NCBI RefSeq assembly: GCF_900182555.1
Contig: NZ_FXTH01000021.1
Location: forward strand, 1 to 53,968
Direction of reading: 5' to 3'
Length of the DNA: 53,968 nt
From: Fodinibius sediminis
Lineage (GTDB): Bacteria > Bacteroidota > Rhodothermia > Balneolales > Balneolaceae
A program made the position numbers and the translations under genes. Below, piece by piece: positions 1-53,968 of the stretch. Position 1 is the first letter of the stretch, and the number at the start of each line of letters is the position of its first letter. The notes under the pieces are model-generated. The model was not told the origin of the DNA and searched no databases. It saw nothing but the letters and a program-made list of their open reading frames with translations.

Positions 1-45
1 GTGCCTATCCAAGAGGTTGGGTCACTACCCGACGGCTTGGTTATC

Positions 46-77
46 GACAATATCTGCAAAAATTTGCTGATATTGTC
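46..77. repeat. Inverted repeat / hairpin downstream of cusA
   Basis: Arms GACAATATC (46-54) and GATATTGTC (69-77) pair perfectly. Inside them GCAAA (56-60) pairs with TTTGC (63-67), leaving one T-T mismatch and an AA loop. There is no T-run after either arm, so an intrinsic terminator is not well supported. It could be an mRNA 3'-end structure or part of an unidentified mobile-element end. Confidence 0.6.
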
Positions 78-140
78 ACTAAAGATAACCTAAGGCCTTC
101 AAGAGGGACGTTAGCCATCCTGTACGTAAACGTAAGCCAG

Positions 141-199
141 GAGTTCCTCTGCCAATAGTTTTCGGGACAAGCTTTGGAGAAGGAGGACAGGAGGATTGA
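141..199 (+). repeat. MITE-like element, partial copy A
   Basis: This stretch matches the right ~59 bp of the two full elements at 12510-12630 and 16879-16997, sharing the core TAGTTTTCGGGACAAGCT and the end GGAGGACAGGAGGATTGA. The left half and left inverted end are not recognisable, so this copy is truncated or diverged. Confidence 0.7.
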
Positions 200-297
200 C
201 CTGTCCATCGGATAGTCCCTTAGGCTTAAAATTATTCGTAATCCAGCTCTTGAATACGTCATTCACCACAATTTTTTCCTGTTTGTTTATTTGTTGT

Positions 298-3200
298 TTA
301 TCGGTCTTCGCTTGTTGTTGCTAATTTTTTCACTTCCCGGCTTTTCCAGAGGTAGTAGATGACAGGTATTACGACAAGGCTAAGAATCGTCGCTGATACC
401 ATGCCTCCCACCATCGGGGCCGCAATCCGTTTCATAACGGTCGCGCCGGTTCCCGTACCCCACATGATAGGCAACAGTCCACCGGTGATGGCACAGACGG
501 TCATGAATATCGGTCGGATGCGCTGGGCGGATCCTTCAAATATCGCCTGTTTGAGGTCGTCAAGGTTATTCATCTTGCCATTGTATTTTCTATTGTTATA
601 CGCGTTATCCAGATACGTAAGCATGATCACTCCGATTTCGGCAGCCACCCCGGCAAGGGCGATAGCGCCAACTCCCACGGCCACACTAAGATTATACCCC
701 AGGATATACATCAGCCAGAAGGAACCCACTAGCGAAAAGGGCAGTGTCATCAGCACAATGAGACTTTCCTGCAGGTTTTTAAAGTTAAAGTACAGCAGCA
801 GAAAAATAATCAGCAGGGTGATCGGCACCACTACCTGCAGGCGCTTTTTGGCACGTTCCATGTACTCGTACTGACCGCTCCAGGTCAGGCTGTAGCCGGA
901 GGGCAGGTCCAGGCGTTCGTCTACGGTCTGCCGGGCCTGGTTAACATAGCTTCCGATATCAGAGGTGGTGAGATCTACGTAGATCCAGCTGGAATAGCGG
1001 GCGTTCTCGGTTTTGATCACCGGGGCGTCTTTGCGGATCTGCAGGTCGGCCACGTATTCAATCGGTATTTGAGCGCCGGATGGGGTGGGTACTAATACTC
1101 GTCCGAGGTCCGTAAGGTTTTCACGAACTTCCCGGGCATACCGCACATTCACCGGATAGCGTTCCAGCCCCTCCACCGTTTCCGTTACGTTCATGCCACC
1201 GATGGCCGATTGAATCACGTCCTGCACGTCCCCGGTCGTCAGTCCATAGCGGGCCGCTTCCTTGCGGTTGATGCTGAAGTCCAGGTAATTGCCACCGGTC
1301 GTCTTGTCGGCAAACACACTCAGGGTTCCGGGCACGTCGCGCACCACCGAGGCGATATCCTGGCTGAGGTCGGAAAGTTTCTGCAGGTCGGGGCCGGTCA
1401 CTTTAATGCCGATCGGCGTCTTAATCCCGGTCGATAGCATATCGATCCGTGTTTTAATCGGCATGGTCCATGCGTTGGTAAGGCCCGGAATCTTGATGGC
1501 CGCGTCCATCTCCTGTTTTAATTTGTCCATCGTCATGCCCTCCCGCCACTGGTCTTCGGGCTTCAATTGGATAATGGTCTCGAACATGGAGAGCGGGGCT
1601 GGGTCGGTAGAAGTCTGCGCCCGTCCCGATTTACCAAATACCGATTTCACTTCCGGGAAGCTGGCGATCATTTTGTCGGTCTGTTGCAGCAGCTCCTTCG
1701 CCTTGGTGATACTAATGCCGGGATCAGTGGTGGGCATGTAGAGCAGGTCGCCCTCTTCAATGGGAGGCATGAATTCAGAACCAAGTCGCTGCAGGGGCAC
1801 AATGGAAATGGCCAATATCGCAATGGAGGCTATGACGGTGGTCCATTTAAAACGCAAGGCCCAATTGATCACGGGGCGATAGATCCAGATTAAAAAGCGG
1901 TTGACCGGATTTTTATGTTCAGGCTGAATATTTCCACGGATCAGGTAACCCATCAATACGGGAACCAATGTTACTGAGAGCAATGCCGCTGCCGCCATGG
2001 CATAAGTTTTGGTAAAGGCCAGGGGCTTAAACAATCGTCCTTCCTGACCCTGCAGGGCAAATATTGGCAGAAACGAGACTGTGATAATCAGCAGCGAGAA
2101 AAACAGGGCCGGTCCCACCTCTTTAGAGGCATCCACAATAATACGCCAGTGCTCCTTTTGCCCCTTGTCTTTCTCCAGGTGTTTATGGGCATTCTCCACC
2201 ATGACGATGGCTGCGTCAACCATCGCCCCAATCGCTATGGCAATGCCACTCAGCGACATGATATTGGCGTTGATGCCCTGGAAGTACATCACCAGGAAGG
2301 CTGCCAGGATACCAATCGGCAAGCTGATGATAGCTACCAGCGAGCTCCGGAAGTGCAACAGAAATATCATCACAATGATGGCCACCACAATGCTTTCCTC
2401 CAGGAGTTTGTGCTCCAGGAATGCAATGGCCCGGTTGATCAGGCTCGAGCGATCGTAGGCGGTTTTGATGGTCACACCTTCTGGCAGGCCGCTTTCCAGC
2501 TCCTTCAGTTTGTCCTTCACATTGTCGATGGTCTGCAGGGCATTTTCGCCGTAGCGCATTACGACCACGCCCCCGACGGTTTCTCCCTCGCCGTTCCAGT
2601 CAGCTACGCCTCGTCGAAGGTCCGGACCAATGTTCACATTGCCCACATTGCGAATGGTCACCGGGGTACCGTTTCCATCGGTGCCGATGGGCACATTTTT
2701 CACGTCTGCTACGGTCTGTATATATCCCTTGCCGCGGACCATAAACTCGGTTTCGCTCATTTCCACGATGCGACCTCCCACATCATTGTTGCTGCGTTTA
2801 AGTGCCATTTTGATTTTCGAGAGTGGAATATCGTAGGCAAGCAGCTTGTCGGGATCGACTTCTACCTGGTATTGTTTGACATGACCGCCGATACTGGCGA
2901 CCTCGGCTACGCCTTCCACGCTGAGCAGTTCGTATTTCAGGAACCAGTCCTGGATGGAGCGCAGCTGCTGGAGATCATATTGATCTCCGCCGTCCAAAAC
3001 ATACTCATAAACCCAGCCTACACCGGTGGCATCCGGGCCAAGTGTGGGTGTAACGCCTTCCGGAAGGTTGCTGCCGGCGGTATTGAGGTATTCCAGCACC
3101 CGGCTGCGGGCCCAGTACATATCGGTATCATCCTCAAAGATGATGTAGATGAACGAGAGCCCGAAGAAGGAGTAGCCCCGAACCACTTTGGATTTCGGTA

Positions 3201-3426
3201 CTGACATCATGGTGGTGGTCAGCGGATAGGTCACCTGATCTTCCACGACCTGTGGGGCCTGTCCGGGATATTTGGTAAATACGATAACCTGGACATCACT
3301 GAGGTCCGGAATCGCATCCACCGGGGTTTGATACATTACATAGGTACCGCCCGCCAGCAGCAGGATGCTGGCGATAATTACCATAATGCGGTTGTTGACG
3401 GATAGTTCAATTATTTTCTGTAGCAT
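298..3426 (-). CDS. cusA: CusA-like HME-RND copper/silver efflux pump
   Basis: Inner-membrane proton antiporter that pulls Cu(I)/Ag(I) from the periplasm or cytoplasm through a tripartite CusCBA complex. At 1042 aa it has full family length. The N-terminus (first TM near residue 12-30, then VDAIPDLSDVQV) is typical of HME-RND pumps. Metal-site methionines of E. coli CusA appear conserved in LLYMP (~565), SMFET (~613) and IDMLSTG (~663). The proton-relay Asp lies in GAMVDAAIVMVEN (~405) and the Glu in GVAAEIGVIML (~930). It is last in the minus-strand operon cusC-cusB-cusA, 54 bp after cusB. The Met triad favours a Cu/Ag pump over a Zn/Co (CzcA) pump; that specificity is inferred. Confidence 0.96.
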   Translation of the reverse strand: MLQKIIELSVNNRIMVIIASILLLAGGTYVMYQTPVDAIPDLSDVQVIVFTKYPGQAPQVVEDQVTYPLTTTMMSVPKSKVVRGYSFFGLSFIYIIFEDDTDMYWARSRVLEYLNTAGSNLPEGVTPTLGPDATGVGWVYEYVLDGGDQYDLQQLRSIQDWFLKYELLSVEGVAEVASIGGHVKQYQVEVDPDKLLAYDIPLSKIKMALKRSNNDVGGRIVEMSETEFMVRGKGYIQTVADVKNVPIGTDGNGTPVTIRNVGNVNIGPDLRRGVADWNGEGETVGGVVVMRYGENALQTIDNVKDKLKELESGLPEGVTIKTAYDRSSLINRAIAFLEHKLLEESIVVAIIVMIFLLHFRSSLVAIISLPIGILAAFLVMYFQGINANIMSLSGIAIAIGAMVDAAIVMVENAHKHLEKDKGQKEHWRIIVDASKEVGPALFFSLLIITVSFLPIFALQGQEGRLFKPLAFTKTYAMAAAALLSVTLVPVLMGYLIRGNIQPEHKNPVNRFLIWIYRPVINWALRFKWTTVIASIAILAISIVPLQRLGSEFMPPIEEGDLLYMPTTDPGISITKAKELLQQTDKMIASFPEVKSVFGKSGRAQTSTDPAPLSMFETIIQLKPEDQWREGMTMDKLKQEMDAAIKIPGLTNAWTMPIKTRIDMLSTGIKTPIGIKVTGPDLQKLSDLSQDIASVVRDVPGTLSVFADKTTGGNYLDFSINRKEAARYGLTTGDVQDVIQSAIGGMNVTETVEGLERYPVNVRYAREVRENLTDLGRVLVPTPSGAQIPIEYVADLQIRKDAPVIKTENARYSSWIYVDLTTSDIGSYVNQARQTVDERLDLPSGYSLTWSGQYEYMERAKKRLQVVVPITLLIIFLLLYFNFKNLQESLIVLMTLPFSLVGSFWLMYILGYNLSVAVGVGAIALAGVAAEIGVIMLTYLDNAYNNRKYNGKMNNLDDLKQAIFEGSAQRIRPIFMTVCAITGGLLPIMWGTGTGATVMKRIAAPMVGGMVSATILSLVVIPVIYYLWKSREVKKLATTSEDR

Positions 3427-3480
3427 TGCTTAAATCTCCAAAATCGTTAATAGGATTTGTACTATTGCCTGCTGCGTCGG

Positions 3481-4920
3481 TTATATGTTCATGCTTGAAT
3501 GGTCGGTCGTATCGGCAGGTTCTGTGCGATGGTTCATTTCTCCAGGGGTGGTATCCTTTTTTTCCATCTCCATATCAGAAGTATCCTGTTTTTGCTGGAG
3601 CATTTTCTGTATAGCTTCCTGCAGGCGGCTTTCGCTGTCGAAGAGGAACTGGGCTGAGGTCACAATCTCTTCGCCCGGCTGAACGCCTTCCAGTATTTCG
3701 ATTTCGTTATTGCGCTGCCCGCCTTCCACGCCCAGGGTCACCTCGCGTGGCTCAAAGGCCCCTTCTCCCTTGGCAACAAATACGATGTTCCGTTCCCCGG
3801 TTCTGATGATAGCCTCATTCGGGATGACGGTAACATCGCGCTTGGGACGTGAGTGAATACGGACATTGGCAAACATCCCGGGCTTCAGTTCCAGGTTGGG
3901 GTTGGGAAATTCCAGACGCACCTGTACTGTTCGCGTCTTTTGATCCAGGCTCGGGTACACGTAGGCCACGGATCCACGATAGGTTTTGCCCGGTTGGTAG
4001 GAAAGCTCCATCTGGGCAGGTTGGCCTTCCCGGATCCAGGGGACTTCGTAATCATATACGCTGGTTTGCACCCAGACGGTTGAAAGATCGGCGATCTTAT
4101 AGGCCGGGGTACCGGCTTTGATAAATTCACCCTCCACGGCATTCTTGTGAAGCACAACACCAGTCGCCGGCGATGTTAGTGTTACTGCTTTCTTGACTTC
4201 ACCGGTTTGTTCCAGTTGCTGGATAACCGAGACGGGTATACCCCAGTATTCCAGCCGCTTTCGGGTGGCCTCAAGCAAGCTGTTGCCCCCGGCTCGAATT
4301 TGCTCAAAACTGCTGGAACGAATTTTATCGTTCGTTTTAAGGGCCAGCAGGTATTCCTGCTGCGTAGTAACCAATTCCGGGGAATAGATGCTGAATAGGG
4401 GTTGTCCCCGCTGGACCATTTTTCCGGTATAGTCAACATGCAGTTGTTCTACCCAGCCGGAAATTTTAGGATTTACGTTAAAGAGCTTTTGCTCATCGTA
4501 GTCTACTTTTCCTACAGCATTGACCGCAGTGGAAAGATCTTTTTGCTGAACCGTGGCCGTACGTACATTCATATTTTGGACAACCACCGGATTGATCTTA
4601 ACCATCCCTTCTGAACTGTTGGCTTCATCTGCGTAGACCGGCACCAGATCCATCCCCATCTTGGACTTTCCGGGTTCGTCATAGATTTCACTGGGATTCA
4701 TCGGGGCCTGCCAATACAGGATCTCGTTATCTTCCTGCTTCTTGGTATCCGAATTTGGTGCATCCTGCATGTCCTGATGCTGTATGTCTTTGGGCGCCTC
4801 AGAAGTCGATATTGACATGTTGCCCGTTTGGGTCCCCAGCCAGTAGCCACCTAGGGTAAAAGTGGCAATGACCCCGAGGGAGAGAAGTATGGATTTGGTA
4901 TTCATGATGCTTGTCCTCAT
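3481..4920 (-). CDS. cusB: CusB-like periplasmic adaptor with N-terminal metal-binding domain
   Basis: Membrane-fusion (adaptor) subunit linking the RND pump to the outer-membrane channel; it also hands metal to CusA. The 479-aa protein has an N-terminal hydrophobic anchor/signal (~8-30). Next comes a heavy-metal-binding module around residues 67-97 (YWQAPMNP...DEPGKSKMGMDLVPVY), then lipoyl/beta-barrel HlyD-type domains. The extreme C-terminus is Met/His-rich (DMEMEKK, EMNHR, DHSSMNI), a likely extra Cu site. The start at 4920 (MRTSIMNTK) could equally be the ATG five codons later. It lies between cusC and cusA on the same strand, 21 bp after cusC. Confidence 0.94.
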   Translation of the reverse strand: MRTSIMNTKSILLSLGVIATFTLGGYWLGTQTGNMSISTSEAPKDIQHQDMQDAPNSDTKKQEDNEILYWQAPMNPSEIYDEPGKSKMGMDLVPVYADEANSSEGMVKINPVVVQNMNVRTATVQQKDLSTAVNAVGKVDYDEQKLFNVNPKISGWVEQLHVDYTGKMVQRGQPLFSIYSPELVTTQQEYLLALKTNDKIRSSSFEQIRAGGNSLLEATRKRLEYWGIPVSVIQQLEQTGEVKKAVTLTSPATGVVLHKNAVEGEFIKAGTPAYKIADLSTVWVQTSVYDYEVPWIREGQPAQMELSYQPGKTYRGSVAYVYPSLDQKTRTVQVRLEFPNPNLELKPGMFANVRIHSRPKRDVTVIPNEAIIRTGERNIVFVAKGEGAFEPREVTLGVEGGQRNNEIEILEGVQPGEEIVTSAQFLFDSESRLQEAIQKMLQQKQDTSDMEMEKKDTTPGEMNHRTEPADTTDHSSMNI

Positions 4921-4941
4921 AATTTGTATTTCGAAAATGGT

Positions 4942-6222
4942 TTAAAACTCAGTGCCGGTAAGGGCTTCTATTTCTGCCAATGCTTTGTGGTAGTCGGCTA
5001 AAAAACGGTGGTAATCCAGCCGGAATTGGAAGAGGGTCAGTTCGCTGTCGAGCAGCGATAGGAAGTCCACTTTATCGTTTTGATATCCTGCCATCGACGA
5101 CTCCAGCGATTCTTCTGCCTGTGGAATAATGCCGGTTTTATAGAGGTCGATTAGCCGTCGGTTTTTCTCAAGGTTGGTCAACGACTGTTGGAGCATCTGT
5201 TCAATAGAGTTCGTCAAATTCCGGTAGCGATACTCCATGGAAGATTTCCTGATTCGGGTCTCCTGCACCTTTTTGGCCTGTTTCTTTTTGTGAAAGAGCG
5301 GGATCTTGACATTGAACATAGCTGAAATAAAGTCATATCCAGGCATCCCGTTTTGAAGCTCATTCCGCTGGGTGTAGGCCACGCCTACCGCGAAATCGGG
5401 ATAGCGGTTTTTGAGAGCCAGATCTACCTGTTGACCGCTTTGTTTAACTACGGTTTTCCATGCAGCGAGCATGGGACTGGTGCTGTCGGCCTGCTGGATA
5501 AGTGTGGTTAATTCGTATCTCCACGGTTCCGGTTCGGAAGCCAAAGCTTTTCCAAGCGGAGCATCAGCTGGTTCATTTATCAGCGTATTAATTTGGGCCT
5601 GAATAGCTTCGCGCTGCTGGCGAAGCTTCAGCTCTCGGTCAATCATCTTGGAAAGTGCTACCTGAGCCCGTAATACGTCTTGTTGTAAGCCCTTGCCCAC
5701 GCCATATCGCGTTTCGGCAATTTTCACGAATTCCTTGAGCACTTCCTGATTGTCGGTAACGGTGGTCAGGGCCTGGTCTATGTAATAGAGGTCGTAATAG
5801 GCTTGTTTCGTTTTCTTAATGAGCTGGTTTTTGAGTTCCTGGTGCTGGTGGAGGGTGATGTCCGAGGAACTACGCGCAATATCTCCTTTCAGGCTAAGTG
5901 TTCCCGGAAAGGGAAATGGCTGCATCAGGGAGATCTGCTTGCCGGTCATGGGTTCCTGGTCCAGGGTAAAACTATTCACAGGAATGTTCATGAGATTTAA
6001 ACCAACTGTCGGGTCGGGCAATGCCTCCTGCTGCGTTATTTGGGTTTTGCTTGCCTCCCATCCCTGAAAAGAAGATTGCAGTTCGGGATTCTGGGTTACT
6101 ACCTTTTGGATAAGTTCATCCAGGACGAGCATAGGATCCCTGGCTTGTCCTGCTGCTTCAAAAGGAGATATCAAAAACAGAGAAAGGACTAATATCAGGG
6201 GAGCAAAAATGATTTTGTTCAT
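4942..6222 (-). CDS. cusC: CusC/TolC-family outer-membrane efflux channel
   Basis: Outer-membrane channel of the tripartite copper efflux system and first gene of the cusCBA operon. The 426-aa protein has a Sec signal peptide (MNKIIFAPLILVLSLFL to about residue 27) without a lipobox. The rest is long amphipathic helices with two repeated halves, as in TolC; a typical segment is TRYGVGKGLQQDVLRAQVAL. Transcription probably starts just upstream, where a CCTTAAA direct repeat lies at 6302-6319, 80 bp from the start codon. No Shine-Dalgarno sequence is evident. CusC, CzcC and TolC cannot be separated by sequence alone; the context favours copper. Confidence 0.92.
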   Translation of the reverse strand: MNKIIFAPLILVLSLFLISPFEAAGQARDPMLVLDELIQKVVTQNPELQSSFQGWEASKTQITQQEALPDPTVGLNLMNIPVNSFTLDQEPMTGKQISLMQPFPFPGTLSLKGDIARSSSDITLHQHQELKNQLIKKTKQAYYDLYYIDQALTTVTDNQEVLKEFVKIAETRYGVGKGLQQDVLRAQVALSKMIDRELKLRQQREAIQAQINTLINEPADAPLGKALASEPEPWRYELTTLIQQADSTSPMLAAWKTVVKQSGQQVDLALKNRYPDFAVGVAYTQRNELQNGMPGYDFISAMFNVKIPLFHKKKQAKKVQETRIRKSSMEYRYRNLTNSIEQMLQQSLTNLEKNRRLIDLYKTGIIPQAEESLESSMAGYQNDKVDFLSLLDSELTLFQFRLDYHRFLADYHKALAEIEALTGTEF

Positions 6223-6301
6223 TGTTATTGCTGCGTATTTAGTTCAATCAGTTATTAAAAAGAGTTTCTTATCTTATTCCTGACTAAACTAACACCAGCT
6301 C

Positions 6302-6319
6302 CCTTAAATGAACCTTAAA
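6302..6319 (-). promoter_or_regulatory. Putative CusR-type operator upstream of cusCBA
   Basis: CCTTAAA at 6302-6308 and again at 6313-6319 (plus-strand reading) form a direct repeat with an 11-bp period. This is the geometry of tandem OmpR-family response-regulator sites. The same repeat precedes four other island genes at similar distances (80 bp here). The operator role is inferred. Confidence 0.65.
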
Positions 6320-6384
6320 TCATCCAGGGGTTTTCAATAAAAAGACCTGCACCTGTATTGCTGGGCACGAAGGGAAAGTGTGAG

Positions 6385-6582
6385 TTAAGATTTAGTTTCC
6401 ACTGATGGATGACCAGTGCCATGCTGTGATTTTCCAGTTTTTTCTTTGTTGTTACGAAGAGCCAGTTCGAGACTGTTAAGACCTGATGTTCTATCGCTGT
6501 AGGTGGCCAGGCAGGTGACTGGGTGATACCAGACGGTATTTCCCTCAGTCGTAATAGTGCACGATTCAAATTCACATTTCAT
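6385..6582 (-). CDS. Possible small hypothetical protein (65 aa)
   Basis: I do not recognise this frame. It begins MKCEFESCTITTEGN and reads VWYHPVTCLATYSDR, with three cysteines and a basic C-terminus; there is no signal peptide or membrane segment. It lies in the 600-bp gap between cusC and the DUF2231 gene, upstream of the cusC operator. A longer in-frame extension to 6723 looks non-coding. The amino-acid composition is protein-like, but no neighbour coupling supports it, and a decayed fragment is equally possible. Confidence 0.3.
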   Translation of the reverse strand: MKCEFESCTITTEGNTVWYHPVTCLATYSDRTSGLNSLELALRNNKEKTGKSQHGTGHPSVETKS

Positions 6583-6830
6583 GGAACTCAGACTTTCCCA
6601 TTGGAATAAAAATAGCAGGGTAAATATTATAGTTGTTTCAATATACCCTCTCCCAGGATCTGAGGGTATTTTTTGGCCTCTCTGGCTGTCGTTGTCTGTC
6701 GGCTGGTGGAATGCTTTGAGCAATTTTATTGCATGTTCTCTTCACAGGATGCCGGCTTATAGAAATGAAAGGTTCGATTGTAAGAAGAAAGACTGCCCGT
6801 AATGATATCCGAGTATTCAGAACACAGTTT

Positions 6831-7907
6831 TTAATGATTATTGAGTTGTGTTACAGCCATGCGATCGATAATCACGGTCCCGTTTCCATCCAATCCAAGT
6901 CCCAAACTTCCAGCCTCTGGGACATCGCCATGTCCATGCACCACCATCTCTTTGTTGATATAACCGCGGAAATGTGTGCCGTTGGCGACTGTACGAATAA
7001 ACAGCATTCCCGAGGCCGAGTAGGATTCTTCGGCAAAGACTTCACGGTTGCCTCCGGTTACGCGCCCCTGGGATATGGTTCCATCGGAAGATAAGGTAAC
7101 GAAGTCGTAGTTTTGGGCGTCCTGCACGTGATTAACGAGAGAAATATCCCCCTCAAATTCAGAAATATCCAGGTAATAATCGACCTGTACGTTTTTAAAT
7201 GAACGTTTCCCGGTAAAGAAGTTAGTAGTGGAATCAGCAGATATCTTAAGAAGGCGATTGTTGTTATTGGTAACAACGGTGGGCTGCAGACCTGAGGCAG
7301 ATCCTTCCAGCCAGCGGAACCGGGAAAGCAGTGTACCTGTACCATTAGGTCCAATTTCCCAGGACCAGTTGCCATTATCACTAACGGTGAATGTTGATTC
7401 ATTTTGTTGCAGGCTGTCTGAGGTAACCGGGGTAGTGCTTTGGTTTTCGGCCAGCTGACCCGTGCCCGTCGCATAACCAAAGACCATTTCGGCCCCGTGG
7501 TCCCCTGTTTCATATAAAAAGAAAATTCCGGGCAAGGCAATGATGAACACCCCAACTCGAATCGCTTGTTGATCCATTTTCTGGTACCAGTGAAGCAGCA
7601 CCCGTACCACTACATAGACTACAAAGAACCAGACCGTCCATAATGCCCAGTCGGCATGCTCATTCAAAACTGATTGGGCTCCAGACGGTAGAAATACGCT
7701 GTCAGCCGCCAGGGTACCCGTATAGTAAGCCGCGATGGCCGACGCAGCCCCAAAGCCATAAAGGATGGTTGTCTTAAGACTATCCCACCATTTATCTGGC
7801 AAAAAAAAGCTTAGCAAGTCCATCAATGATGCAAGCAAAATAATCGCAATGGGAAAATGAACAAGTATCGGGTGTATGTTGGGGGCCCAATCGGGGATCA
7901 GTTCCAT
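6831..7907 (-). CDS. DUF2231 membrane protein with C-terminal extracytoplasmic domain
   Basis: The N-terminal ~150 residues match the DUF2231 membrane family: HPILVHFPIAIILLASLMD near residues 12-30, then three further TM segments. Some family members have been linked to heme or electron transfer, which is not demonstrable here. After a Ser/Thr/Gln-rich linker, a ~190-residue beta-rich domain follows (for example SADSTTNFFTGKRSFKNVQVD and YYLDISEFEGDISLVN). It resembles a concanavalin-like sandwich and would face the periplasm. At 358 aa it is much longer than the ~150-aa core family. Function unknown; its place between cusC and the DUF305 gene suggests envelope metal homeostasis. Confidence 0.75.
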   Translation of the reverse strand: MELIPDWAPNIHPILVHFPIAIILLASLMDLLSFFLPDKWWDSLKTTILYGFGAASAIAAYYTGTLAADSVFLPSGAQSVLNEHADWALWTVWFFVVYVVVRVLLHWYQKMDQQAIRVGVFIIALPGIFFLYETGDHGAEMVFGYATGTGQLAENQSTTPVTSDSLQQNESTFTVSDNGNWSWEIGPNGTGTLLSRFRWLEGSASGLQPTVVTNNNNRLLKISADSTTNFFTGKRSFKNVQVDYYLDISEFEGDISLVNHVQDAQNYDFVTLSSDGTISQGRVTGGNREVFAEESYSASGMLFIRTVANGTHFRGYINKEMVVHGHGDVPEAGSLGLGLDGNGTVIIDRMAVTQLNNH

Positions 7908-7934
7908 GGCGCTATATTATTGGTTGATCAAATG

Positions 7935-8942
7935 TTAATTTCCATCCGGATTATAAATGTTATTCCAGTTCCAGCCGCTGCTTTGCAAGAGTCCGCCCAG
8001 GAGAACTCTTCTTTCATGACCACCAGGCTGTTCTCGAGGCTGCTTTACCAGGGGGATGCCGGTCTTCTGTAAATACTGGATGCCCGGGCCGGCATCGGCC
8101 TCAGCTTCGGCCTTTTTAATAAAATGATGCTGAACGGTGTTTAAAAATTTATCAATGGTATCGCGCAGCGGGCGTAAATCCTGATCAAAAGGTGTGTCCA
8201 TTTTGATATGTGTCTGTGCAAGGCTTAGTGCCTCATCGAGGTTTGTTAGATTAAGGGAAAGGGACTCTGAGCGGGGAATACTGTAAAAGTAATGTACGCC
8301 GGGGTGCGCATAGTGATTTTGGCTGTGTTCATTGATCATTTGTTGCAGATTGGGAGCCACGCTGGTTAATCGGTCAAATCCGTTGCCGGTATAACTATTT
8401 GCAAGTATCTCTTCAGGCGTTTCTCCCAAATTGGAGATGAACAGGCTTAGCTTGCGCTTATGAATGACCGCCGACGTCAGATTCATAAGGTAGGTCATTG
8501 CGGTGGTGATAAAAATAAAGCCGGCAAAAGAGAATGCCGCTACCATAATTTGCCATCCCCCGTCGTTGGGAATGTATTGACCATTGCCAAGTGTGGATAA
8601 GACATAGCCGCTGAAGTATAACTTGTTGATGGCACTGGCGGGCTCTCCGCCCGGGGCAAGAAGTACAGAATAAGGGTCACTCATCATTATCAGGAAAAGC
8701 CCGAACCACAGCAGGCTAATCCATAATGCTACCTGCGCGAGGATATGTGTTACTCCGGAAAACTTCAACAGGTACCGGCTGCTGGTCTTTTTATTTGTCC
8801 AGAGAAACAGGGAGGCAATTCCATTCGATATGGATTTTGCCAAGACACCGGCTCCGTTAAATGAGACTGTCGTGTAAAAGAAGTCGCAGGCCGTAACCAG
8901 GACGGTAAAGATGCCGGCGACAAGATATAGTTCGTGTATCAT
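7935..8942 (-). CDS. Two-TM potassium-channel-like membrane protein
   Basis: Start taken at ATG 8942 (MIHELYLVAGIFTVLV). The upstream extension to 9086 would overlap the DUF305 gene and has no coding look. The 335-aa protein has several N-terminal TM segments and a pore-loop-like stretch, SGYVLSTLGNGQYIP (~110-124), followed by a TM helix, as in Ion_trans_2 channels. The filter is atypical (TLGNG rather than TVGYG), so ion selectivity is uncertain. The C-terminal ~170 residues are cytosolic and helical. It may set membrane potential or ion balance during metal stress, but this is inference from context only. Confidence 0.65.
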   Translation of the reverse strand: MIHELYLVAGIFTVLVTACDFFYTTVSFNGAGVLAKSISNGIASLFLWTNKKTSSRYLLKFSGVTHILAQVALWISLLWFGLFLIMMSDPYSVLLAPGGEPASAINKLYFSGYVLSTLGNGQYIPNDGGWQIMVAAFSFAGFIFITTAMTYLMNLTSAVIHKRKLSLFISNLGETPEEILANSYTGNGFDRLTSVAPNLQQMINEHSQNHYAHPGVHYFYSIPRSESLSLNLTNLDEALSLAQTHIKMDTPFDQDLRPLRDTIDKFLNTVQHHFIKKAEAEADAGPGIQYLQKTGIPLVKQPREQPGGHERRVLLGGLLQSSGWNWNNIYNPDGN

Positions 8943-9000
8943 AATATGATATTCGAATGTCAGGGGCAGGGTAGCCACATATTCCGCCTGGCAAAAATAG

Positions 9001-9540
9001 CTACTCCGGTGTTGGCTCAAATTTTGGCACTGCTCGTGCCTTGGCCTCTTCTTCCGTTTCTGCAATTCCGTTTTCCCGGATATCATGGATCAGCCATTCC
9101 ATCTCTTTAATTTCTTTGCGTTGAGCATCCATAATAGCCTTTGCCAGTTTTTGCACCCGGGGGTCTGTTATACCGGCACGTTCGCTGGTCATAATCGCGA
9201 TTGAATGATGTGGAATCATGCCCTCCATATAGTCAACATCATCGATCGTTGCCTGGCTTCGTGACAGCCAGATTGAACCTGCCAGCAATAATGCACCGCC
9301 GAGGAAAATGGCAATATTCATCTTGCTGTTTTTATACATTTGTAGCATAAAAGCCAGCATAATAATCATCATGGACCCCCCCATGATTAGTGTCATAAAC
9401 AGCCGTTCTTCGCTGAACCATGCGTGATCTAAAATTTGATAGGAGTTTGTATACATTAGAAAGAACATCGCAACCATCGCGGTCACAATCATTGCGAAGA
9501 ATTTGAAGTAGTTTGCAGCGTTGCTGTGATTATTTTCCAT
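9001..9540 (-). CDS. DUF305 family protein, probable copper-binding
   Basis: A 179-aa protein with three hydrophobic segments in the first ~100 residues and a C-terminal DUF305 core, EGMIPHHSIAIMTSERAG (~111-128). The Met/His pair motif (MIPHH) is the family signature, and relatives such as CopM bind Cu(I)/Cu(II) outside the cytoplasm. The family is common in Bacteroidota metal islands. Here the domain is membrane-anchored by the N-terminal helices. It is followed at 59 bp by the channel-like gene on the same strand. The copper-chaperone role is inferred from family and neighbourhood. Confidence 0.85.
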   Translation of the reverse strand: MENNHSNAANYFKFFAMIVTAMVAMFFLMYTNSYQILDHAWFSEERLFMTLIMGGSMMIIMLAFMLQMYKNSKMNIAIFLGGALLLAGSIWLSRSQATIDDVDYMEGMIPHHSIAIMTSERAGITDPRVQKLAKAIMDAQRKEIKEMEWLIHDIRENGIAETEEEAKARAVPKFEPTPE

Positions 9541-9639
9541 AATGAAGTTTTCCTCTCTTTATATTTAGGTTATTGCTCATCTTGATAGATGACTAGTATG
9601 AGTAAAGTTTCAAGTGATACCAGCAGGGCATGGAAGTTT

Positions 9640-9800
9640 TCTTTTGAACCCCATCGGGCAGGTTCATGTTCCTGATAGTCCCACCACCGGCGCTATCCCT
9701 ATCTGCCGTTTTGTCCAGCTTGGGTTCCCGGTTGATACCGGTATAACGGAGCAGATTCCCGTGCAAACGCACAGCATAGCCCCGCTGGGTTTCCAAAAGA
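9640..9800 (-). pseudogene. Decayed remnant of a second copB gene
   Basis: The minus-strand DNA aligns with the 3' end of the intact copB at 11666. The plus-strand stretch reading CCAGCTTGGGTTCCCGGTTG corresponds to CCAGCTTGCGTTCCCAGTTG of copB, and GGAGCAGATTCCCGTGC to GGAGCAAATTCCCGTAC. In protein terms TGINREPKLDKTAD matches IGFNWERKLGETAD. Only ~50 codons of the C-terminal barrel are left, with small indels and no signal peptide. The rest of the 9541-9922 gap shows no gene. Confidence 0.7.
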
Positions 9801-9922
9801 AGCGCAATGCTGTTTTTGCCGATTCTCTGGCAATTTAATAAAAGTTTCCATTTTGGATGTTCAGAATAGTTGGAGATTAATGGAAGAATTCATCCATGAT
9901 GCCTGGTACTTCTTGTCGGTTC

Positions 9923-11389
9923 TCAAGTGATTTCCAAATTCGCCATCATTCCGGCATCTTCGTGCTCGAGATTATGGCAGTGAAAGACATACAACCCTTT
10001 GGGGGCATTAAAAGTCATAATTACACGAACTCGTTCTCCTGGCATAACCAGGGCGGTATCCTTCCACCCGGTTTCGGTTGGGATCAGGCCCCGGTTTCCA
10101 CTTCGGTTTAGGACTTTAAATTGTACTGCATGAATATGCATGGGATGGGGAACAGGAGAGTTGTTGATGAATTCCCATATCTCGGTATCTCCCTGGGTTA
10201 TTTCTTCATCAACGCGAAGCATTTCAAACAGGCGCCCGTTTATGGTATGTCCCCTCATCATTTCCATGTTCAGTTCGATGGTTCGCTTTCGTACAGCATC
10301 AGTCCGGGAGGGGAAATTGACGTTAGACAGTTGCTGGGGAAGATCAACGGAAGTGGAAGAATCGGCTTCATTACCTATTCGAAACTCCATCAATGGGAAT
10401 TCACTGCCTTGGTCCGGGCCTTCTTGGCCCATCAGTTGAGCCATGCCTCCCATCATTCCGCCGTCTGAAGATATCGAAAATTTCCTGCTGATTAATTCTG
10501 CAGATTTACCGGTGAATCCCTTTGAGAAATCTACCAGTATGTCTGCCCGTTCACCGGGAGCCAGCAGTAATTCAGTTGTTTCAACAGGCTTGGGTAAAAG
10601 TCCCCCGTCAGAACCAATGACGGTAAATAAGTGCTCGTTTCGGAAAGCGATATTATAAATGCGGGCATTTGAGCCATTGAGCAATCGTAACCGGTATGGA
10701 CGGGGCTGTACTTCGTGATAGGGATTGGGAATGCCGTTAACCAGAATATGCTCTCCTAAATAGCCCGTCATCATGCGTTCCGGCATAGAAGGGTCATAGT
10801 AGATTTGACCAGTGTCGTCTATTTTTCGATCCTGAATAACTAAAGGCAGTTCGTATTTTCCTGAAGGCAGGTTCAACGCTTCCTCTTCATCATCAGTTAC
10901 GATGAAAAATCCTGCTAACCCCCGGTAAACCTGGGGACCCGTAATTTTGTGTGGGTGGGGATGATACCAATAGGTGCCTGCTCGCTGATTGATGTTGAAA
11001 TCATAGGAATAACGGCCTTCCGAAATTACATCTTTGGGATGTCCGTCCATATCTGGCGGCACAATCATGCCGTGCCAGTGGATAATGCTTTCCTCCCCGA
11101 TATCGTTATGAAACTGAACTTGAAAACGCTCTCCTTTTTTTACGTGGACGGTGGGTCCCGGTAAGCTTCCGTTAAAGTGTAAGCCATCCAGGGTATATTC
11201 TTCACCGATGGCAAGGCTGCCCCGGGAGGCCCGCAGTTGATCAGTATCCAGCTTTTCCGGGAATTGCAGAGGATAGCGATAGGTATTTGACTGTTTAGGG
11301 ACGGAATTTGTGCAGGAGGTGATGATGGAAGGAGCCAGTAATCCCCCGGCACCAGTCCCCGCATATTTCAAAAAGGTTTTTCTATCCAT
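9923..11389 (-). CDS. CueO-like multicopper oxidase
   Basis: Periplasmic oxidase expected to convert Cu(I) to the less toxic Cu(II). From ATG 11389 it is 488 aa; a GTG two codons upstream overlaps the SHOCT stop codon by one base and could also be used. The N-terminus (MDRKTFLKYAGTGAGG) resembles a Tat-type leader with RK instead of RR and ends in a lipobox-like ITSC. Copper ligands are visible in HWHG (~100), YHPHPH (~145), HPMHIH (~416) and HCHNLEHEDAGMM (~475). A short Met-rich insert, GGMMGGMAQLMG, lies near residue 320, as in CueO-type enzymes. It is probably cotranscribed after copA, copB and the SHOCT gene. Confidence 0.93.
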   Translation of the reverse strand: MDRKTFLKYAGTGAGGLLAPSIITSCTNSVPKQSNTYRYPLQFPEKLDTDQLRASRGSLAIGEEYTLDGLHFNGSLPGPTVHVKKGERFQVQFHNDIGEESIIHWHGMIVPPDMDGHPKDVISEGRYSYDFNINQRAGTYWYHPHPHKITGPQVYRGLAGFFIVTDDEEEALNLPSGKYELPLVIQDRKIDDTGQIYYDPSMPERMMTGYLGEHILVNGIPNPYHEVQPRPYRLRLLNGSNARIYNIAFRNEHLFTVIGSDGGLLPKPVETTELLLAPGERADILVDFSKGFTGKSAELISRKFSISSDGGMMGGMAQLMGQEGPDQGSEFPLMEFRIGNEADSSTSVDLPQQLSNVNFPSRTDAVRKRTIELNMEMMRGHTINGRLFEMLRVDEEITQGDTEIWEFINNSPVPHPMHIHAVQFKVLNRSGNRGLIPTETGWKDTALVMPGERVRVIMTFNAPKGLYVFHCHNLEHEDAGMMANLEIT

Positions 11390-11394
11390 GCTCA

Positions 11395-11610
11395 CTATTT
11401 GAGCAATTCCTGTTTCCGTTTGTTGAACTCTTCCTCGTCAATTTCACCCTCGGCATACCGCCGTTTGAGTATGTCCATGGGCGTTTCTTTTTGCTGCTTG
11501 TTTTGGTTCGAGTTCATTAGGGCTCGAATGGCAAATACTATCAGACCGAAAATTAAAAGCCACCAGAAAACCATCATCCATCCGCCTCCAAAGAAATTAA
11601 AATCATGCAT
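11395..11610 (-). CDS. SHOCT-domain small membrane protein
   Basis: A 71-aa protein with one N-terminal TM helix (WMMVFWWLLIFGLIVFAI) and a C-terminal SHOCT motif (MDILKRRYAEGEIDEEEFNKRKQ). SHOCT domains are short oligomerisation or linker helices often found beside copper genes in this phylum; their function is not established. Its TAG stop overlaps a GTG of the downstream oxidase, so the two are probably translationally coupled. An intact paralogue is at 20382 and a broken one at 21136. Confidence 0.85.
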   Translation of the reverse strand: MHDFNFFGGGWMMVFWWLLIFGLIVFAIRALMNSNQNKQQKETPMDILKRRYAEGEIDEEEFNKRKQELLK

Positions 11611-11665
11611 ATTACTTATGGTATATATTGATTCTGCTTACCTGTTAAAGTAATAGGATAAACGA

Positions 11666-12427
11666 TTAAAACCACATCCGAACGCCCCCCAGCAAACTCA
11701 GGTTGCTGACATGTCCTCCGGTGCGAGCCATATCGGCGGTTTCGCCCAGCTTGCGTTCCCAGTTGAAGCCGATGTACGGAGCAAATTCCCGTACGAATTC
11801 GTAGCGGAGTCGAAATCCAAGCCCAATATTATTAAACCCGGATCCGACGCCCCACTCGGGTACCTCTTGTATGGCAATACTGGTTTCAAATATTGGCTGA
11901 CCAATAAGCCGCTGCGTGAATAGCAGATCATATTCTGCTTCCAGTGAGGCAGAAATATCGCCATCTTCGCTGATAAACATCCCACCGTCCACATGAAAAA
12001 AGTAGGGTGCCATGCCCTGCAGACCGATTACAGCAAAACCTCTGGACTTGTTGGCACCGCCTTCATAGGCCAGATCGTAGCGGATGCCCCCCTGAATATC
12101 AAAGTAAGGATCAATGGCCCGGCTGTATAAGCCCTGGAACTCCATCTCCGCTTCACTTTCGGTGGTCAGTGCCTCACCGTGGGTTTTAAACCAGAATTTG
12201 TTGATGTCTTTGCCCACAAATCCCTGAATTTCCCACATAAGGGGATCTATGCCGTTCAAGCTCCGGTACTCCAGCTTTTCGGCAATCAGGTAAACGTAGG
12301 TTTTATTGTCCATCATCAGGTCGTTGCTGAACTCAGGCGCCTTTTGAGCAAAAGCTGAGCTGCCGGCGATTACAGTGATAGCTAGAACAGTGAGAATGAA
12401 TGTTAATGCGCGTTTTATTATGGTCAT
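11666..12427 (-). CDS. copB: CopB-type outer-membrane copper resistance protein
   Basis: Outer-membrane beta-barrel of the PcoB/CopB family, thought to work with CopA in periplasmic copper handling. Start taken at ATG 12427 (MTIIKRALTFILTVLAITVIAG...SSAFA), giving a clean signal peptide and 253 aa; the open frame extends 19 codons further upstream. Family segments seen include YVYLIAEKLEYR, FKTHGEALTTESEAEMEFQ, YDLAYEGGANKSRG and the barrel end LSLLGGVRMWF. The Met-rich N-terminal extension of Pseudomonas CopB is missing. It follows copA on the same strand, separated by a full MITE-like element (12510-12630) that may now modify expression. Confidence 0.92.
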   Translation of the reverse strand: MTIIKRALTFILTVLAITVIAGSSAFAQKAPEFSNDLMMDNKTYVYLIAEKLEYRSLNGIDPLMWEIQGFVGKDINKFWFKTHGEALTTESEAEMEFQGLYSRAIDPYFDIQGGIRYDLAYEGGANKSRGFAVIGLQGMAPYFFHVDGGMFISEDGDISASLEAEYDLLFTQRLIGQPIFETSIAIQEVPEWGVGSGFNNIGLGFRLRYEFVREFAPYIGFNWERKLGETADMARTGGHVSNLSLLGGVRMWF

Positions 12428-12509
12428 GATCATGCAAATTTGTATGTCAGATAGAATTCGTTCGTGAAGGGTTAATGCCCCCAAATGGATTATGGGCTTT
12501 TACGGCGGT

Positions 12510-12630
12510 TCAATCTCCCTGAATTCCCCTTTTCCAGGAAGGCGTTTGGGATTGAGGGACCGGTAAACGTGGAGTTCCTCTCCCGATAGTTTTCGGGACA
12601 AGCTCTGGAGAAGAAGGACAGGAGGATTGA
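12510..12630. mobile_element. MITE-like element, full copy B
   Basis: A 121-bp element between copA and copB. It begins TCAATCTCCCTG...TTTTCCAGGA and ends TCTGGAGAAG...CAGGAGGATTGA, so the ends form an imperfect terminal inverted repeat of ~28 bp. The core TTTTCGGGACAAGCTCTGGA is shared with copies at 141-199 and 16879-16997. It codes for nothing. It would form a long hairpin in the copA-copB transcript. Confidence 0.75.
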
Positions 12631-12682
12631 TTTCCCATACCTGTTTTAGGTTGTTTAAAGGTCATTGGTTATGGATACCTAT

Positions 12683-14503
12683 CTATGAATAATCCTGCCC
12701 GTAAATGCCGCCGTCTTCATCGGCTACCTGGACGACGCGGAACATGCCGCGCTCCATGTGATAGAGAATGTGGCAGTGGAAGGCCCAGCGCCCTTTGTCG
12801 CGTGGGGTAATAAGGGCCGAGATGCGTTGGGCCGGCTGTAAAAGCAGGGTGTGCTTGCGAGGATTGTACTGCCCGTTGCCGTTTTCCAGCTCCATCCACA
12901 TACCGTGCAGGTGTATGGGGTGTTCCATCATGGTATCATTGACCAGGGTGAGTCGCAGGCGCTCATTGTGTTTAAATTCAATAGGCCCGTCAACTTCATG
13001 GAACTGTTTGCCGTCAAAGGACCACATATAGCGTTCCATGTTGCCGGTCAGGTGCAGCTCAACTTCGCGTTGCGGTTTCCGCTTGTCAATATTCGGTTTC
13101 AACTTCTTAAGATCCCGGTATACCAATACTTTGCGTCCGTCCTTGCCTAGGCCGATGCCCGGTTCATCCAGCCGGTCGAATTGGTAGCTGGCGATTGCTG
13201 CGGCACCGATGCCGTGATGGTCCGGTCCGTGTCTGACGGGCGGGGCAGGCATGCCGGGCATCGGCATTTTTCCGTTGTCCATGTTCATGTCGTCATGACC
13301 GTCGTGATTCATGTTGTTCATACCCGTTTCTTCGCTGTCCATATCCATGCCGGCCATATCCATTTTCATGCCCATATCTTTCATGCTGCGTTTGGGGCGC
13401 GAGCGTAGTTCGGGCACCGGGGCGGACATGCCTTTACGGGGTGCGAGGGTGCCGCGTGCATAGCCGCTCCGGTCCAGCGATTCGGCAAAAATGGTATAGG
13501 GTTTTTCCTCTTTCGGCTCTACGATCACATCATAGGTTTCGGCAATACCGATGCGAAACTCATCAATGGAGACCGGTTCCACATTTTGGCCGTCGGCTTG
13601 TACGACCGTCATCTCCAGGCCGGGAATACGAACATCAAAAGCGGAAGTACCGGCTGAGGCGTTAATAAACCGCAGACGCACTCTTTCGCCTTTCCTGAAG
13701 AGGGCATTCCAATTGGAATCGGGGCCACGACCGTTCATAAGATAGGAATAGGTTGCCCCTGTGACATCAAGCAGATCCGTGGCACTCATCCTCATCTTGC
13801 CAAAAGACAAGTAATCCTTAACAGCATCTCCCAAGCCGTTCTCTTTGGTATCCCTGAAAAATTCTCCGAGTGTCCGCTTCTGATAATTATAATATCCCTC
13901 CATTTTAACGCTGTGTGCCAGCACATCGTAGGGATTCTCAAAAGTCCAGTCAGAAAGTACGATCGGGTATTCGCGGTCATATTCGACCGGATCTTCCCCG
14001 GCCGGATCGATAACCAGCGGCCCGTAGTGGCCCAGCTGTTCCTGGAGCCCTGAGTGACTGTGATACCAATAGGTGCCGTTCTGCCGCACCGGGTACCGGT
14101 ATTCAAAGGTTTCTCCGGCGGGAATGCCGTCAAAGCTGACGCCGGGCACGCCATCCATCTGGAAGGGCAGCAGGATCCCGTGCCAGTGAATGGAGGTGGT
14201 ATCCTCCAGCTCGTTTTTTACCCGGAGGAGTACATCCTGTCCCTCCTGAAGCCGGATCAGGGGACCGGGAACCGTACCGTTAATGCCAATGGCATTACCC
14301 TGTTTCCCGTCGACCTGGTGAGGCATTTTCCCAATGGTCAGATCGATGACATTATCGGGTCCTTTGGGGGTAAGCACTTCCCGGTTGTCAAATCCGGCAA
14401 AGGCGTAGGTGGGGAGAACAGAACTTATCCCGGCCATGGCAGCCATCGAAGCCGAATAGCGCAGGAATTTTCGGCGGCTCATGTTATAATTGTTGTCACT
14501 CAT
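12683..14503 (-). CDS. copA: PcoA/CopA-type multicopper oxidase
   Basis: Tat-exported periplasmic copper oxidase of the CopA/PcoA resistance family (not the ATPase of the same name), 606 aa. The twin-arginine leader is MSRRKFLRYSASMAAMAG (~8-25). Copper ligands lie in HWHG (~103), WYHSHSGLQ (~147), HPIHLHGMW (~525) and HCHILYHMERGMFRV (~578). A Met/Asp-rich insert around residues 372-420 (GMKMDMAGMDMD..., HDGHDDMNMDNGKMPMPGM) is the usual extra copper-loading loop. A CCTTAAA/GCTTAAA repeat lies 76 bp upstream, between this gene and the divergent response regulator. Confidence 0.96.
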   Translation of the reverse strand: MSDNNYNMSRRKFLRYSASMAAMAGISSVLPTYAFAGFDNREVLTPKGPDNVIDLTIGKMPHQVDGKQGNAIGINGTVPGPLIRLQEGQDVLLRVKNELEDTTSIHWHGILLPFQMDGVPGVSFDGIPAGETFEYRYPVRQNGTYWYHSHSGLQEQLGHYGPLVIDPAGEDPVEYDREYPIVLSDWTFENPYDVLAHSVKMEGYYNYQKRTLGEFFRDTKENGLGDAVKDYLSFGKMRMSATDLLDVTGATYSYLMNGRGPDSNWNALFRKGERVRLRFINASAGTSAFDVRIPGLEMTVVQADGQNVEPVSIDEFRIGIAETYDVIVEPKEEKPYTIFAESLDRSGYARGTLAPRKGMSAPVPELRSRPKRSMKDMGMKMDMAGMDMDSEETGMNNMNHDGHDDMNMDNGKMPMPGMPAPPVRHGPDHHGIGAAAIASYQFDRLDEPGIGLGKDGRKVLVYRDLKKLKPNIDKRKPQREVELHLTGNMERYMWSFDGKQFHEVDGPIEFKHNERLRLTLVNDTMMEHPIHLHGMWMELENGNGQYNPRKHTLLLQPAQRISALITPRDKGRWAFHCHILYHMERGMFRVVQVADEDGGIYGQDYS

Positions 14504-14578
14504 AAATCAGTGTAACTTGTTGTTTTTATTTATCTAAAGCGTTGGTTTTAAATGTCGAACCGAAATATACGAACCGAA

Positions 14579-14596
14579 CCTTAAATTTAGCTTAAA
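14579..14596. promoter_or_regulatory. Putative operator between copA and the response regulator
   Basis: CCTTAAA (14579-14585) and GCTTAAA (14590-14596) repeat with an 11-bp period. The site is 76 bp from the copA start (minus) and 63 bp from the response-regulator start (plus). It could therefore control both, giving autoregulation. Role inferred from recurrence at five places. Confidence 0.6.
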
Positions 14597-14658
14597 ACAT
14601 TATTGGTCTGTGTCTTTTATCTTGGAGGTGTTATATCATAAAATAAAATTGCTGTTTT

Positions 14659-15381
14659 ATGTGGATACTGTTAGTTGAAGACGAAAAACAACTTGCCAAT
14701 TCCTTAAAACGAGGCTTGGAAGAGGAAGGACATGTAGTCGAAGTCATACACGATGGAGAGAAGGCGGAGCTTCAGGGAATAGTAAACGATTACGATCTGG
14801 TTGTATTGGACTGGCGACTACCCAACAGGGATGGAAAGAAAATTTTGCAATCCTGGAGGGCCGAAGAGCGATCATTTCCCGTGCTTATGCTTACGGCCCT
14901 TGGTGATCTGGATCATAAAATTTCAGGATTGGATGCCGGCGCCGATGATTATATGAGTAAGCCGTTTTCCTTTGAAGAACTGCTTGCCCGCATCCGGGCG
15001 TTGGGACGCAGGGCATCGGAAATTACTCATTTGGAAACCGTATCAGCGGGTCCTATTGAGTTGGATTCTCGCAAGCACTGGGTCAAGGTATGCGGCATGA
15101 AACGCTCATTGCGGCCCAAGGAGTTTATTTTGTTAGAACTGTTGCTCAATGAACCGGAGACCGTTTTTTCCAAAACACAAATTGCCGAGCGCGTATGGGG
15201 ATCGGCGTACTATGTCAGTGATAATACCATTGAAGCTACCATTTCTACCCTACGACAGAAACTGGCTGAATCGTTTGAGGAGTGTGAGGACATCTTCCTG
15301 GAAGACAATGCAATGGTTATAGAAACCATACGTGGAGCAGGTTATCGCCTCAACAGCAGCTTAACAAAGACAGAAGAATAA
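14659..15381 (+). CDS. OmpR-family response regulator (CusR/CopR-like)
   Basis: Cytosolic DNA-binding regulator, 240 aa. The receiver domain (1-~115) has acidic residues in LLVEDE, the phospho-acceptor D51 in LVVLDWRLP, T79 in MLTA and K101 in MSKPF. The C-terminal winged-helix domain (~140-235) ends in the usual VWGSAYYVSDNTIEATISTL and IETIRGAGYRL. It is followed by the sensor kinase gene 4 bp downstream and diverges from copA, the standard arrangement of copper-responsive CusRS/CopRS/PcoRS pairs. The CCTTAAA direct repeats at five promoters are its probable binding sites. Confidence 0.95.
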   Translation: MWILLVEDEKQLANSLKRGLEEEGHVVEVIHDGEKAELQGIVNDYDLVVLDWRLPNRDGKKILQSWRAEERSFPVLMLTALGDLDHKISGLDAGADDYMSKPFSFEELLARIRALGRRASEITHLETVSAGPIELDSRKHWVKVCGMKRSLRPKEFILLELLLNEPETVFSKTQIAERVWGSAYYVSDNTIEATISTLRQKLAESFEECEDIFLEDNAMVIETIRGAGYRLNSSLTKTEE

Positions 15382-15385
15382 TATA

Positions 15386-16831
15386 GTGGCACGGATTACC
15401 TCCTTTTTTGACAGGCTTTCAATTTCCAAGAAACTGGCATTCTGGTATGGATTCAGTCTTTTCCTGATGCTCAGTCTGTTCGGCTATTTTTTATATGAAA
15501 CCTTTCATCAATCCATCCATCATAATTATGATCGACATTTGCGATTCGAAGCAGAACAGCTGCTCCCCTTTATTCATACTGAGGATACACTGTCCATTGA
15601 TTTGTCTGAATACAGTCGAAATGAGGCATTAAGAAGCGGGATCGAATATGGAACCTATGTTCGATTGTATAATCAGAGGGGAACCTTAATCTATAAAAGC
15701 AGAAATTTTTCAGCTGTTACACAGCCGCTGACCACCGATATACCCGAGAAGTCCGAGGAATATTCGTTCAGCAGCCAGTGGCAGGATCTTCCCGCCCGAA
15801 CGCTTTTTTATCCTATCAGGGATGACAACAGACAGCTTCGCGGGTGGCTGGAAGTTACCGGCTTTGAGTGGACTCAGCACGAAGAAATAAATCGCTTCCA
15901 GAACTATATTATTATTTTTGTCATTTTGAGCGTTTTTCTGGCAATATTAGGCGGATATTGGCTTTCAAGAAGAGCCTTGTCGCCTGTGGCCTCGGTTATT
16001 GATGCGGCCAAATCTATAACAGCCACCGACCTGGACAAGCGGATTCCTGTTAATTACCAGGTCAAAGATGAGTTGACCGACTTGGCGGAAACCTTCAATA
16101 TGATGCTTAATCGCCTTCAAAAGGGCTTTGAGCGTGAGAAACGGTTTACCTCGGATGCCGCCCATGAACTTATGACGCCTCTGTCGTCGATGCGCAGCGA
16201 TGCCGAGATCATGCTTCGCAAACCCCGTTCCAAAGAGGAGTACCAGGAAACGATACAACGGATGCTGGCAGAAGTGCGCAAAATGAGTGAAATGGTACAC
16301 TTGCTGCTGCAGCTTTCGAGAGTGGAATCAGTACATCGTTCCAAGCCGGATATCGTGAATGTCAGTCGCATTTCAGAAACAGTGGCGGGTAATTTCCGGG
16401 AACATGCCAAGGCCAGGAACATCAGTATTCAAACGCAGATTGATCCCAACCTGCAGGTGCAGGCACATGGGGCTTATATTGAAGAGGTTATTAATAATCT
16501 GCTGGAAAATGCGGTAAAATACACGCCGGAAGGGGGGCAGGTGAATCTGCAACTACAGCGAAGCAGCGGCAAGGCGGTCATCCACCTGAGTGATACCGGC
16601 ATCGGTTTTGATGAGGAAACCAAAAAACATCTATTTGAACGCTTCTACCGCGCGAGTGAGTCAGACGTGCAGGAGCAATCCGGTAGTGGGCTGGGACTGC
16701 CACTCGTAAAAGCGATTGTAGAACTATATAACGGAAAAATTCGCACCTACAGTGAAGGGAAGGGAGAAGGAAGTACGTTTGTCGTCGAGTTTCCACTGGC
16801 AGAAGACAAGCAGGCTGGATCAATGGCTTAA
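15386..16831 (+). CDS. Sensor histidine kinase (CusS/CopS-like)
   Basis: Inner-membrane sensor, 481 aa, starting with GTG four bases after the regulator stop. It has TM1 at ~18-40, a periplasmic sensor region, TM2 at ~172-192, and a HAMP domain (RRALSPVASVIDAAKSI). The HisKA box is DAAHELMTPLSSMRSDAEI and the ATPase domain shows NNLLENAVKYTPEGG, DTGIGFDE and GSGLGLPLVKAI. The H-box reads HELMTPL where most kinases have HELRTPL. It presumably senses periplasmic copper and phosphorylates the adjacent regulator; ligand inferred from context. Confidence 0.94.
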   Translation: MARITSFFDRLSISKKLAFWYGFSLFLMLSLFGYFLYETFHQSIHHNYDRHLRFEAEQLLPFIHTEDTLSIDLSEYSRNEALRSGIEYGTYVRLYNQRGTLIYKSRNFSAVTQPLTTDIPEKSEEYSFSSQWQDLPARTLFYPIRDDNRQLRGWLEVTGFEWTQHEEINRFQNYIIIFVILSVFLAILGGYWLSRRALSPVASVIDAAKSITATDLDKRIPVNYQVKDELTDLAETFNMMLNRLQKGFEREKRFTSDAAHELMTPLSSMRSDAEIMLRKPRSKEEYQETIQRMLAEVRKMSEMVHLLLQLSRVESVHRSKPDIVNVSRISETVAGNFREHAKARNISIQTQIDPNLQVQAHGAYIEEVINNLLENAVKYTPEGGQVNLQLQRSSGKAVIHLSDTGIGFDEETKKHLFERFYRASESDVQEQSGSGLGLPLVKAIVELYNGKIRTYSEGKGEGSTFVVEFPLAEDKQAGSMA

Positions 16832-16878
16832 CGTAACGTACTGTCTATTTTTTTGTAGCGATTCGGGGTGTGAGATAA

Positions 16879-16997
16879 TCAATCTCCCTGCATCCCTCTT
16901 CTCCAGGATGGACTTTTGGGGCTGGAGACGTAATTGGTGCGTTCCTCTACCGATAGTTTTCGGGACAAGCTCTGGAGAAGGAGGACAGGAGGATTGA
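16879..16997. mobile_element. MITE-like element, full copy C
   Basis: A 119-bp element between the convergent kinase and Asp-repeat lipoprotein genes. The left end TCAATCTCCCTG...CTTCTCCAGGA is an imperfect inverted copy of the right end TCTGGAGAAGGAGGACAGGA...TTGA. It is closely similar to copy B over the whole length and to copy A over the right half. As a hairpin between convergent genes it might also act in transcript 3'-end formation. Confidence 0.75.
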
Positions 16998-17047
16998 AGG
17001 TTCAATCTCTTTCATTAGCATCTTAAACAGCAATGAAAAAGAATGGG

Positions 17048-17680
17048 TTAATGATGTCCTCCTCCCATGCCATGTCCACGGCCATGGCCGCGCCCCCCTT
17101 CCTCCCAATAGTCACAGGTCCCATTTTGATTTGAATCGGTGAATCCCGGCCCGTGCCAGGTGGGACTGCCGTCCTGGGCGTAATCACAAATTCCGTCTCC
17201 GTTTTGGTCGGTGAAATTATGGCCGGATCCCACATGCGTTTCTCTTTCAAAATAGTCATTGATGTGATTACTGTTCTCATCGTGAAACCTCATGCCTTCA
17301 TGACGTCGATGCATAGCATGTGAGGAATCCCAATAATCACAGATTCCGTTATTGTTGTCATCCACAAACCCGGGTCCGTGCCAGCTTGGACTGCCATTTT
17401 GGGCATAGTCACAGATGCCATCACCATCCTGATCAATAAAATCATGGCCCCGTTCACCGAAATGTTGATCTTGCATCCCCTTCTTTTTATTGCTCTTTGA
17501 GGTGCTGCTCAAACCTGCTTCATGAGTTGACTGTTCTACATAGTCGTTGACACTGTTTTTGTTTTCATCCACATACATGGGATATACAGCTTTTTCCTCT
17601 TGCCGGGTATCGGTAGTACCACAACCACTAAACAGCAGCAGGGCCGTAGTAAATACGAGATAAATGGTTACATTTTTCAT
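17048..17680 (-). CDS. Lipoprotein with tandem Asp/Gly calcium-type repeats
   Basis: A 210-aa exported lipoprotein: signal MKNVTIYLVFTTALLLFSGC with the lipobox Cys at residue 20. The mature part is two copies of one module. Each has a D-E-N-x-N-x-x-N-D-Y-x-E segment, then D-Q-[DN]-G-D-G-I-C-D-Y-A-Q, then G-S-P-[ST]-W-H-G-P-G-F, then a G-[IT]-C-D-Y-W segment. The Asp/Asn/Gly loops look like calcium-binding (EF-hand/dockerin-like) loops with an added Cys. The C-terminus is Gly/His-rich (RGHGRGHGMGGGHH), a possible metal site. No named family recognised. It sits between the CusRS pair and the cytochrome c lipoprotein. Confidence 0.75.
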   Translation of the reverse strand: MKNVTIYLVFTTALLLFSGCGTTDTRQEEKAVYPMYVDENKNSVNDYVEQSTHEAGLSSTSKSNKKKGMQDQHFGERGHDFIDQDGDGICDYAQNGSPSWHGPGFVDDNNNGICDYWDSSHAMHRRHEGMRFHDENSNHINDYFERETHVGSGHNFTDQNGDGICDYAQDGSPTWHGPGFTDSNQNGTCDYWEEGGRGHGRGHGMGGGHH

Positions 17681-17831
17681 CTTGTTCCTTTCAGTATAAT
17701 TGTTATTAAGTACGATTGAACCTTCTTTTTAATTTTCAACATACCCATTTTTATTCAGTTGAGAGCTAAGGCTCTGTCTCATTGGTACGTCATACAAATA
17801 CCTACAAGAAAAATTCCGGCGATGGGTCGGT

Positions 17832-18749
17832 CTATTCCTCTATTGTTGGTTGAAGTTCTGATGCAGTCCAGGGACGGGTGCGATTGCTATAGTCCTTAGA
17901 TACCCGTACGACATCATCCTGGGTAATCTTTGAAAAATCTCCCTGATTTCGGGTGCGGAGATAGTTAAGTATGGAGGCTATTTCCGCTGCACTCAGGCGT
18001 GCCTTAAATGAGGGCATAATGCCCTGATAAGTCTGTCCCTGTACGTCAATATCGCCTTGCAGGCCATGAAGCAGAATACGGATAGGGATGGATTTGTCGC
18101 CGGTGACCCACTCTGAATCGACCAGTGGTGGGAAAACGCCTGATACACCCTTGGCATTACTTCCGTGGCAGGAGGCACAGTTTTGAGAATATAGGTTTTT
18201 ACCATTCAATAACGCCGGATCCCCCTCCTCATTGAAAGGTGTCTCGCTGGGCTCATCCAGTCCGGGAACCATCTTTCTCATCGTGCCATACTCGTCGGAG
18301 AGACGACGATTCATCCGCGCCATATTTTGCTGCCCCATTCGTTGGTGCATCCGTGCCATCTGATCGTGCATGCCCATCATCTGACTGTACCACTCACCGG
18401 TCATATGACCCTGCATGTGCATGCCCATACCTTCAGCCATCATATTATCGCCCTGCATACGACGTCCTCTGTTTCCAGCCATCATCTGTCGATGGCTGAC
18501 ATCCATATCGCGGTGCATCTTCTGCATCTGGCTGTAGAGCGATTGTAATTCCGGGGGAAGGGTGTCCGTTTCAGCTTCGTAGTTTGTTAGCAGCATTTTG
18601 TAATTAGCCTGCAATGAATCATAGGCGGCTTCTAATTCCTTCCGTTGTTCTTCACTCATGTAATTAGAGCGTCCCATCTGACAGGAGGATAGAAAAACGA
18701 GGAGTCCTATTGATATCAGAAAAAATCCAATGTTTATTCTATTCATCAC
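17832..18749 (-). CDS. Met-rich cytochrome c lipoprotein
   Basis: A 305-aa exported lipoprotein (signal ending FLSSC) with three parts: a helical coiled region (~30-90), a Met/His/Gln-rich segment (~90-160, for example GMGMHMQGHM and MGMHDQMARMHQRMGQQ), and a C-terminal class I cytochrome c domain. The heme site is CASCH (~190) and the probable axial Met lies in GIMPSFK (~243). The combination suggests a copper-binding electron carrier in the envelope, perhaps passing electrons between the copper oxidases and respiration; that role is inference. No maturation genes are nearby. It follows the ATP-cone/glycoamylase gene on the same strand by 53 bp. Confidence 0.85.
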   Translation of the reverse strand: MMNRINIGFFLISIGLLVFLSSCQMGRSNYMSEEQRKELEAAYDSLQANYKMLLTNYEAETDTLPPELQSLYSQMQKMHRDMDVSHRQMMAGNRGRRMQGDNMMAEGMGMHMQGHMTGEWYSQMMGMHDQMARMHQRMGQQNMARMNRRLSDEYGTMRKMVPGLDEPSETPFNEEGDPALLNGKNLYSQNCASCHGSNAKGVSGVFPPLVDSEWVTGDKSIPIRILLHGLQGDIDVQGQTYQGIMPSFKARLSAAEIASILNYLRTRNQGDFSKITQDDVVRVSKDYSNRTRPWTASELQPTIEE

Positions 18750-18802
18750 AACTCCCTTCTTTGATTAATATTTACTTACTATAAAATGGCTTTAATCGGG
18801 GT

Positions 18803-20332
18803 TTATAGCCAACCGTTTCTAAATCCTGCCTTTGTTAATCCATTCCTGAGGTATTCAGAGCTTCTCATGAGTCGCCAGATTAAGTCCGATCGATAATTCT
18901 CGCACATCAATACAACAGGACCAAGATTAATACCATAATGATAGGAAGAGGTCCATCCATCCCGGGTTTTTTGACTATTGGGAAAGCTAAGATTAAAACT
19001 GCACCTCAGACAATATTTGCCTGTAATCCGGGGGTGTACGTGCTGGAAATTTTGAATGGTTGGCAACACAATTTCCGGGGCGAAAGGTAGCGATGCGAGG
19101 ACGGCCCACGGAGCAACTGTGCCATCATCGGGTCCGTAGGGAGCGCCACGAGCCACATAACCGAAGAAGGAGCGTTCAATGCCGTTGACTTTTCTCATTA
19201 TCCAGCCGGGACCATCACTGGCTGTTATACCCCAGAAGTTTTCCCCGTAGCCTTTAAAATCCAGTGGATTTCGTATGGCGTATTCCTGCTGGATATAGGT
19301 TGCCCGGCGGCTGTTTTCAAAATAATCAATCTCTTTTTCCCGCATAAAGGCGTCCTGGATTCCGCGGAAATCGATCCATATATGGGAATATTGGTGGATG
19401 AACAGTGGACCTCCGTAAATGAACTTATAGCCATAAATATCTTTCCATTCATAGGTAGAGGTCCAGGCGGCATAGCTCTCCTTTGGTAATGGTTGCGATG
19501 GAGAGCCAAGCGCAAGAATGTACAGGAGACCGGCTTCATCATAACCTTCCCATCGGTACGGCAGGAAGCCATTTTCAGGGGTCCAACCGTGGGTGATCGT
19601 GTTTCCATCGGCGCATGCCCATTTCCAATCGACCCGACGATAGATGGCATCGGCCAGGGTGCGAATCTCCTGTTCCTGTTCACTGTCGCAGTCAAAAAAA
19701 GCGGCGGCTACAAGCATGCCGGCCAGCAGGATCCCGGTATCGATTGTTGAGAGTTCACACTTACCGGAACGTTTGCCCGTCTCCATATCCAGAAAATGAT
19801 AGTAAAACCCCTTGTAGCCGGCACCATTTGATGTGGGACTCTGCTTGCTGGTCCAAAAGAAGCGTAGAATAATCAAGGTACGTTGAATCGCATCACTTCG
19901 CCTCATCCAGCCGCGGTCGACTCCTACTACATAAGCAGCCAGTGCAAAGCCGACCGATGCGATGCTGGCCGCCGCCCCCAGCTGCGAGTTGTCTGCGACC
20001 AGTCCGTTATTCGGATTGGTTTCGTGCAAGAAATAATTGAAAGCATGGCGCTGCAGCATATCGATTATTTGATCATCCATCCCGGGTGGGTTGGCATGTT
20101 CTGGTGAGGGGATCTTGAACTTATAATTTCCTGATATCCTGTTAAGTTGGCGAAAGGCTTCCTGAGTTATTCGCTGCGTGGAGATTCCGTCATAGAGTTT
20201 GTCCTCTATCGAGCTAATTACTTGTTCAATTACTTCGGAATCAGCACCGGTAGCAACAAGCATTCGACGGATTTTAGCTTCTTCGAAAGGTTCTCTTTCT
20301 CCGGAGGCTTTTGTGACGTTGAGCATTGTCAT
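18803..20332 (-). CDS. ATP-cone / glycoamylase-like fusion protein
   Basis: A 509-aa open frame. Residues ~3-75 match an ATP-cone regulatory domain (NVTKASGEREPFEEAKIRRM..., ISTQRITQEAFRQLNRIS). From ~110 to the end it matches the glycoamylase-like family (PF10091): LGAAASIASVGFALAAYVVG, YKGFYYHFLDMETG, ELSTIDTGILLAG, EGYDEAGLLYILALGSP and GYGENFWGITASDGPG. ATP-cones normally sit on ribonucleotide reductases, NrdR or small endonuclease-like proteins, so this pairing is unexpected. There is no signal peptide, although family members are often envelope enzymes. The junction near residue 75-100 may be a recombination scar that placed a glycoamylase under an ATP-cone gene's start. Confidence 0.8.
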   Translation of the reverse strand: MTMLNVTKASGEREPFEEAKIRRMLVATGADSEVIEQVISSIEDKLYDGISTQRITQEAFRQLNRISGNYKFKIPSPEHANPPGMDDQIIDMLQRHAFNYFLHETNPNNGLVADNSQLGAAASIASVGFALAAYVVGVDRGWMRRSDAIQRTLIILRFFWTSKQSPTSNGAGYKGFYYHFLDMETGKRSGKCELSTIDTGILLAGMLVAAAFFDCDSEQEQEIRTLADAIYRRVDWKWACADGNTITHGWTPENGFLPYRWEGYDEAGLLYILALGSPSQPLPKESYAAWTSTYEWKDIYGYKFIYGGPLFIHQYSHIWIDFRGIQDAFMREKEIDYFENSRRATYIQQEYAIRNPLDFKGYGENFWGITASDGPGWIMRKVNGIERSFFGYVARGAPYGPDDGTVAPWAVLASLPFAPEIVLPTIQNFQHVHPRITGKYCLRCSFNLSFPNSQKTRDGWTSSYHYGINLGPVVLMCENYRSDLIWRLMRSSEYLRNGLTKAGFRNGWL

Positions 20333-20381
20333 GACCTCTCTTATTCAGTCCATGATTCATTCTGAAGAAATGCACGCAAAG

Positions 20382-20597
20382 CTAATCATGTTGTTTTAGA
20401 ATTTGCTTTCGCTCTTCAAATTCTTCCCGTTCTATTTCACCACGGGCATACCTTCTTTTCAATATTTCCATGGCATCTTTTTCCAATTCTTCCCGGGGGC
20501 GATACGGAATGATATCGAAAACAAGCAACAGGATAGTACCAACGATGACGATCCACCACAGCCAATGCAGGCCAATAAAATGATGTTCATAGAACAT
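20382..20597 (-). CDS. SHOCT-domain small membrane protein
   Basis: A 71-aa protein with one TM helix (LHWLWWIVIVGTILLLVFDI) and a C-terminal SHOCT helix pair (MEILKRRYARGEIEREEFEERKQIL). It is paralogous to the SHOCT protein at 11395. A perfect CCTTAAA direct repeat lies 76 bp upstream, so it is probably the first gene of a metal-induced unit that runs into the ATP-cone/glycoamylase gene 49 bp downstream. Function unknown. Confidence 0.85.
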   Translation of the reverse strand: MFYEHHFIGLHWLWWIVIVGTILLLVFDIIPYRPREELEKDAMEILKRRYARGEIEREEFEERKQILKQHD

Positions 20598-20672
20598 AAT
20601 ACTGATATTTATTTAACAGTTTGTAAATACCGTAATGACTGTATTTACGTTATATCCAAGATAGAAGAGGAG

Positions 20673-20690
20673 CCTTAAAACAACCTTAAA
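20673..20690 (-). promoter_or_regulatory. Putative CusR-type operator upstream of SHOCT gene
   Basis: Perfect pair CCTTAAA (20673-20679) and CCTTAAA (20684-20690), 11-bp period, 76 bp upstream of the 20597 start codon. Same sequence and spacing as the cusC and DUF302 sites. Confidence 0.65.
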
Positions 20691-20773
20691 GTTAAAAATG
20701 ATCTCCCTTTATTCTTCAGTTTATGGGACCGTTGTAATAGTTTGCCGATCAATAGCGGCCATGATACAATGGC

Positions 20774-20917
20774 TTACTTTCCTTGCAACAGGCTGTTAAA
20801 GAAAAAGACGGTTCCCTCTCTTCCCACCGAAACCATCAGGATAATACAACCGATATATAGAACAGCGCCAGTAGCGCCAACAGCCAGTCCCATTTTTTTG
20901 ATGTTTAGCGTTCTCAT
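20774..20917 (-). pseudogene. Truncated DUF5676-like membrane protein (47 codons)
   Basis: The frame begins MRTLNIKKMGLAVGATGAVLYIG and keeps the one predicted TM helix, then stops after FFFNSLLQGK. This resembles the N-terminal half of DUF5676 small membrane proteins, which usually continue for about 40 more residues with a second TM. A premature stop is the likely cause. It lies 14 bp after the HHxHH membrane gene in the same operon. A short functional peptide cannot be excluded. Confidence 0.55.
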
Positions 20918-20931
20918 GGTGACCTGCGAAT

Positions 20932-21120
20932 TTAATATTGGTGATGCTGATGTCCGGATCCTTTCCGATGGTGACCAATCATCAGGATGTGACAGGCAAA
21001 CATCGCTGCGACAAACAGAAAAAAAGTTAAGCTGCTGCTAAGCCCCAGCAGAGGAGCGAAAAACAGGAGCAGAAGTGGAACACCACATCCAATGATCATC
21101 CAAAGCGTGTGCTTGCTCAT
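20932..21120 (-). CDS. Small two-TM membrane protein with His-rich tail
   Basis: A 62-aa protein with two hydrophobic segments (WMIIGCGVPLLLLFFAPLLGL and TFFLFVAAMFACHILMIG) and a C-terminal tail with six histidines (HHRKGSGHQHHQY). It resembles the DUF2933-type small proteins often found next to P1B ATPases and DUF302 genes. Probably inner-membrane with a metal-binding tail. It follows the broken SHOCT gene and the Met-rich protein on the same strand. Confidence 0.7.
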   Translation of the reverse strand: MSKHTLWMIIGCGVPLLLLFFAPLLGLSSSLTFFLFVAAMFACHILMIGHHRKGSGHQHHQY

Positions 21121-21135
21121 TTTTATGTAATATGG

Positions 21136-21339
21136 TTAGTTTTTACTAAGCGAATTTTTGAGCCTGTTGAACTCTTCTTTTGATATTTCACCGGTTTGTA
21201 ATCGTGCCCGGTGAACTTCGACGGCTGCACGTCAGATTTCAAGCCGGTGCTTACCGCGCTGGGTAAGAAATCAGACCCCGGCCACTAGCATACACAGTAC
21301 CGGGGCCCAATGGGCATTCAAGGCATGTAGCCAGTCCAT
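21136..21339 (-). pseudogene. Broken SHOCT-domain gene with two in-frame stops
   Basis: Reading the minus strand from ATG 21339 gives MDWLHALNAHWAPVLCMLVA (a TM helix), then a stop at codon 23, a second stop at codon 36, and finally RLQTGEISKEEFNRLKN, which is a normal SHOCT ending. The whole frame is otherwise aligned without shifts, so two nonsense changes explain the loss. It lies 2 bp after the Met-rich gene. Confidence 0.75.
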
Positions 21340-21341
21340 AA

Positions 21342-21833
21342 TCAGTTGTGACGTTGTTGATGGCTATTGCCGTTCATGCCATTCTTTTTGTTCATCATTC
21401 CCTGGCCATCCATCATCTTACCCTGCATCATTTGCATGCACATCATCTGCATTTTCACCATGGATGAGTCACCCATCATTTCCATCATTTTTGAGTGATT
21501 CATATTGCCGTCCATCATAGCCTGCATCATATTCATGTGTTTTTGCATGCGCTGCTTCATCTGGGGATTATTCATCATCTTCTGCATATTCCCCATCATC
21601 ATGGTGCTGTCCATGTCCATAGAGCCCATCATCTGCTGCATCATTTGTTGACGCATTTGGGGGTTTTGGGCCATATGATCCATCATCATGGCGCGCATGG
21701 TGGAATCCTGCATCATCTCCATCATCTGTTGTCTTTTTTGAGTCATGTCTCCCTGCTTCTGCTGGGCCATACCCATGGTTGTAAAGAGTAGCATGAAGGA
21801 TAGAATCATTGTTAAACGTTTCATAGTAGTCAC
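21342..21833 (-). CDS. Exported methionine-rich protein (32% Met)
   Basis: A 163-aa protein with a signal peptide (KRLTMILSFMLLFTTMGMAQ). The mature part is dominated by M, Q, N, K and H: 53 of all 163 residues are Met, mostly as MM pairs or MxxM (for example MMQQMMGSMDMDSTMMMGNMQ). Met clusters of this kind bind Cu(I)/Ag(I) in the periplasm, as in the Met-rich parts of CopA and PcoE-like proteins. It is probably a periplasmic copper sponge or carrier. There is one Cys (MMCMQMM). It follows the DUF302 gene by 34 bp. Low complexity prevents a firm family call. Confidence 0.8.
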   Translation of the reverse strand: MTTMKRLTMILSFMLLFTTMGMAQQKQGDMTQKRQQMMEMMQDSTMRAMMMDHMAQNPQMRQQMMQQMMGSMDMDSTMMMGNMQKMMNNPQMKQRMQKHMNMMQAMMDGNMNHSKMMEMMGDSSMVKMQMMCMQMMQGKMMDGQGMMNKKNGMNGNSHQQRHN

Positions 21834-21867
21834 CTTTTATTTGGATTAATTTCAGTTGAATTTCTTG

Positions 21868-22254
21868 TTACAGGTTGCTGATTACCTTTTCTAATCTCTT
21901 TCGGACCTCGACAGCAATAGGCTGCAGCCCATCGTTGGATACGGCCTGCATCGAAGCCACCGGGTTGACAGCTGAAACTTCTACCGTGCCATCTTCATGT
22001 TCTTCTACAATGACATTACAGGGGAGCATCACGCCAATTTTGTCTTCTGCCTGAAGGGCCTTGTGGGCAAAATTTGGATTGCAGGCTCCCAGGATTTTAT
22101 ATTTTTTAAACTCTACATCCAGCTTCTCTTTCAGCGTGTCCTTGACGTCGATTTCCGTCAATACCCCAAATCCCTCTTCTTTTAGAAGATCAGTAACTTT
22201 CTTGATGGCCTGATCATAGGAAAGGTCGACTGTCTGTGAAGTGAAATACTCCAT
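21868..22254 (-). CDS. DUF302 family protein
   Basis: A 128-aa cytosolic protein matching DUF302: it begins YFTSQTVDLSYDQAIKKVTDLL, has GFGVLTEIDVKDTLKEKL, then YKILGACNPNFAHKALQAE and the conserved LPCNVIVEE. The family is widespread beside copper and heavy-metal ATPases, but its activity is unknown. It is probably the first gene of a unit with the Met-rich and small membrane proteins. A perfect CCTTAAA repeat lies 63 bp upstream. Confidence 0.9.
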   Translation of the reverse strand: MEYFTSQTVDLSYDQAIKKVTDLLKEEGFGVLTEIDVKDTLKEKLDVEFKKYKILGACNPNFAHKALQAEDKIGVMLPCNVIVEEHEDGTVEVSAVNPVASMQAVSNDGLQPIAVEVRKRLEKVISNL

Positions 22255-22316
22255 AGTTTTTTGGTCTTTTAAGATTCAATAGGTTTTTATGTTCTACTGC
22301 AACATACAACAACCTC

Positions 22317-22334
22317 CCTTAAAGCAACCTTAAA
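22317..22334 (-). promoter_or_regulatory. Putative CusR-type operator upstream of DUF302 gene
   Basis: CCTTAAA (22317-22323) and CCTTAAA (22328-22334), 11-bp period, 63 bp from the start codon. It lies just after the broken PII-like gene. Confidence 0.65.
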
Positions 22335-22383
22335 GTGCGCAAGAGTTATGTAAGAATTCAGCACCCTCCTTACCGTCACATAT

Positions 22384-22661
22384 TCATGTTATCTTTTCAA
22401 TGGGGAAGATCAAGAGTATGCCGTCTCCTTTGTGAGCTGTTTTCCCATGCTTCTTAATAATGTCGATAACAGCGGCTACATCTTCTGATTCCACTGTAAT
22501 TTCAGCCTTTGCCACATGCGTATGCAAGGCAGGAAAACTAAGTGAACCATGTTGATGATCAGGATCACTGTACCGGCCGGTTCCTTCTCCTTCAAAACGG
22601 TCATACAGCAATATCCTTCTTTCTGTAGCTTGGGTCGGATATATGCTTTGACACGTTTCAC
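22384..22661 (-). pseudogene. Frameshifted PII-like signalling gene
   Basis: From GTG 22661 one frame reads VKRVKAYIRPKLQKEGYCCM, the start of a PII-like protein. The next frame carries the rest: FEGEGTGRYSDPDHQHGS, FPALHTHVAKAEITVESEDV and GKTAHKGDGILLIFPIEKIT. The shift maps to GTTTTGAAG, where one more T would restore the frame. The segment between KLQ and KEGYCC also looks about 9 residues short. PII-like genes often accompany metal ATPases and probably sense small ligands. It directly follows the P1B ATPase gene on the same strand. Confidence 0.75.
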
Positions 22662-22674
22662 AATAACCCTGGGT

Positions 22675-24726
22675 TCAGCGTTCAAGTTTAAGAAAACGCG
22701 CATTGATAGCTACGATTACCGTACTGAGCGACATTAACACAGCGCCAAGGGCAGGGCTCAGAATAATGCCGTAGGTGTATAAAACCCCTGCGGCCAATGG
22801 TATCGCAAAGGCGTTGTAGCCGGTGGCCCACCAGAGGTTCTGCACCATTTTTCGGTAGGTGGCCCTGGCCAGCCGGACGAGCGAAGCCACATCCTTCGGG
22901 TTGCTCTGGGTCAGGATGATATCTCCTGTTTCCACAGCCACATCCGATCCGGCCCCGATGGCAATACCCACATCAGCCTGTGCCAGAGCAGGAGCATCGT
23001 TTACCCCGTCGCCGGTCATGGCTACGTTGAGTCCGCGCTGTTGAACTTCTTTTATCTTAGCAGCTTTTTCTTCGGGCAACACTTCGGCAAAGAAATCATC
23101 CAGTCCCAGTTCGTTGGCAACATAGGCAGCTGTTTGCTGGTTATCGCCGGTCAACATGATACACTGGATACCCATGTCGTGGAGGCTTTGAATAGCCTCG
23201 CGCGAATCTTCCCGGATATTATCGCCTAGGGCGATCGCTCCCTGCAAGTGGTTGTCAATCAATACAAAGACAACGGTTTTCCCCTGCCCTGAAAGCTGTT
23301 CATACTGTTCTGTTGGAAGGTCAATGTTGTTTTCACGCAGATAGCCGGGGCTTACCACCTTGACTTGTTTTCCATCAACACGGCCTTCAATACCTTTGCC
23401 AGTAATAGAATTGAACTCCTCTACTTTCATCACCCCGTCTGTAGCTTTTACGATGCCCCGGGCAATGGGATGTTCTGAGTTTTGCTCCAGTGAGCCGGCA
23501 AGGATCAACAGTTGTTCTTTATCGTCGAAGCCATTAAATGTCAGGATATCTGTTACTCCAAACTCACCATGGGTGAGTGTTCCCGTTTTATCGAAGATGA
23601 TGGCTTCAAGGTTACGGGCTTCTTCAAAAGCGGTACGGTTGCGGATCAGGAATCCGTTTTGGGCTGCCAGGCTGGTAGAAACGGCCACAACCAGCGGGAC
23701 AGCCAGACCCAGCGCATGCGGACAGGCAATGACCATCACCGTAACGGTTCGCTCCAAGGCGAATACAAAATCTTCGGTGGTAAAGAAGGTCCACGCAAAG
23801 AACGTAAGCGTACCAGCACCTAACGCAATGATTGTCAGCCAAAATGCGGCACGATTTGCCAAATCCTGGGTGCGTGACTTGCTTTCCTGGGCCTGTCGCA
23901 CAAGATCAATGACCTGGGAAAGAAATGAGTCTTCACCCGTCCGATTTACTTCAATAGTAAGAGATCCTTCTCCATTTATGGATCCTCCGATCACTTCATC
24001 GCCCTGCTTTTTGGACACGGGCTTGGATTCTCCGGTCATCAGGGACTCATTGACCGAACTTTTTCCATCAACGACTAAGCCGTCGGCCGGAATCTTTTCT
24101 CCGGGTTTGACCAGCACTTTAAATCCTTTATGCAACTCTTCAAGCGGGACGTCCCGGGTTGATCCATCGTCCTGCACGACGTGGGCTTCCGAAGGCATGA
24201 GTTTGGCCAGCTCTTCAAGGGCCCGGGAAGCACTCATCACGGATTTCATTTCGATGTAGTGACCAATCAGCATGATATCCACCAGCGTGGCCAGTTCCCA
24301 GAAGAAGACCTGTCCCTCTACGGCAAAGACGACCAGGGTACTGTAGACGTAAGCGGCCGTGATGGCAACGCCAATTAGCGTCATCATCCCTGGCTGGCTT
24401 TTTTTCAGCTCGTCATAGAGGCCCTTCAGAAATGGCCAACCGCCATAAAAGAAGACGACACTTGAAAGTACAAATGAGATATAGGTATCACCTGAAAACT
24501 GGAGGGCATCCCCCAATCCCAGCAGTTCCTGAATCATGTGAGAAAGAATCAGGATAGGAATGGTTAGGGCAATGGATATCCAAAACCGCTTCAGGAAATC
24601 CTTGGCCATGTGGGCATGATGTTCGGCATGATCACCGGAGTGGGTATGTTCTTTATGGTTAGGATCGTGATTGGAATGACGCTCTTTATGATGAGCGTGT
24701 TCGGTTTCTTTGTGGGAATGTTCCAT
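22675..24726 (-). CDS. P1B-type copper-translocating ATPase with CPH motif (CopB-type)
   Basis: Inner-membrane metal-exporting ATPase, 683 aa. It lacks HMA domains; instead the first ~40 residues are His-rich (HSHKETEHAHHKERHSNH...HKEHTH). The metal motif is CPH (IACPHALGLAVPL, ~337) as in P1B-3/CopB pumps, rather than CPC. Other landmarks are the TGES phosphatase loop (~208), DKTGT (~377) and GDGVNDAPAL (~571). The last TM helix contains MSLSTVIVAINA. CPH pumps export Cu(I)/Cu(II)/Ag(I) in known cases. A half-conserved GCTTAAA/GCTGAAA repeat lies 77 bp upstream. The broken PII-like gene follows immediately. Confidence 0.95.
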   Translation of the reverse strand: MEHSHKETEHAHHKERHSNHDPNHKEHTHSGDHAEHHAHMAKDFLKRFWISIALTIPILILSHMIQELLGLGDALQFSGDTYISFVLSSVVFFYGGWPFLKGLYDELKKSQPGMMTLIGVAITAAYVYSTLVVFAVEGQVFFWELATLVDIMLIGHYIEMKSVMSASRALEELAKLMPSEAHVVQDDGSTRDVPLEELHKGFKVLVKPGEKIPADGLVVDGKSSVNESLMTGESKPVSKKQGDEVIGGSINGEGSLTIEVNRTGEDSFLSQVIDLVRQAQESKSRTQDLANRAAFWLTIIALGAGTLTFFAWTFFTTEDFVFALERTVTVMVIACPHALGLAVPLVVAVSTSLAAQNGFLIRNRTAFEEARNLEAIIFDKTGTLTHGEFGVTDILTFNGFDDKEQLLILAGSLEQNSEHPIARGIVKATDGVMKVEEFNSITGKGIEGRVDGKQVKVVSPGYLRENNIDLPTEQYEQLSGQGKTVVFVLIDNHLQGAIALGDNIREDSREAIQSLHDMGIQCIMLTGDNQQTAAYVANELGLDDFFAEVLPEEKAAKIKEVQQRGLNVAMTGDGVNDAPALAQADVGIAIGAGSDVAVETGDIILTQSNPKDVASLVRLARATYRKMVQNLWWATGYNAFAIPLAAGVLYTYGIILSPALGAVLMSLSTVIVAINARFLKLER

Positions 24727-24802
24727 AATACCATCCTTAAACTATTTTTGGGTGATCCAAAAGGTTCTCAGCCTGGGGTTTTAGGTATTATAAAGATGAA
24801 AG

Positions 24803-24820
24803 GCTTAAATTAAGCTGAAA
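24803..24820 (-). promoter_or_regulatory. Putative imperfect CusR-type operator upstream of the ATPase
   Basis: GCTTAAA (24803-24809) and GCTGAAA (24814-24820) keep the 11-bp period and the 77-bp distance to the start codon of the ATPase, but each departs from CCTTAAA. It is a weaker match than the sites at 6302, 20673 and 22317. Confidence 0.45.
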
Positions 24821-24826
24821 ACACCA

Positions 24827-25183
24827 GTCTTCTCGAACAAGATTGCTAGTACTGTTTTAGCATGAAACTTGAAAATTTTTAACGTTGATCGAAATAGTTA
24901 AACCAAATGTTATCCCAAGTAGATTCCCGGCCTTCGATTATTGGAATTTCAGGTAGCACTATTTGTAGTACCGAGGGGGAGCTATGGGAAATGGGGTTAT
25001 GAAAACATTTCAACCTGCTAGGTGCAGTATCGGTGTTTCCAAAGCTGTCATTTATTTTGCGTTTTGATATTATGGGTCAATTTTTAAAATGCTATGTGCA
25101 ACTGGGATGATGTGAAAACACTGATATTTGTGTAGATTAAGTGATGTTGATAGAGTACATCATCTTAGGGGAGGGTTAATATT
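24827..25183. other. Intergenic region between divergent ATPase and ZIP genes
   Basis: No gene is seen. The region is AT-rich and must hold the promoter of the ZIP gene. A purine-rich GGGGAGGG lies 10 bp before the ZIP start and could act as a ribosome-binding site, which is unusual for this window. No CCTTAAA pair is present on the ZIP side. Confidence 0.5.
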
Positions 25184-25924
25184 ATGGAAGCATTATGGTG
25201 GATCATCACTACAGGGCTTCTTATGAGTGCTATCGCTATGGTGGGTAGCGTCACCCTCATATTAAAAGAGAAGACCCTGCGGAAGATTCAGACTCCGTTG
25301 GTGGCTTTCGCCGCTGGATCACTAATTGGTGGGGCTTTCCTTCATATAATTCCCGCTGGACTCACAGAATATAAAGAGGACTCCTTTTTTTTATGGATAC
25401 TGACAGGATTTGGATTGTTCTTCGTACTTGAGCAGTTTCTGCACTGGCGACATTGTCAACTGGATCGAGAAGATAGACGCAAACCATTGACCTATCTCAT
25501 ACTGATCGGTGACGGTCTTCACAATTTTATCGGCGGACTGGCTATCGGCGGAACGTTCCTGATAGATAGTAAGCTCGGCCTGATGGCCTGGCTTGCAGCT
25601 GCAGCACATGAGATACCGCAGGAGCTTGGCGATTTTGCCGTTCTGGTTCATGGAGGCTGGAAAAAGTCTGCTGCGCTGCTATTCAATGTGTTATCGGGTC
25701 TTACTTTCCTGCTTGGCGGCATTATTGCTTTTTTTGTTTCTCAACAAATAGACGTCGATTTTCTAATTCCCTTTGCCGCTGGCAATTTTATTTATATAGG
25801 AGCATCCGACTTGGTCCCTGAAGTGAACAAGCATGAAAGTCTATTTTTCAACTTCATTCACTTCCTGTCGTTTGCCACGGGCATTTTTCTTATGTGGATA
25901 ATCAAGGTGATCTTTGGGCATTAA
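25184..25924 (+). CDS. ZIP-family metal transporter
   Basis: Inner-membrane divalent-metal transporter, 246 aa with about eight TM helices. The ZIP signatures are present: LIGDGLHNFIGGLAIGG (~107-123, HN pair) and AAHEIPQELGDFAVLVHGG (~138-156, HEIPQE). The loop between TM3 and TM4 is short (HWRHCQLDREDRRK). ZIP proteins usually import Zn, Fe or Mn. In a resistance island it may replace metal displaced by copper or move another ion; substrate unknown. It is divergent from the ATPase and has no visible CusR-type site. Confidence 0.9.
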   Translation: MEALWWIITTGLLMSAIAMVGSVTLILKEKTLRKIQTPLVAFAAGSLIGGAFLHIIPAGLTEYKEDSFFLWILTGFGLFFVLEQFLHWRHCQLDREDRRKPLTYLILIGDGLHNFIGGLAIGGTFLIDSKLGLMAWLAAAAHEIPQELGDFAVLVHGGWKKSAALLFNVLSGLTFLLGGIIAFFVSQQIDVDFLIPFAAGNFIYIGASDLVPEVNKHESLFFNFIHFLSFATGIFLMWIIKVIFGH

Positions 25925-26106
25925 TCACCAGCTAATCAGTTGACCCTGCCTGAGAGTCAGTAGGGCTAGTGGCCGAAAGCTAACCCTTCCTTTTATTTCA
26001 CCTTTCCTGGTGGTTGATACCTATTTATACAATTCTCTGTCACGTAGATTTATGAGAATGGGAATTTTTTAATCTTACAAATTAAAGAGTATAGATTATG
26101 GGCCAA

Positions 26107-26271
26107 CTAATCAGGCAGGAATGCTTTTTTTGCACCCAAGCAGTAATCTTCGTCGGGAATGGATCGCATTATCAATGAATAAATTCCCTTCAGCCGGCGA
26201 CTCGATAATTCAGGAGAAAAGGCCAGGCTCACATCATTCCAATCCCAAATTAATACAGGATAAGAGATCAT
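26107..26271 (-). CDS. Possible small hypothetical ORF or gene fragment (54 aa)
   Basis: The minus-strand frame from ATG 26271 begins MISYPVLIWDWNDVSLAFSP and ends DYCLGAKKAFLPD. The composition is protein-like with no signal peptide or TM segment. I recognise no family. It lies in the ~1-kb gap after the ZIP gene with other decayed sequence, so a gene fragment is as likely as a small gene. Confidence 0.25.
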   Translation of the reverse strand: MISYPVLIWDWNDVSLAFSPELSSRRLKGIYSLIMRSIPDEDYCLGAKKAFLPD

Positions 26272-26334
26272 AGCTAAAACCAATCCTATCGTTTATACCC
26301 ATAAGCAACTTTTGGCACAGTGCTTTTTTAATAC

Positions 26335-26600
26335 TTATCCCACCTGAATTGATAAGCCTCGGACCATAATTGTTTCGGTTTGAGTGCCGGCAGTATCGGC
26401 CAGACAAACAATTTCAGGAATAAAAAAAGCCAACGATTTCCTTTCGCCGGTATTACCCGGTTCAAGTTGTGGAGGTATAATCTCAGTCTCGCTAAACGAG
26501 ACACCCTCAACCGTCGGCTTCATCGCCGGTACCGGTCAGGGTACCGACAAATACCATTGCACACTCTTTGATAGTACCTTTGATTAGGCAGGGATCAGAA
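26335..26600 (-). pseudogene. Probable frameshifted hypothetical gene
   Basis: Two overlapping minus-strand frames look like one damaged protein. The upstream frame reads IKGTIKECAMVFVGTLTGTG and then hits a stop. The downstream frame continues EGVSFSETEIIPPQLEPG, ERKSLAFFIPEIVCLADTAG and ETIMVRGLSIQVG. The change-over is near 26510. No family is recognised. The remaining parts of the 25925-26922 gap (apart from the small ORF at 26107) show no gene. Confidence 0.35.
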
Positions 26601-26922
26601 AAGAAGCCTATGGTCACTATGGTTTAAGGCTTTTCTCTCACGTACCGTAGTACGTTTTGAGTCTGTGCAAATCAGTATGTCAAAATTCTAATATTATTAT
26701 AATTGACTTCGGGCTGGAAATTTGTAGGGAAGAACTGCATACACAGTGTAGAGTTTCCCCCTAATGTTAAAAAAGGGACTGATGTTTAAATGATAGCTTT
26801 GATATCAACAGGCCAGTGTATAAGAATAAGGGCTAGGGAATTTTTCTGCGGCAATGGGAAATTAAAAAATATGCTAACAAAGCAAGTTACGTAAAGAGGT
26901 TATGAAAAAACTTAATTCGTGA

Positions 26923-27561
26923 TTATTGTAATTCAATAATTTGACCAATTCCCCCTTCTACATATTTTTGTGGATATTGCGATTTTATTTCGGAGATATG
27001 CTGAGTGCAGTGTGTGGCACAAATTAAATCTAATCCTTCCAGGGATCCCGCTTTATTCCCATGGAGCCCACCTATGATGCCGTAAACAGAACCGAATTGT
27101 GCTGCTACGTCCAGGATATGTTCCATTTGGGGATGGGAACAGCCCGCGATAACTACAAGTCCCTTTCCTGTTTTAATGCACAAAAATTGCTCTATGCCAT
27201 CCAATTCACCCGTTGAATAGATGCCTTTATATAGGCTTTGTGCTTTTTCTATTTTAATGACTTCTTTTGCATGTTTAACTCCACCATATGAAATCGGAAC
27301 CCAAACTTTTACGTCTTCATTTTGTTCAAGAAATGCCGAAAGTCCACCGGTATGATCATGATGGCTGTGAGAGATAAACACATCATCTATTTGCCGGGGA
27401 TCAACACCCAATTTTTCCATATTGGAAAGTAAAATGGACCCATTCGCACCTGTATCGAATAGAATTTTCCTTTCGACAACTTCAACTAAAGCTGAAAAAC
27501 CCCAGTCAGACTCTAAATCATCCCTAAAGCTCGTGTTATCATAAATAATGGTAACCTTCAT
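26923..27561 (-). CDS. MBL-fold metallo-hydrolase
   Basis: A 212-aa cytosolic protein of the metallo-beta-lactamase fold. It begins MKVTIIYDNTSFRDDL and has the di-metal motif FISHSHHDHTGGLSAFL (~56-72), a second ligand in GCSHPQM (~138) and a third in GGLHGN (~164). The layout fits the small archaeal/bacterial subgroup annotated as MBL-fold hydrolases or RFA-P-synthase-like proteins. Substrate unknown. It diverges from the cytochrome oxidase pseudogene across a 254-bp gap and has no visible CusR-type site. Confidence 0.85.
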   Translation of the reverse strand: MKVTIIYDNTSFRDDLESDWGFSALVEVVERKILFDTGANGSILLSNMEKLGVDPRQIDDVFISHSHHDHTGGLSAFLEQNEDVKVWVPISYGGVKHAKEVIKIEKAQSLYKGIYSTGELDGIEQFLCIKTGKGLVVIAGCSHPQMEHILDVAAQFGSVYGIIGGLHGNKAGSLEGLDLICATHCTQHISEIKSQYPQKYVEGGIGQIIELQ

Positions 27562-27815
27562 AGTTTATTCTGGTATGCTTTCTGAAATCAATCCAATAGT
27601 TATTGAGAATAAACAGTACTACCCGGACGTATTTCATCCTCATTACCTGTTTTGATAAGTAGCATAGAAAACAAAACGGAGTAGTGGGCAAGTAGTAACC
27701 GGGATCCAGTTGTAAGGTATTTTCCTACACATAATTTAAGAATGACCTTTAGACTTCTGGAAGTTAGTTGATGTATTCTTTTTGATAGTAAAGAATAGAA
27801 AAAGGGGATGGTAAA

Positions 27816-29560
27816 GTGGAAAAGTCCGATGGAATTATAACAGCAACTTCTTTAAATAAAGTTAGTGTAAAAAGGTATAAGCCTGCCCCTACTCCCAAAG
27901 AGCACTACATCAATTCAGAAAAGGGGATCTGGTCTTGGCTGATCAGCCTGGACCACAAGAGAATTGGAGTACTCTACCTTGTCAGTATTATTGTCTTTTT
28001 TATAATAGGTGGTATTATGGCTCTGTTTATTCGCTCCGAGCTTTGGACCCCTGTCAAAACTTTTATTGAAGCAAACACCTACAATCAGCTTTTTACCCTG
28101 CATGGGGCGATAATGATATTTCTTTTTCTTGTGCCCTCTGTACCCACCGTAATGGGTAACTTTATTCTCCCTATTCAGTTGGGCGCAAAAGACCTGGCAT
28201 TTCCACGACTGAACTTGTCCAGTTACTATATTTTCTTATTAGGTGCTGGAATTATGCTTTTGGGAATCATTAATGGAAGTGTAGATACTGGTTGGACTTT
28301 TTATATGTCCTACTCCTCGACTATAGGTGGGGCCGTTATATAGGTGGGGCCGTTACTACAGTTGTTTTCGGGATTTTTGTCATTGGTTTCTCTTCCATTC
28401 TCACTGGCGTCAACTTTATTACAAGCATTCACAAGATGCGGGCACCTGGCCTGACGTGGGATAAATTACCTTTGTTTTGTTGGGCCCTCTATGCAACAAG
28501 CATAATGCAGATATTAGCTACCCCGGTGCTTGCGATCACACTGGCACTTGTGGCAATGGAGCGAATCCTGGGGATTGGTATTTTTGATCCTGCCCTTGGG
28601 GGTGACCCGGTGCTGTACCAGCATTTCTTTTGGTTCTATAGCCACCCGGCCGTTTATATTATGATCGTTCCCGGTTTTGGCATCGTTTCTGAGATCGTTA
28701 CAACCTTCTCTAAGAAACATATATTTGGCTACTGGGCTATAGCGCTTTCATCGTTGGCGATTGCTTTTATTAGCTTCCTCCTTTGGGGACACCATATGTT
28801 TGTATCCGGCCAGGCGCCCTTAGCTTCAGTGATTTTTTCATTCCTAACATTTTTAGTGGGTGTTCCTACAGGTATCAAAATGTTTAACTGGGCAGCCACT
28901 ATGTATAAAGGCTCAATAGATCTAAAATCACCCCTGTTTTATGTATTCGGATTTTTCTTTCTTTTCCTGGTCGGCGGCCTTACCGGCATTGTGCTTGGTA
29001 CTATTCCACTCAATGTCCATCTTTATGACACTTATTACGTTGTTGCCCATTTCCATTTTACGATGGTGGGTGGAATGCTGATGGCATTTCTGGGTGGTTT
29101 ACACTACTGGTGGCCTAAAATGACGGGAAAAATGTTTAACGAAATGCAGGCTAAAATTGCCAGCATTATCATTTTTATTGGATTTAACGTTACTTTTCTC
29201 CCTCAATTTGCAATGGGAATGCTGGGTATGCCCAGAAGATATTATAACTATATAGAAGAATTTCGGGGATTTCATCAGCTTTCTACCATAGGTGCCTATG
29301 TTCTTGGAATAGGATTGTTCCTGGTCATGTACTACTTAATTAAATCCTTGTTTAGTGGTGAAAGGGCGCCGGCAAATCCTTGGAAGAGCAGAGGGTTAGA
29401 GTGGCAAATATCTTCTCCTGCGCCGCCTCATAACTTTGAACATATACCCGTGGTTGTTCATGGACCTTATGATTATCACAAACCTATGGATGGATTTCAG
29501 TTGGGATTATCTAAATGGGGTGATGGCCAGTCTAAGGAAACTGCCGGTATTGAGAGATAG
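27816..29560 (+). pseudogene. Cytochrome c oxidase subunit I, broken by a 17-bp duplication
   Basis: The first frame (27816-28343, GTG start) holds the N-terminal third, including the heme-a His in [15 protein letters not shown]. The second frame holds the rest: the CuB site [26 protein letters not shown] and the heme ligands in [12 protein letters not shown]. At 28322-28338 and 28339-28355 the same 17 bp, TATAGGTGGGGCCGTTA, stands in tandem. Deleting one copy restores one frame, reading [16 protein letters not shown]. All active-site residues are intact, so the break looks recent. Subunits II and III are absent nearby, so this was an orphan subunit I. Expression as two pieces is unlikely to give an active enzyme. 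Confidence 0.93.
28322..28355 (+). repeat. Exact 17-bp tandem duplication in oxidase gene
   Basis: Two adjacent identical copies of TATAGGTGGGGCCGTTA. The 17-bp length is not a multiple of three and causes the frameshift in the oxidase gene. Slippage-type duplication; potentially reversible. Confidence 0.95.
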
Positions 29561-30413
29561 CCCTTCTTTTAATTTTGGGGATAGTTCATTTTTCTGCTCG
29601 GATTCCATGGTCCATTCTTTTTCTTTTTTGAGCATGGATGGATGCATGGCCAACACGCGTTTTAGAGCTAAGGTGGTTCGTTCTATTGATGGGCGTGCCT
29701 GAAGCTCAACTCCTTGTTCTATGGACTTTCTTTCTATTACCTCTTCGGTAAAGGTTTTCATATCCAGCAGCTGCTACCGTATTGCTTCGAGGTTAACCTA
29801 CTCCCAATTGGTGTTGGGAACCTGCAATGATATCTCCGTCGCTGCTCTCTACTTCGATGTGATTGTAGATCCTACCGCCGTGGATATAAAAATCTAACGT
29901 TGAGTTACCCAGGAGATGCAGGTACTCTAGGCCAAAAGTATATCCCGTGTTAAGATCTGTATTGCCTAGTTCCTGGGTAGCAAGGTCAATACCTGTCCGT
30001 AGTTCCCAGCTGATACGGCTTTGAGCACTAGTTATTTGTACCATTAGTATCAGTACCGTCCCAATGATTGATAAAAGTGATATTATTCGTTTTATGATAC
30101 ATTTTCATTTAGATTAAAGTCATTGTGTATTTCTCTGAAAAATCCAGAGCTCAGCACTTCTTTTACCAATGCAAATAATGTATCCCGAATGCTAGATTAG
30201 CACGATGCCCATCGGGGATATTCAGAATTAATAAATAGTATTTCTACCGTTGGAAGCACATGCAAATTCGCGAATTCACCCTTGAATTTATTGCAAGGTT
30301 GCAATAGTGAGACAGCCAAATGGAATTCGATTAAATGAAATGAGAGGGTATCAAATTGGCACAATCTTTTCGGTATATACGTATAATTGGCAGAGATATA
30401 CAATTGATTCGCT
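29561..30413. other. Gene-poor region with decayed sequence
   Basis: Apart from the outer-membrane-protein remnant (29793-30098), I see nothing firm. A minus-strand frame at 29507-29761 (begins MKTFTEEVIERKSIEQG) overlaps the end of the oxidase gene and is not recognised. A frame at 30197-30433 has no coding features. Confidence 0.5.
29793..30098 (-). pseudogene. Truncated outer-membrane beta-barrel protein gene
   Basis: The minus-strand frame reads a signal-peptide-like IKRIISLLSIIGTVLILMVQ...SAQS, then amphipathic strands (ISWELRTGIDLATQELG, GYTFGLEYLHLLGNSTLDFY, IHGGRIYNHIEVESS), and stops after only ~80 mature residues. The start is also damaged: a stop directly precedes IKR, and removing one A from ATGAAAATG would restore an ATG-AAA start. 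Both ends being defective points to a pseudogene. It resembles small Bacteroidota porin-like proteins. Confidence 0.55.
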
Positions 30414-31292
30414 ATGAAATACCGGAAATCCATAACTATCTTGTCCTCGATAATAATTATTCTGGCTGTTGTCGCTGCGTCAATGAGTGTTTTTTCGACC
30501 GGTAGTCCCGGCCCCTATGACATCGAAACGGTAAGAGGAGAAACAGTGACCGTTTACGGGAAAGGACCCTATAAACACATGTCAGAGGATGTTGCTCCGC
30601 AAGGCATCGCCCAGGGTTATATAACCCTGTTTGTTGGAGTGCCACTACTGATACTATCGTTAGTTTGGGCACGCAGAGGTTCTCTGAAAGGCCGATTCCT
30701 CTTGGCAGGTACGCTAGGTTACTTTCTGGTGACGTATCTGTTCTACCTTGTGATGGGGATGTATAATGTTTTATTTTTGGTTTACGTCATTCTACTTGGG
30801 ACCACCTTTTTTGCCTTCGCCCAGACGCTGCTTTCTTTCGATCTCACCAATATTGCTGAACGATTTAGCGAAAGCACACCAATAAAATTTATAGGCGGAT
30901 TTCTGGTATTCAACAGCATGGCTATTGGGCTCATGTGGCTGCAGGTAGTTGTGCCGCCCCTGGTGAACGGATCGATCATCCCCGGCCAAGTTGAGCATTA
31001 CACAACATTAATTGTACAAGGATTGGACTTGGGCTTGCTGCTGCCGCTCTCATTTGTTTCGGGGCTATTGTTTATCAGGAGAAAGCCATTTGAGTATTTA
31101 CTCACCCCCATGTACTTTATTTTTCTGTCTATATTAATGGTGGCCCTGACCGCGAAAGTCATTGCCATGGGAATGTTTGGGCAACATATTGTACCGGCAA
31201 TCGTGATTATTCCATTCTTTGGAATGGTCTCGATTTTCTGCTCGGTTCTTATTTTTAAAAATATCAGGGAGCCAGCTCATGAATATGCCTGA
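30414..31292 (+). CDS. Polytopic membrane protein, unknown function
   Basis: A 292-aa inner-membrane protein with about eight TM helices, starting MKYRKSITILSSIIIILAVV. A periplasmic loop near residues 30-60 (TGSPGPYDIETVRGETVTVYG) precedes TM2. No family recognised. It is first of five overlapping plus-strand genes, and its last 14 bp overlap the next gene, so translation is probably coupled. Confidence 0.7.
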   Translation: MKYRKSITILSSIIIILAVVAASMSVFSTGSPGPYDIETVRGETVTVYGKGPYKHMSEDVAPQGIAQGYITLFVGVPLLILSLVWARRGSLKGRFLLAGTLGYFLVTYLFYLVMGMYNVLFLVYVILLGTTFFAFAQTLLSFDLTNIAERFSESTPIKFIGGFLVFNSMAIGLMWLQVVVPPLVNGSIIPGQVEHYTTLIVQGLDLGLLLPLSFVSGLLFIRRKPFEYLLTPMYFIFLSILMVALTAKVIAMGMFGQHIVPAIVIIPFFGMVSIFCSVLIFKNIREPAHEYA

Positions 31293-31731
31293 CAAAAGAC
31301 CTATCAGTTTTTATGCTCTTCTGACTTTACTGTTTTTCCAGTCAGCAAGTGGACTCTATGGCGGGGGCGCATTAATATTGGATACGACCGGCAATTTTCT
31401 GCAGTTGCCAACAGCCCTTCTTGAGGGGACGCCCTTTCAAGACTTTCTGATTCCCGGCATCATCCTTTTTACTGTTCTGGGGATCTTTCCACTGATCGTA
31501 TTTGTCGGCTTGTGGCGGCGAAAAATGTGGGCATGGCTGGGAGCTGTTATGGTAAGTATAGCGTTGATTATATGGATTGGAGTAGAGATAGCAATGATCG
31601 GTTATGCATCCGAACCACCGCTTCAGCTAATCTATGGGTTGGTGGGGATCGCATTATTGATTTTAACCCAGCTGCCGGCTGTACGAAAAATACTACAATC
31701 AAAACCTATTCATCATGAAACCAACCATTGA
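31279..31731 (+). CDS. Four-TM membrane protein, unknown function
   Basis: Start taken at ATG 31279 (MNMPDKRPISFYALLTLLFF), overlapping the previous gene by 14 bp; a longer frame begins at 31219 but would run 74 bp into that gene. The 150-aa protein has four TM helices, for example FLIPGIILFTVLGIFPLIVF and LIYGLVGIALLILTQLPA, with basic loops between. No family recognised. Second gene of the five-gene operon. Confidence 0.65.
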   Translation: MNMPDKRPISFYALLTLLFFQSASGLYGGGALILDTTGNFLQLPTALLEGTPFQDFLIPGIILFTVLGIFPLIVFVGLWRRKMWAWLGAVMVSIALIIWIGVEIAMIGYASEPPLQLIYGLVGIALLILTQLPAVRKILQSKPIHHETNH

Positions 31732-32710
31732 TTTAGAAAAACTTATAGACTACGGGATAAAGGCACCCTCAGGACACAATACCCAGCCTTGGCTTTTTTC
31801 CATTGAGGAAAATAAAATCGAGGTCCATCCTGATTTCAGCCGTGCGTTACTGGTCGTGGACAGCGACAGTCATGCTCTTTATACAAGCTTGGGTTGTGCT
31901 GTTGAAAATATCGTCATCGCTGCTACCAAATATGGACTTAGGTCCATTGTTACTATTAAAGAGGGGAAAGATAACGAATCGTTTATTGTAATTTCTTTTA
32001 CTTCGGACGATTCCATTCAGGAAGATGAACTATTGAATCATATCGAAAAGCGGCAATCAACCAGAAATGAATATTCTGACCAAAAAGTGTCGGAAGCTGA
32101 TCTAAATATATTGAAAAATTCCTTTGAATTTGAGGGGATTGAACTGATAATCCTAACCGGAGAAAATGAAATTAATAATCTGGAACCACTTATCATCGAA
32201 GGAAGTAATCTTCAGTTTAAGAACAAGAAATTTGTTGAGGAACTGGTTCGATGGGTACGTTTTTCTGAACGAAACGCCAAACAAAAGGCTGATGGCTTGT
32301 GGGGAAAATGCATGGGACTGCCCAACATTCCCCGCTTCTTAGGTAAGATTGTAATGAAATACTTTAGGTCGGCGAAAAGTGAAGCCAAGCGATGGAAGAA
32401 ACTTATCGATGCAACAGCGGGATTTGCTTTGTTTACCACAGTACAAAACGATATTGCTCACTGGATTAGGCTGGGACGCGCTTTTCAGCGGTTTGGACTA
32501 ACCGCAACTAAGCTGGGCATCAGTCATGCTCATGTAAATATGCCCTGTGAAGAGTTGGAGGTAAGAGAACAACTTGTCAAGCGATTCAATCTAGGATCGA
32601 CGCACCCTCTTTTGTTAATTCGATTCGGGTATTCTGAAAAAATGCCTTATTCCCTGAGAAGAGGTGTGGATGAGGTGCTAATAAACAAAAAGGAAGAATC
32701 TCATGGCTAA
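31715..32710 (+). CDS. Nitroreductase-family (Acg-like) protein
   Basis: A 331-aa cytosolic protein. The N-terminal KLIDYGIKAPSGHNTQPWLF is the FMN-phosphate-binding start of nitroreductases. Later LINHIEKRQSTRNEY-like and FALFTTVQNDIAHWIRLGRAFQR segments match the Acg-type subfamily, which may sequester flavin rather than reduce substrates. Its start overlaps the previous gene by 17 bp and its end overlaps the DUF6544-like gene by 8 bp. Substrate unknown; stress defence is a guess from the family. Confidence 0.8.
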   Translation: MKPTIDLEKLIDYGIKAPSGHNTQPWLFSIEENKIEVHPDFSRALLVVDSDSHALYTSLGCAVENIVIAATKYGLRSIVTIKEGKDNESFIVISFTSDDSIQEDELLNHIEKRQSTRNEYSDQKVSEADLNILKNSFEFEGIELIILTGENEINNLEPLIIEGSNLQFKNKKFVEELVRWVRFSERNAKQKADGLWGKCMGLPNIPRFLGKIVMKYFRSAKSEAKRWKKLIDATAGFALFTTVQNDIAHWIRLGRAFQRFGLTATKLGISHAHVNMPCEELEVREQLVKRFNLGSTHPLLLIRFGYSEKMPYSLRRGVDEVLINKKEESHG

Positions 32711-33821
32711 AATCATTTTTTCACTAATTATTTTTATACATGGATTGATCCATTTTTTGGGATTTGTTAAGGCATTTAACCTGGCCCAGGTTGACCAGCT
32801 TACGCAGGAAATATCCAAACCTGTTGGATTACTTTGGTTGTTGTCTTCAATCCTTTTCCTTCTTGTACTGCTCTTTTATCTGAACCAAAATGGGTTGTGG
32901 TGGAAAGTTGGAGCTATTACCGTAACGCTGTCCCAGATTCTTATTATTCTTTCCTGGGGTGATACCAAATTTGGCACTATTGCCAATATCATCATAATAG
33001 TACCTATTATTATTGCTATTGTCGGTCAGTTACCGAGCAGCTATCAAAATCAATTCAAAACAGAGGTCGAAAAAAGGCTAAATCAAGATACTGACGAAGT
33101 CTTTATGAGTGAGAAGGATATTGCCCATCTTCCGCTTCCTGTACAAAAGTACCTCAGGTATACCGGTGCCATTGGGAAGAAAAAAATCCATAATTTCCGG
33201 GCCGTTTTTCAAGGTCAGTTTAAGCCCAGCCCAGGTTCTGGATACCTTGATGTAACGGCCATTCAATACAACTTTTTCGATCAACCTTCCAGGATCTTTT
33301 TTATGGACTCTTCGATGTATGGTATCCCCATAGAAGGGCTCCATATGTATATAGGGTCAACGGCTTCAATGCAGATAAAAATGGCTTCTCTAATTGAGGT
33401 TGTAAACGCCAGAGGGCCGGAAATGAACAAGAGTGAAACTGTCACCTTGTTCAATGATATGTGTTTCCTGGCACCTGCCACACTAATTGATAAGAATATA
33501 CAATGGCAGGGTATTGACTCTACTACCGTAAACGCAACGTATACGAACCAAGGGAATACAATTAAGGCTACACTATTTTTCAATGAGAATGGGGAATTAA
33601 TCAACTTTTCATCGCAAGACAGATCTGAATCAGCTGATGGTAAAAGTTTCACCAACTACAAATGGACTACCCCCTTAAGTGATTACCAAGATTTTGATGG
33701 AAGGAAACTGGCATCTCATGGTGAGGCGGTTTGGCACAAACCTGAGGGCGAATATACCTACACCAAATTACACCTTGTGCAAATAAATTATAACTATGAT
33801 GAGTTGGAATGGGTTAAATAG
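32703..33821 (+). CDS. DUF6544/DUF6920-like membrane-anchored protein
   Basis: A 372-aa protein with three or four N-terminal TM helices (first ~115 residues, with a FIHGLIHFLGFVKAFNL segment) and a C-terminal ~250-residue domain. That domain has LPLPVQKYLRYTGAIGK, VFQGQFKPSPGSGYLD, QPSRIFFMDSSMYGIP and GEAVWHKPEGEYTYTKL, typical of the DUF6544 family. Function unknown. It overlaps both neighbours (8 and 26 bp) in the five-gene operon. Confidence 0.8.
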   Translation: MAKIIFSLIIFIHGLIHFLGFVKAFNLAQVDQLTQEISKPVGLLWLLSSILFLLVLLFYLNQNGLWWKVGAITVTLSQILIILSWGDTKFGTIANIIIIVPIIIAIVGQLPSSYQNQFKTEVEKRLNQDTDEVFMSEKDIAHLPLPVQKYLRYTGAIGKKKIHNFRAVFQGQFKPSPGSGYLDVTAIQYNFFDQPSRIFFMDSSMYGIPIEGLHMYIGSTASMQIKMASLIEVVNARGPEMNKSETVTLFNDMCFLAPATLIDKNIQWQGIDSTTVNATYTNQGNTIKATLFFNENGELINFSSQDRSESADGKSFTNYKWTTPLSDYQDFDGRKLASHGEAVWHKPEGEYTYTKLHLVQINYNYDELEWVK

Positions 33822-35337
33822 ACCGATCGAAAAGTGGGTTAGAAAAAGAGTCTATCAATTGTTGGAACTCTCGGTTATACTCTTAGTAAGTGCGGGGTGT
33901 TCAAATCAGTCAATTGATCAAGGGTTACCTGTTGATACTTTTACCCAACAATTGGATGTGCGTATTTTGTCTTTAATGGATTGGTACAACATACCCGGCA
34001 CTTCCATTGCACTCATTCAGGATAGGAAATTAGTATGGTCCAATGCCTATGGGTACGCTGACATTAAACAGCAGAAGAAGATGACCCTTGACGCTATCTG
34101 CAGGACAGAATCCATCTCAAAGTCAGTAACAGCCTGGGGCGTAATGAAATTAGTAGAGCGCGGCCTGATAAACCTAGATGACCCTGTCCAACAATACTTG
34201 CGTAATTGGTCCCTGCCTGAATCGGAATACAATCTCAATGACGTAACGATCCGAAAACTGTTAAGCAATAGTTCCGGGATACCACTGGGATCACTTGGTG
34301 AAGAATATTCACCAGATAGCGAGAAACCCTCACTGAGGCAATACCTAAGCAAAGAAGTACAGCTAACCTATGAACCGGGTTCAAATTTCGAATACTCCAA
34401 TCCCGGGTTTAACCTGTTGGAATTGTTAATCGAAGAGGTGACGGGACGTGACTTTAGCGATTATATGGTGAATGAGGTACTCACCCCGCTTGGCATGCAT
34501 AATTCAAGATTTGACTGGGATGAAGATTGGTCCTCAAGAGTGCCCATGGGATATGACCTACAGGGGAATTCTGTCGCTCCGTACGTATATCCTTACAAGG
34601 CATCCGGCGGTTTGTTTTCTACGGTTGAAGATATAGCTCGCTTTACGATTGCTGAAATGGTCAATGGCTCACATGCGAATCAGGTTATACTTTCTAAGGA
34701 GAGTATTCAAAACATTCACACACCTAAGATAAATATCTTAGGCATGTTTGGGTTTGTGGCTGAGGATTACGGCTTTGGTCACTTCATTGAAACGCTGCCG
34801 GATGGGAAGAAGGCCGTCTGGCATGGGGGACAGGGACACGGTTGGATGACTCATTTCCATATGATACCTGAAACTGGTGATGGTATTGTCATATTTACCA
34901 ATAGTCAGCGCAGTTGGCCGTTTATAGGCCATATTTTACGTGCTTGGTCGCGTTGGCAGGGGGTTGGTCCTGTAAAATTTAGTCGAATCACAACGGCTGT
35001 ATCGGGCTTGAGAATTATTATCGGGCTTATTTTGCTTGTTACGCTATGGTGCGCTGCACATCTTGTCAATGGAGTCTTAGCCGGCAAACGAAAACTGACA
35101 ATTTCACTGAAATTGGTTACCAAGACGCGGGTAATGGAGTTCTTTATAGGTACTATAATAGTAGGTGTTCTCTTGTGGGCTATCACCCGAGATTATTTGT
35201 TTCTGACGTCCATATTCCCAATTGGTACTGTATGGCTGGGGTGGACATTGCTGGTATTTTCTGTAGTATTATTGCTTTCGGCTGCTTTACCGGTTGTTCA
35301 AACGGTTGAACCAACTGATAGTAATCAATTGCGATGA
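33796..35337 (+). CDS. Serine hydrolase lipoprotein, beta-lactamase class C fold
   Basis: A 513-aa protein with an N-terminal basic stretch, a hydrophobic segment and lipobox LVSAGC (~34), so a probable lipoprotein. The class C serine-hydrolase motifs are present: S-x-x-K in TESISKSVTAWG (~105), Y-x-N in FEYSNPGFN (~196) and HGG in WHGGQGHGW (~343). Three TM helices follow the enzyme domain (~395-500). Relatives include esterases, peptidases and PBP4*-like enzymes, so substrate cannot be named. Last gene of the overlapping operon; a broken lipoprotein gene follows directly. Confidence 0.85.
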   Translation: MMSWNGLNRPIEKWVRKRVYQLLELSVILLVSAGCSNQSIDQGLPVDTFTQQLDVRILSLMDWYNIPGTSIALIQDRKLVWSNAYGYADIKQQKKMTLDAICRTESISKSVTAWGVMKLVERGLINLDDPVQQYLRNWSLPESEYNLNDVTIRKLLSNSSGIPLGSLGEEYSPDSEKPSLRQYLSKEVQLTYEPGSNFEYSNPGFNLLELLIEEVTGRDFSDYMVNEVLTPLGMHNSRFDWDEDWSSRVPMGYDLQGNSVAPYVYPYKASGGLFSTVEDIARFTIAEMVNGSHANQVILSKESIQNIHTPKINILGMFGFVAEDYGFGHFIETLPDGKKAVWHGGQGHGWMTHFHMIPETGDGIVIFTNSQRSWPFIGHILRAWSRWQGVGPVKFSRITTAVSGLRIIIGLILLVTLWCAAHLVNGVLAGKRKLTISLKLVTKTRVMEFFIGTIIVGVLLWAITRDYLFLTSIFPIGTVWLGWTLLVFSVVLLLSAALPVVQTVEPTDSNQLR

Positions 35338-35338
35338 A

Positions 35339-35739
35339 ATGGACTGTTTTTTCTGATTTTTACATTGCTATCGGGTTGTAAATCCCCAGCAGATAAAATC
35401 GATGCCCCCCCAACGCTGTTACACATCTACGTTCTATAGAAATTGGTGGGTTGGATCAGCACGGAACAGGAAAGTCCAATAACAATACCTACAGGGAGGA
35501 AATAATGACCTTGAATCTGAGGATACCCACCGGCTAACGCTTTACCTGAAAAATCGTTTTGATCGGGAAAAATTTATCTGTTGAGTCATTCCTGGGAGGG
35601 GATGTTGTTCGGTGTCCACGTGGTGAATCACTATAATAATGACTATCATGCCTTCATATCAGTATCTGAGGTTATTGGTTCAGCAAGAGCCGATGGTATC
35701 TCATGGAATTGGATACAAGAAAAAGGCTCTGAAAAGTGA
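35339..35739 (+). pseudogene. Frameshifted lipoprotein gene
   Basis: A signal segment, NGLFFLIFTLLSGCKSPADK with lipobox LSGC, opens one frame but meets a stop after ~30 codons. Later pieces in other frames look coding: DTHRLTLYLKNRFDREKF, then HVVNHYNNDYHAFISVS and VIGSARADGISWNWIQEKGS ending at TGA 35739. At least two shifts are needed to join them. It may once have been the sixth gene of the operon. No family recognised. Confidence 0.5.
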
Positions 35740-35805
35740 TTGAGAAAATGAGGAAGAATACACGCTCAAAATGCTTATTTGATTACCTGTACCTAATTCT
35801 GTGCC

Positions 35806-35840
35806 AAAAAAAAGCCCATAACTATAAGCGAGTCATGGGC
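35806..35840 (-). terminator. Intrinsic terminator downstream of the tRNA-Arg 3' end
   Basis: On the minus strand GCCCATGACT (35840-35831) pairs with AGTTATGGGC (35823-35814) around a 7-nt loop with one mismatch, followed by eight Ts (35813-35806). It lies 12 bp beyond the tRNA 3' end. The original tRNA terminator has therefore stayed with the 3' fragment on the host side of the integration. Confidence 0.8.
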
Positions 35841-35851
35841 TTGTGGAGAAG

Positions 35852-35898
35852 TACGCCCGGAAGGATTCGAACCCTCAGCCTTCTGATCCGAAGCCAGA
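35852..35898 (-). other. Attachment site: 3' part of a tRNA-Arg(UCG) gene
   Basis: The minus strand reads anticodon stem-loop TCTGG-CTTCGGA-TCAGA (anticodon TCG), the variable region, the T-arm with GGTTCGAATCC, then acceptor half CGGGCGT and A. No acceptor 5' half or D-arm precedes it, so it is only the 3' part of a tRNA-Arg. This is the usual footprint (attR/attL) of a tyrosine-integrase element that inserts in a tRNA gene; the complete tRNA should lie at the far right end of the element. The fragment faces the host side, with the integrase on the other side. Confidence 0.8.
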
Positions 35899-36024
35899 TT
35901 TAAGCCATTTCCGTGGGTTTCCGAGCACGTACAAATATTTCGGTAAATCGTTGCATATCATGATTTTATAGCGTAATCTACTTCCGGGCGGTTACGGTCT
36001 TTTACGGGCCAAGCCAAGTATTCT

Positions 36025-36061
36025 GTTACCCAAATGTTACCCAAATTTCGATTTGGGTAAC
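36025..36061. promoter_or_regulatory. Direct and inverted GTTACCCAAAT repeats upstream of integrase
   Basis: GTTACCCAAAT occurs twice in tandem (36025-36035, 36036-36046). Its inverse ATTTGGGTAAC follows at 36051-36061 after a 4-nt spacer. Three 11-bp sites between the att site and the integrase suggest binding sites for integrase or the AlpA-type factor. Function inferred. Confidence 0.7.
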
Positions 36062-36084
36062 AGGAAATAAAACGCTGAACTAGT

Positions 36085-36123
36085 ACCCTGCCATGTCTGA
36101 TTTATGGTCAGACATGGCAGGGT
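36085..36123. promoter_or_regulatory. 16-bp perfect palindrome at the integrase start
   Basis: ACCCTGCCATGTCTGA (36085-36100) and its exact inverse TCAGACATGGCAGGGT (36108-36123) flank a 7-nt spacer. The most upstream possible ATG of the integrase (36104) lies in the spacer. It could be an operator or an mRNA hairpin that limits integrase expression. Confidence 0.75.
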
Positions 36124-36142
36124 TATTAATTTTAAAACTGCT

Positions 36143-37429
36143 ATGCCTTCAAAAAAACTTACTCATAAATTTGTCGAAGGATTAAAACCCCCAAAAAAAT
36201 CCATAGAATATTATGATGAAAAGGAGACGGGATTAATTTTAAGACTATCGAAAACCGGTTCTAAAACCTTTGCATATAGATACCGTTTCGCTGGTAAAAA
36301 TAGGCGATTTACTATTGGCAGATTTCCTGCTGTTGGTCTTGCTGATGCAAGGGCTAAGGTGATGAAGTTAAAGGTCAAGGTTAATGATGGCATGGATCCT
36401 CAGGCAGAAAAAGAGAAGCGCAGATACAAGCCCAACGAATTAACTTTTCGGGAGCTTGCCGATATCTTTTCTAAACAGCACTTACCTACCCTTGCAGAAA
36501 GAACACAAGCCGAATATCAGCGCCATATTGATGTTGAGTTAATAGACAATCACAATTGGGGTGAGATACCTGTTTCTGAATTTACCAGCCAACATGTTCG
36601 AGAGGTCCTAAATCAAAAGGGTCAGATAGAGGGTAAATTTACTATGGCCAATCGCATTAGGTCAACTGCATCTAAAATTTTCGATTTCGGTTTAACCAAT
36701 GTGGGGATAAAGCTTGAAAGGAATCCAGTAGAGAATACGCCCGTATTTGACCGAGGTGAGAATGTGAGGGATCGAGTTTACAACGAAGAAGAAATTAAGG
36801 AGCTATGGAAGTACTGGGAGACGAAGCCAGAACCGATCCAATCATATTATAAAATATTGCTTTTAACAGGGCAGCGAAAAACCGAAACGATGCTCATGGA
36901 ATGGTCAGAAATAAGCTGGAATAAAGCGTGTAAGCGCATAAGAATCGGCGAAGATGGAAAGCCTAAACAAGAAGCCTTTTTAGCGGATATTTGGACAATA
37001 CCAGGAGAAAGGGCCAAAAATAATGAGGAGACCGATGTACCTTTATCTGATATGGTTAAAGAGATATTGGAAAAGCTAAAGCCGATTACCGGAGATAGTA
37101 AGTATGTTTTTGAGTCACCCCGTATTAAAGGTCAGCCATTAAATAGTGTCAAGAGTACGGACGAGAAAATTCAAAAAGAAACAGATATTTCAGATTTTCG
37201 AATTCATGATTTAAGACGTACGGTAGCAACAAAATTGGAGGAAAGCCTTGTTGATCAAATTGTGATTCAAAAAATCATGAATCATAAGATTGAAGGAGTT
37301 ACAGGCAGACATTACCAATGGTACAATTATAATGATAGAAAGCTTGAGGCCTTAAATCGCTGGAGTTGGAGAGTTAGGAGTATCATATCTGGAGAAAAAG
37401 CAGAAACAAAGATTCATAAATTAGGATAA
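36143..37429 (+). CDS. P4-type tyrosine site-specific integrase
   Basis: Integrase/excisionase of the element, 428 aa from ATG 36143 (MPSKKLTHKFVEGLKPPKK). The frame is open 13 codons further upstream, but that ATG is inside the palindrome and adds atypical residues. The N-terminal DUF4102-type arm-binding domain reads EYYDEKETGLILRLSKTGSK...FTIGRFPAVGLADAR. Catalytic residues of the C-terminal domain are visible: R in LTGQRKTETMLMEWSEI, HDLRRTVAT, the late H/R in GVTGRHYQWY, and the Tyr of that segment. It lies 245 bp from the tRNA fragment, as usual for tRNA-targeted islands. Confidence 0.93.
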   Translation: MPSKKLTHKFVEGLKPPKKSIEYYDEKETGLILRLSKTGSKTFAYRYRFAGKNRRFTIGRFPAVGLADARAKVMKLKVKVNDGMDPQAEKEKRRYKPNELTFRELADIFSKQHLPTLAERTQAEYQRHIDVELIDNHNWGEIPVSEFTSQHVREVLNQKGQIEGKFTMANRIRSTASKIFDFGLTNVGIKLERNPVENTPVFDRGENVRDRVYNEEEIKELWKYWETKPEPIQSYYKILLLTGQRKTETMLMEWSEISWNKACKRIRIGEDGKPKQEAFLADIWTIPGERAKNNEETDVPLSDMVKEILEKLKPITGDSKYVFESPRIKGQPLNSVKSTDEKIQKETDISDFRIHDLRRTVATKLEESLVDQIVIQKIMNHKIEGVTGRHYQWYNYNDRKLEALNRWSWRVRSIISGEKAETKIHKLG

Positions 37430-37440
37430 CAGGGATAGGA

Positions 37441-38250
37441 ATGGATTTAGTTGATCGGGATATCATACAGCAAAAATATGATCGCTATGTGGAGCATTAC
37501 AATGAGTCAAACAATCTTATTGGTACTTATGCTGAGCTATTGACAATAAAAGAAGGTCTTCAACAGCGACTCCAAGAGTTAAATGAAAAGTTCGACCTGT
37601 TTATCGAGGATATTGAATACTATTTGGAGAAAATTTATGATCCTACTACCTCTTCGGACGGGAAAGACATAGAAGAGGATTTGATAGAATCCAACCATGT
37701 GAAGCTGGTAGAAAATATCATTGAGCATATCAAATGGGAAGTAGGCCACTTCTTACATATTTCCCAACCAAATGATTTTATCAATCAAAATTACAGGCAG
37801 ATTGAAAAAGTTTTCAATGCTTACCAACGCCATGGACAAGAGCAAAAAACGAAAAGAGCCTTGGAAGCTATAACTTTTTACGGAAAGGAATATGAGCAAG
37901 CTTATTACCATCTTAGAGGGATAAAGGCAGTTACGAATAAAATTATTGATGGAGACTATCCTACAGAGCTAAAGGATTATAGAGATCTGCAAGAACAGGA
38001 AAAGAAAGAGATTTCTGAAGAGTACATGCCTCATCATAATACTCGTGAAGGGTTAGTTGAGGACCTAAAGAAGGTTATTCATAATATTCAGACACAACCT
38101 CGGTTTTTTCATAAAGATGGTACAATTAAGCATACTACCGTAGCAGGATATGCTGTTTCCCAAAAATGGTTTGCCGATAAGCATGGTTATGGGGAGAGGG
38201 GCCTTCATGGGCATATTAAAAAAATAAGCGAGGGTATGAAGAGTACATGA
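37441..38250 (+). CDS. Hypothetical coiled-coil protein of the element
   Basis: A 269-aa cytosolic protein, rich in charged residues and predicted mostly helical. It begins MDLVDRDIIQQKYDRYVEHY, and coiled-coil-like heptads run over ~25-60 (LTIKEGLQQRLQELNEKFDLF). The C-terminal part is globular (HKDGTIKHTTVAGYAVSQKW, GYGERGLHGHIKKI). I recognise no family. It begins 11 bp after the integrase stop and is probably cotranscribed, so a role in element mobility or its control is possible. Confidence 0.65.
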   Translation: MDLVDRDIIQQKYDRYVEHYNESNNLIGTYAELLTIKEGLQQRLQELNEKFDLFIEDIEYYLEKIYDPTTSSDGKDIEEDLIESNHVKLVENIIEHIKWEVGHFLHISQPNDFINQNYRQIEKVFNAYQRHGQEQKTKRALEAITFYGKEYEQAYYHLRGIKAVTNKIIDGDYPTELKDYRDLQEQEKKEISEEYMPHHNTREGLVEDLKKVIHNIQTQPRFFHKDGTIKHTTVAGYAVSQKWFADKHGYGERGLHGHIKKISEGMKST

Positions 38251-38338
38251 ATAGTACTTACTCTTCTTAATCTTTTACGTGCAGTACCGGTAACATGCGG
38301 TCAGTTACAAACGAAAACACTAAAAGTAATTGACCGTT

Positions 38339-38539
38339 ATGGAAAAATTAATACGCCCACAAGTACTAGCAGACCAATTAGGAATCGGCCTATCTACCCT
38401 TTATGACAGGATGAAGGAGCCTGACTTTCCTCGAAAAGTCCAGATCTCGAAAAATGCCGTTGGATTCCGTGAGTCTGAAATCATGGAATGGATAGAAGCT
38501 AATACCGAAAATAAAGCAACCCATAAATTAGTGGAGTAA
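38339..38539 (+). CDS. AlpA-family helix-turn-helix regulator/excisionase
   Basis: Start taken at ATG 38339 (MEKLIRPQVLADQLGI); a TTG three codons upstream is possible. The 66-aa protein is a single winged-HTH of the AlpA/MerR-like excisionase type: QVLADQLGIGLSTLYDRMKE (the HTH), PDFPRKVQISKNAVGFRESE and IMEWIEA. Such proteins activate P4-type integrases or act as directionality factors. The stop codon overlaps the next start (TAATG). Confidence 0.9.
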   Translation: MEKLIRPQVLADQLGIGLSTLYDRMKEPDFPRKVQISKNAVGFRESEIMEWIEANTENKATHKLVE

Positions 38540-38808
38540 TGAGGTTAGACCTACTAGAGGTAGGTGTGATCTCTAATACCATCACCATGGAGGCAAGCAA
38601 CAAAAATGGTGAAGAGGTATGCCTACCTGAATTCCCGGATCACGTACATAAGGATGCCCAAAGTATTGCTGAGTCATATCGTCAACTAGGTGACCAGCCT
38701 AATGCATTTGAGCCTAATCTACCATACGTAAGGGAAAAGTATCCTGCCTTTGAATGGCCTGTAACAAGAAAATTAATACAAAACTACTTTTTAAAATGCA
38801 GCAATTAA
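38539..38808 (+). CDS. Small hypothetical protein
   Basis: An 89-aa acidic protein with no signal or TM segment. It begins MRLDLLEVGVISNTITMEAS and contains FEPNLPYVREKYPAFEWPVT. Not recognised. Its start overlaps the AlpA stop by one base and its end overlaps the start of the SF3 helicase gene by 13 bp, so it is probably a real coupled gene. It may relate to the short N-terminal modules found before P4-type primases. Confidence 0.5.
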   Translation: MRLDLLEVGVISNTITMEASNKNGEEVCLPEFPDHVHKDAQSIAESYRQLGDQPNAFEPNLPYVREKYPAFEWPVTRKLIQNYFLKCSN

Positions 38809-40232
38809 CACCTGAAATATTAAAGAATGGTGTGTTAAAACACGCCAAGCCACCCTCCCCTACGCCTCACGAAGAAGTACTCAAAAAGCTCCTTGGTATG
38901 GTAGAGGACGTGAACTTTTACCAGGAAGCTGGAACCGATAAGCCCAATAAGAAGCACTATGTAGTAATTGCGATTGAGAAAATATTAGAGCTCGCTGAGA
39001 ATAATAACTGGGGGTTATGCAAAAAGCATGACTTTATATACCTGTACAATGGGGCTTATTGGAGCCAACTTGAGGAAGACCAATTGGAGACTTTCTTAGG
39101 TCAAGCAGCCCGAAAAATGGGGGTCAATAAATTTGATGCCCATTACTATCAATTTCGTGAAAAGTTGCTAAAGCAATTTATGAGTTTTGCTCATCTACCA
39201 ACTCCAGAAAAGCCGGACGAGCTTGTTCTTATAAACCTTAAGAATGGAACCGTTGAAATTAATCCAGCGAGCAAAGTGCCGGTTAAGATTCGCCCTCCCA
39301 AGCAAGCGGATTTTTTAACATATCAACTACCGTTCAGATATGATAATAAGGCGTCTTCGCCAAGATTTACCAAGTATTTGGATGAGGTACTACCTGATAG
39401 GGATATGCAGCAGTTGCTTGCTGAGTTTGTTGGGTATGTTTTTGTTAATACATCTACACTTAAGCTTGAAAAAGCGTTAATACTACTTGGTCCGGGCGGG
39501 AATGGCAAGAGCGTGTTTTTTGAGATTGTCAATGCCCTCCTTGGTAATGAAAACGTCTCCACCTATACTCTTCAGTCGTTAACAGATAAATCTGGATACT
39601 ATCGGGCAAAGTTGGCTAACCGACTAGTTAATTATGCGAGTGAGATCAATGGGAGTATGGATACGGCCCTTTTTAAGCAACTGGTCTCGGGAGAACCTGT
39701 TGAAGCTCGCTTACCCTACGGCGAGCCCTTCACCCTCACCGACTATGCCAAGCTCATCTTTAACTGCAACGAGCTACCTACCGATGTAGAACATACCAAT
39801 GCCTTTTTTCGACGATTTATGATTGTTCCTTTTGACAAAACCATCCCCGAAGACCATCAGGACAAAGAGTTAGCCGCGAAGATTATTCGAAATGAGCTTT
39901 CCGGGGTGTTTAATTGGGTCTTGGATGGACTTCAACGGCTTTTAAAGCAAAGAGGATTCACCTCCTGCGAAACAGTAGAGAAACAAAACGAAAAGTATCG
40001 CATGGAGTCAGATTCAGTGCTGAAGTTTTTGAATGAAAGTGAATATGTGAAGTCTATTGAATTATATGTAAGGTTATCAAAGATCTTTAGTGAATATAAA
40101 GGATTTTGCGGTGAAGACGGTTACTATCCGGTAGGGAAGAGTAAATTTAAAAAGCGACTTGAAAATAGTGGAATCAAGGTGATGCGGAAATCGGTTGGCA
40201 ATGTTGTTTATCTAAGGAAGCCCCAACAATAA
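38796..40232 (+). CDS. P4-type SF3 DNA helicase/primase-associated protein
   Basis: Start taken at ATG 38796 (MQQLTPEILKNGVLKH), giving 478 aa; a frame from 38754 runs further into the previous gene. The SF3 helicase core has Walker A ILLGPGGNGKSVFFEIVN (~229-246), then YYRAKLANRLVNYASEING (Walker B region), sensor-like KLIFNCNELPT and FFRRFMIVPFDKTIPEDHQD. Poxvirus-D5/P4-alpha proteins of this type initiate replication of phages, satellites and plasmids. No full primase domain is present in it. The element can therefore probably replicate after excision. Confidence 0.92.
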   Translation: MQQLTPEILKNGVLKHAKPPSPTPHEEVLKKLLGMVEDVNFYQEAGTDKPNKKHYVVIAIEKILELAENNNWGLCKKHDFIYLYNGAYWSQLEEDQLETFLGQAARKMGVNKFDAHYYQFREKLLKQFMSFAHLPTPEKPDELVLINLKNGTVEINPASKVPVKIRPPKQADFLTYQLPFRYDNKASSPRFTKYLDEVLPDRDMQQLLAEFVGYVFVNTSTLKLEKALILLGPGGNGKSVFFEIVNALLGNENVSTYTLQSLTDKSGYYRAKLANRLVNYASEINGSMDTALFKQLVSGEPVEARLPYGEPFTLTDYAKLIFNCNELPTDVEHTNAFFRRFMIVPFDKTIPEDHQDKELAAKIIRNELSGVFNWVLDGLQRLLKQRGFTSCETVEKQNEKYRMESDSVLKFLNESEYVKSIELYVRLSKIFSEYKGFCGEDGYYPVGKSKFKKRLENSGIKVMRKSVGNVVYLRKPQQ

Positions 40233-40351
40233 AAACTTTTCTTTTGAACCTGCATTTGTTACATCAGCTACACAGTACCTTGACTTAAACGATGTAGAAG
40301 CCTTTCGGATGTAGGAAATGCAAGAAATGTAGCTCTATAAAAAACTTTTTT

Positions 40352-41344
40352 ATGAGACAGGATATTACAACATATCGTTACAGACTTGACGCGAGTAGTA
40401 AGAAGTTCCAGTGTCCACAATGCCGAAAGAAGAGGTTTGTCAGATATAAAGACTATCAAACCAGTAAGTATATTGATGATGAATATGGACGTTGTGACCG
40501 TGAAGGTAGTTGTGGGTATTTTAAGGATCCGTACAGGAATGGCTATGGGCAAGAGGATGATTCCTATTGGCACCAAGGAAGCGTTTTAAAAGCAGAACCC
40601 CAACGTATCGACCACATACCTCAAAAGTTTTTTACGGCCAGTTTAAAAGGCTATAACCAAAATTACTTTATCCAATATCTGCACTCGCTTTTTGACAGAG
40701 AGGTTGTTCAAGAGCTCATAAACACCTACCACATTGGCACTTCCAAACACTGGGATGGAGCAACGGTCTTTTGGCAAATTGATATCCAGGGTAGGATTCG
40801 CACTGGTAAAGTAATGCTATATGATACCTATGGCCGTAGAGTCAAAGACCCTTACCCACACATAAATTGGGTGCATAGCTTATTGTATGAGAGTTATAAT
40901 CTTCAGCAATGTTTGTATGGTGAGCATCTGTTAACAGATGATAAAAGAATTCCTGTGGCCATAGTTGAGAGTGAGAAAACGGCTATAATTAGTAGTGCTT
41001 ACTTTCCTGAATTTACGTGGCTCGCTGCAGGCTCCAAGTCCAACTTAAAACCAGAGCTTTGTAAGTGTTTAATGGGACGAAGTGTGACGCTATTTCCTGA
41101 TTTAGGAGCTTATCAGGATTGGCAAGAAAAAGCGAAAAGTCTATCATACTTTTGTGACATTAGAGTTTCGGATATCCTTGAAGCAAGTACTGATAGTAAT
41201 GACAAAGAAGAAGGATATGATTTAGCTGATTATTTGATTCAGTATAAGGTTGATGAATTTCTTAAAGCCGCAGAGTCTATTAACACTAATGTTGAAGTTG
41301 TACTAAACGAAAAGGGATATCCAGCTTCCTGGGATGATCTTTGA
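40352..41344 (+). CDS. Zinc-ribbon/Toprim primase-like protein (DUF6371-like)
   Basis: A 330-aa protein. Residues ~18-52 form a zinc-binding ribbon, FQCPQCRKKRFVRYKDY...RCDREGSCGYFKDP, like primase CHC2/zinc-beta-ribbon domains. The central part is DUF6371-like, and ~205-260 has Toprim features: VAIVESEKTAIISSAYFPEF and LAAGSKSNLKPE, then TLFPDLGAYQDWQEKA with the acidic pair. It probably supplies priming functions to the neighbouring SF3 helicase, 119 bp upstream. A 388-bp gap follows before the AbiE pair, in which I see no gene. Confidence 0.75.
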   Translation: MRQDITTYRYRLDASSKKFQCPQCRKKRFVRYKDYQTSKYIDDEYGRCDREGSCGYFKDPYRNGYGQEDDSYWHQGSVLKAEPQRIDHIPQKFFTASLKGYNQNYFIQYLHSLFDREVVQELINTYHIGTSKHWDGATVFWQIDIQGRIRTGKVMLYDTYGRRVKDPYPHINWVHSLLYESYNLQQCLYGEHLLTDDKRIPVAIVESEKTAIISSAYFPEFTWLAAGSKSNLKPELCKCLMGRSVTLFPDLGAYQDWQEKAKSLSYFCDIRVSDILEASTDSNDKEEGYDLADYLIQYKVDEFLKAAESINTNVEVVLNEKGYPASWDDL

Positions 41345-41732
41345 TAGTTATTTAGAATTGGGCTAAAGCTATTGTTTGTTGGTAATTCTTCCCATTTGCT
41401 CAGGTCCATTTTTTTCAATTAAAATGACAGGGGCCCAAGCTCATAACCTCTTATAAAATTCTGGAGTATTGGGACAAGATTCTTTTTTAGGCAATTATAT
41501 TTCTAATTATTGGCAGTAAACAAAGAATAGTGCCGAAATATAGATATGATTGGCTATTCCGATGACATAATATTTTGATGATGATATAAGTAATGTCATT
41601 ACACGAACTTAAATGAAAGGGGCTATCGCCAGATTGATGAATTTAGATTTAGGCTATTCAATAATAGTTTGTTTTTAAATAATATTTTAGTTATTAACTG
41701 CAAAAGGGGTCGAACTTCCGCCCATTTTGTAG
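41345..41732. other. Intergenic region, replication genes to AbiE module
   Basis: No gene is seen. It is strongly AT-rich just before the AbiEi gene and should hold the promoter and autoregulatory operator expected for AbiE systems. I could not identify a clear inverted repeat. Confidence 0.4.
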
Positions 41733-41747
41733 GTGAAAACTAAAATT

Positions 41748-42557
41748 ATGGCTAATAATCACTACGAATACTTAGATTCATTTTTGGATCGGCAAAGAAG
41801 CCGGGGGCGTTTTACCTTTACCGCAGATGAGGTAAAGAAAGAGTTTGAGTTGTCTGAAAATGCTTTTAAAAAAACGACTCAGCGATTACTTGAACAGAAC
41901 AAAATTTCTCGACTACGGAATAAGTTCTACTTAATAATACCACCTGAATATTCTACGCGACAGACCCTTCCCCTTGGATATTTCATTGATGATCTAATGA
42001 CCTTTCTGGATCGTGAATATTATGTTGGTCTATTAACGGCCGCCATGTACCATGGGGCCGCCCATCAACAACCACAGCAGCAATTTATCGTTCATGATTC
42101 ATCCTACCTTCGTCCTATAGACAATCGGCGTCAATCTATAGTGTTTTGTTTAAAAAAAGAGTGGGATAAAAAAGATATCCAAGAGCAAAAAACAGATGCA
42201 GGTTTTATAAATATTTCATCACCTGAGCTAACAGCTTTTGACTTGTTATTTTATGTAGATCGGATTGGCGGATTTAATAGAGCAGCTACCGTTTTATCTG
42301 AATTAGAAAGTAATATTGAATCGTCAGATCTCTTTAAAGCAGCACAAAGATTCAACCAAACCACGACCCTTCAACGATTAGGATATATATTTGATGAGGT
42401 GCTCAGTAAAGCTAAATTAGCAGATGCTATTTTTGAAGCTCTTGATGAACGTACATTTTATCCTACTAAACTAAGTACGTCTGAAGAAAGCGATAATCAA
42501 CGCACTCCAAATCGTTGGAAAGTAATACCGAACATAGAGATAGAAGCAGAATTATGA
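41748..42557 (+). CDS. AbiEi-type antitoxin (type IV toxin-antitoxin)
   Basis: Start taken at ATG 41748 (MANNHYEYLDSFLDRQ); a GTG five codons upstream is also open. The 269-aa protein has an N-terminal winged-helix domain (FTFTADEVKKEFELSENAFKK, ISRLRNKFYLIIPPEY). The C-terminal AbiEi domain reads YYVGLLTAAMYHGAAHQQPQQ, INISSPELTAFDLLFYVDRIG and YIFDEVL. AbiEi proteins repress their own operon and counteract AbiEii. The stop codon overlaps the toxin start (ATGA), the standard coupling. Confidence 0.92.
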   Translation: MANNHYEYLDSFLDRQRSRGRFTFTADEVKKEFELSENAFKKTTQRLLEQNKISRLRNKFYLIIPPEYSTRQTLPLGYFIDDLMTFLDREYYVGLLTAAMYHGAAHQQPQQQFIVHDSSYLRPIDNRRQSIVFCLKKEWDKKDIQEQKTDAGFINISSPELTAFDLLFYVDRIGGFNRAATVLSELESNIESSDLFKAAQRFNQTTTLQRLGYIFDEVLSKAKLADAIFEALDERTFYPTKLSTSEESDNQRTPNRWKVIPNIEIEAEL

Positions 42558-43351
42558 TACCGAAGGCTTATATAGATGCTTGGCGTACTACAGCTCCTTG
42601 GCAACAAGATGCACAAATAGAACAAGATCTGGTTATTTCAAGAGCATTAGTAGAACTGTTTTCAAATGATTTTTTAAGAGAACATCTTGCCTTCCGGGGT
42701 GGGACAGCTCTACACAAATTATTCTTACATCCTCAGGCTCGCTATTCAGAAGACATTGATCTGGTTCAGCTCAAGGAAGGTCGTATTAAACCTATACTCG
42801 AAGCTATCCACGATCAATTGTTATTCTTGGGAGGAAAAGAAGACCGAGACGTGCAATCAGCTGATCATAATTGGACTGTGTATTATTCCTTCGAAACGGA
42901 ATATCCGCCGCCACCAGAGATGCGTATTAAAATTGAGATTAATACAAGGGAGCACATAAATATATTAGATTTAAATGAAGAGAGATTTACTGTTGAAAAT
43001 CGGTGGTTTAGCGGTTCCGCAGATATCGTGACCTATCAGCCAGAAGAACTGTTGGGGACCAAGCTTCGAGCTTTATATCAGCGTAAAAAGGGGCGCGATC
43101 TTTTTGATCTCCATTATGCTCTTACACATCTTGAAGTTGATACTGGAAGTATTATTCGTTGTTTCCAGGCATATATGGAAGAAAATGACAACCGACCGCC
43201 CACGGGTAGAGAGTTTGAACTCAATTTGGAAGAAAAGATGCAAGACCGAGAATTTACCGGAGATATTAAGGCTTTATTGCGTCCTGAGATTAAATACGAC
43301 CAAGATAAAGCTTATGAACATGTTTTTAATTCATTAATTCGGAATATTTAA
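42554..43351 (+). CDS. AbiEii-type nucleotidyltransferase toxin
   Basis: A 265-aa toxin of the AbiEii family, which blocks growth by nucleotide transfer, shown for relatives to act on tRNA. Start ATG 42554 overlaps the antitoxin TGA. The nucleotidyltransferase core is LAFRGGTALHKLF (~50-62) followed by RYSEDIDLVQL (~68-78, Asp-x-Asp). The distal motif, YQPEELLGTKLRALYQRKKGRDLFDLHYAL, is also typical. With AbiEi it forms an abortive-infection system, placed directly upstream of the large helicase/methylase genes. Confidence 0.93.
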   Translation: MIPKAYIDAWRTTAPWQQDAQIEQDLVISRALVELFSNDFLREHLAFRGGTALHKLFLHPQARYSEDIDLVQLKEGRIKPILEAIHDQLLFLGGKEDRDVQSADHNWTVYYSFETEYPPPPEMRIKIEINTREHINILDLNEERFTVENRWFSGSADIVTYQPEELLGTKLRALYQRKKGRDLFDLHYALTHLEVDTGSIIRCFQAYMEENDNRPPTGREFELNLEEKMQDREFTGDIKALLRPEIKYDQDKAYEHVFNSLIRNI

Positions 43352-43439
43352 TTGCACATTTAAAATCTTTCTTAGTCAATCCTTCAAATTTTACATATTG
43401 TTGAGCAGATTGGCTTTTATTTAAATTAACCTCTTCGTT

Positions 43440-46400
43440 GTGGACATATTTGATATTCATCAACAGATAATCGGGGAATACGAATCTTTTGTAGAATCTT
43501 TTATTGATTTAAAAGATGACAAAATAAGACAAAAGGTAGATCAAGAGCTAAGTGAAGGGAAGCTTTGGCCTGAACCTCTTATTCAATTTAATCCCTCCTA
43601 TAAAAAAGGTGAAAGCGTAAAGAACCTTTGTAAGCAGGGGGTTCTGCATCCAGAATTGAGTAATATTTTTGAAGGTTACGATCTGTATGAGCATCAAGTT
43701 AAAGCTTTAAAGCTGGGGACGAATGCTGAGGATTTCATTGTAACCTCGGGTACAGGATCAGGGAAGTCATTAACTTATTTGGGTACTATTTTTGATTATG
43801 TATTGCGTAATCCCAATGAGAGAGGGGTTAAAGCAATTATAGTTTATCCTATGAATGCCCTGATTAATTCTCAGTATAATGAAATAGAAAAGTATGAGAG
43901 TAATTACATAGAATCCGGCAAGGAGTTTCCAATCCAGTTTGCACAATATACGGGTCAGGAAGGTGATACTGAACGAGAACGTATTATTGAAGAACAACCA
44001 GATATAATCCTAACCAACTACATGATGATGGAACTCATCATGACAAGGCTTAGAGAAAAAAATCTGAGAGAAAGTTTTAAACAGTCACTGAAGTTTTTGG
44101 TATTTGATGAGCTTCATACCTATAGGGGGCGTCAAGGTTCAGATGTAGCAATGCAAATTAGACGAATTAGAAGTGCTTGTAAGAACGATTTAGTATGTAT
44201 AGGTACTTCAGCTACCATGGCTACCGGTAGTACACTGTTAGAGCAAAGAGAGGCAGTAGCAGATGTAGGTAAAACTATTTTCGGGAAAAAGTTTACCGAA
44301 GATCAAGTTATAGATGAGGCATTTGAATTGGGATTTGAAGAGCTTGACCCCGAAGAGAAAAAACATAAACTGATACAGGCCCTTAATGAAGAAATTGATA
44401 TAAATGATGGGGTAGAAAAGCTTAAAAAGAATGCTTTAGGGGCTTGGCTGGAACGTGATATCGGACTACAAAAGAAGGAAAGTCAATATGTTCGTCAAAA
44501 ACCCAGGACGCTTAATGAAATTTCTGAAGAGTTATCAAACCTTACTGGGATTGACGTAGATCAATGTACTCAAAAAATCCGGAGGTTTTTAAAATGGGCA
44601 GAGCGTATAAATGTAGAGAATGAAAAAAATAATGTTCGACAAAAATGGCTACCCTATAAATTACACCAATTTATATCCCAAACTGGTTCAGTCCATGTAA
44701 AATTAAAAAGCCCAGCAAAACGGGATATTGATGAAGACATAAAGTTAGATGCCGGTTATTTTACTGTAGAAGAGGGGGAATCTGTTCCATTGTATCCTAT
44801 GGTATTTAGTCGGGCTTCGGGTCACGAGTTTATCTGCGTAAAGAAAAATGAAGTTGACCTTACATTGGAACAACACGATTTCAATGAGCAAACTTCAGAA
44901 GAGGATGAAGAGCATGACTTGAGTAGTGGTTATATTGTTTTTGACCACGAAGAGCCGGTGTGGGCATATGACGATATCGTATATTTGCCAGATTCCTGGA
45001 AAACAAAAAAAGGAGGGATTCGAAAGAAGTATAAAGAAAAGGTCCCTCAAGAAATATGGGTAGATGTATATGGAAACTATTCGCTTACCAAAGAGGAAGG
45101 TTACGAGAAAGCTTGGTTTATAAGATCTCCATTGCCATTTGATCCTACAGCTGGAGCGTTTTTCCATGGGGGTACCAGTGAATATACAAAGCTTACTAAG
45201 TTAGGGAGTGAGGCAAGAAGTACAGCTACTTCAGTAATATCCCAGGCGACAATTAAGGCGTTAAAAGAGGCGAATTATAACAAAGAAGCGAGTAAGCTAT
45301 TAAGCTTTACTGATGTTCGTCAAGATGCCTCTTTGCAGGCCGGTCATTTTAATGACTTTACAAAAACAATACGTTTAAGAGCAGCAATTCACAAAGCATT
45401 AAAGGAAGCTGATAATAATACTTTAGATCATGCTGTTATAGCTCAATCTGTTTTTAAAGCACTAAACTTAAGGGAGGAAGAGTATGCTGTTAATCCTATA
45501 GATCCTGATGCCTTTCACGTAGTTAATAGGAATGAAGAGGCTCTTAAAACGAAGTTATTGTATGATTTACTTTATGATCTGAAGTATGGATGGAAAGTAA
45601 CATTACCCAACCTTGAACAGTGTGGATTGCTTAAAATTGACTACGGTCATTTAGAGGAAATAAGTAAACAAGAACAATGGAAGGATATTCCCGGATTTTC
45701 TGAAATGATACCGGAGCAACGGCGCGAAATTCTATATCAAATTTTAGACTATTTCAGAAAGAAATTTGCTGTTGCCCATGAAGCATTAAATCCTGACACA
45801 ATAGAAGAGAACGAGAAGAAAATTAAAAACACTCTGAACGAAGAATGGGGGTTTGATAAGAGTGAACGTATTGAAAGGCCAAATTGGATGCGTTTTCGTC
45901 CATTTGATAGAAAACCCAGTCAAATACCCACCGAAAGTATTGGATATCTCAGTAGATTAGGACGCTATCTTAAAGAATTACCTGAATTAGAAGATCACAT
46001 AACTGATAAAGATTCTTATGAGAACTTATTAGGGACTCTATTAGATAAGCTCCGTGGTACGTATTTTTCTGTTAAGGAGGTTACTGATAGAGGTTCTGGA
46101 GAGACGAAAAAACTCTATCAGTTGTTGGCTGATCCTATAGTTTGGGAACTTGGTGATGGTGAAACATTAATGGATGACCCTGTTCATAACAGATCGTACA
46201 AAGAAACGGAAGATCAGATAAACACCTATTTCCGTGACTTGTATAAGAACCAATTGAATTATGATCTATTTTTTAACGGCTCTGAGCATACTGGCCAAAT
46301 TAATAATGAACAGCGCCAAAATAGAGAGGGAGAATTTAAAAAAGGCGATATAAATGCTCTTTTTTGTTCCCCCACTATGGAGTTAGGGATTGATATTGCT

Positions 46401-48560
46401 GATCTTAATGTAGTTCATATGCGTAATGTGCCACCGAACCCGGCAAACTATGCACAAAGAAGTGGTCGTGCTGGCCGGAGTGGACAAGCAGCATTAGCAT
46501 TCACCTACTGCGCAAACTATTCTTCACACGATCGCCACTATTTTAAAAACTCAAAAGATATGGTGGCTGGAGAAGTGTTGCCTCCTCGTATGGATATGCA
46601 GAATGAGGAGCTTGTAATGAGTCATCTAAATGCTATCTGTTTATCTGAGGTAGGTTTAAGAGATTTAAATGATTCAATAGCAAATGTCCTTGACTTGGGA
46701 GATGAAGATGTTTTACCGATAAAGGAAGAGGTAAAGTTAAAGTTTGATCTATCTGACAAAAAGAAACGTAACATTAAAAAGCTATTCAATTTTGTAATAT
46801 CTGATATAAAAGATGACTTAGCTTGGTATTCTGAAGAATGGTTGGAAAGTAAGATAAATAATGTCTTTGGCAGGTTTAATGAGGCCCTGGAACGATGGCG
46901 ATCACTATATAAAGATGCCGTTTCACAACGGAGAAGGGCTCAAAATATCCTCGATAATCCTACGTATAAAGCAGGAAGTAGCGAAAAGAAATTAGCAGGA
47001 ATAAATGAAGATCAAGCAAGGCGACAAATTTCTTTGCTGAAAAATGAATATCGCAAAGGTGGGAGCCTTTCGGAGTTTTATCCTTATCGCTACTTAGCCT
47101 CAGAAGGGTTTTTACCGGGATATAACTTTACCAGACTTCCTATTCGAGCCTATATGCCTTCAAACGACATTAGTATGGAGGGTGACTACTTGTCTCGACC
47201 AAGGAATATTGCTTTAAGGGAGTTCGGACCCGGAAACATTATATATCACAATGGTTCTACCTATTCAGTTACAAGGATGAATGTCAATGATGCATCCAAA
47301 GAACTAACGAGGGCAAAAGTAGCAAAGAAGAGTGGTTATATTCTCGATGGGAAAGATTTTGAAAACGAGCTTTGTCCCTTTACGAAAGAACAGCTTGACG
47401 ATGATAATTCCAGAGAGATTATCAATAATTTGACCCACATGGGAGAGGTACAAACGAGGCCACGTAAAAGAATTTCTTGTAATGAGGAAGAAAGACAATC
47501 TCGCGGTTATGAAATTGATACCTACTTTAAGGTAGATGGAAGTATGGATCGCGTTAAAAATATTGAGCTTAAAGGCAGTGAAGGTAATTTAATGACTATG
47601 AGATACATTCCTGCAGCTCAACTCTATTTTATTAATAGAAAGTGGCGCACATCTACAGAGAAAGGATTCCTGCTTAACCTAACTACGGGAGAATGGGCTA
47701 AAGGAAATAAAGCTGATAAAGAAAAAGAAGAATCAGTTGATGAGTTTGCGAATGTACAGCTTTATGTAAGGGATACTGCGGATGCTATTTATTTACATCC
47801 TACTTCAACTCTTGGTTTGGAATATGAAGGGGTAATAACACTCCAATACGCCTTAAAAAATGCTATTGAGCAAGTGTTTAGAGTAGAGCCCAATGAAATT
47901 CGTGTGGAACTTATGGGAGATAAAGAAGCTCCCAATATTCTTGTGTATGAAGCATCAGAAGGAAGTTTAGGTGTTTTAAAAACACTGGCTGATCAACCCA
48001 AGAAATTTAGGGAAGTAGTAGAAAAGGCATATGAAATTTGCCACTTTACCAAACCTAAAAAAGAGGAAAAGGAGCTGCCTCAGGCATCTTACGATGATTT
48101 GCTAAGCTATTATAACCAATACCATCATAAGCTATTAGATCGTCATAAGATAAAAGGGTCTTTGGAACTGCTTAAAGTGGCTGAGCCGGATCCGAAAAAG
48201 AAAGGAACGAATAGAAATTATTCAGAGCAATTGGAATACCTTCGGGAGCGAATAGATCCAAACTCGAGCCTTGAAAAAGAGTTCTTAGATTATCTTGCAG
48301 ATAACGGTCTTTCTCTACCTGATAAGGCCCAATATGATGTGAGCGAACTATATGTCAATGCTGATTTCTTTTATGAACCCAATGTAGTCATTTTTATTGA
48401 CGGTAATGTTCATGATAAGCCTGGTGTACAGAGTGGGGACGAGAAGAAACGTAAAGCCCTTCGCAAAAAAGGATATCAGGTACTGGTATATCGTTATGAT
48501 CAAGATCTTAATACATTTGTAGAAAGCCGTCCGGATATATTTCAAGAAGTTCAAATTTAG
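43440..48560 (+). CDS. Giant DEAD-box helicase with DUF1998 region and C-terminal nuclease-like domain
   Basis: A 1706-aa cytosolic protein starting with GTG; no in-frame ATG precedes the helicase motifs. The SF2 core has Walker A TSGTGSGKS (~103), DELH (~221), TSATMA, and the C-terminal lobe SPTMELGIDIADLNVVHMRN and QRSGRAGRSGQ (~1005). The lobes are separated by a ~700-residue insert. A DUF1998-like region follows (~1430-1560: VYEASEGSLGVL, LLSYYNQYHHKLLDRH), but the Cys pair usual before LLSY is S/D here. The end (~1630-1700) resembles a Vsr/DUF559 nuclease: NADFFYEP, IFIDGNVHD, RKALRKKGYQVLVYRYD. It compares with a DrmA-DrmB fusion (DISARM) or with DruE (Druantia). Confidence 0.85.
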   Translation: MDIFDIHQQIIGEYESFVESFIDLKDDKIRQKVDQELSEGKLWPEPLIQFNPSYKKGESVKNLCKQGVLHPELSNIFEGYDLYEHQVKALKLGTNAEDFIVTSGTGSGKSLTYLGTIFDYVLRNPNERGVKAIIVYPMNALINSQYNEIEKYESNYIESGKEFPIQFAQYTGQEGDTERERIIEEQPDIILTNYMMMELIMTRLREKNLRESFKQSLKFLVFDELHTYRGRQGSDVAMQIRRIRSACKNDLVCIGTSATMATGSTLLEQREAVADVGKTIFGKKFTEDQVIDEAFELGFEELDPEEKKHKLIQALNEEIDINDGVEKLKKNALGAWLERDIGLQKKESQYVRQKPRTLNEISEELSNLTGIDVDQCTQKIRRFLKWAERINVENEKNNVRQKWLPYKLHQFISQTGSVHVKLKSPAKRDIDEDIKLDAGYFTVEEGESVPLYPMVFSRASGHEFICVKKNEVDLTLEQHDFNEQTSEEDEEHDLSSGYIVFDHEEPVWAYDDIVYLPDSWKTKKGGIRKKYKEKVPQEIWVDVYGNYSLTKEEGYEKAWFIRSPLPFDPTAGAFFHGGTSEYTKLTKLGSEARSTATSVISQATIKALKEANYNKEASKLLSFTDVRQDASLQAGHFNDFTKTIRLRAAIHKALKEADNNTLDHAVIAQSVFKALNLREEEYAVNPIDPDAFHVVNRNEEALKTKLLYDLLYDLKYGWKVTLPNLEQCGLLKIDYGHLEEISKQEQWKDIPGFSEMIPEQRREILYQILDYFRKKFAVAHEALNPDTIEENEKKIKNTLNEEWGFDKSERIERPNWMRFRPFDRKPSQIPTESIGYLSRLGRYLKELPELEDHITDKDSYENLLGTLLDKLRGTYFSVKEVTDRGSGETKKLYQLLADPIVWELGDGETLMDDPVHNRSYKETEDQINTYFRDLYKNQLNYDLFFNGSEHTGQINNEQRQNREGEFKKGDINALFCSPTMELGIDIADLNVVHMRNVPPNPANYAQRSGRAGRSGQAALAFTYCANYSSHDRHYFKNSKDMVAGEVLPPRMDMQNEELVMSHLNAICLSEVGLRDLNDSIANVLDLGDEDVLPIKEEVKLKFDLSDKKKRNIKKLFNFVISDIKDDLAWYSEEWLESKINNVFGRFNEALERWRSLYKDAVSQRRRAQNILDNPTYKAGSSEKKLAGINEDQARRQISLLKNEYRKGGSLSEFYPYRYLASEGFLPGYNFTRLPIRAYMPSNDISMEGDYLSRPRNIALREFGPGNIIYHNGSTYSVTRMNVNDASKELTRAKVAKKSGYILDGKDFENELCPFTKEQLDDDNSREIINNLTHMGEVQTRPRKRISCNEEERQSRGYEIDTYFKVDGSMDRVKNIELKGSEGNLMTMRYIPAAQLYFINRKWRTSTEKGFLLNLTTGEWAKGNKADKEKEESVDEFANVQLYVRDTADAIYLHPTSTLGLEYEGVITLQYALKNAIEQVFRVEPNEIRVELMGDKEAPNILVYEASEGSLGVLKTLADQPKKFREVVEKAYEICHFTKPKKEEKELPQASYDDLLSYYNQYHHKLLDRHKIKGSLELLKVAEPDPKKKGTNRNYSEQLEYLRERIDPNSSLEKEFLDYLADNGLSLPDKAQYDVSELYVNADFFYEPNVVIFIDGNVHDKPGVQSGDEKKRKALRKKGYQVLVYRYDQDLNTFVESRPDIFQEVQI

Positions 48561-48580
48561 ATTTTAAGTAATAGCAAAGA

Positions 48581-51409
48581 ATGGATTATAAACCAGGTAC
48601 CTTAGTATCGGTACGAAACAGGAATTGGGTAGTACAGCCATCAAATAATGAACAACTTTTAAAATTACGTCCCCTTGGTGGTACAGAAACAGAAGAAACG
48701 GGAATCTACCTTCCATTGCTGGATGCGAAGGATCGTCCCAAGCCATTTCAATTCCCGTTACCTTCACCTGATAAGTTTGGAGATATCTCTTCTACCAATG
48801 TATTGTACAATGCAATAAGATTATCATTTAGAAATGGAGCGGGTCCGTTTCGTTCTTTTGGTAAACTCTCCTTTAGACCCAGAGCCTATCAGTTGGTGCC
48901 TCTAATTATGGCGTTGCGACAAGAAAAAACGCGAATACTTATTGCTGATGATGTGGGTATTGGTAAGACCATCGAAGCCCTTCTCGTTGTTAAGGAGAAA
49001 TTAGAACGAGGGGATATCGATAGTTTTTCTGTGGTTTGTCCACCGCACCTTTGTGATCAGTGGGCTAAAGAACTCGAAGAAAAATTCAATATCGATCCAG
49101 TCGTCATTCGCTCGGAGTCTATCTCCTACCTGGAGCGCAAGATGCCACCCGATACAATTATTTTTAATTATTTTCCGTATCAGGTTATATCTATTGATTA
49201 TATAAAACAGGATAAATATCGGCAGACTTTTATCAATGAGTGTCCGGAAATGGTGGTTGTTGATGAAGCCCATACTTGTGCAGAGCCACCAGGAGAACAC
49301 CGAAATACACAGATGCGTCATTCTCTAATCAAGGATATTTCTAATAAGGAGGGACAGGAATTATTACTTCTTACTGCAACACCTCACCGGGGATTTGAAA
49401 CATCCTTCCAATCAATATTGGGAATGCTGAAACCTGAATTCTCCGATGTTGAGATAGCAAACTCGGATCAAAAAACCCGAAGAGAATTGGCAAAGTATTT
49501 TGTCCAGCGAAGGCGTGGTGATGTTACTAAATGGATGGGGGAAGAAACGCAATTTCCTGATAGAGATTTTGAAGAGCTGGAGTACCAGTTAGGTAATGAT
49601 TACCAAGTTCTTTTTACAGATTTCCTTGGTTATGCAAAAGAGATGATACAGGCAGATACCGAGTCGAAGCATATTCATTACTGGACAGCACTTGGATTGC
49701 TGCGTGGTATCATCTCAAGTCCCACGGCAGGGGTTTCTATGTTGCGAAAACGAGCTAATAAAAAAGAAGATGAGTTGGACGAGGTCGATGATGAAACGGC
49801 CAAAATGTTGGTCTTAGATGATGACGAGCAGGATGAAGATGTGGAACCGACGGCCGTGACCTCATCACTTGAAGTAAAGCAAGCTGAAGCCCAACGATTG
49901 AGAAATTATGCCAATCGACTTGAAGACTTAGGCAAGCCATCTAAGGATAACAAGGTGAAGGCAGCGATTGACATCGTTGGGGAGTGGCTGCAGGACGGAT
50001 ACAATCCGATTATATTTTGCCGGTATATTTCTACTGCTCACTATGTGGCCGATCAAATTCGGGATAACTTGCCCTCAGGCTATATTCGTGATACCGAAGT
50101 CGAATCGGTTACCAGTGAATTAGCTGATGAGCAGCGAAAAGAAAAGGTTGAGGCTTTAGGCAAGCAGAAATATCGGGTGTTGGTTGCCACTGATTGCCTT
50201 AGTGAGGGAATTAACCTGCAGGATCACTTTACGGCTGTATTACACTATGATTTACCCTGGAATCCTAATAGAATTGAACAGAGAGAAGGTCGGGTGGATC
50301 GCTTTGGACAAATAGCTCCCAGGGTAAAAACAGCGCTCTTATATGGAGGAGGGAATCCAATTGATGCAACGGTGTTAAAGGTTCTACTGAGAAAAGCCCG
50401 ACAGATTAAAAAGGATACGGGAATTTCTATTCCATTTCCTGATGACAGTAAATCCATTATGGAAGCCGTTTTAAATGCAGTATTACTGAATCCCGGTTCC
50501 GTGAATACGGATATGAGCCAGTTGCAGCTTGGATTCCAGAATGAGGTGGTTAAAAAGGGAGCGGATCAAGCAAGCTTGGCTATAGAGCGTGCCAAAAGTC
50601 GTGAAGAAGCGACCAGGAGTATTTTTGCTCAGCGAGCTATCAAGCCAGAAGAAATTAAAGAGTACCTGGTTGATTCTGATGAAGCTCTTGGAAGTCCGGC
50701 TGATGTAGAAAAATTCGTAAAGGATGCCGCCGATTATATAGGGATTGAACTACGGCCGGTACCAAACAAATCCGATCAGTACTATCTGAATACGACACAG
50801 CTTTCAAAACGTCTTAGAGAACTATTGCCAGAAAAAGAGAAAATTAAGGTAGGATTTGAAGCGCCCTTGCCCGAAGATGTCTATTACCTGGGACGTAACC
50901 ATCCTTTTATTGAACAATTATCACAAAAAATTATGGGACTGACATTTCAGGACGAGGAGTCACCGTTTTCAAGAATGTCGGTTGTCCGAACGGACCAGGT
51001 AGATGTTAAAACAACCCTTTTGTTACTCCGGGTACGTAATGTTATTTCCAAGAAAAAGCGAAATAATGAGTTGGTAGCTGAAGAAATGGTGCTCTGGGGA
51101 TATAGAGGGGATCCTGAGGACGAGGATTTCCTGAATCATGACCATGTGAAAGAGTTACTGAACAAAGTAAAAGCAGTCGCAAACCTCTCTCAGCAGGAAA
51201 AAAAGTATTTTGCAGAAGCTGAATTGCGAGATTTTAAAAGCGAAAAAATGGAAGAAAGTTTAAAAGAACTTACCCGTGAACGAACGGAAGAGTTAATTGA
51301 GGCGCATGACCAATATCATGAAGCTGTAGGAGGGGGAAGATATACGGGAGTTGAACCTGTTCTGCCTCCCGATGTGATGGGTATGTATATCCTACTTCCG
51401 GCAGTGTAA
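48581..51409 (+). CDS. SNF2-type helicase, DrmD-like
   Basis: A 942-aa SF2/SNF2 ATPase. The N-terminal module (MDYKPGTLVSVRNRNWVVQP, LRPLGGTE) is typical of DrmD-like helicase-related proteins. Motifs: DDVGIGKTIEALLV (Walker A, ~122), VDEAHTCAEPPG (~227), LLTATPHRGFE (~265), then the C-terminal lobe with IIFCRYISTAHYVAD, VATDCLSEGINLQ and EQREGRVDRFGQ (~569). An acidic insert (DEVDDETAKMLVLDDDEQDED) lies between lobes near 400-430. It sits between the giant helicase (20 bp) and the methylase (30 bp) and is clearly one operon with them. In DISARM class 1 the equivalent protein is required for defence. Confidence 0.9.
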   Translation: MDYKPGTLVSVRNRNWVVQPSNNEQLLKLRPLGGTETEETGIYLPLLDAKDRPKPFQFPLPSPDKFGDISSTNVLYNAIRLSFRNGAGPFRSFGKLSFRPRAYQLVPLIMALRQEKTRILIADDVGIGKTIEALLVVKEKLERGDIDSFSVVCPPHLCDQWAKELEEKFNIDPVVIRSESISYLERKMPPDTIIFNYFPYQVISIDYIKQDKYRQTFINECPEMVVVDEAHTCAEPPGEHRNTQMRHSLIKDISNKEGQELLLLTATPHRGFETSFQSILGMLKPEFSDVEIANSDQKTRRELAKYFVQRRRGDVTKWMGEETQFPDRDFEELEYQLGNDYQVLFTDFLGYAKEMIQADTESKHIHYWTALGLLRGIISSPTAGVSMLRKRANKKEDELDEVDDETAKMLVLDDDEQDEDVEPTAVTSSLEVKQAEAQRLRNYANRLEDLGKPSKDNKVKAAIDIVGEWLQDGYNPIIFCRYISTAHYVADQIRDNLPSGYIRDTEVESVTSELADEQRKEKVEALGKQKYRVLVATDCLSEGINLQDHFTAVLHYDLPWNPNRIEQREGRVDRFGQIAPRVKTALLYGGGNPIDATVLKVLLRKARQIKKDTGISIPFPDDSKSIMEAVLNAVLLNPGSVNTDMSQLQLGFQNEVVKKGADQASLAIERAKSREEATRSIFAQRAIKPEEIKEYLVDSDEALGSPADVEKFVKDAADYIGIELRPVPNKSDQYYLNTTQLSKRLRELLPEKEKIKVGFEAPLPEDVYYLGRNHPFIEQLSQKIMGLTFQDEESPFSRMSVVRTDQVDVKTTLLLLRVRNVISKKKRNNELVAEEMVLWGYRGDPEDEDFLNHDHVKELLNKVKAVANLSQQEKKYFAEAELRDFKSEKMEESLKELTRERTEELIEAHDQYHEAVGGGRYTGVEPVLPPDVMGMYILLPAV

Positions 51410-51439
51410 GTATCATTGATTTAAGCAACGATTAATTTT

Positions 51440-53884
51440 ATGGATTCCTTTCAAAGCATAACTATTGAAGGCCAAATACTAAGTGCTGAAATACTTTCAA
51501 AACTGAGTCAAGAGGGGTATGACTATCAAACTCCTGAAGACTTTGGATTGGGCGAAAATCAGAAACTCCGTGATGAAATTCAGTTTGCCTATAGTTTAGC
51601 CCGCCAGCAGTGGGAAATTTTTAAGCAAAAGAAATCACGTTGGGAGGAATCGGAATGGGGTACCTCGGATACCCGAAACTATTGGATGCTACCGTTGCTG
51701 GATTCGCTGGGATACGAGCTGAGTTTTGAAAAAGCAGAAATGGTGAACGGCAAGAGCTATAATATCAGTCATCGTGGTATGGATCGCGGCGGGTTTCCGG
51801 TTCATATCATGAGTACGAAAGACAAGCTGGAACAAAAGCGTGATTATGGCGGATCCCGGCTGTCTCCACACGGATTGGTACAGGAATACCTGAATCTTAC
51901 TGAACACCTTTATGGACTGGTAACGAACGGTTCTAAATTACGTCTTCTTCGGGACTCTACCCGACTTTCGCGTCTATCATATGTAGAGTTCGATTTGGAA
52001 GCCATGTTTGAAGATGAACTGTACAGTGATTTTGCTGTTATGTTTCGACTCATCCATGCTAGCCGAATGCCCACACAGCCCGAAGAGAGTCCGGATTCTA
52101 TTATTGAGCAATATCACCAGGATGCAATTGAGTCTGGGGCGCGCATTCGTGAAAAGTTGCGTGGAAGCGTTGAGATTAGTTTGCAGACGCTGGGTAATGG
52201 TTTTCTGAAACATCCCGATAATGAAGAGCTTCGTCAGCTTATTGCCGATGGTGAAATAGACGCCACCAAGTTTTATGGAAAACTGCTGAAAATTATTTAC
52301 CGCCTGCTGTTTTTGATGGTATCGGAAGAGCGCAATATGATATATCCCAAACCGAAGGAGACTGACTGGGACGCGGAGCTGCTGCAGGAATATCGAGCTA
52401 TTTATAACAACTATTACAGCATTAACCGCTTGCGGTCGTTAGCGGAGCGAAAACATCAGCTCAATACCGATGAGGAAGATCTCTGGGAAAGTTTAAAACA
52501 GACCTTTGCTCTTTTTGAAAAAGAAGCCATTGGTCAGCGTTTAGGTATTCAGGCACTAAACGGAGACCTGTTTAGCCCGGCGGCCTTAGATCCGCTTTCT
52601 GAATGTAAGCTCACGAATGATGTACTGCTACGGAGCTTGGATGCTATTGCCCGTTTTGAAAACGAGAGCGGACAGTTAACGCGTGTTAATTACGGCGGGC
52701 TGGACGTGGAAGAGTTTGGATCGGTTTATGAAGCGTTACTGGACTATGATCCCAAAATTAAGAAGGGCGTTAATGTTTCTTTAGGAAGTGAATGGGCTTT
52801 TCAATTTGCTGAGGGTACAGAACGCAAAACAACGGGTTCTTACTATACACGAACCGAGCTGGTGCAGGAACTGATAAAATCAGCACTTGTTCCGGTTATT
52901 GAAGAGCGGCTGGAAGAAGCAGACAGTAAAGATGAGCGAATTCAGACGCTACTCGACCTGAAAATTTGCGATCCCGCGGTGGGATCGGGGCACTTTCTCC
53001 TGGCCGCAGCACGAAAGATTGCCGAATATTTAGCCAAAGAACGGACGGGAGAAGATCAGCCGGGACCTGATGCTCACAAGGAGGCTCGCAGAGAGGTTAT
53101 CCAGCACTGCATTTATGGGGTGGATATGAATCCCATGGCCGTGGAGCTTTGTAAGGTTGCCCTTTGGTTAGAGAGCCATTCAGTAGGATATCCATTGACA
53201 TTCCTCGATCATCATATCAAATGCGGTAATAGTTTGGTGGGACTTGATGATCTTGATCGATTGGATGAGGGAATCCCGGACGGTGCATTTGAGACGGTTA
53301 TTGGTGATGATAAAGGAATTGCTAAGAAGCTAAAGAAGCGAAATAGAAAAGAAAGAAAGTCTGGTAAGCAAACGGAACTACAGGCTTCTTCAGGTTCAGC
53401 GATACAGGCATTGGATCAATTCGCGAAGCGACTTAAAGAGATTGACCAAATGCCAGAGCAAACGGTTGAAGATATTAATGAAAAAGCCAAAGCTTATAAT
53501 CACTTCAAAAAGGAACAAGGATACAGGGATGCCCTGCATGCCGCTAATATATGGACAGGGGCTTTCTTTGTACAGAAAACCCAGAAAAACCTTGACAATA
53601 AACTGATACCAACAAGCCGTAAACTGCATTCTTATGTGGCAAATCCCCGAGGGGCCGATGCCAGATTCTTGGGAAAAATGGACTCGTTAGCCCAGAAGGA
53701 TAACTATTTCCACTGGCCGCTGGAATTCCCCGAAGTGCAAGCCCAGAATGGTTTTGATGTTGTTTTAGGGAATCCGCCTTGGGAACGCATTAAACTACAG
53801 GAGAAGGAATTCTTTAAAGGAAAGGATGATAAAATCGCAAACTCAAATAAGTCTAAAAGGAATAAATTAATAAGGGTCTTATGA
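51440..53884 (+). pseudogene. Eco57I/DrmMI/PglX-like adenine methylase, C-terminally truncated
   Basis: An 814-aa open frame of an N6-adenine DNA methyltransferase. It has a long N-terminal specificity/helical part, then SYYTRTELVQELI (~472), SAM-binding motif I DPAVGSGHFLLAAARK (~511-526), GVDMNPMAVELCKVALWLE and CGNSLVG. Catalytic motif IV VVLGNPPWERIKLQEKEFF is at ~773-791. Homologues of this type normally continue for several hundred residues after NPPW with the target-recognition region, but this frame stops 34 residues later. The following 84 bp match no methylase continuation in any frame, so the gene is probably interrupted or the frame damaged. In DISARM/BREX the methylase marks host DNA. 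Confidence 0.8.
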
Positions 53885-53968
53885 AGTTAAGCTCTCAAAG
53901 GGGGTCCTCTCGGAGCTTATCCAGTAAGACGTTATATAAGTTTTTATTTCGATGATTAAAACGGAATT
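53885..53968. other. Sequence beyond the methylase break, possible insertion
   Basis: No frame here continues the methylase. A short inverted repeat, TAAGCTC (53888-53894) and GAGCTTA (53913-53919), lies just inside. The most economical reading is the left end of an inserted mobile element, but no transposase or known end is visible in the 84 bases. Confidence 0.35.

Follow-up and report, generated by a model that had tools for sequence, protein, structure and literature searches.

We analyzed a window of 53,968 nt, that is, the whole stretch of DNA under study, which represents contig C21 of Fodinibius sediminis (NZ_FXTH01000021.1, assembly GCF_900182555.1) and ends at position 53968 because the contig ends there. 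Three large co-directional genes were encoded on its plus strand: an ORF of 1706 aa with a GTG start (43440–48560), an ORF of 942 aa located 20 bp beyond it (48581–51409), and an ORF of 814 aa after a further 30 bp (51440–53884). These ORF calls agree with an earlier reading of the same DNA from its letters alone (the sequence-only reading), which described a giant helicase, an SNF2 helicase, and an adenine methylase next to an AbiE pair inside a tRNA-integrated element.

The surroundings of the genes bear out the last two points. The left boundary of the element (35837–35928, minus strand) contained a 3' fragment of a tRNA-Arg gene: the tRNA called at 35851–35928 consists of this fragment, matching contig C15 at 96% over 53 bp (35846–35898), and of a 5' half unrelated to it. 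C15 carries the intact gene, tRNA-Arg(TCG); such a pair of a fragment and an intact gene is expected because the element is tRNA-integrated. The plus strand further encoded a tyrosine integrase (36104–37429; Pfam Phage_integrase, 3.8e-21), a P4-family primase/helicase-like protein (38754–40232; TIGR01613, 2.1e-51, and Pfam DUF5906), a DUF6371 protein with an N-terminal zinc ribbon (40352–41344; Pfam, 1.1e-62 and 1.4e-20), and, upstream of the three large genes, an AbiEi-like antitoxin (41733–42557; PADLOC, 8.6e-95, and Pfam AbiEi_1) with an AbiEii-like toxin (42515–43351; PADLOC, 1.1e-112, and Pfam AbiEii). Several insertion sequences (IS) were present on the element. As a new finding, the backbone of the element recurs in a sister species, where Type I restriction genes (HsdR, HsdM, HsdS) occupy the place of the three-gene operon. 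The operon, assigned below to ARMADA, is carried on an exchangeable element.

The first gene of the operon (43440–48560, plus strand) encodes a giant YprA-family helicase similar to ArmC, with full-length homologues at 34–50% identity. DEAD (1.5e-24), Helicase_C (9e-16), and MZB (4.5e-6) domains were all identified by Pfam in the single 1706-aa ORF; MZB is the MrfA/DUF1998 zinc-binding family. The DEAD (RecA1) domain occupies residues 84–261 (43689–44222, plus strand), Helicase_C (RecA2) residues 944–1015 (46269–46484, plus strand), and MZB/DUF1998 residues 1468–1533 (47841–48038, plus strand), the last being present in 59 of 59 C-terminal regions searched with Pfam. For the alignment, helicases from 100 loci (L052–L071 and L107–L186) were considered, four of which were left out as shorter than 1500 aa (L131, L146, L153, and L173). 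Putative Walker, arginine-finger, and nuclease-like residues were conserved across it: K109 in 97 of 99 rows, D223 and E224 in 98, H226 in all 99, and R1010 and R1013 of RecA2 in 99/99.

A DUF559/Vsr-like nuclease region is predicted at the C-terminus of the same protein (about residues 1606–1706; 48255–48557, plus strand). The window protein alone scored below the Pfam cut-off for DUF559 (0.0013; 19.0 bits against 20.6); at the level of the family, DUF559 was detected in 30 of 59 C-terminal regions (up to 1.8e-7) and MTES_1575 in 9 of 59. The nuclease-like residues E1612, D1642, D1654, and H1658 were kept in 93, 95, 94, and 92 of 99 rows, respectively, with F in the H1658 column of the E. coli ARMADA helicase. 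Among PDB sequences, matches of this region to the Vsr-like enzymes 3hrl (0.56) and 3r3p (0.67) were not significant. The proposal that a nuclease-like domain is built into the helicase C-terminus is supported at the level of the family, by the DUF559 and MTES_1575 matches and the conserved E/D/D/H residues.

The zinc-binding part of the protein is altered. The zinc-ligand columns just past MZB (1534/1546/1550/1553) read C, L, S, and D in the window helicase, so that only one of the four Cys residues of the DUF1998 Cys4 cluster was found in the alignment. The window protein belongs to a group of 47 of the 99 helicase sequences examined, forming one clade in trees, in which the cysteines of three Cys4 sites, among them the DUF1998 cluster, have given way to other residues, mostly conserved Ser/Thr/Asp. 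As references, these trees contained only ArmC of E. coli ARMADA Type II and DruE of Druantia III, both on very long branches; the Type I reference WP_108720193.1 was absent from them. The DUF1998 cluster has been called a trait of the entire YprA family, yet Dpd, which lost it, was kept in the family (PMC12458937); the main text of that paper names such loss only for Dpd and does not report it for ARMADA. Newly recognized here, from aligned sequences, is a branch of ARMADA helicases apparently devoid of the family's zinc-binding sites. The canopy modules of this clade presumably fold zinc-free.

The second gene (48581–51409, plus strand) encodes an ArmA-like SNF2/BrxHII-like helicase of 942 aa with SNF2-rel_dom and Helicase_C domains (Pfam). 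In PADLOC, it matched the model labelled DpdE (590 bits) above DrmD (310) and BrxHII (192); the NCBIfam DrmD model gave 331 bits, under its cut-off of 610. The earlier description of a DrmD-like helicase holds, though the model labelled DpdE scores higher. E. coli ArmA, unlike the window protein, scored best with DrmD.

The third gene encodes an ArmB-like adenine methylase with Eco57I and N6_Mtase domains (Pfam) and the motifs DPAVGSG (511) and NPPW (778). In PADLOC, it matched DrmMI (293 bits) and, weakly, PglX (37 bits); the top-scoring models for E. coli ArmB were those of Type IIG rather than DrmMI. The sequence-only reading was right as to DrmMI similarity, but what it took for an intact gene is split by an IS. 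A short complete methylase of 814 aa was rejected after the IS end and the partner contig C34 had been found. Only the 5' part of the gene lies in the window (51440–53873, plus strand); it runs into the end of an IS1595-family element, recognized from repeat copies and cut by the contig end (53874–53968, minus strand). The 7 bp before it (53867–53873) represent a target duplication common to the other IS end on C34, as revealed by terminus comparison, and the 3' part of the gene is located on C34 (L188, 5905–8178, minus strand). The target duplication led to this half, which a search with the protein of a relative (L052) had missed. The L052 methylase itself carries an MmeI-type recognition domain.

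The IS1595-family element occurs at nine other places in the genome, seven of these with at least 96% identity, and an intact copy is encoded on contig C20 (DDE_Tnp_IS1595, 5.5e-33). Seven contig ends carried the 5' IS part at 89–93% identity; four of them (C7, C5, C6, and C1), in which no terminus was recognized by pattern, were excluded when duplications were compared. Both methylase parts matched adjoining regions of 30 homologues. On the 7-bp duplication and this homology, C21, the IS, and C34 are predicted to join in this order. The split of the methylase gene by an IS1595-type insertion, with the 3' half on C34, is a further new feature read from the assembled contigs.

Also new, and seen in this genome only, is the continuation of the methylase reading frame on C34 into a VapB-like antitoxin, with a PIN-like gene next to it downstream; the PIN-like profile was derived from 11 ORFs, including one out-of-frame overlap (L199, 2161–2460), and its E-value refers to a set of two sequences. 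No second match spanning both the methylase and the antitoxin parts was found in 395 genomes of the phylum. Among the loci searched, the antitoxin part had no matches other than C34 and a 75-aa ORF in L172, the latter being weak (20.7 bits). Its matches elsewhere look stand-alone: for one of them (G091), a 748-aa open frame is listed, but the ORF in L200 is 236 aa long, a stop separating it from the preceding frame. A methylase–antitoxin fusion as a general feature of ARMADA is unsupported, since it occurs in one genome. For the methylase of Meiothermus (L164), a possible tail of antitoxin type was unsupported by Pfam and is not claimed. It is unlikely that a VapB-like antitoxin serves as the C-terminal domain of an ARMADA methylase, translated just before a PIN-like toxin gene; in that case, damage to the methylase or its blockage by phage would release the toxin, and a system of direct DNA attack, itself based on a zinc-free helicase lineage, would gain a suicide switch.

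Matches to the giant helicase at E <= 1e-50 were patchily distributed, occurring in 31 of 395 genomes of the phylum and in none of the eight same-genus genomes listed. The same three-gene order was sought at the 46 other loci of the window clade. The SNF2 gene was next to the helicase gene in 42 of them, and the other four leave the contig within 272 bp; in 36 of these 42, the methylase gene follows among the next ones, the remaining six leaving the contig 0.6–2.9 kb downstream. Wherever enough downstream DNA was available, the order was kept (42/42 for SNF2, 36/36 for the methylase). The gene order is not due to chance.

ARMADA Type I has been described as a YprA-family helicase with a fused nuclease, a BrxHII-like helicase, and a PglX-like methylase, in that order (PMC12458937; Bell et al., 2025 preprint). 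Its further traits are a Vsr-type PD-(D/E)xK fold of the C-terminal nuclease domain and inserts that are BrxA-like, beta-barrel, and MarR-like. A fused YprA/DUF1998 protein, a BrxHII-like helicase, and a PglX-like methylase in the order YprA–BrxHII–PglX were all found in the window, so that gene content and order, with the predicted fused C-terminal nuclease, agree with the published Type I. We consider it probable (about 80%) that the three genes, as equivalents of ArmC, ArmA, and ArmB, form an anti-phage operon of ARMADA Type I, which an integrase/P4-primase element inserted in a tRNA-Arg gene carries as its cargo, and whose most likely mode of action would be direct attack on DNA. ARMADA has also been found in tRNA-integrated elements, as shown for Type II (PMC12458937). 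Differences from Type I are the lack of the three Cys4 sites in the window clade and, in the window genome, the IS-split methylase with its in-frame antitoxin-like tail. E. coli ARMADA Type II shares the three protein families and the PADLOC ranking of the helicase, whereas its genes are ordered SNF2, methylase, YprA, with a fourth gene, ArmD, and its ArmC is 2113 aa long.

The sequence-only reading had proposed a new defence-system variant combining parts of DISARM and Druantia. The defence character of the operon stands, with defence homologues of all three genes found by PADLOC. The novelty does not: the locus is a known system type and not an undescribed hybrid, because the same gene content and order are published as ARMADA Type I (PMC12458937). 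A described DISARM or Druantia subtype with these three genes had been named as grounds for giving the proposal up; such a system exists in substance, under the name ARMADA rather than DISARM or Druantia (PMC12458937). A false call of a new system is thereby removed: PADLOC 2.0.0 labels the genes DruE, DpdE/DrmD, and DrmMI, yet together they constitute ARMADA.

Could the operon instead be a variant of class 1 DISARM, with a DrmA–DrmB fusion, a built-in nuclease in place of DrmC, and DrmD and DrmMI? The DrmD- and DrmMI-like proteins at the locus (310 and 293 bits, with the sub-cut-off NCBIfam DrmD match) speak for it. However, DISARM has separate DrmA, DrmB, and usually DrmC (PMC12458937), whereas one fused protein represents DrmA and DrmB here (ORFs, Pfam), and we failed to find a separate DrmB gene or a DrmC (PLD nuclease) gene among the genes examined at 38754–53884 or on C34, as the sequence-only reading had supposed. 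The helicase profiles also speak against it: the 1706-aa protein reached 289 bits with DruE3 (its best PADLOC match) and 43 bits with DrmA (the best listed). Of the two origins suggested earlier, a DruE-like single DUF1998/MZB giant is retained, with DrmA similarity being minor. Together with the publication of this gene combination as a separate class whose helicase is nearest to Druantia (PMC12458937), this makes the DISARM variant highly improbable. That the operon is a subtype of Druantia centred on a DruE-like helicase, as a single giant YprA-family protein with DruE models as its best matches would favor, is likewise very unlikely. Druantia III pairs DruE, which has PLD domains and zinc clusters, with DruH and not with SNF2 and methylase proteins (PMC13192584); the constant partners in the window clade are SNF2 and methylase, which are absent from Druantia III of ATCC 8739, where the large helicase lies beside an STY4851-family gene. 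Moreover, the helicase assigned as ArmC in ATCC 8739 from the gene order in PMC12458937, our positive control and a published ARMADA protein, gave the same DruE ranking (DruE3, 348 bits; DrmA, 49 bits). Both DISARM and Druantia filings were rejected on the HMM ranking, the missing components, and the published precedent.

Among solved structures, MrfA/YprA (6znp, 4.3e-38) is one of the closest to the giant helicase; this would fit housekeeping DNA repair genes of the MrfA/YprA type instead of defence. With the patchy distribution given above, mobile-element carriage with cargo exchange, and defence homologues for all three genes, the probability of this is negligible. The odds are even that the operon is now a decaying remnant, its function ended by the IS split and only toxin–antitoxin pairs or other cargo under selection. 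The split methylase, several IS on the element, and the need for ArmB in E. coli ARMADA (PMC12458937) point to decay, and the two intact helicase genes point away from it. This reading is compatible with the assignment to ARMADA because it concerns this strain only.

As an ARMADA Type I operon, an intact copy of the locus may act as follows, by analogy with relatives such as ARMADA Type II of E. coli. Methylation at the recognition sites of the methylase would mark the DNA of the host. Foreign DNA without the mark would be engaged by the two helicases, one BrxHII-like and the other YprA-like, and cut by the nuclease domain that the latter carries, a direct attack and not suicide. In E. coli, the type tested, Type II and not Type I, provided non-abortive protection and needed all four genes, including ArmB (PMC12458937). 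The window copy is probably crippled: we infer its inactivity because ArmB is required in E. coli. The IS-split methylase suggests that cells with intact helicases survive the loss of an intact ArmB-like protein. Zinc sites have been proposed to shape the state that DruE adopts when engaged on DNA (PMC13192584). In ARMADA, they appear to be replaced at three places in one broad lineage that still keeps its operon, and the naturally occurring zinc-bearing and zinc-free versions offer a direct way to test what zinc does in these helicases.

The operon consisted of three co-directional genes on the forward strand: a giant helicase of 1706 aa (43440–48560; Pfam domains DEAD, Helicase_C, and MZB), a second helicase of 942 aa (48581–51409; SNF2-rel_dom and Helicase_C), and a methylase ORF of 814 aa (51440–53884; Eco57I/N6_Mtase). 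The intergenic gaps were 20 and 30 bp, and genes for AbiEi and AbiEii were found upstream (PADLOC, Pfam), in agreement with the sequence-only reading of three closely spaced large genes next to an AbiE pair.

Relatives of the giant helicase (E ≤ 1e-50) were present in 31 of the 395 genomes of the phylum sample, and a scan of named genomes gave at least 582 confirmed relatives, the best 80 of which were retained; with 20 loci from the phylum sample, these made up the 100 loci analyzed. The helicase alignment contained 99 rows: 96 relatives of at least 1500 aa, the window protein, and two E. coli proteins. The three-gene order recurred in the window's clade, where the SNF2 gene came next in 42 of 46 other loci (the remaining 4 ended within 272 bp) and was followed by the methylase gene in 36 of these 42 (the remaining 6 ended 0.6–2.9 kb downstream). 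In three rows outside this clade (L157, L163, L167), the SNF2–methylase pair preceded the helicase, an order known for some ARMADA Type I loci from passages of PMC12458937. The slot between the SNF2 and methylase genes recurrently held extra genes in relatives (L053, L113, L115, L116, L123, L125, L130, L155), with Pfam matches to Fic, Schlafen AlbA_2 (3 loci), PD-(D/E)XK, PLD, SMC-like ATPase, and GmrSD_N; the slot genes of L054 and L120, two of the ten loci scanned, had no Pfam match. In the window, no gene lay between these two.

The operon had been proposed to be a new defense-system variant. Its gene content and order fit the published ARMADA Type I, and the window agreed with the points given on this type by Bell et al. 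(2025 preprint, PMC12458937), the fused nuclease being supported at the level of the family. Judged by gene content and order, the operon is thus a member of ARMADA Type I, and the claim of novelty at the level of the system was abandoned. The proposal of either a DruE-like single giant helicase or a DrmA–DrmB fusion was retained in its first part: the helicase scored 289 bits with DruE3, but only 43 bits with the best listed DrmA (PADLOC). Among solved structures, its profile matched giant helicases 9tu7 and 9wae first, then YprA/MrfA (6znp, 4.3e-38).

The control genome was E. coli ATCC 8739 (NC_010468), which carries an ARMADA Type II and a Druantia III system, both covered in passages of PMC12458937; ArmC, ArmB, ArmA, and DruE were assigned from the preprint's gene order. 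Like the window helicase, ArmC of this Type II system ranked DruE3 (348 bits) far above DrmA (49 bits; PADLOC). In contrast, ArmA had DrmD as its top model (331 bits; 135 bits with PDLC02853, a model labelled DpdE), whereas the DpdE-labelled model was on top for the second window gene (590 bits). ArmB was best matched by Type IIG models (922 bits; DrmMI, 191), whereas DrmMI was on top for the window methylase part (293 bits). These rankings indicate that PADLOC 2.0.0 labels spread such operons over several systems, and not uniformly.

What sets the window operon apart as a variant within ARMADA Type I is its zinc-less clade. Three clear Cys4 sites were found in the helicase alignment, near window residues 457/460/568/571, 1295/1298/1312/1315, and 1534/1546/1550/1553. 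The 99 rows split into 52 with at least 8 of the 12 cysteines and 47, including the window, with at most 3, none being intermediate. The barrel-site ligands were replaced by S, by S or T, and by D, each in 47/47 rows, with a mixed fourth position (S 25, A 9, C 8, G 5); the last two DUF1998 ligands were replaced by S or T in 45/47 and by D in 44/47. Cysteine was kept in one OB-site column (29/47) and one DUF1998 column (35/47).

The 47 zinc-less rows formed one side of a branch (FastTree, 99 rows, 12 Cys columns removed; support 99; one change, shuffled mean 33.2), and the 20 zinc-less rows of a 42-row set formed one clade with 100/100 support (IQ-TREE, 736 columns), nested within zinc-bearing rows when rooted with the two E. 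coli proteins, both very long branches. The direction, a loss of zinc, was therefore read from these long-branch outgroups together with the family's usual zinc. In passages of PMC12458937, the DUF1998 Cys4 cluster is a trait of the entire family that was lost in Dpd; no zinc loss in ARMADA is reported in the main-text passages on zinc, ZBM, or CxxC. In DruE, elements adjoining the DNA channel are stabilized by zinc clusters, according to a passage of PMC13192584. The zinc-less group was likewise set apart on the SNF2 tree (40 vs. 28 rows), with one change and a support of 97; for the methylase (34 vs. 25 rows), two changes were required.

Regarding the nuclease thought to be built into the helicase C-terminus, fusion was supported at the level of the family: C-terminal regions matched DUF559 in 30/59 and MTES_1575 in 9/59 cases, and candidate nuclease residues were conserved (E1612 in 93/99, D1642 in 95/99, D1654 in 94/99, and H1658 in 92/99 rows). 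For the window alone, however, the DUF559 match (0.0013) was below the cut-off. PDB-sequence matches to Vsr-like enzymes did not reach significance; a C-terminal Vsr-type nuclease is described for the Type I YprA-like protein in Bell et al. (passages of PMC12458937). In this alignment, the H1658 position was occupied by F in E. coli ArmC.

The third gene did encode an adenine methylase, as had been read from the sequence, but it was interrupted. The window spans contig C21 completely, and its last 95 bases were the end of an IS1595-family element; this end was found at 9 further places in the genome (7 of them ≥96%), and an intact copy on contig C20 encoded an IS1595-type transposase (5.5e-33). 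The sequence TTAATAA (53867–53873) preceded the IS in the methylase gene, and the same 7 bp, on the opposite strand, preceded the other end of the IS on contig C34; the C20 copy likewise had a 7-bp duplication. The two other left ends with a readable terminus (C17, C22) paired with right ends on C11 and C9. An ORF on the reverse strand of C34 (L188, 5905–8178) contained the methylase 3′ half. Both halves matched 30 homologues, the junction ranging from a 9-residue overlap to 34 residues apart. The duplication and these matches indicate that the IS split the methylase gene; the C21–IS–C34 join, resting on the same evidence, is putative. Recognition halves were of two kinds, an MmeI_TRD type in the L052 and L135 methylases and another on C34 (L188, 5905–8178), the latter matching chiefly methylases of zinc-bearing loci. 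The two types suggest an exchange of specificity modules.

The C34 ORF ran in frame about 244 residues beyond the usual methylase end; this antitoxin-like tail was of the HTH/DUF433 kind, and a PIN-like gene of 126 aa came next (together L188, 5519–8178, reverse strand). The tail matched DUF433 (2e-11) and chain 5af3, named VapBC49 (1.1e-8). It also resembles VapB45. The 126-aa gene, beginning 5 bases past the stop codon, had no Pfam match but scored 23 bits with a profile of genes located downstream of stand-alone antitoxins of this kind. We failed to find a second methylase–antitoxin joint in 395 genomes, so the fusion may be a private stop-codon loss. An ARMADA-type methylase of L156 (16266–20678) was also fused at its C-terminus, to Peptidase_S24 (4.7e-7); the tail of the methylase may be a place where fusions arise. 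Farther along C34 were genes for an FRG-domain protein (L188, 4612–5493, reverse strand; PADLOC PDC-S15) and a protein of 282 aa, and then for a DpdF/PsyrT-like helicase (L188, 1601–3538, reverse strand; C-terminal match to PDC-S68) and a Mutator-family transposase. The helicase and FRG protein are likely further defense cargo of the same element.

The element, correctly read as tRNA-integrated, begins at tRNA-Arg: the tRNA feature at 35851–35928 was a 3′ fragment (35846–35898, 96% to the intact gene on contig C15) whose 5′ half was unrelated. Beside the intact tRNA-Arg on C15 (8856–8908) lay an integrase gene of the phage type (1.2e-32), and C18 held additional tRNA-Arg fragments (31247–31335, 33853–33900), which suggests repeated use of this site. 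Genome G081, of a sister species in the same genus, was collinear with the window at 35837–41439 (92%) and 41482–42563 (94%), sharing a backbone of integrase, 269-aa protein, P4-type primase, DUF6371 protein, and AbiEi; the counterpart of the window's left flank (32481–34937) lay about 14 kb from this stretch in G081. Collinearity ended at 42563, just within abiEii. At the place occupied by AbiEii and ARMADA in the window, G081 carried genes for Type I restriction, with EcoEI_R_C/HSDR_N, HsdM_N/N6_Mtase, and Methylase_S domains; the operon is thus carried as exchangeable cargo of a mobile element. We infer that the window copy is inactive. In the proposed mechanism of the system, the methylase would methylate host DNA, and the helicases together with the fused nuclease would attack foreign DNA.
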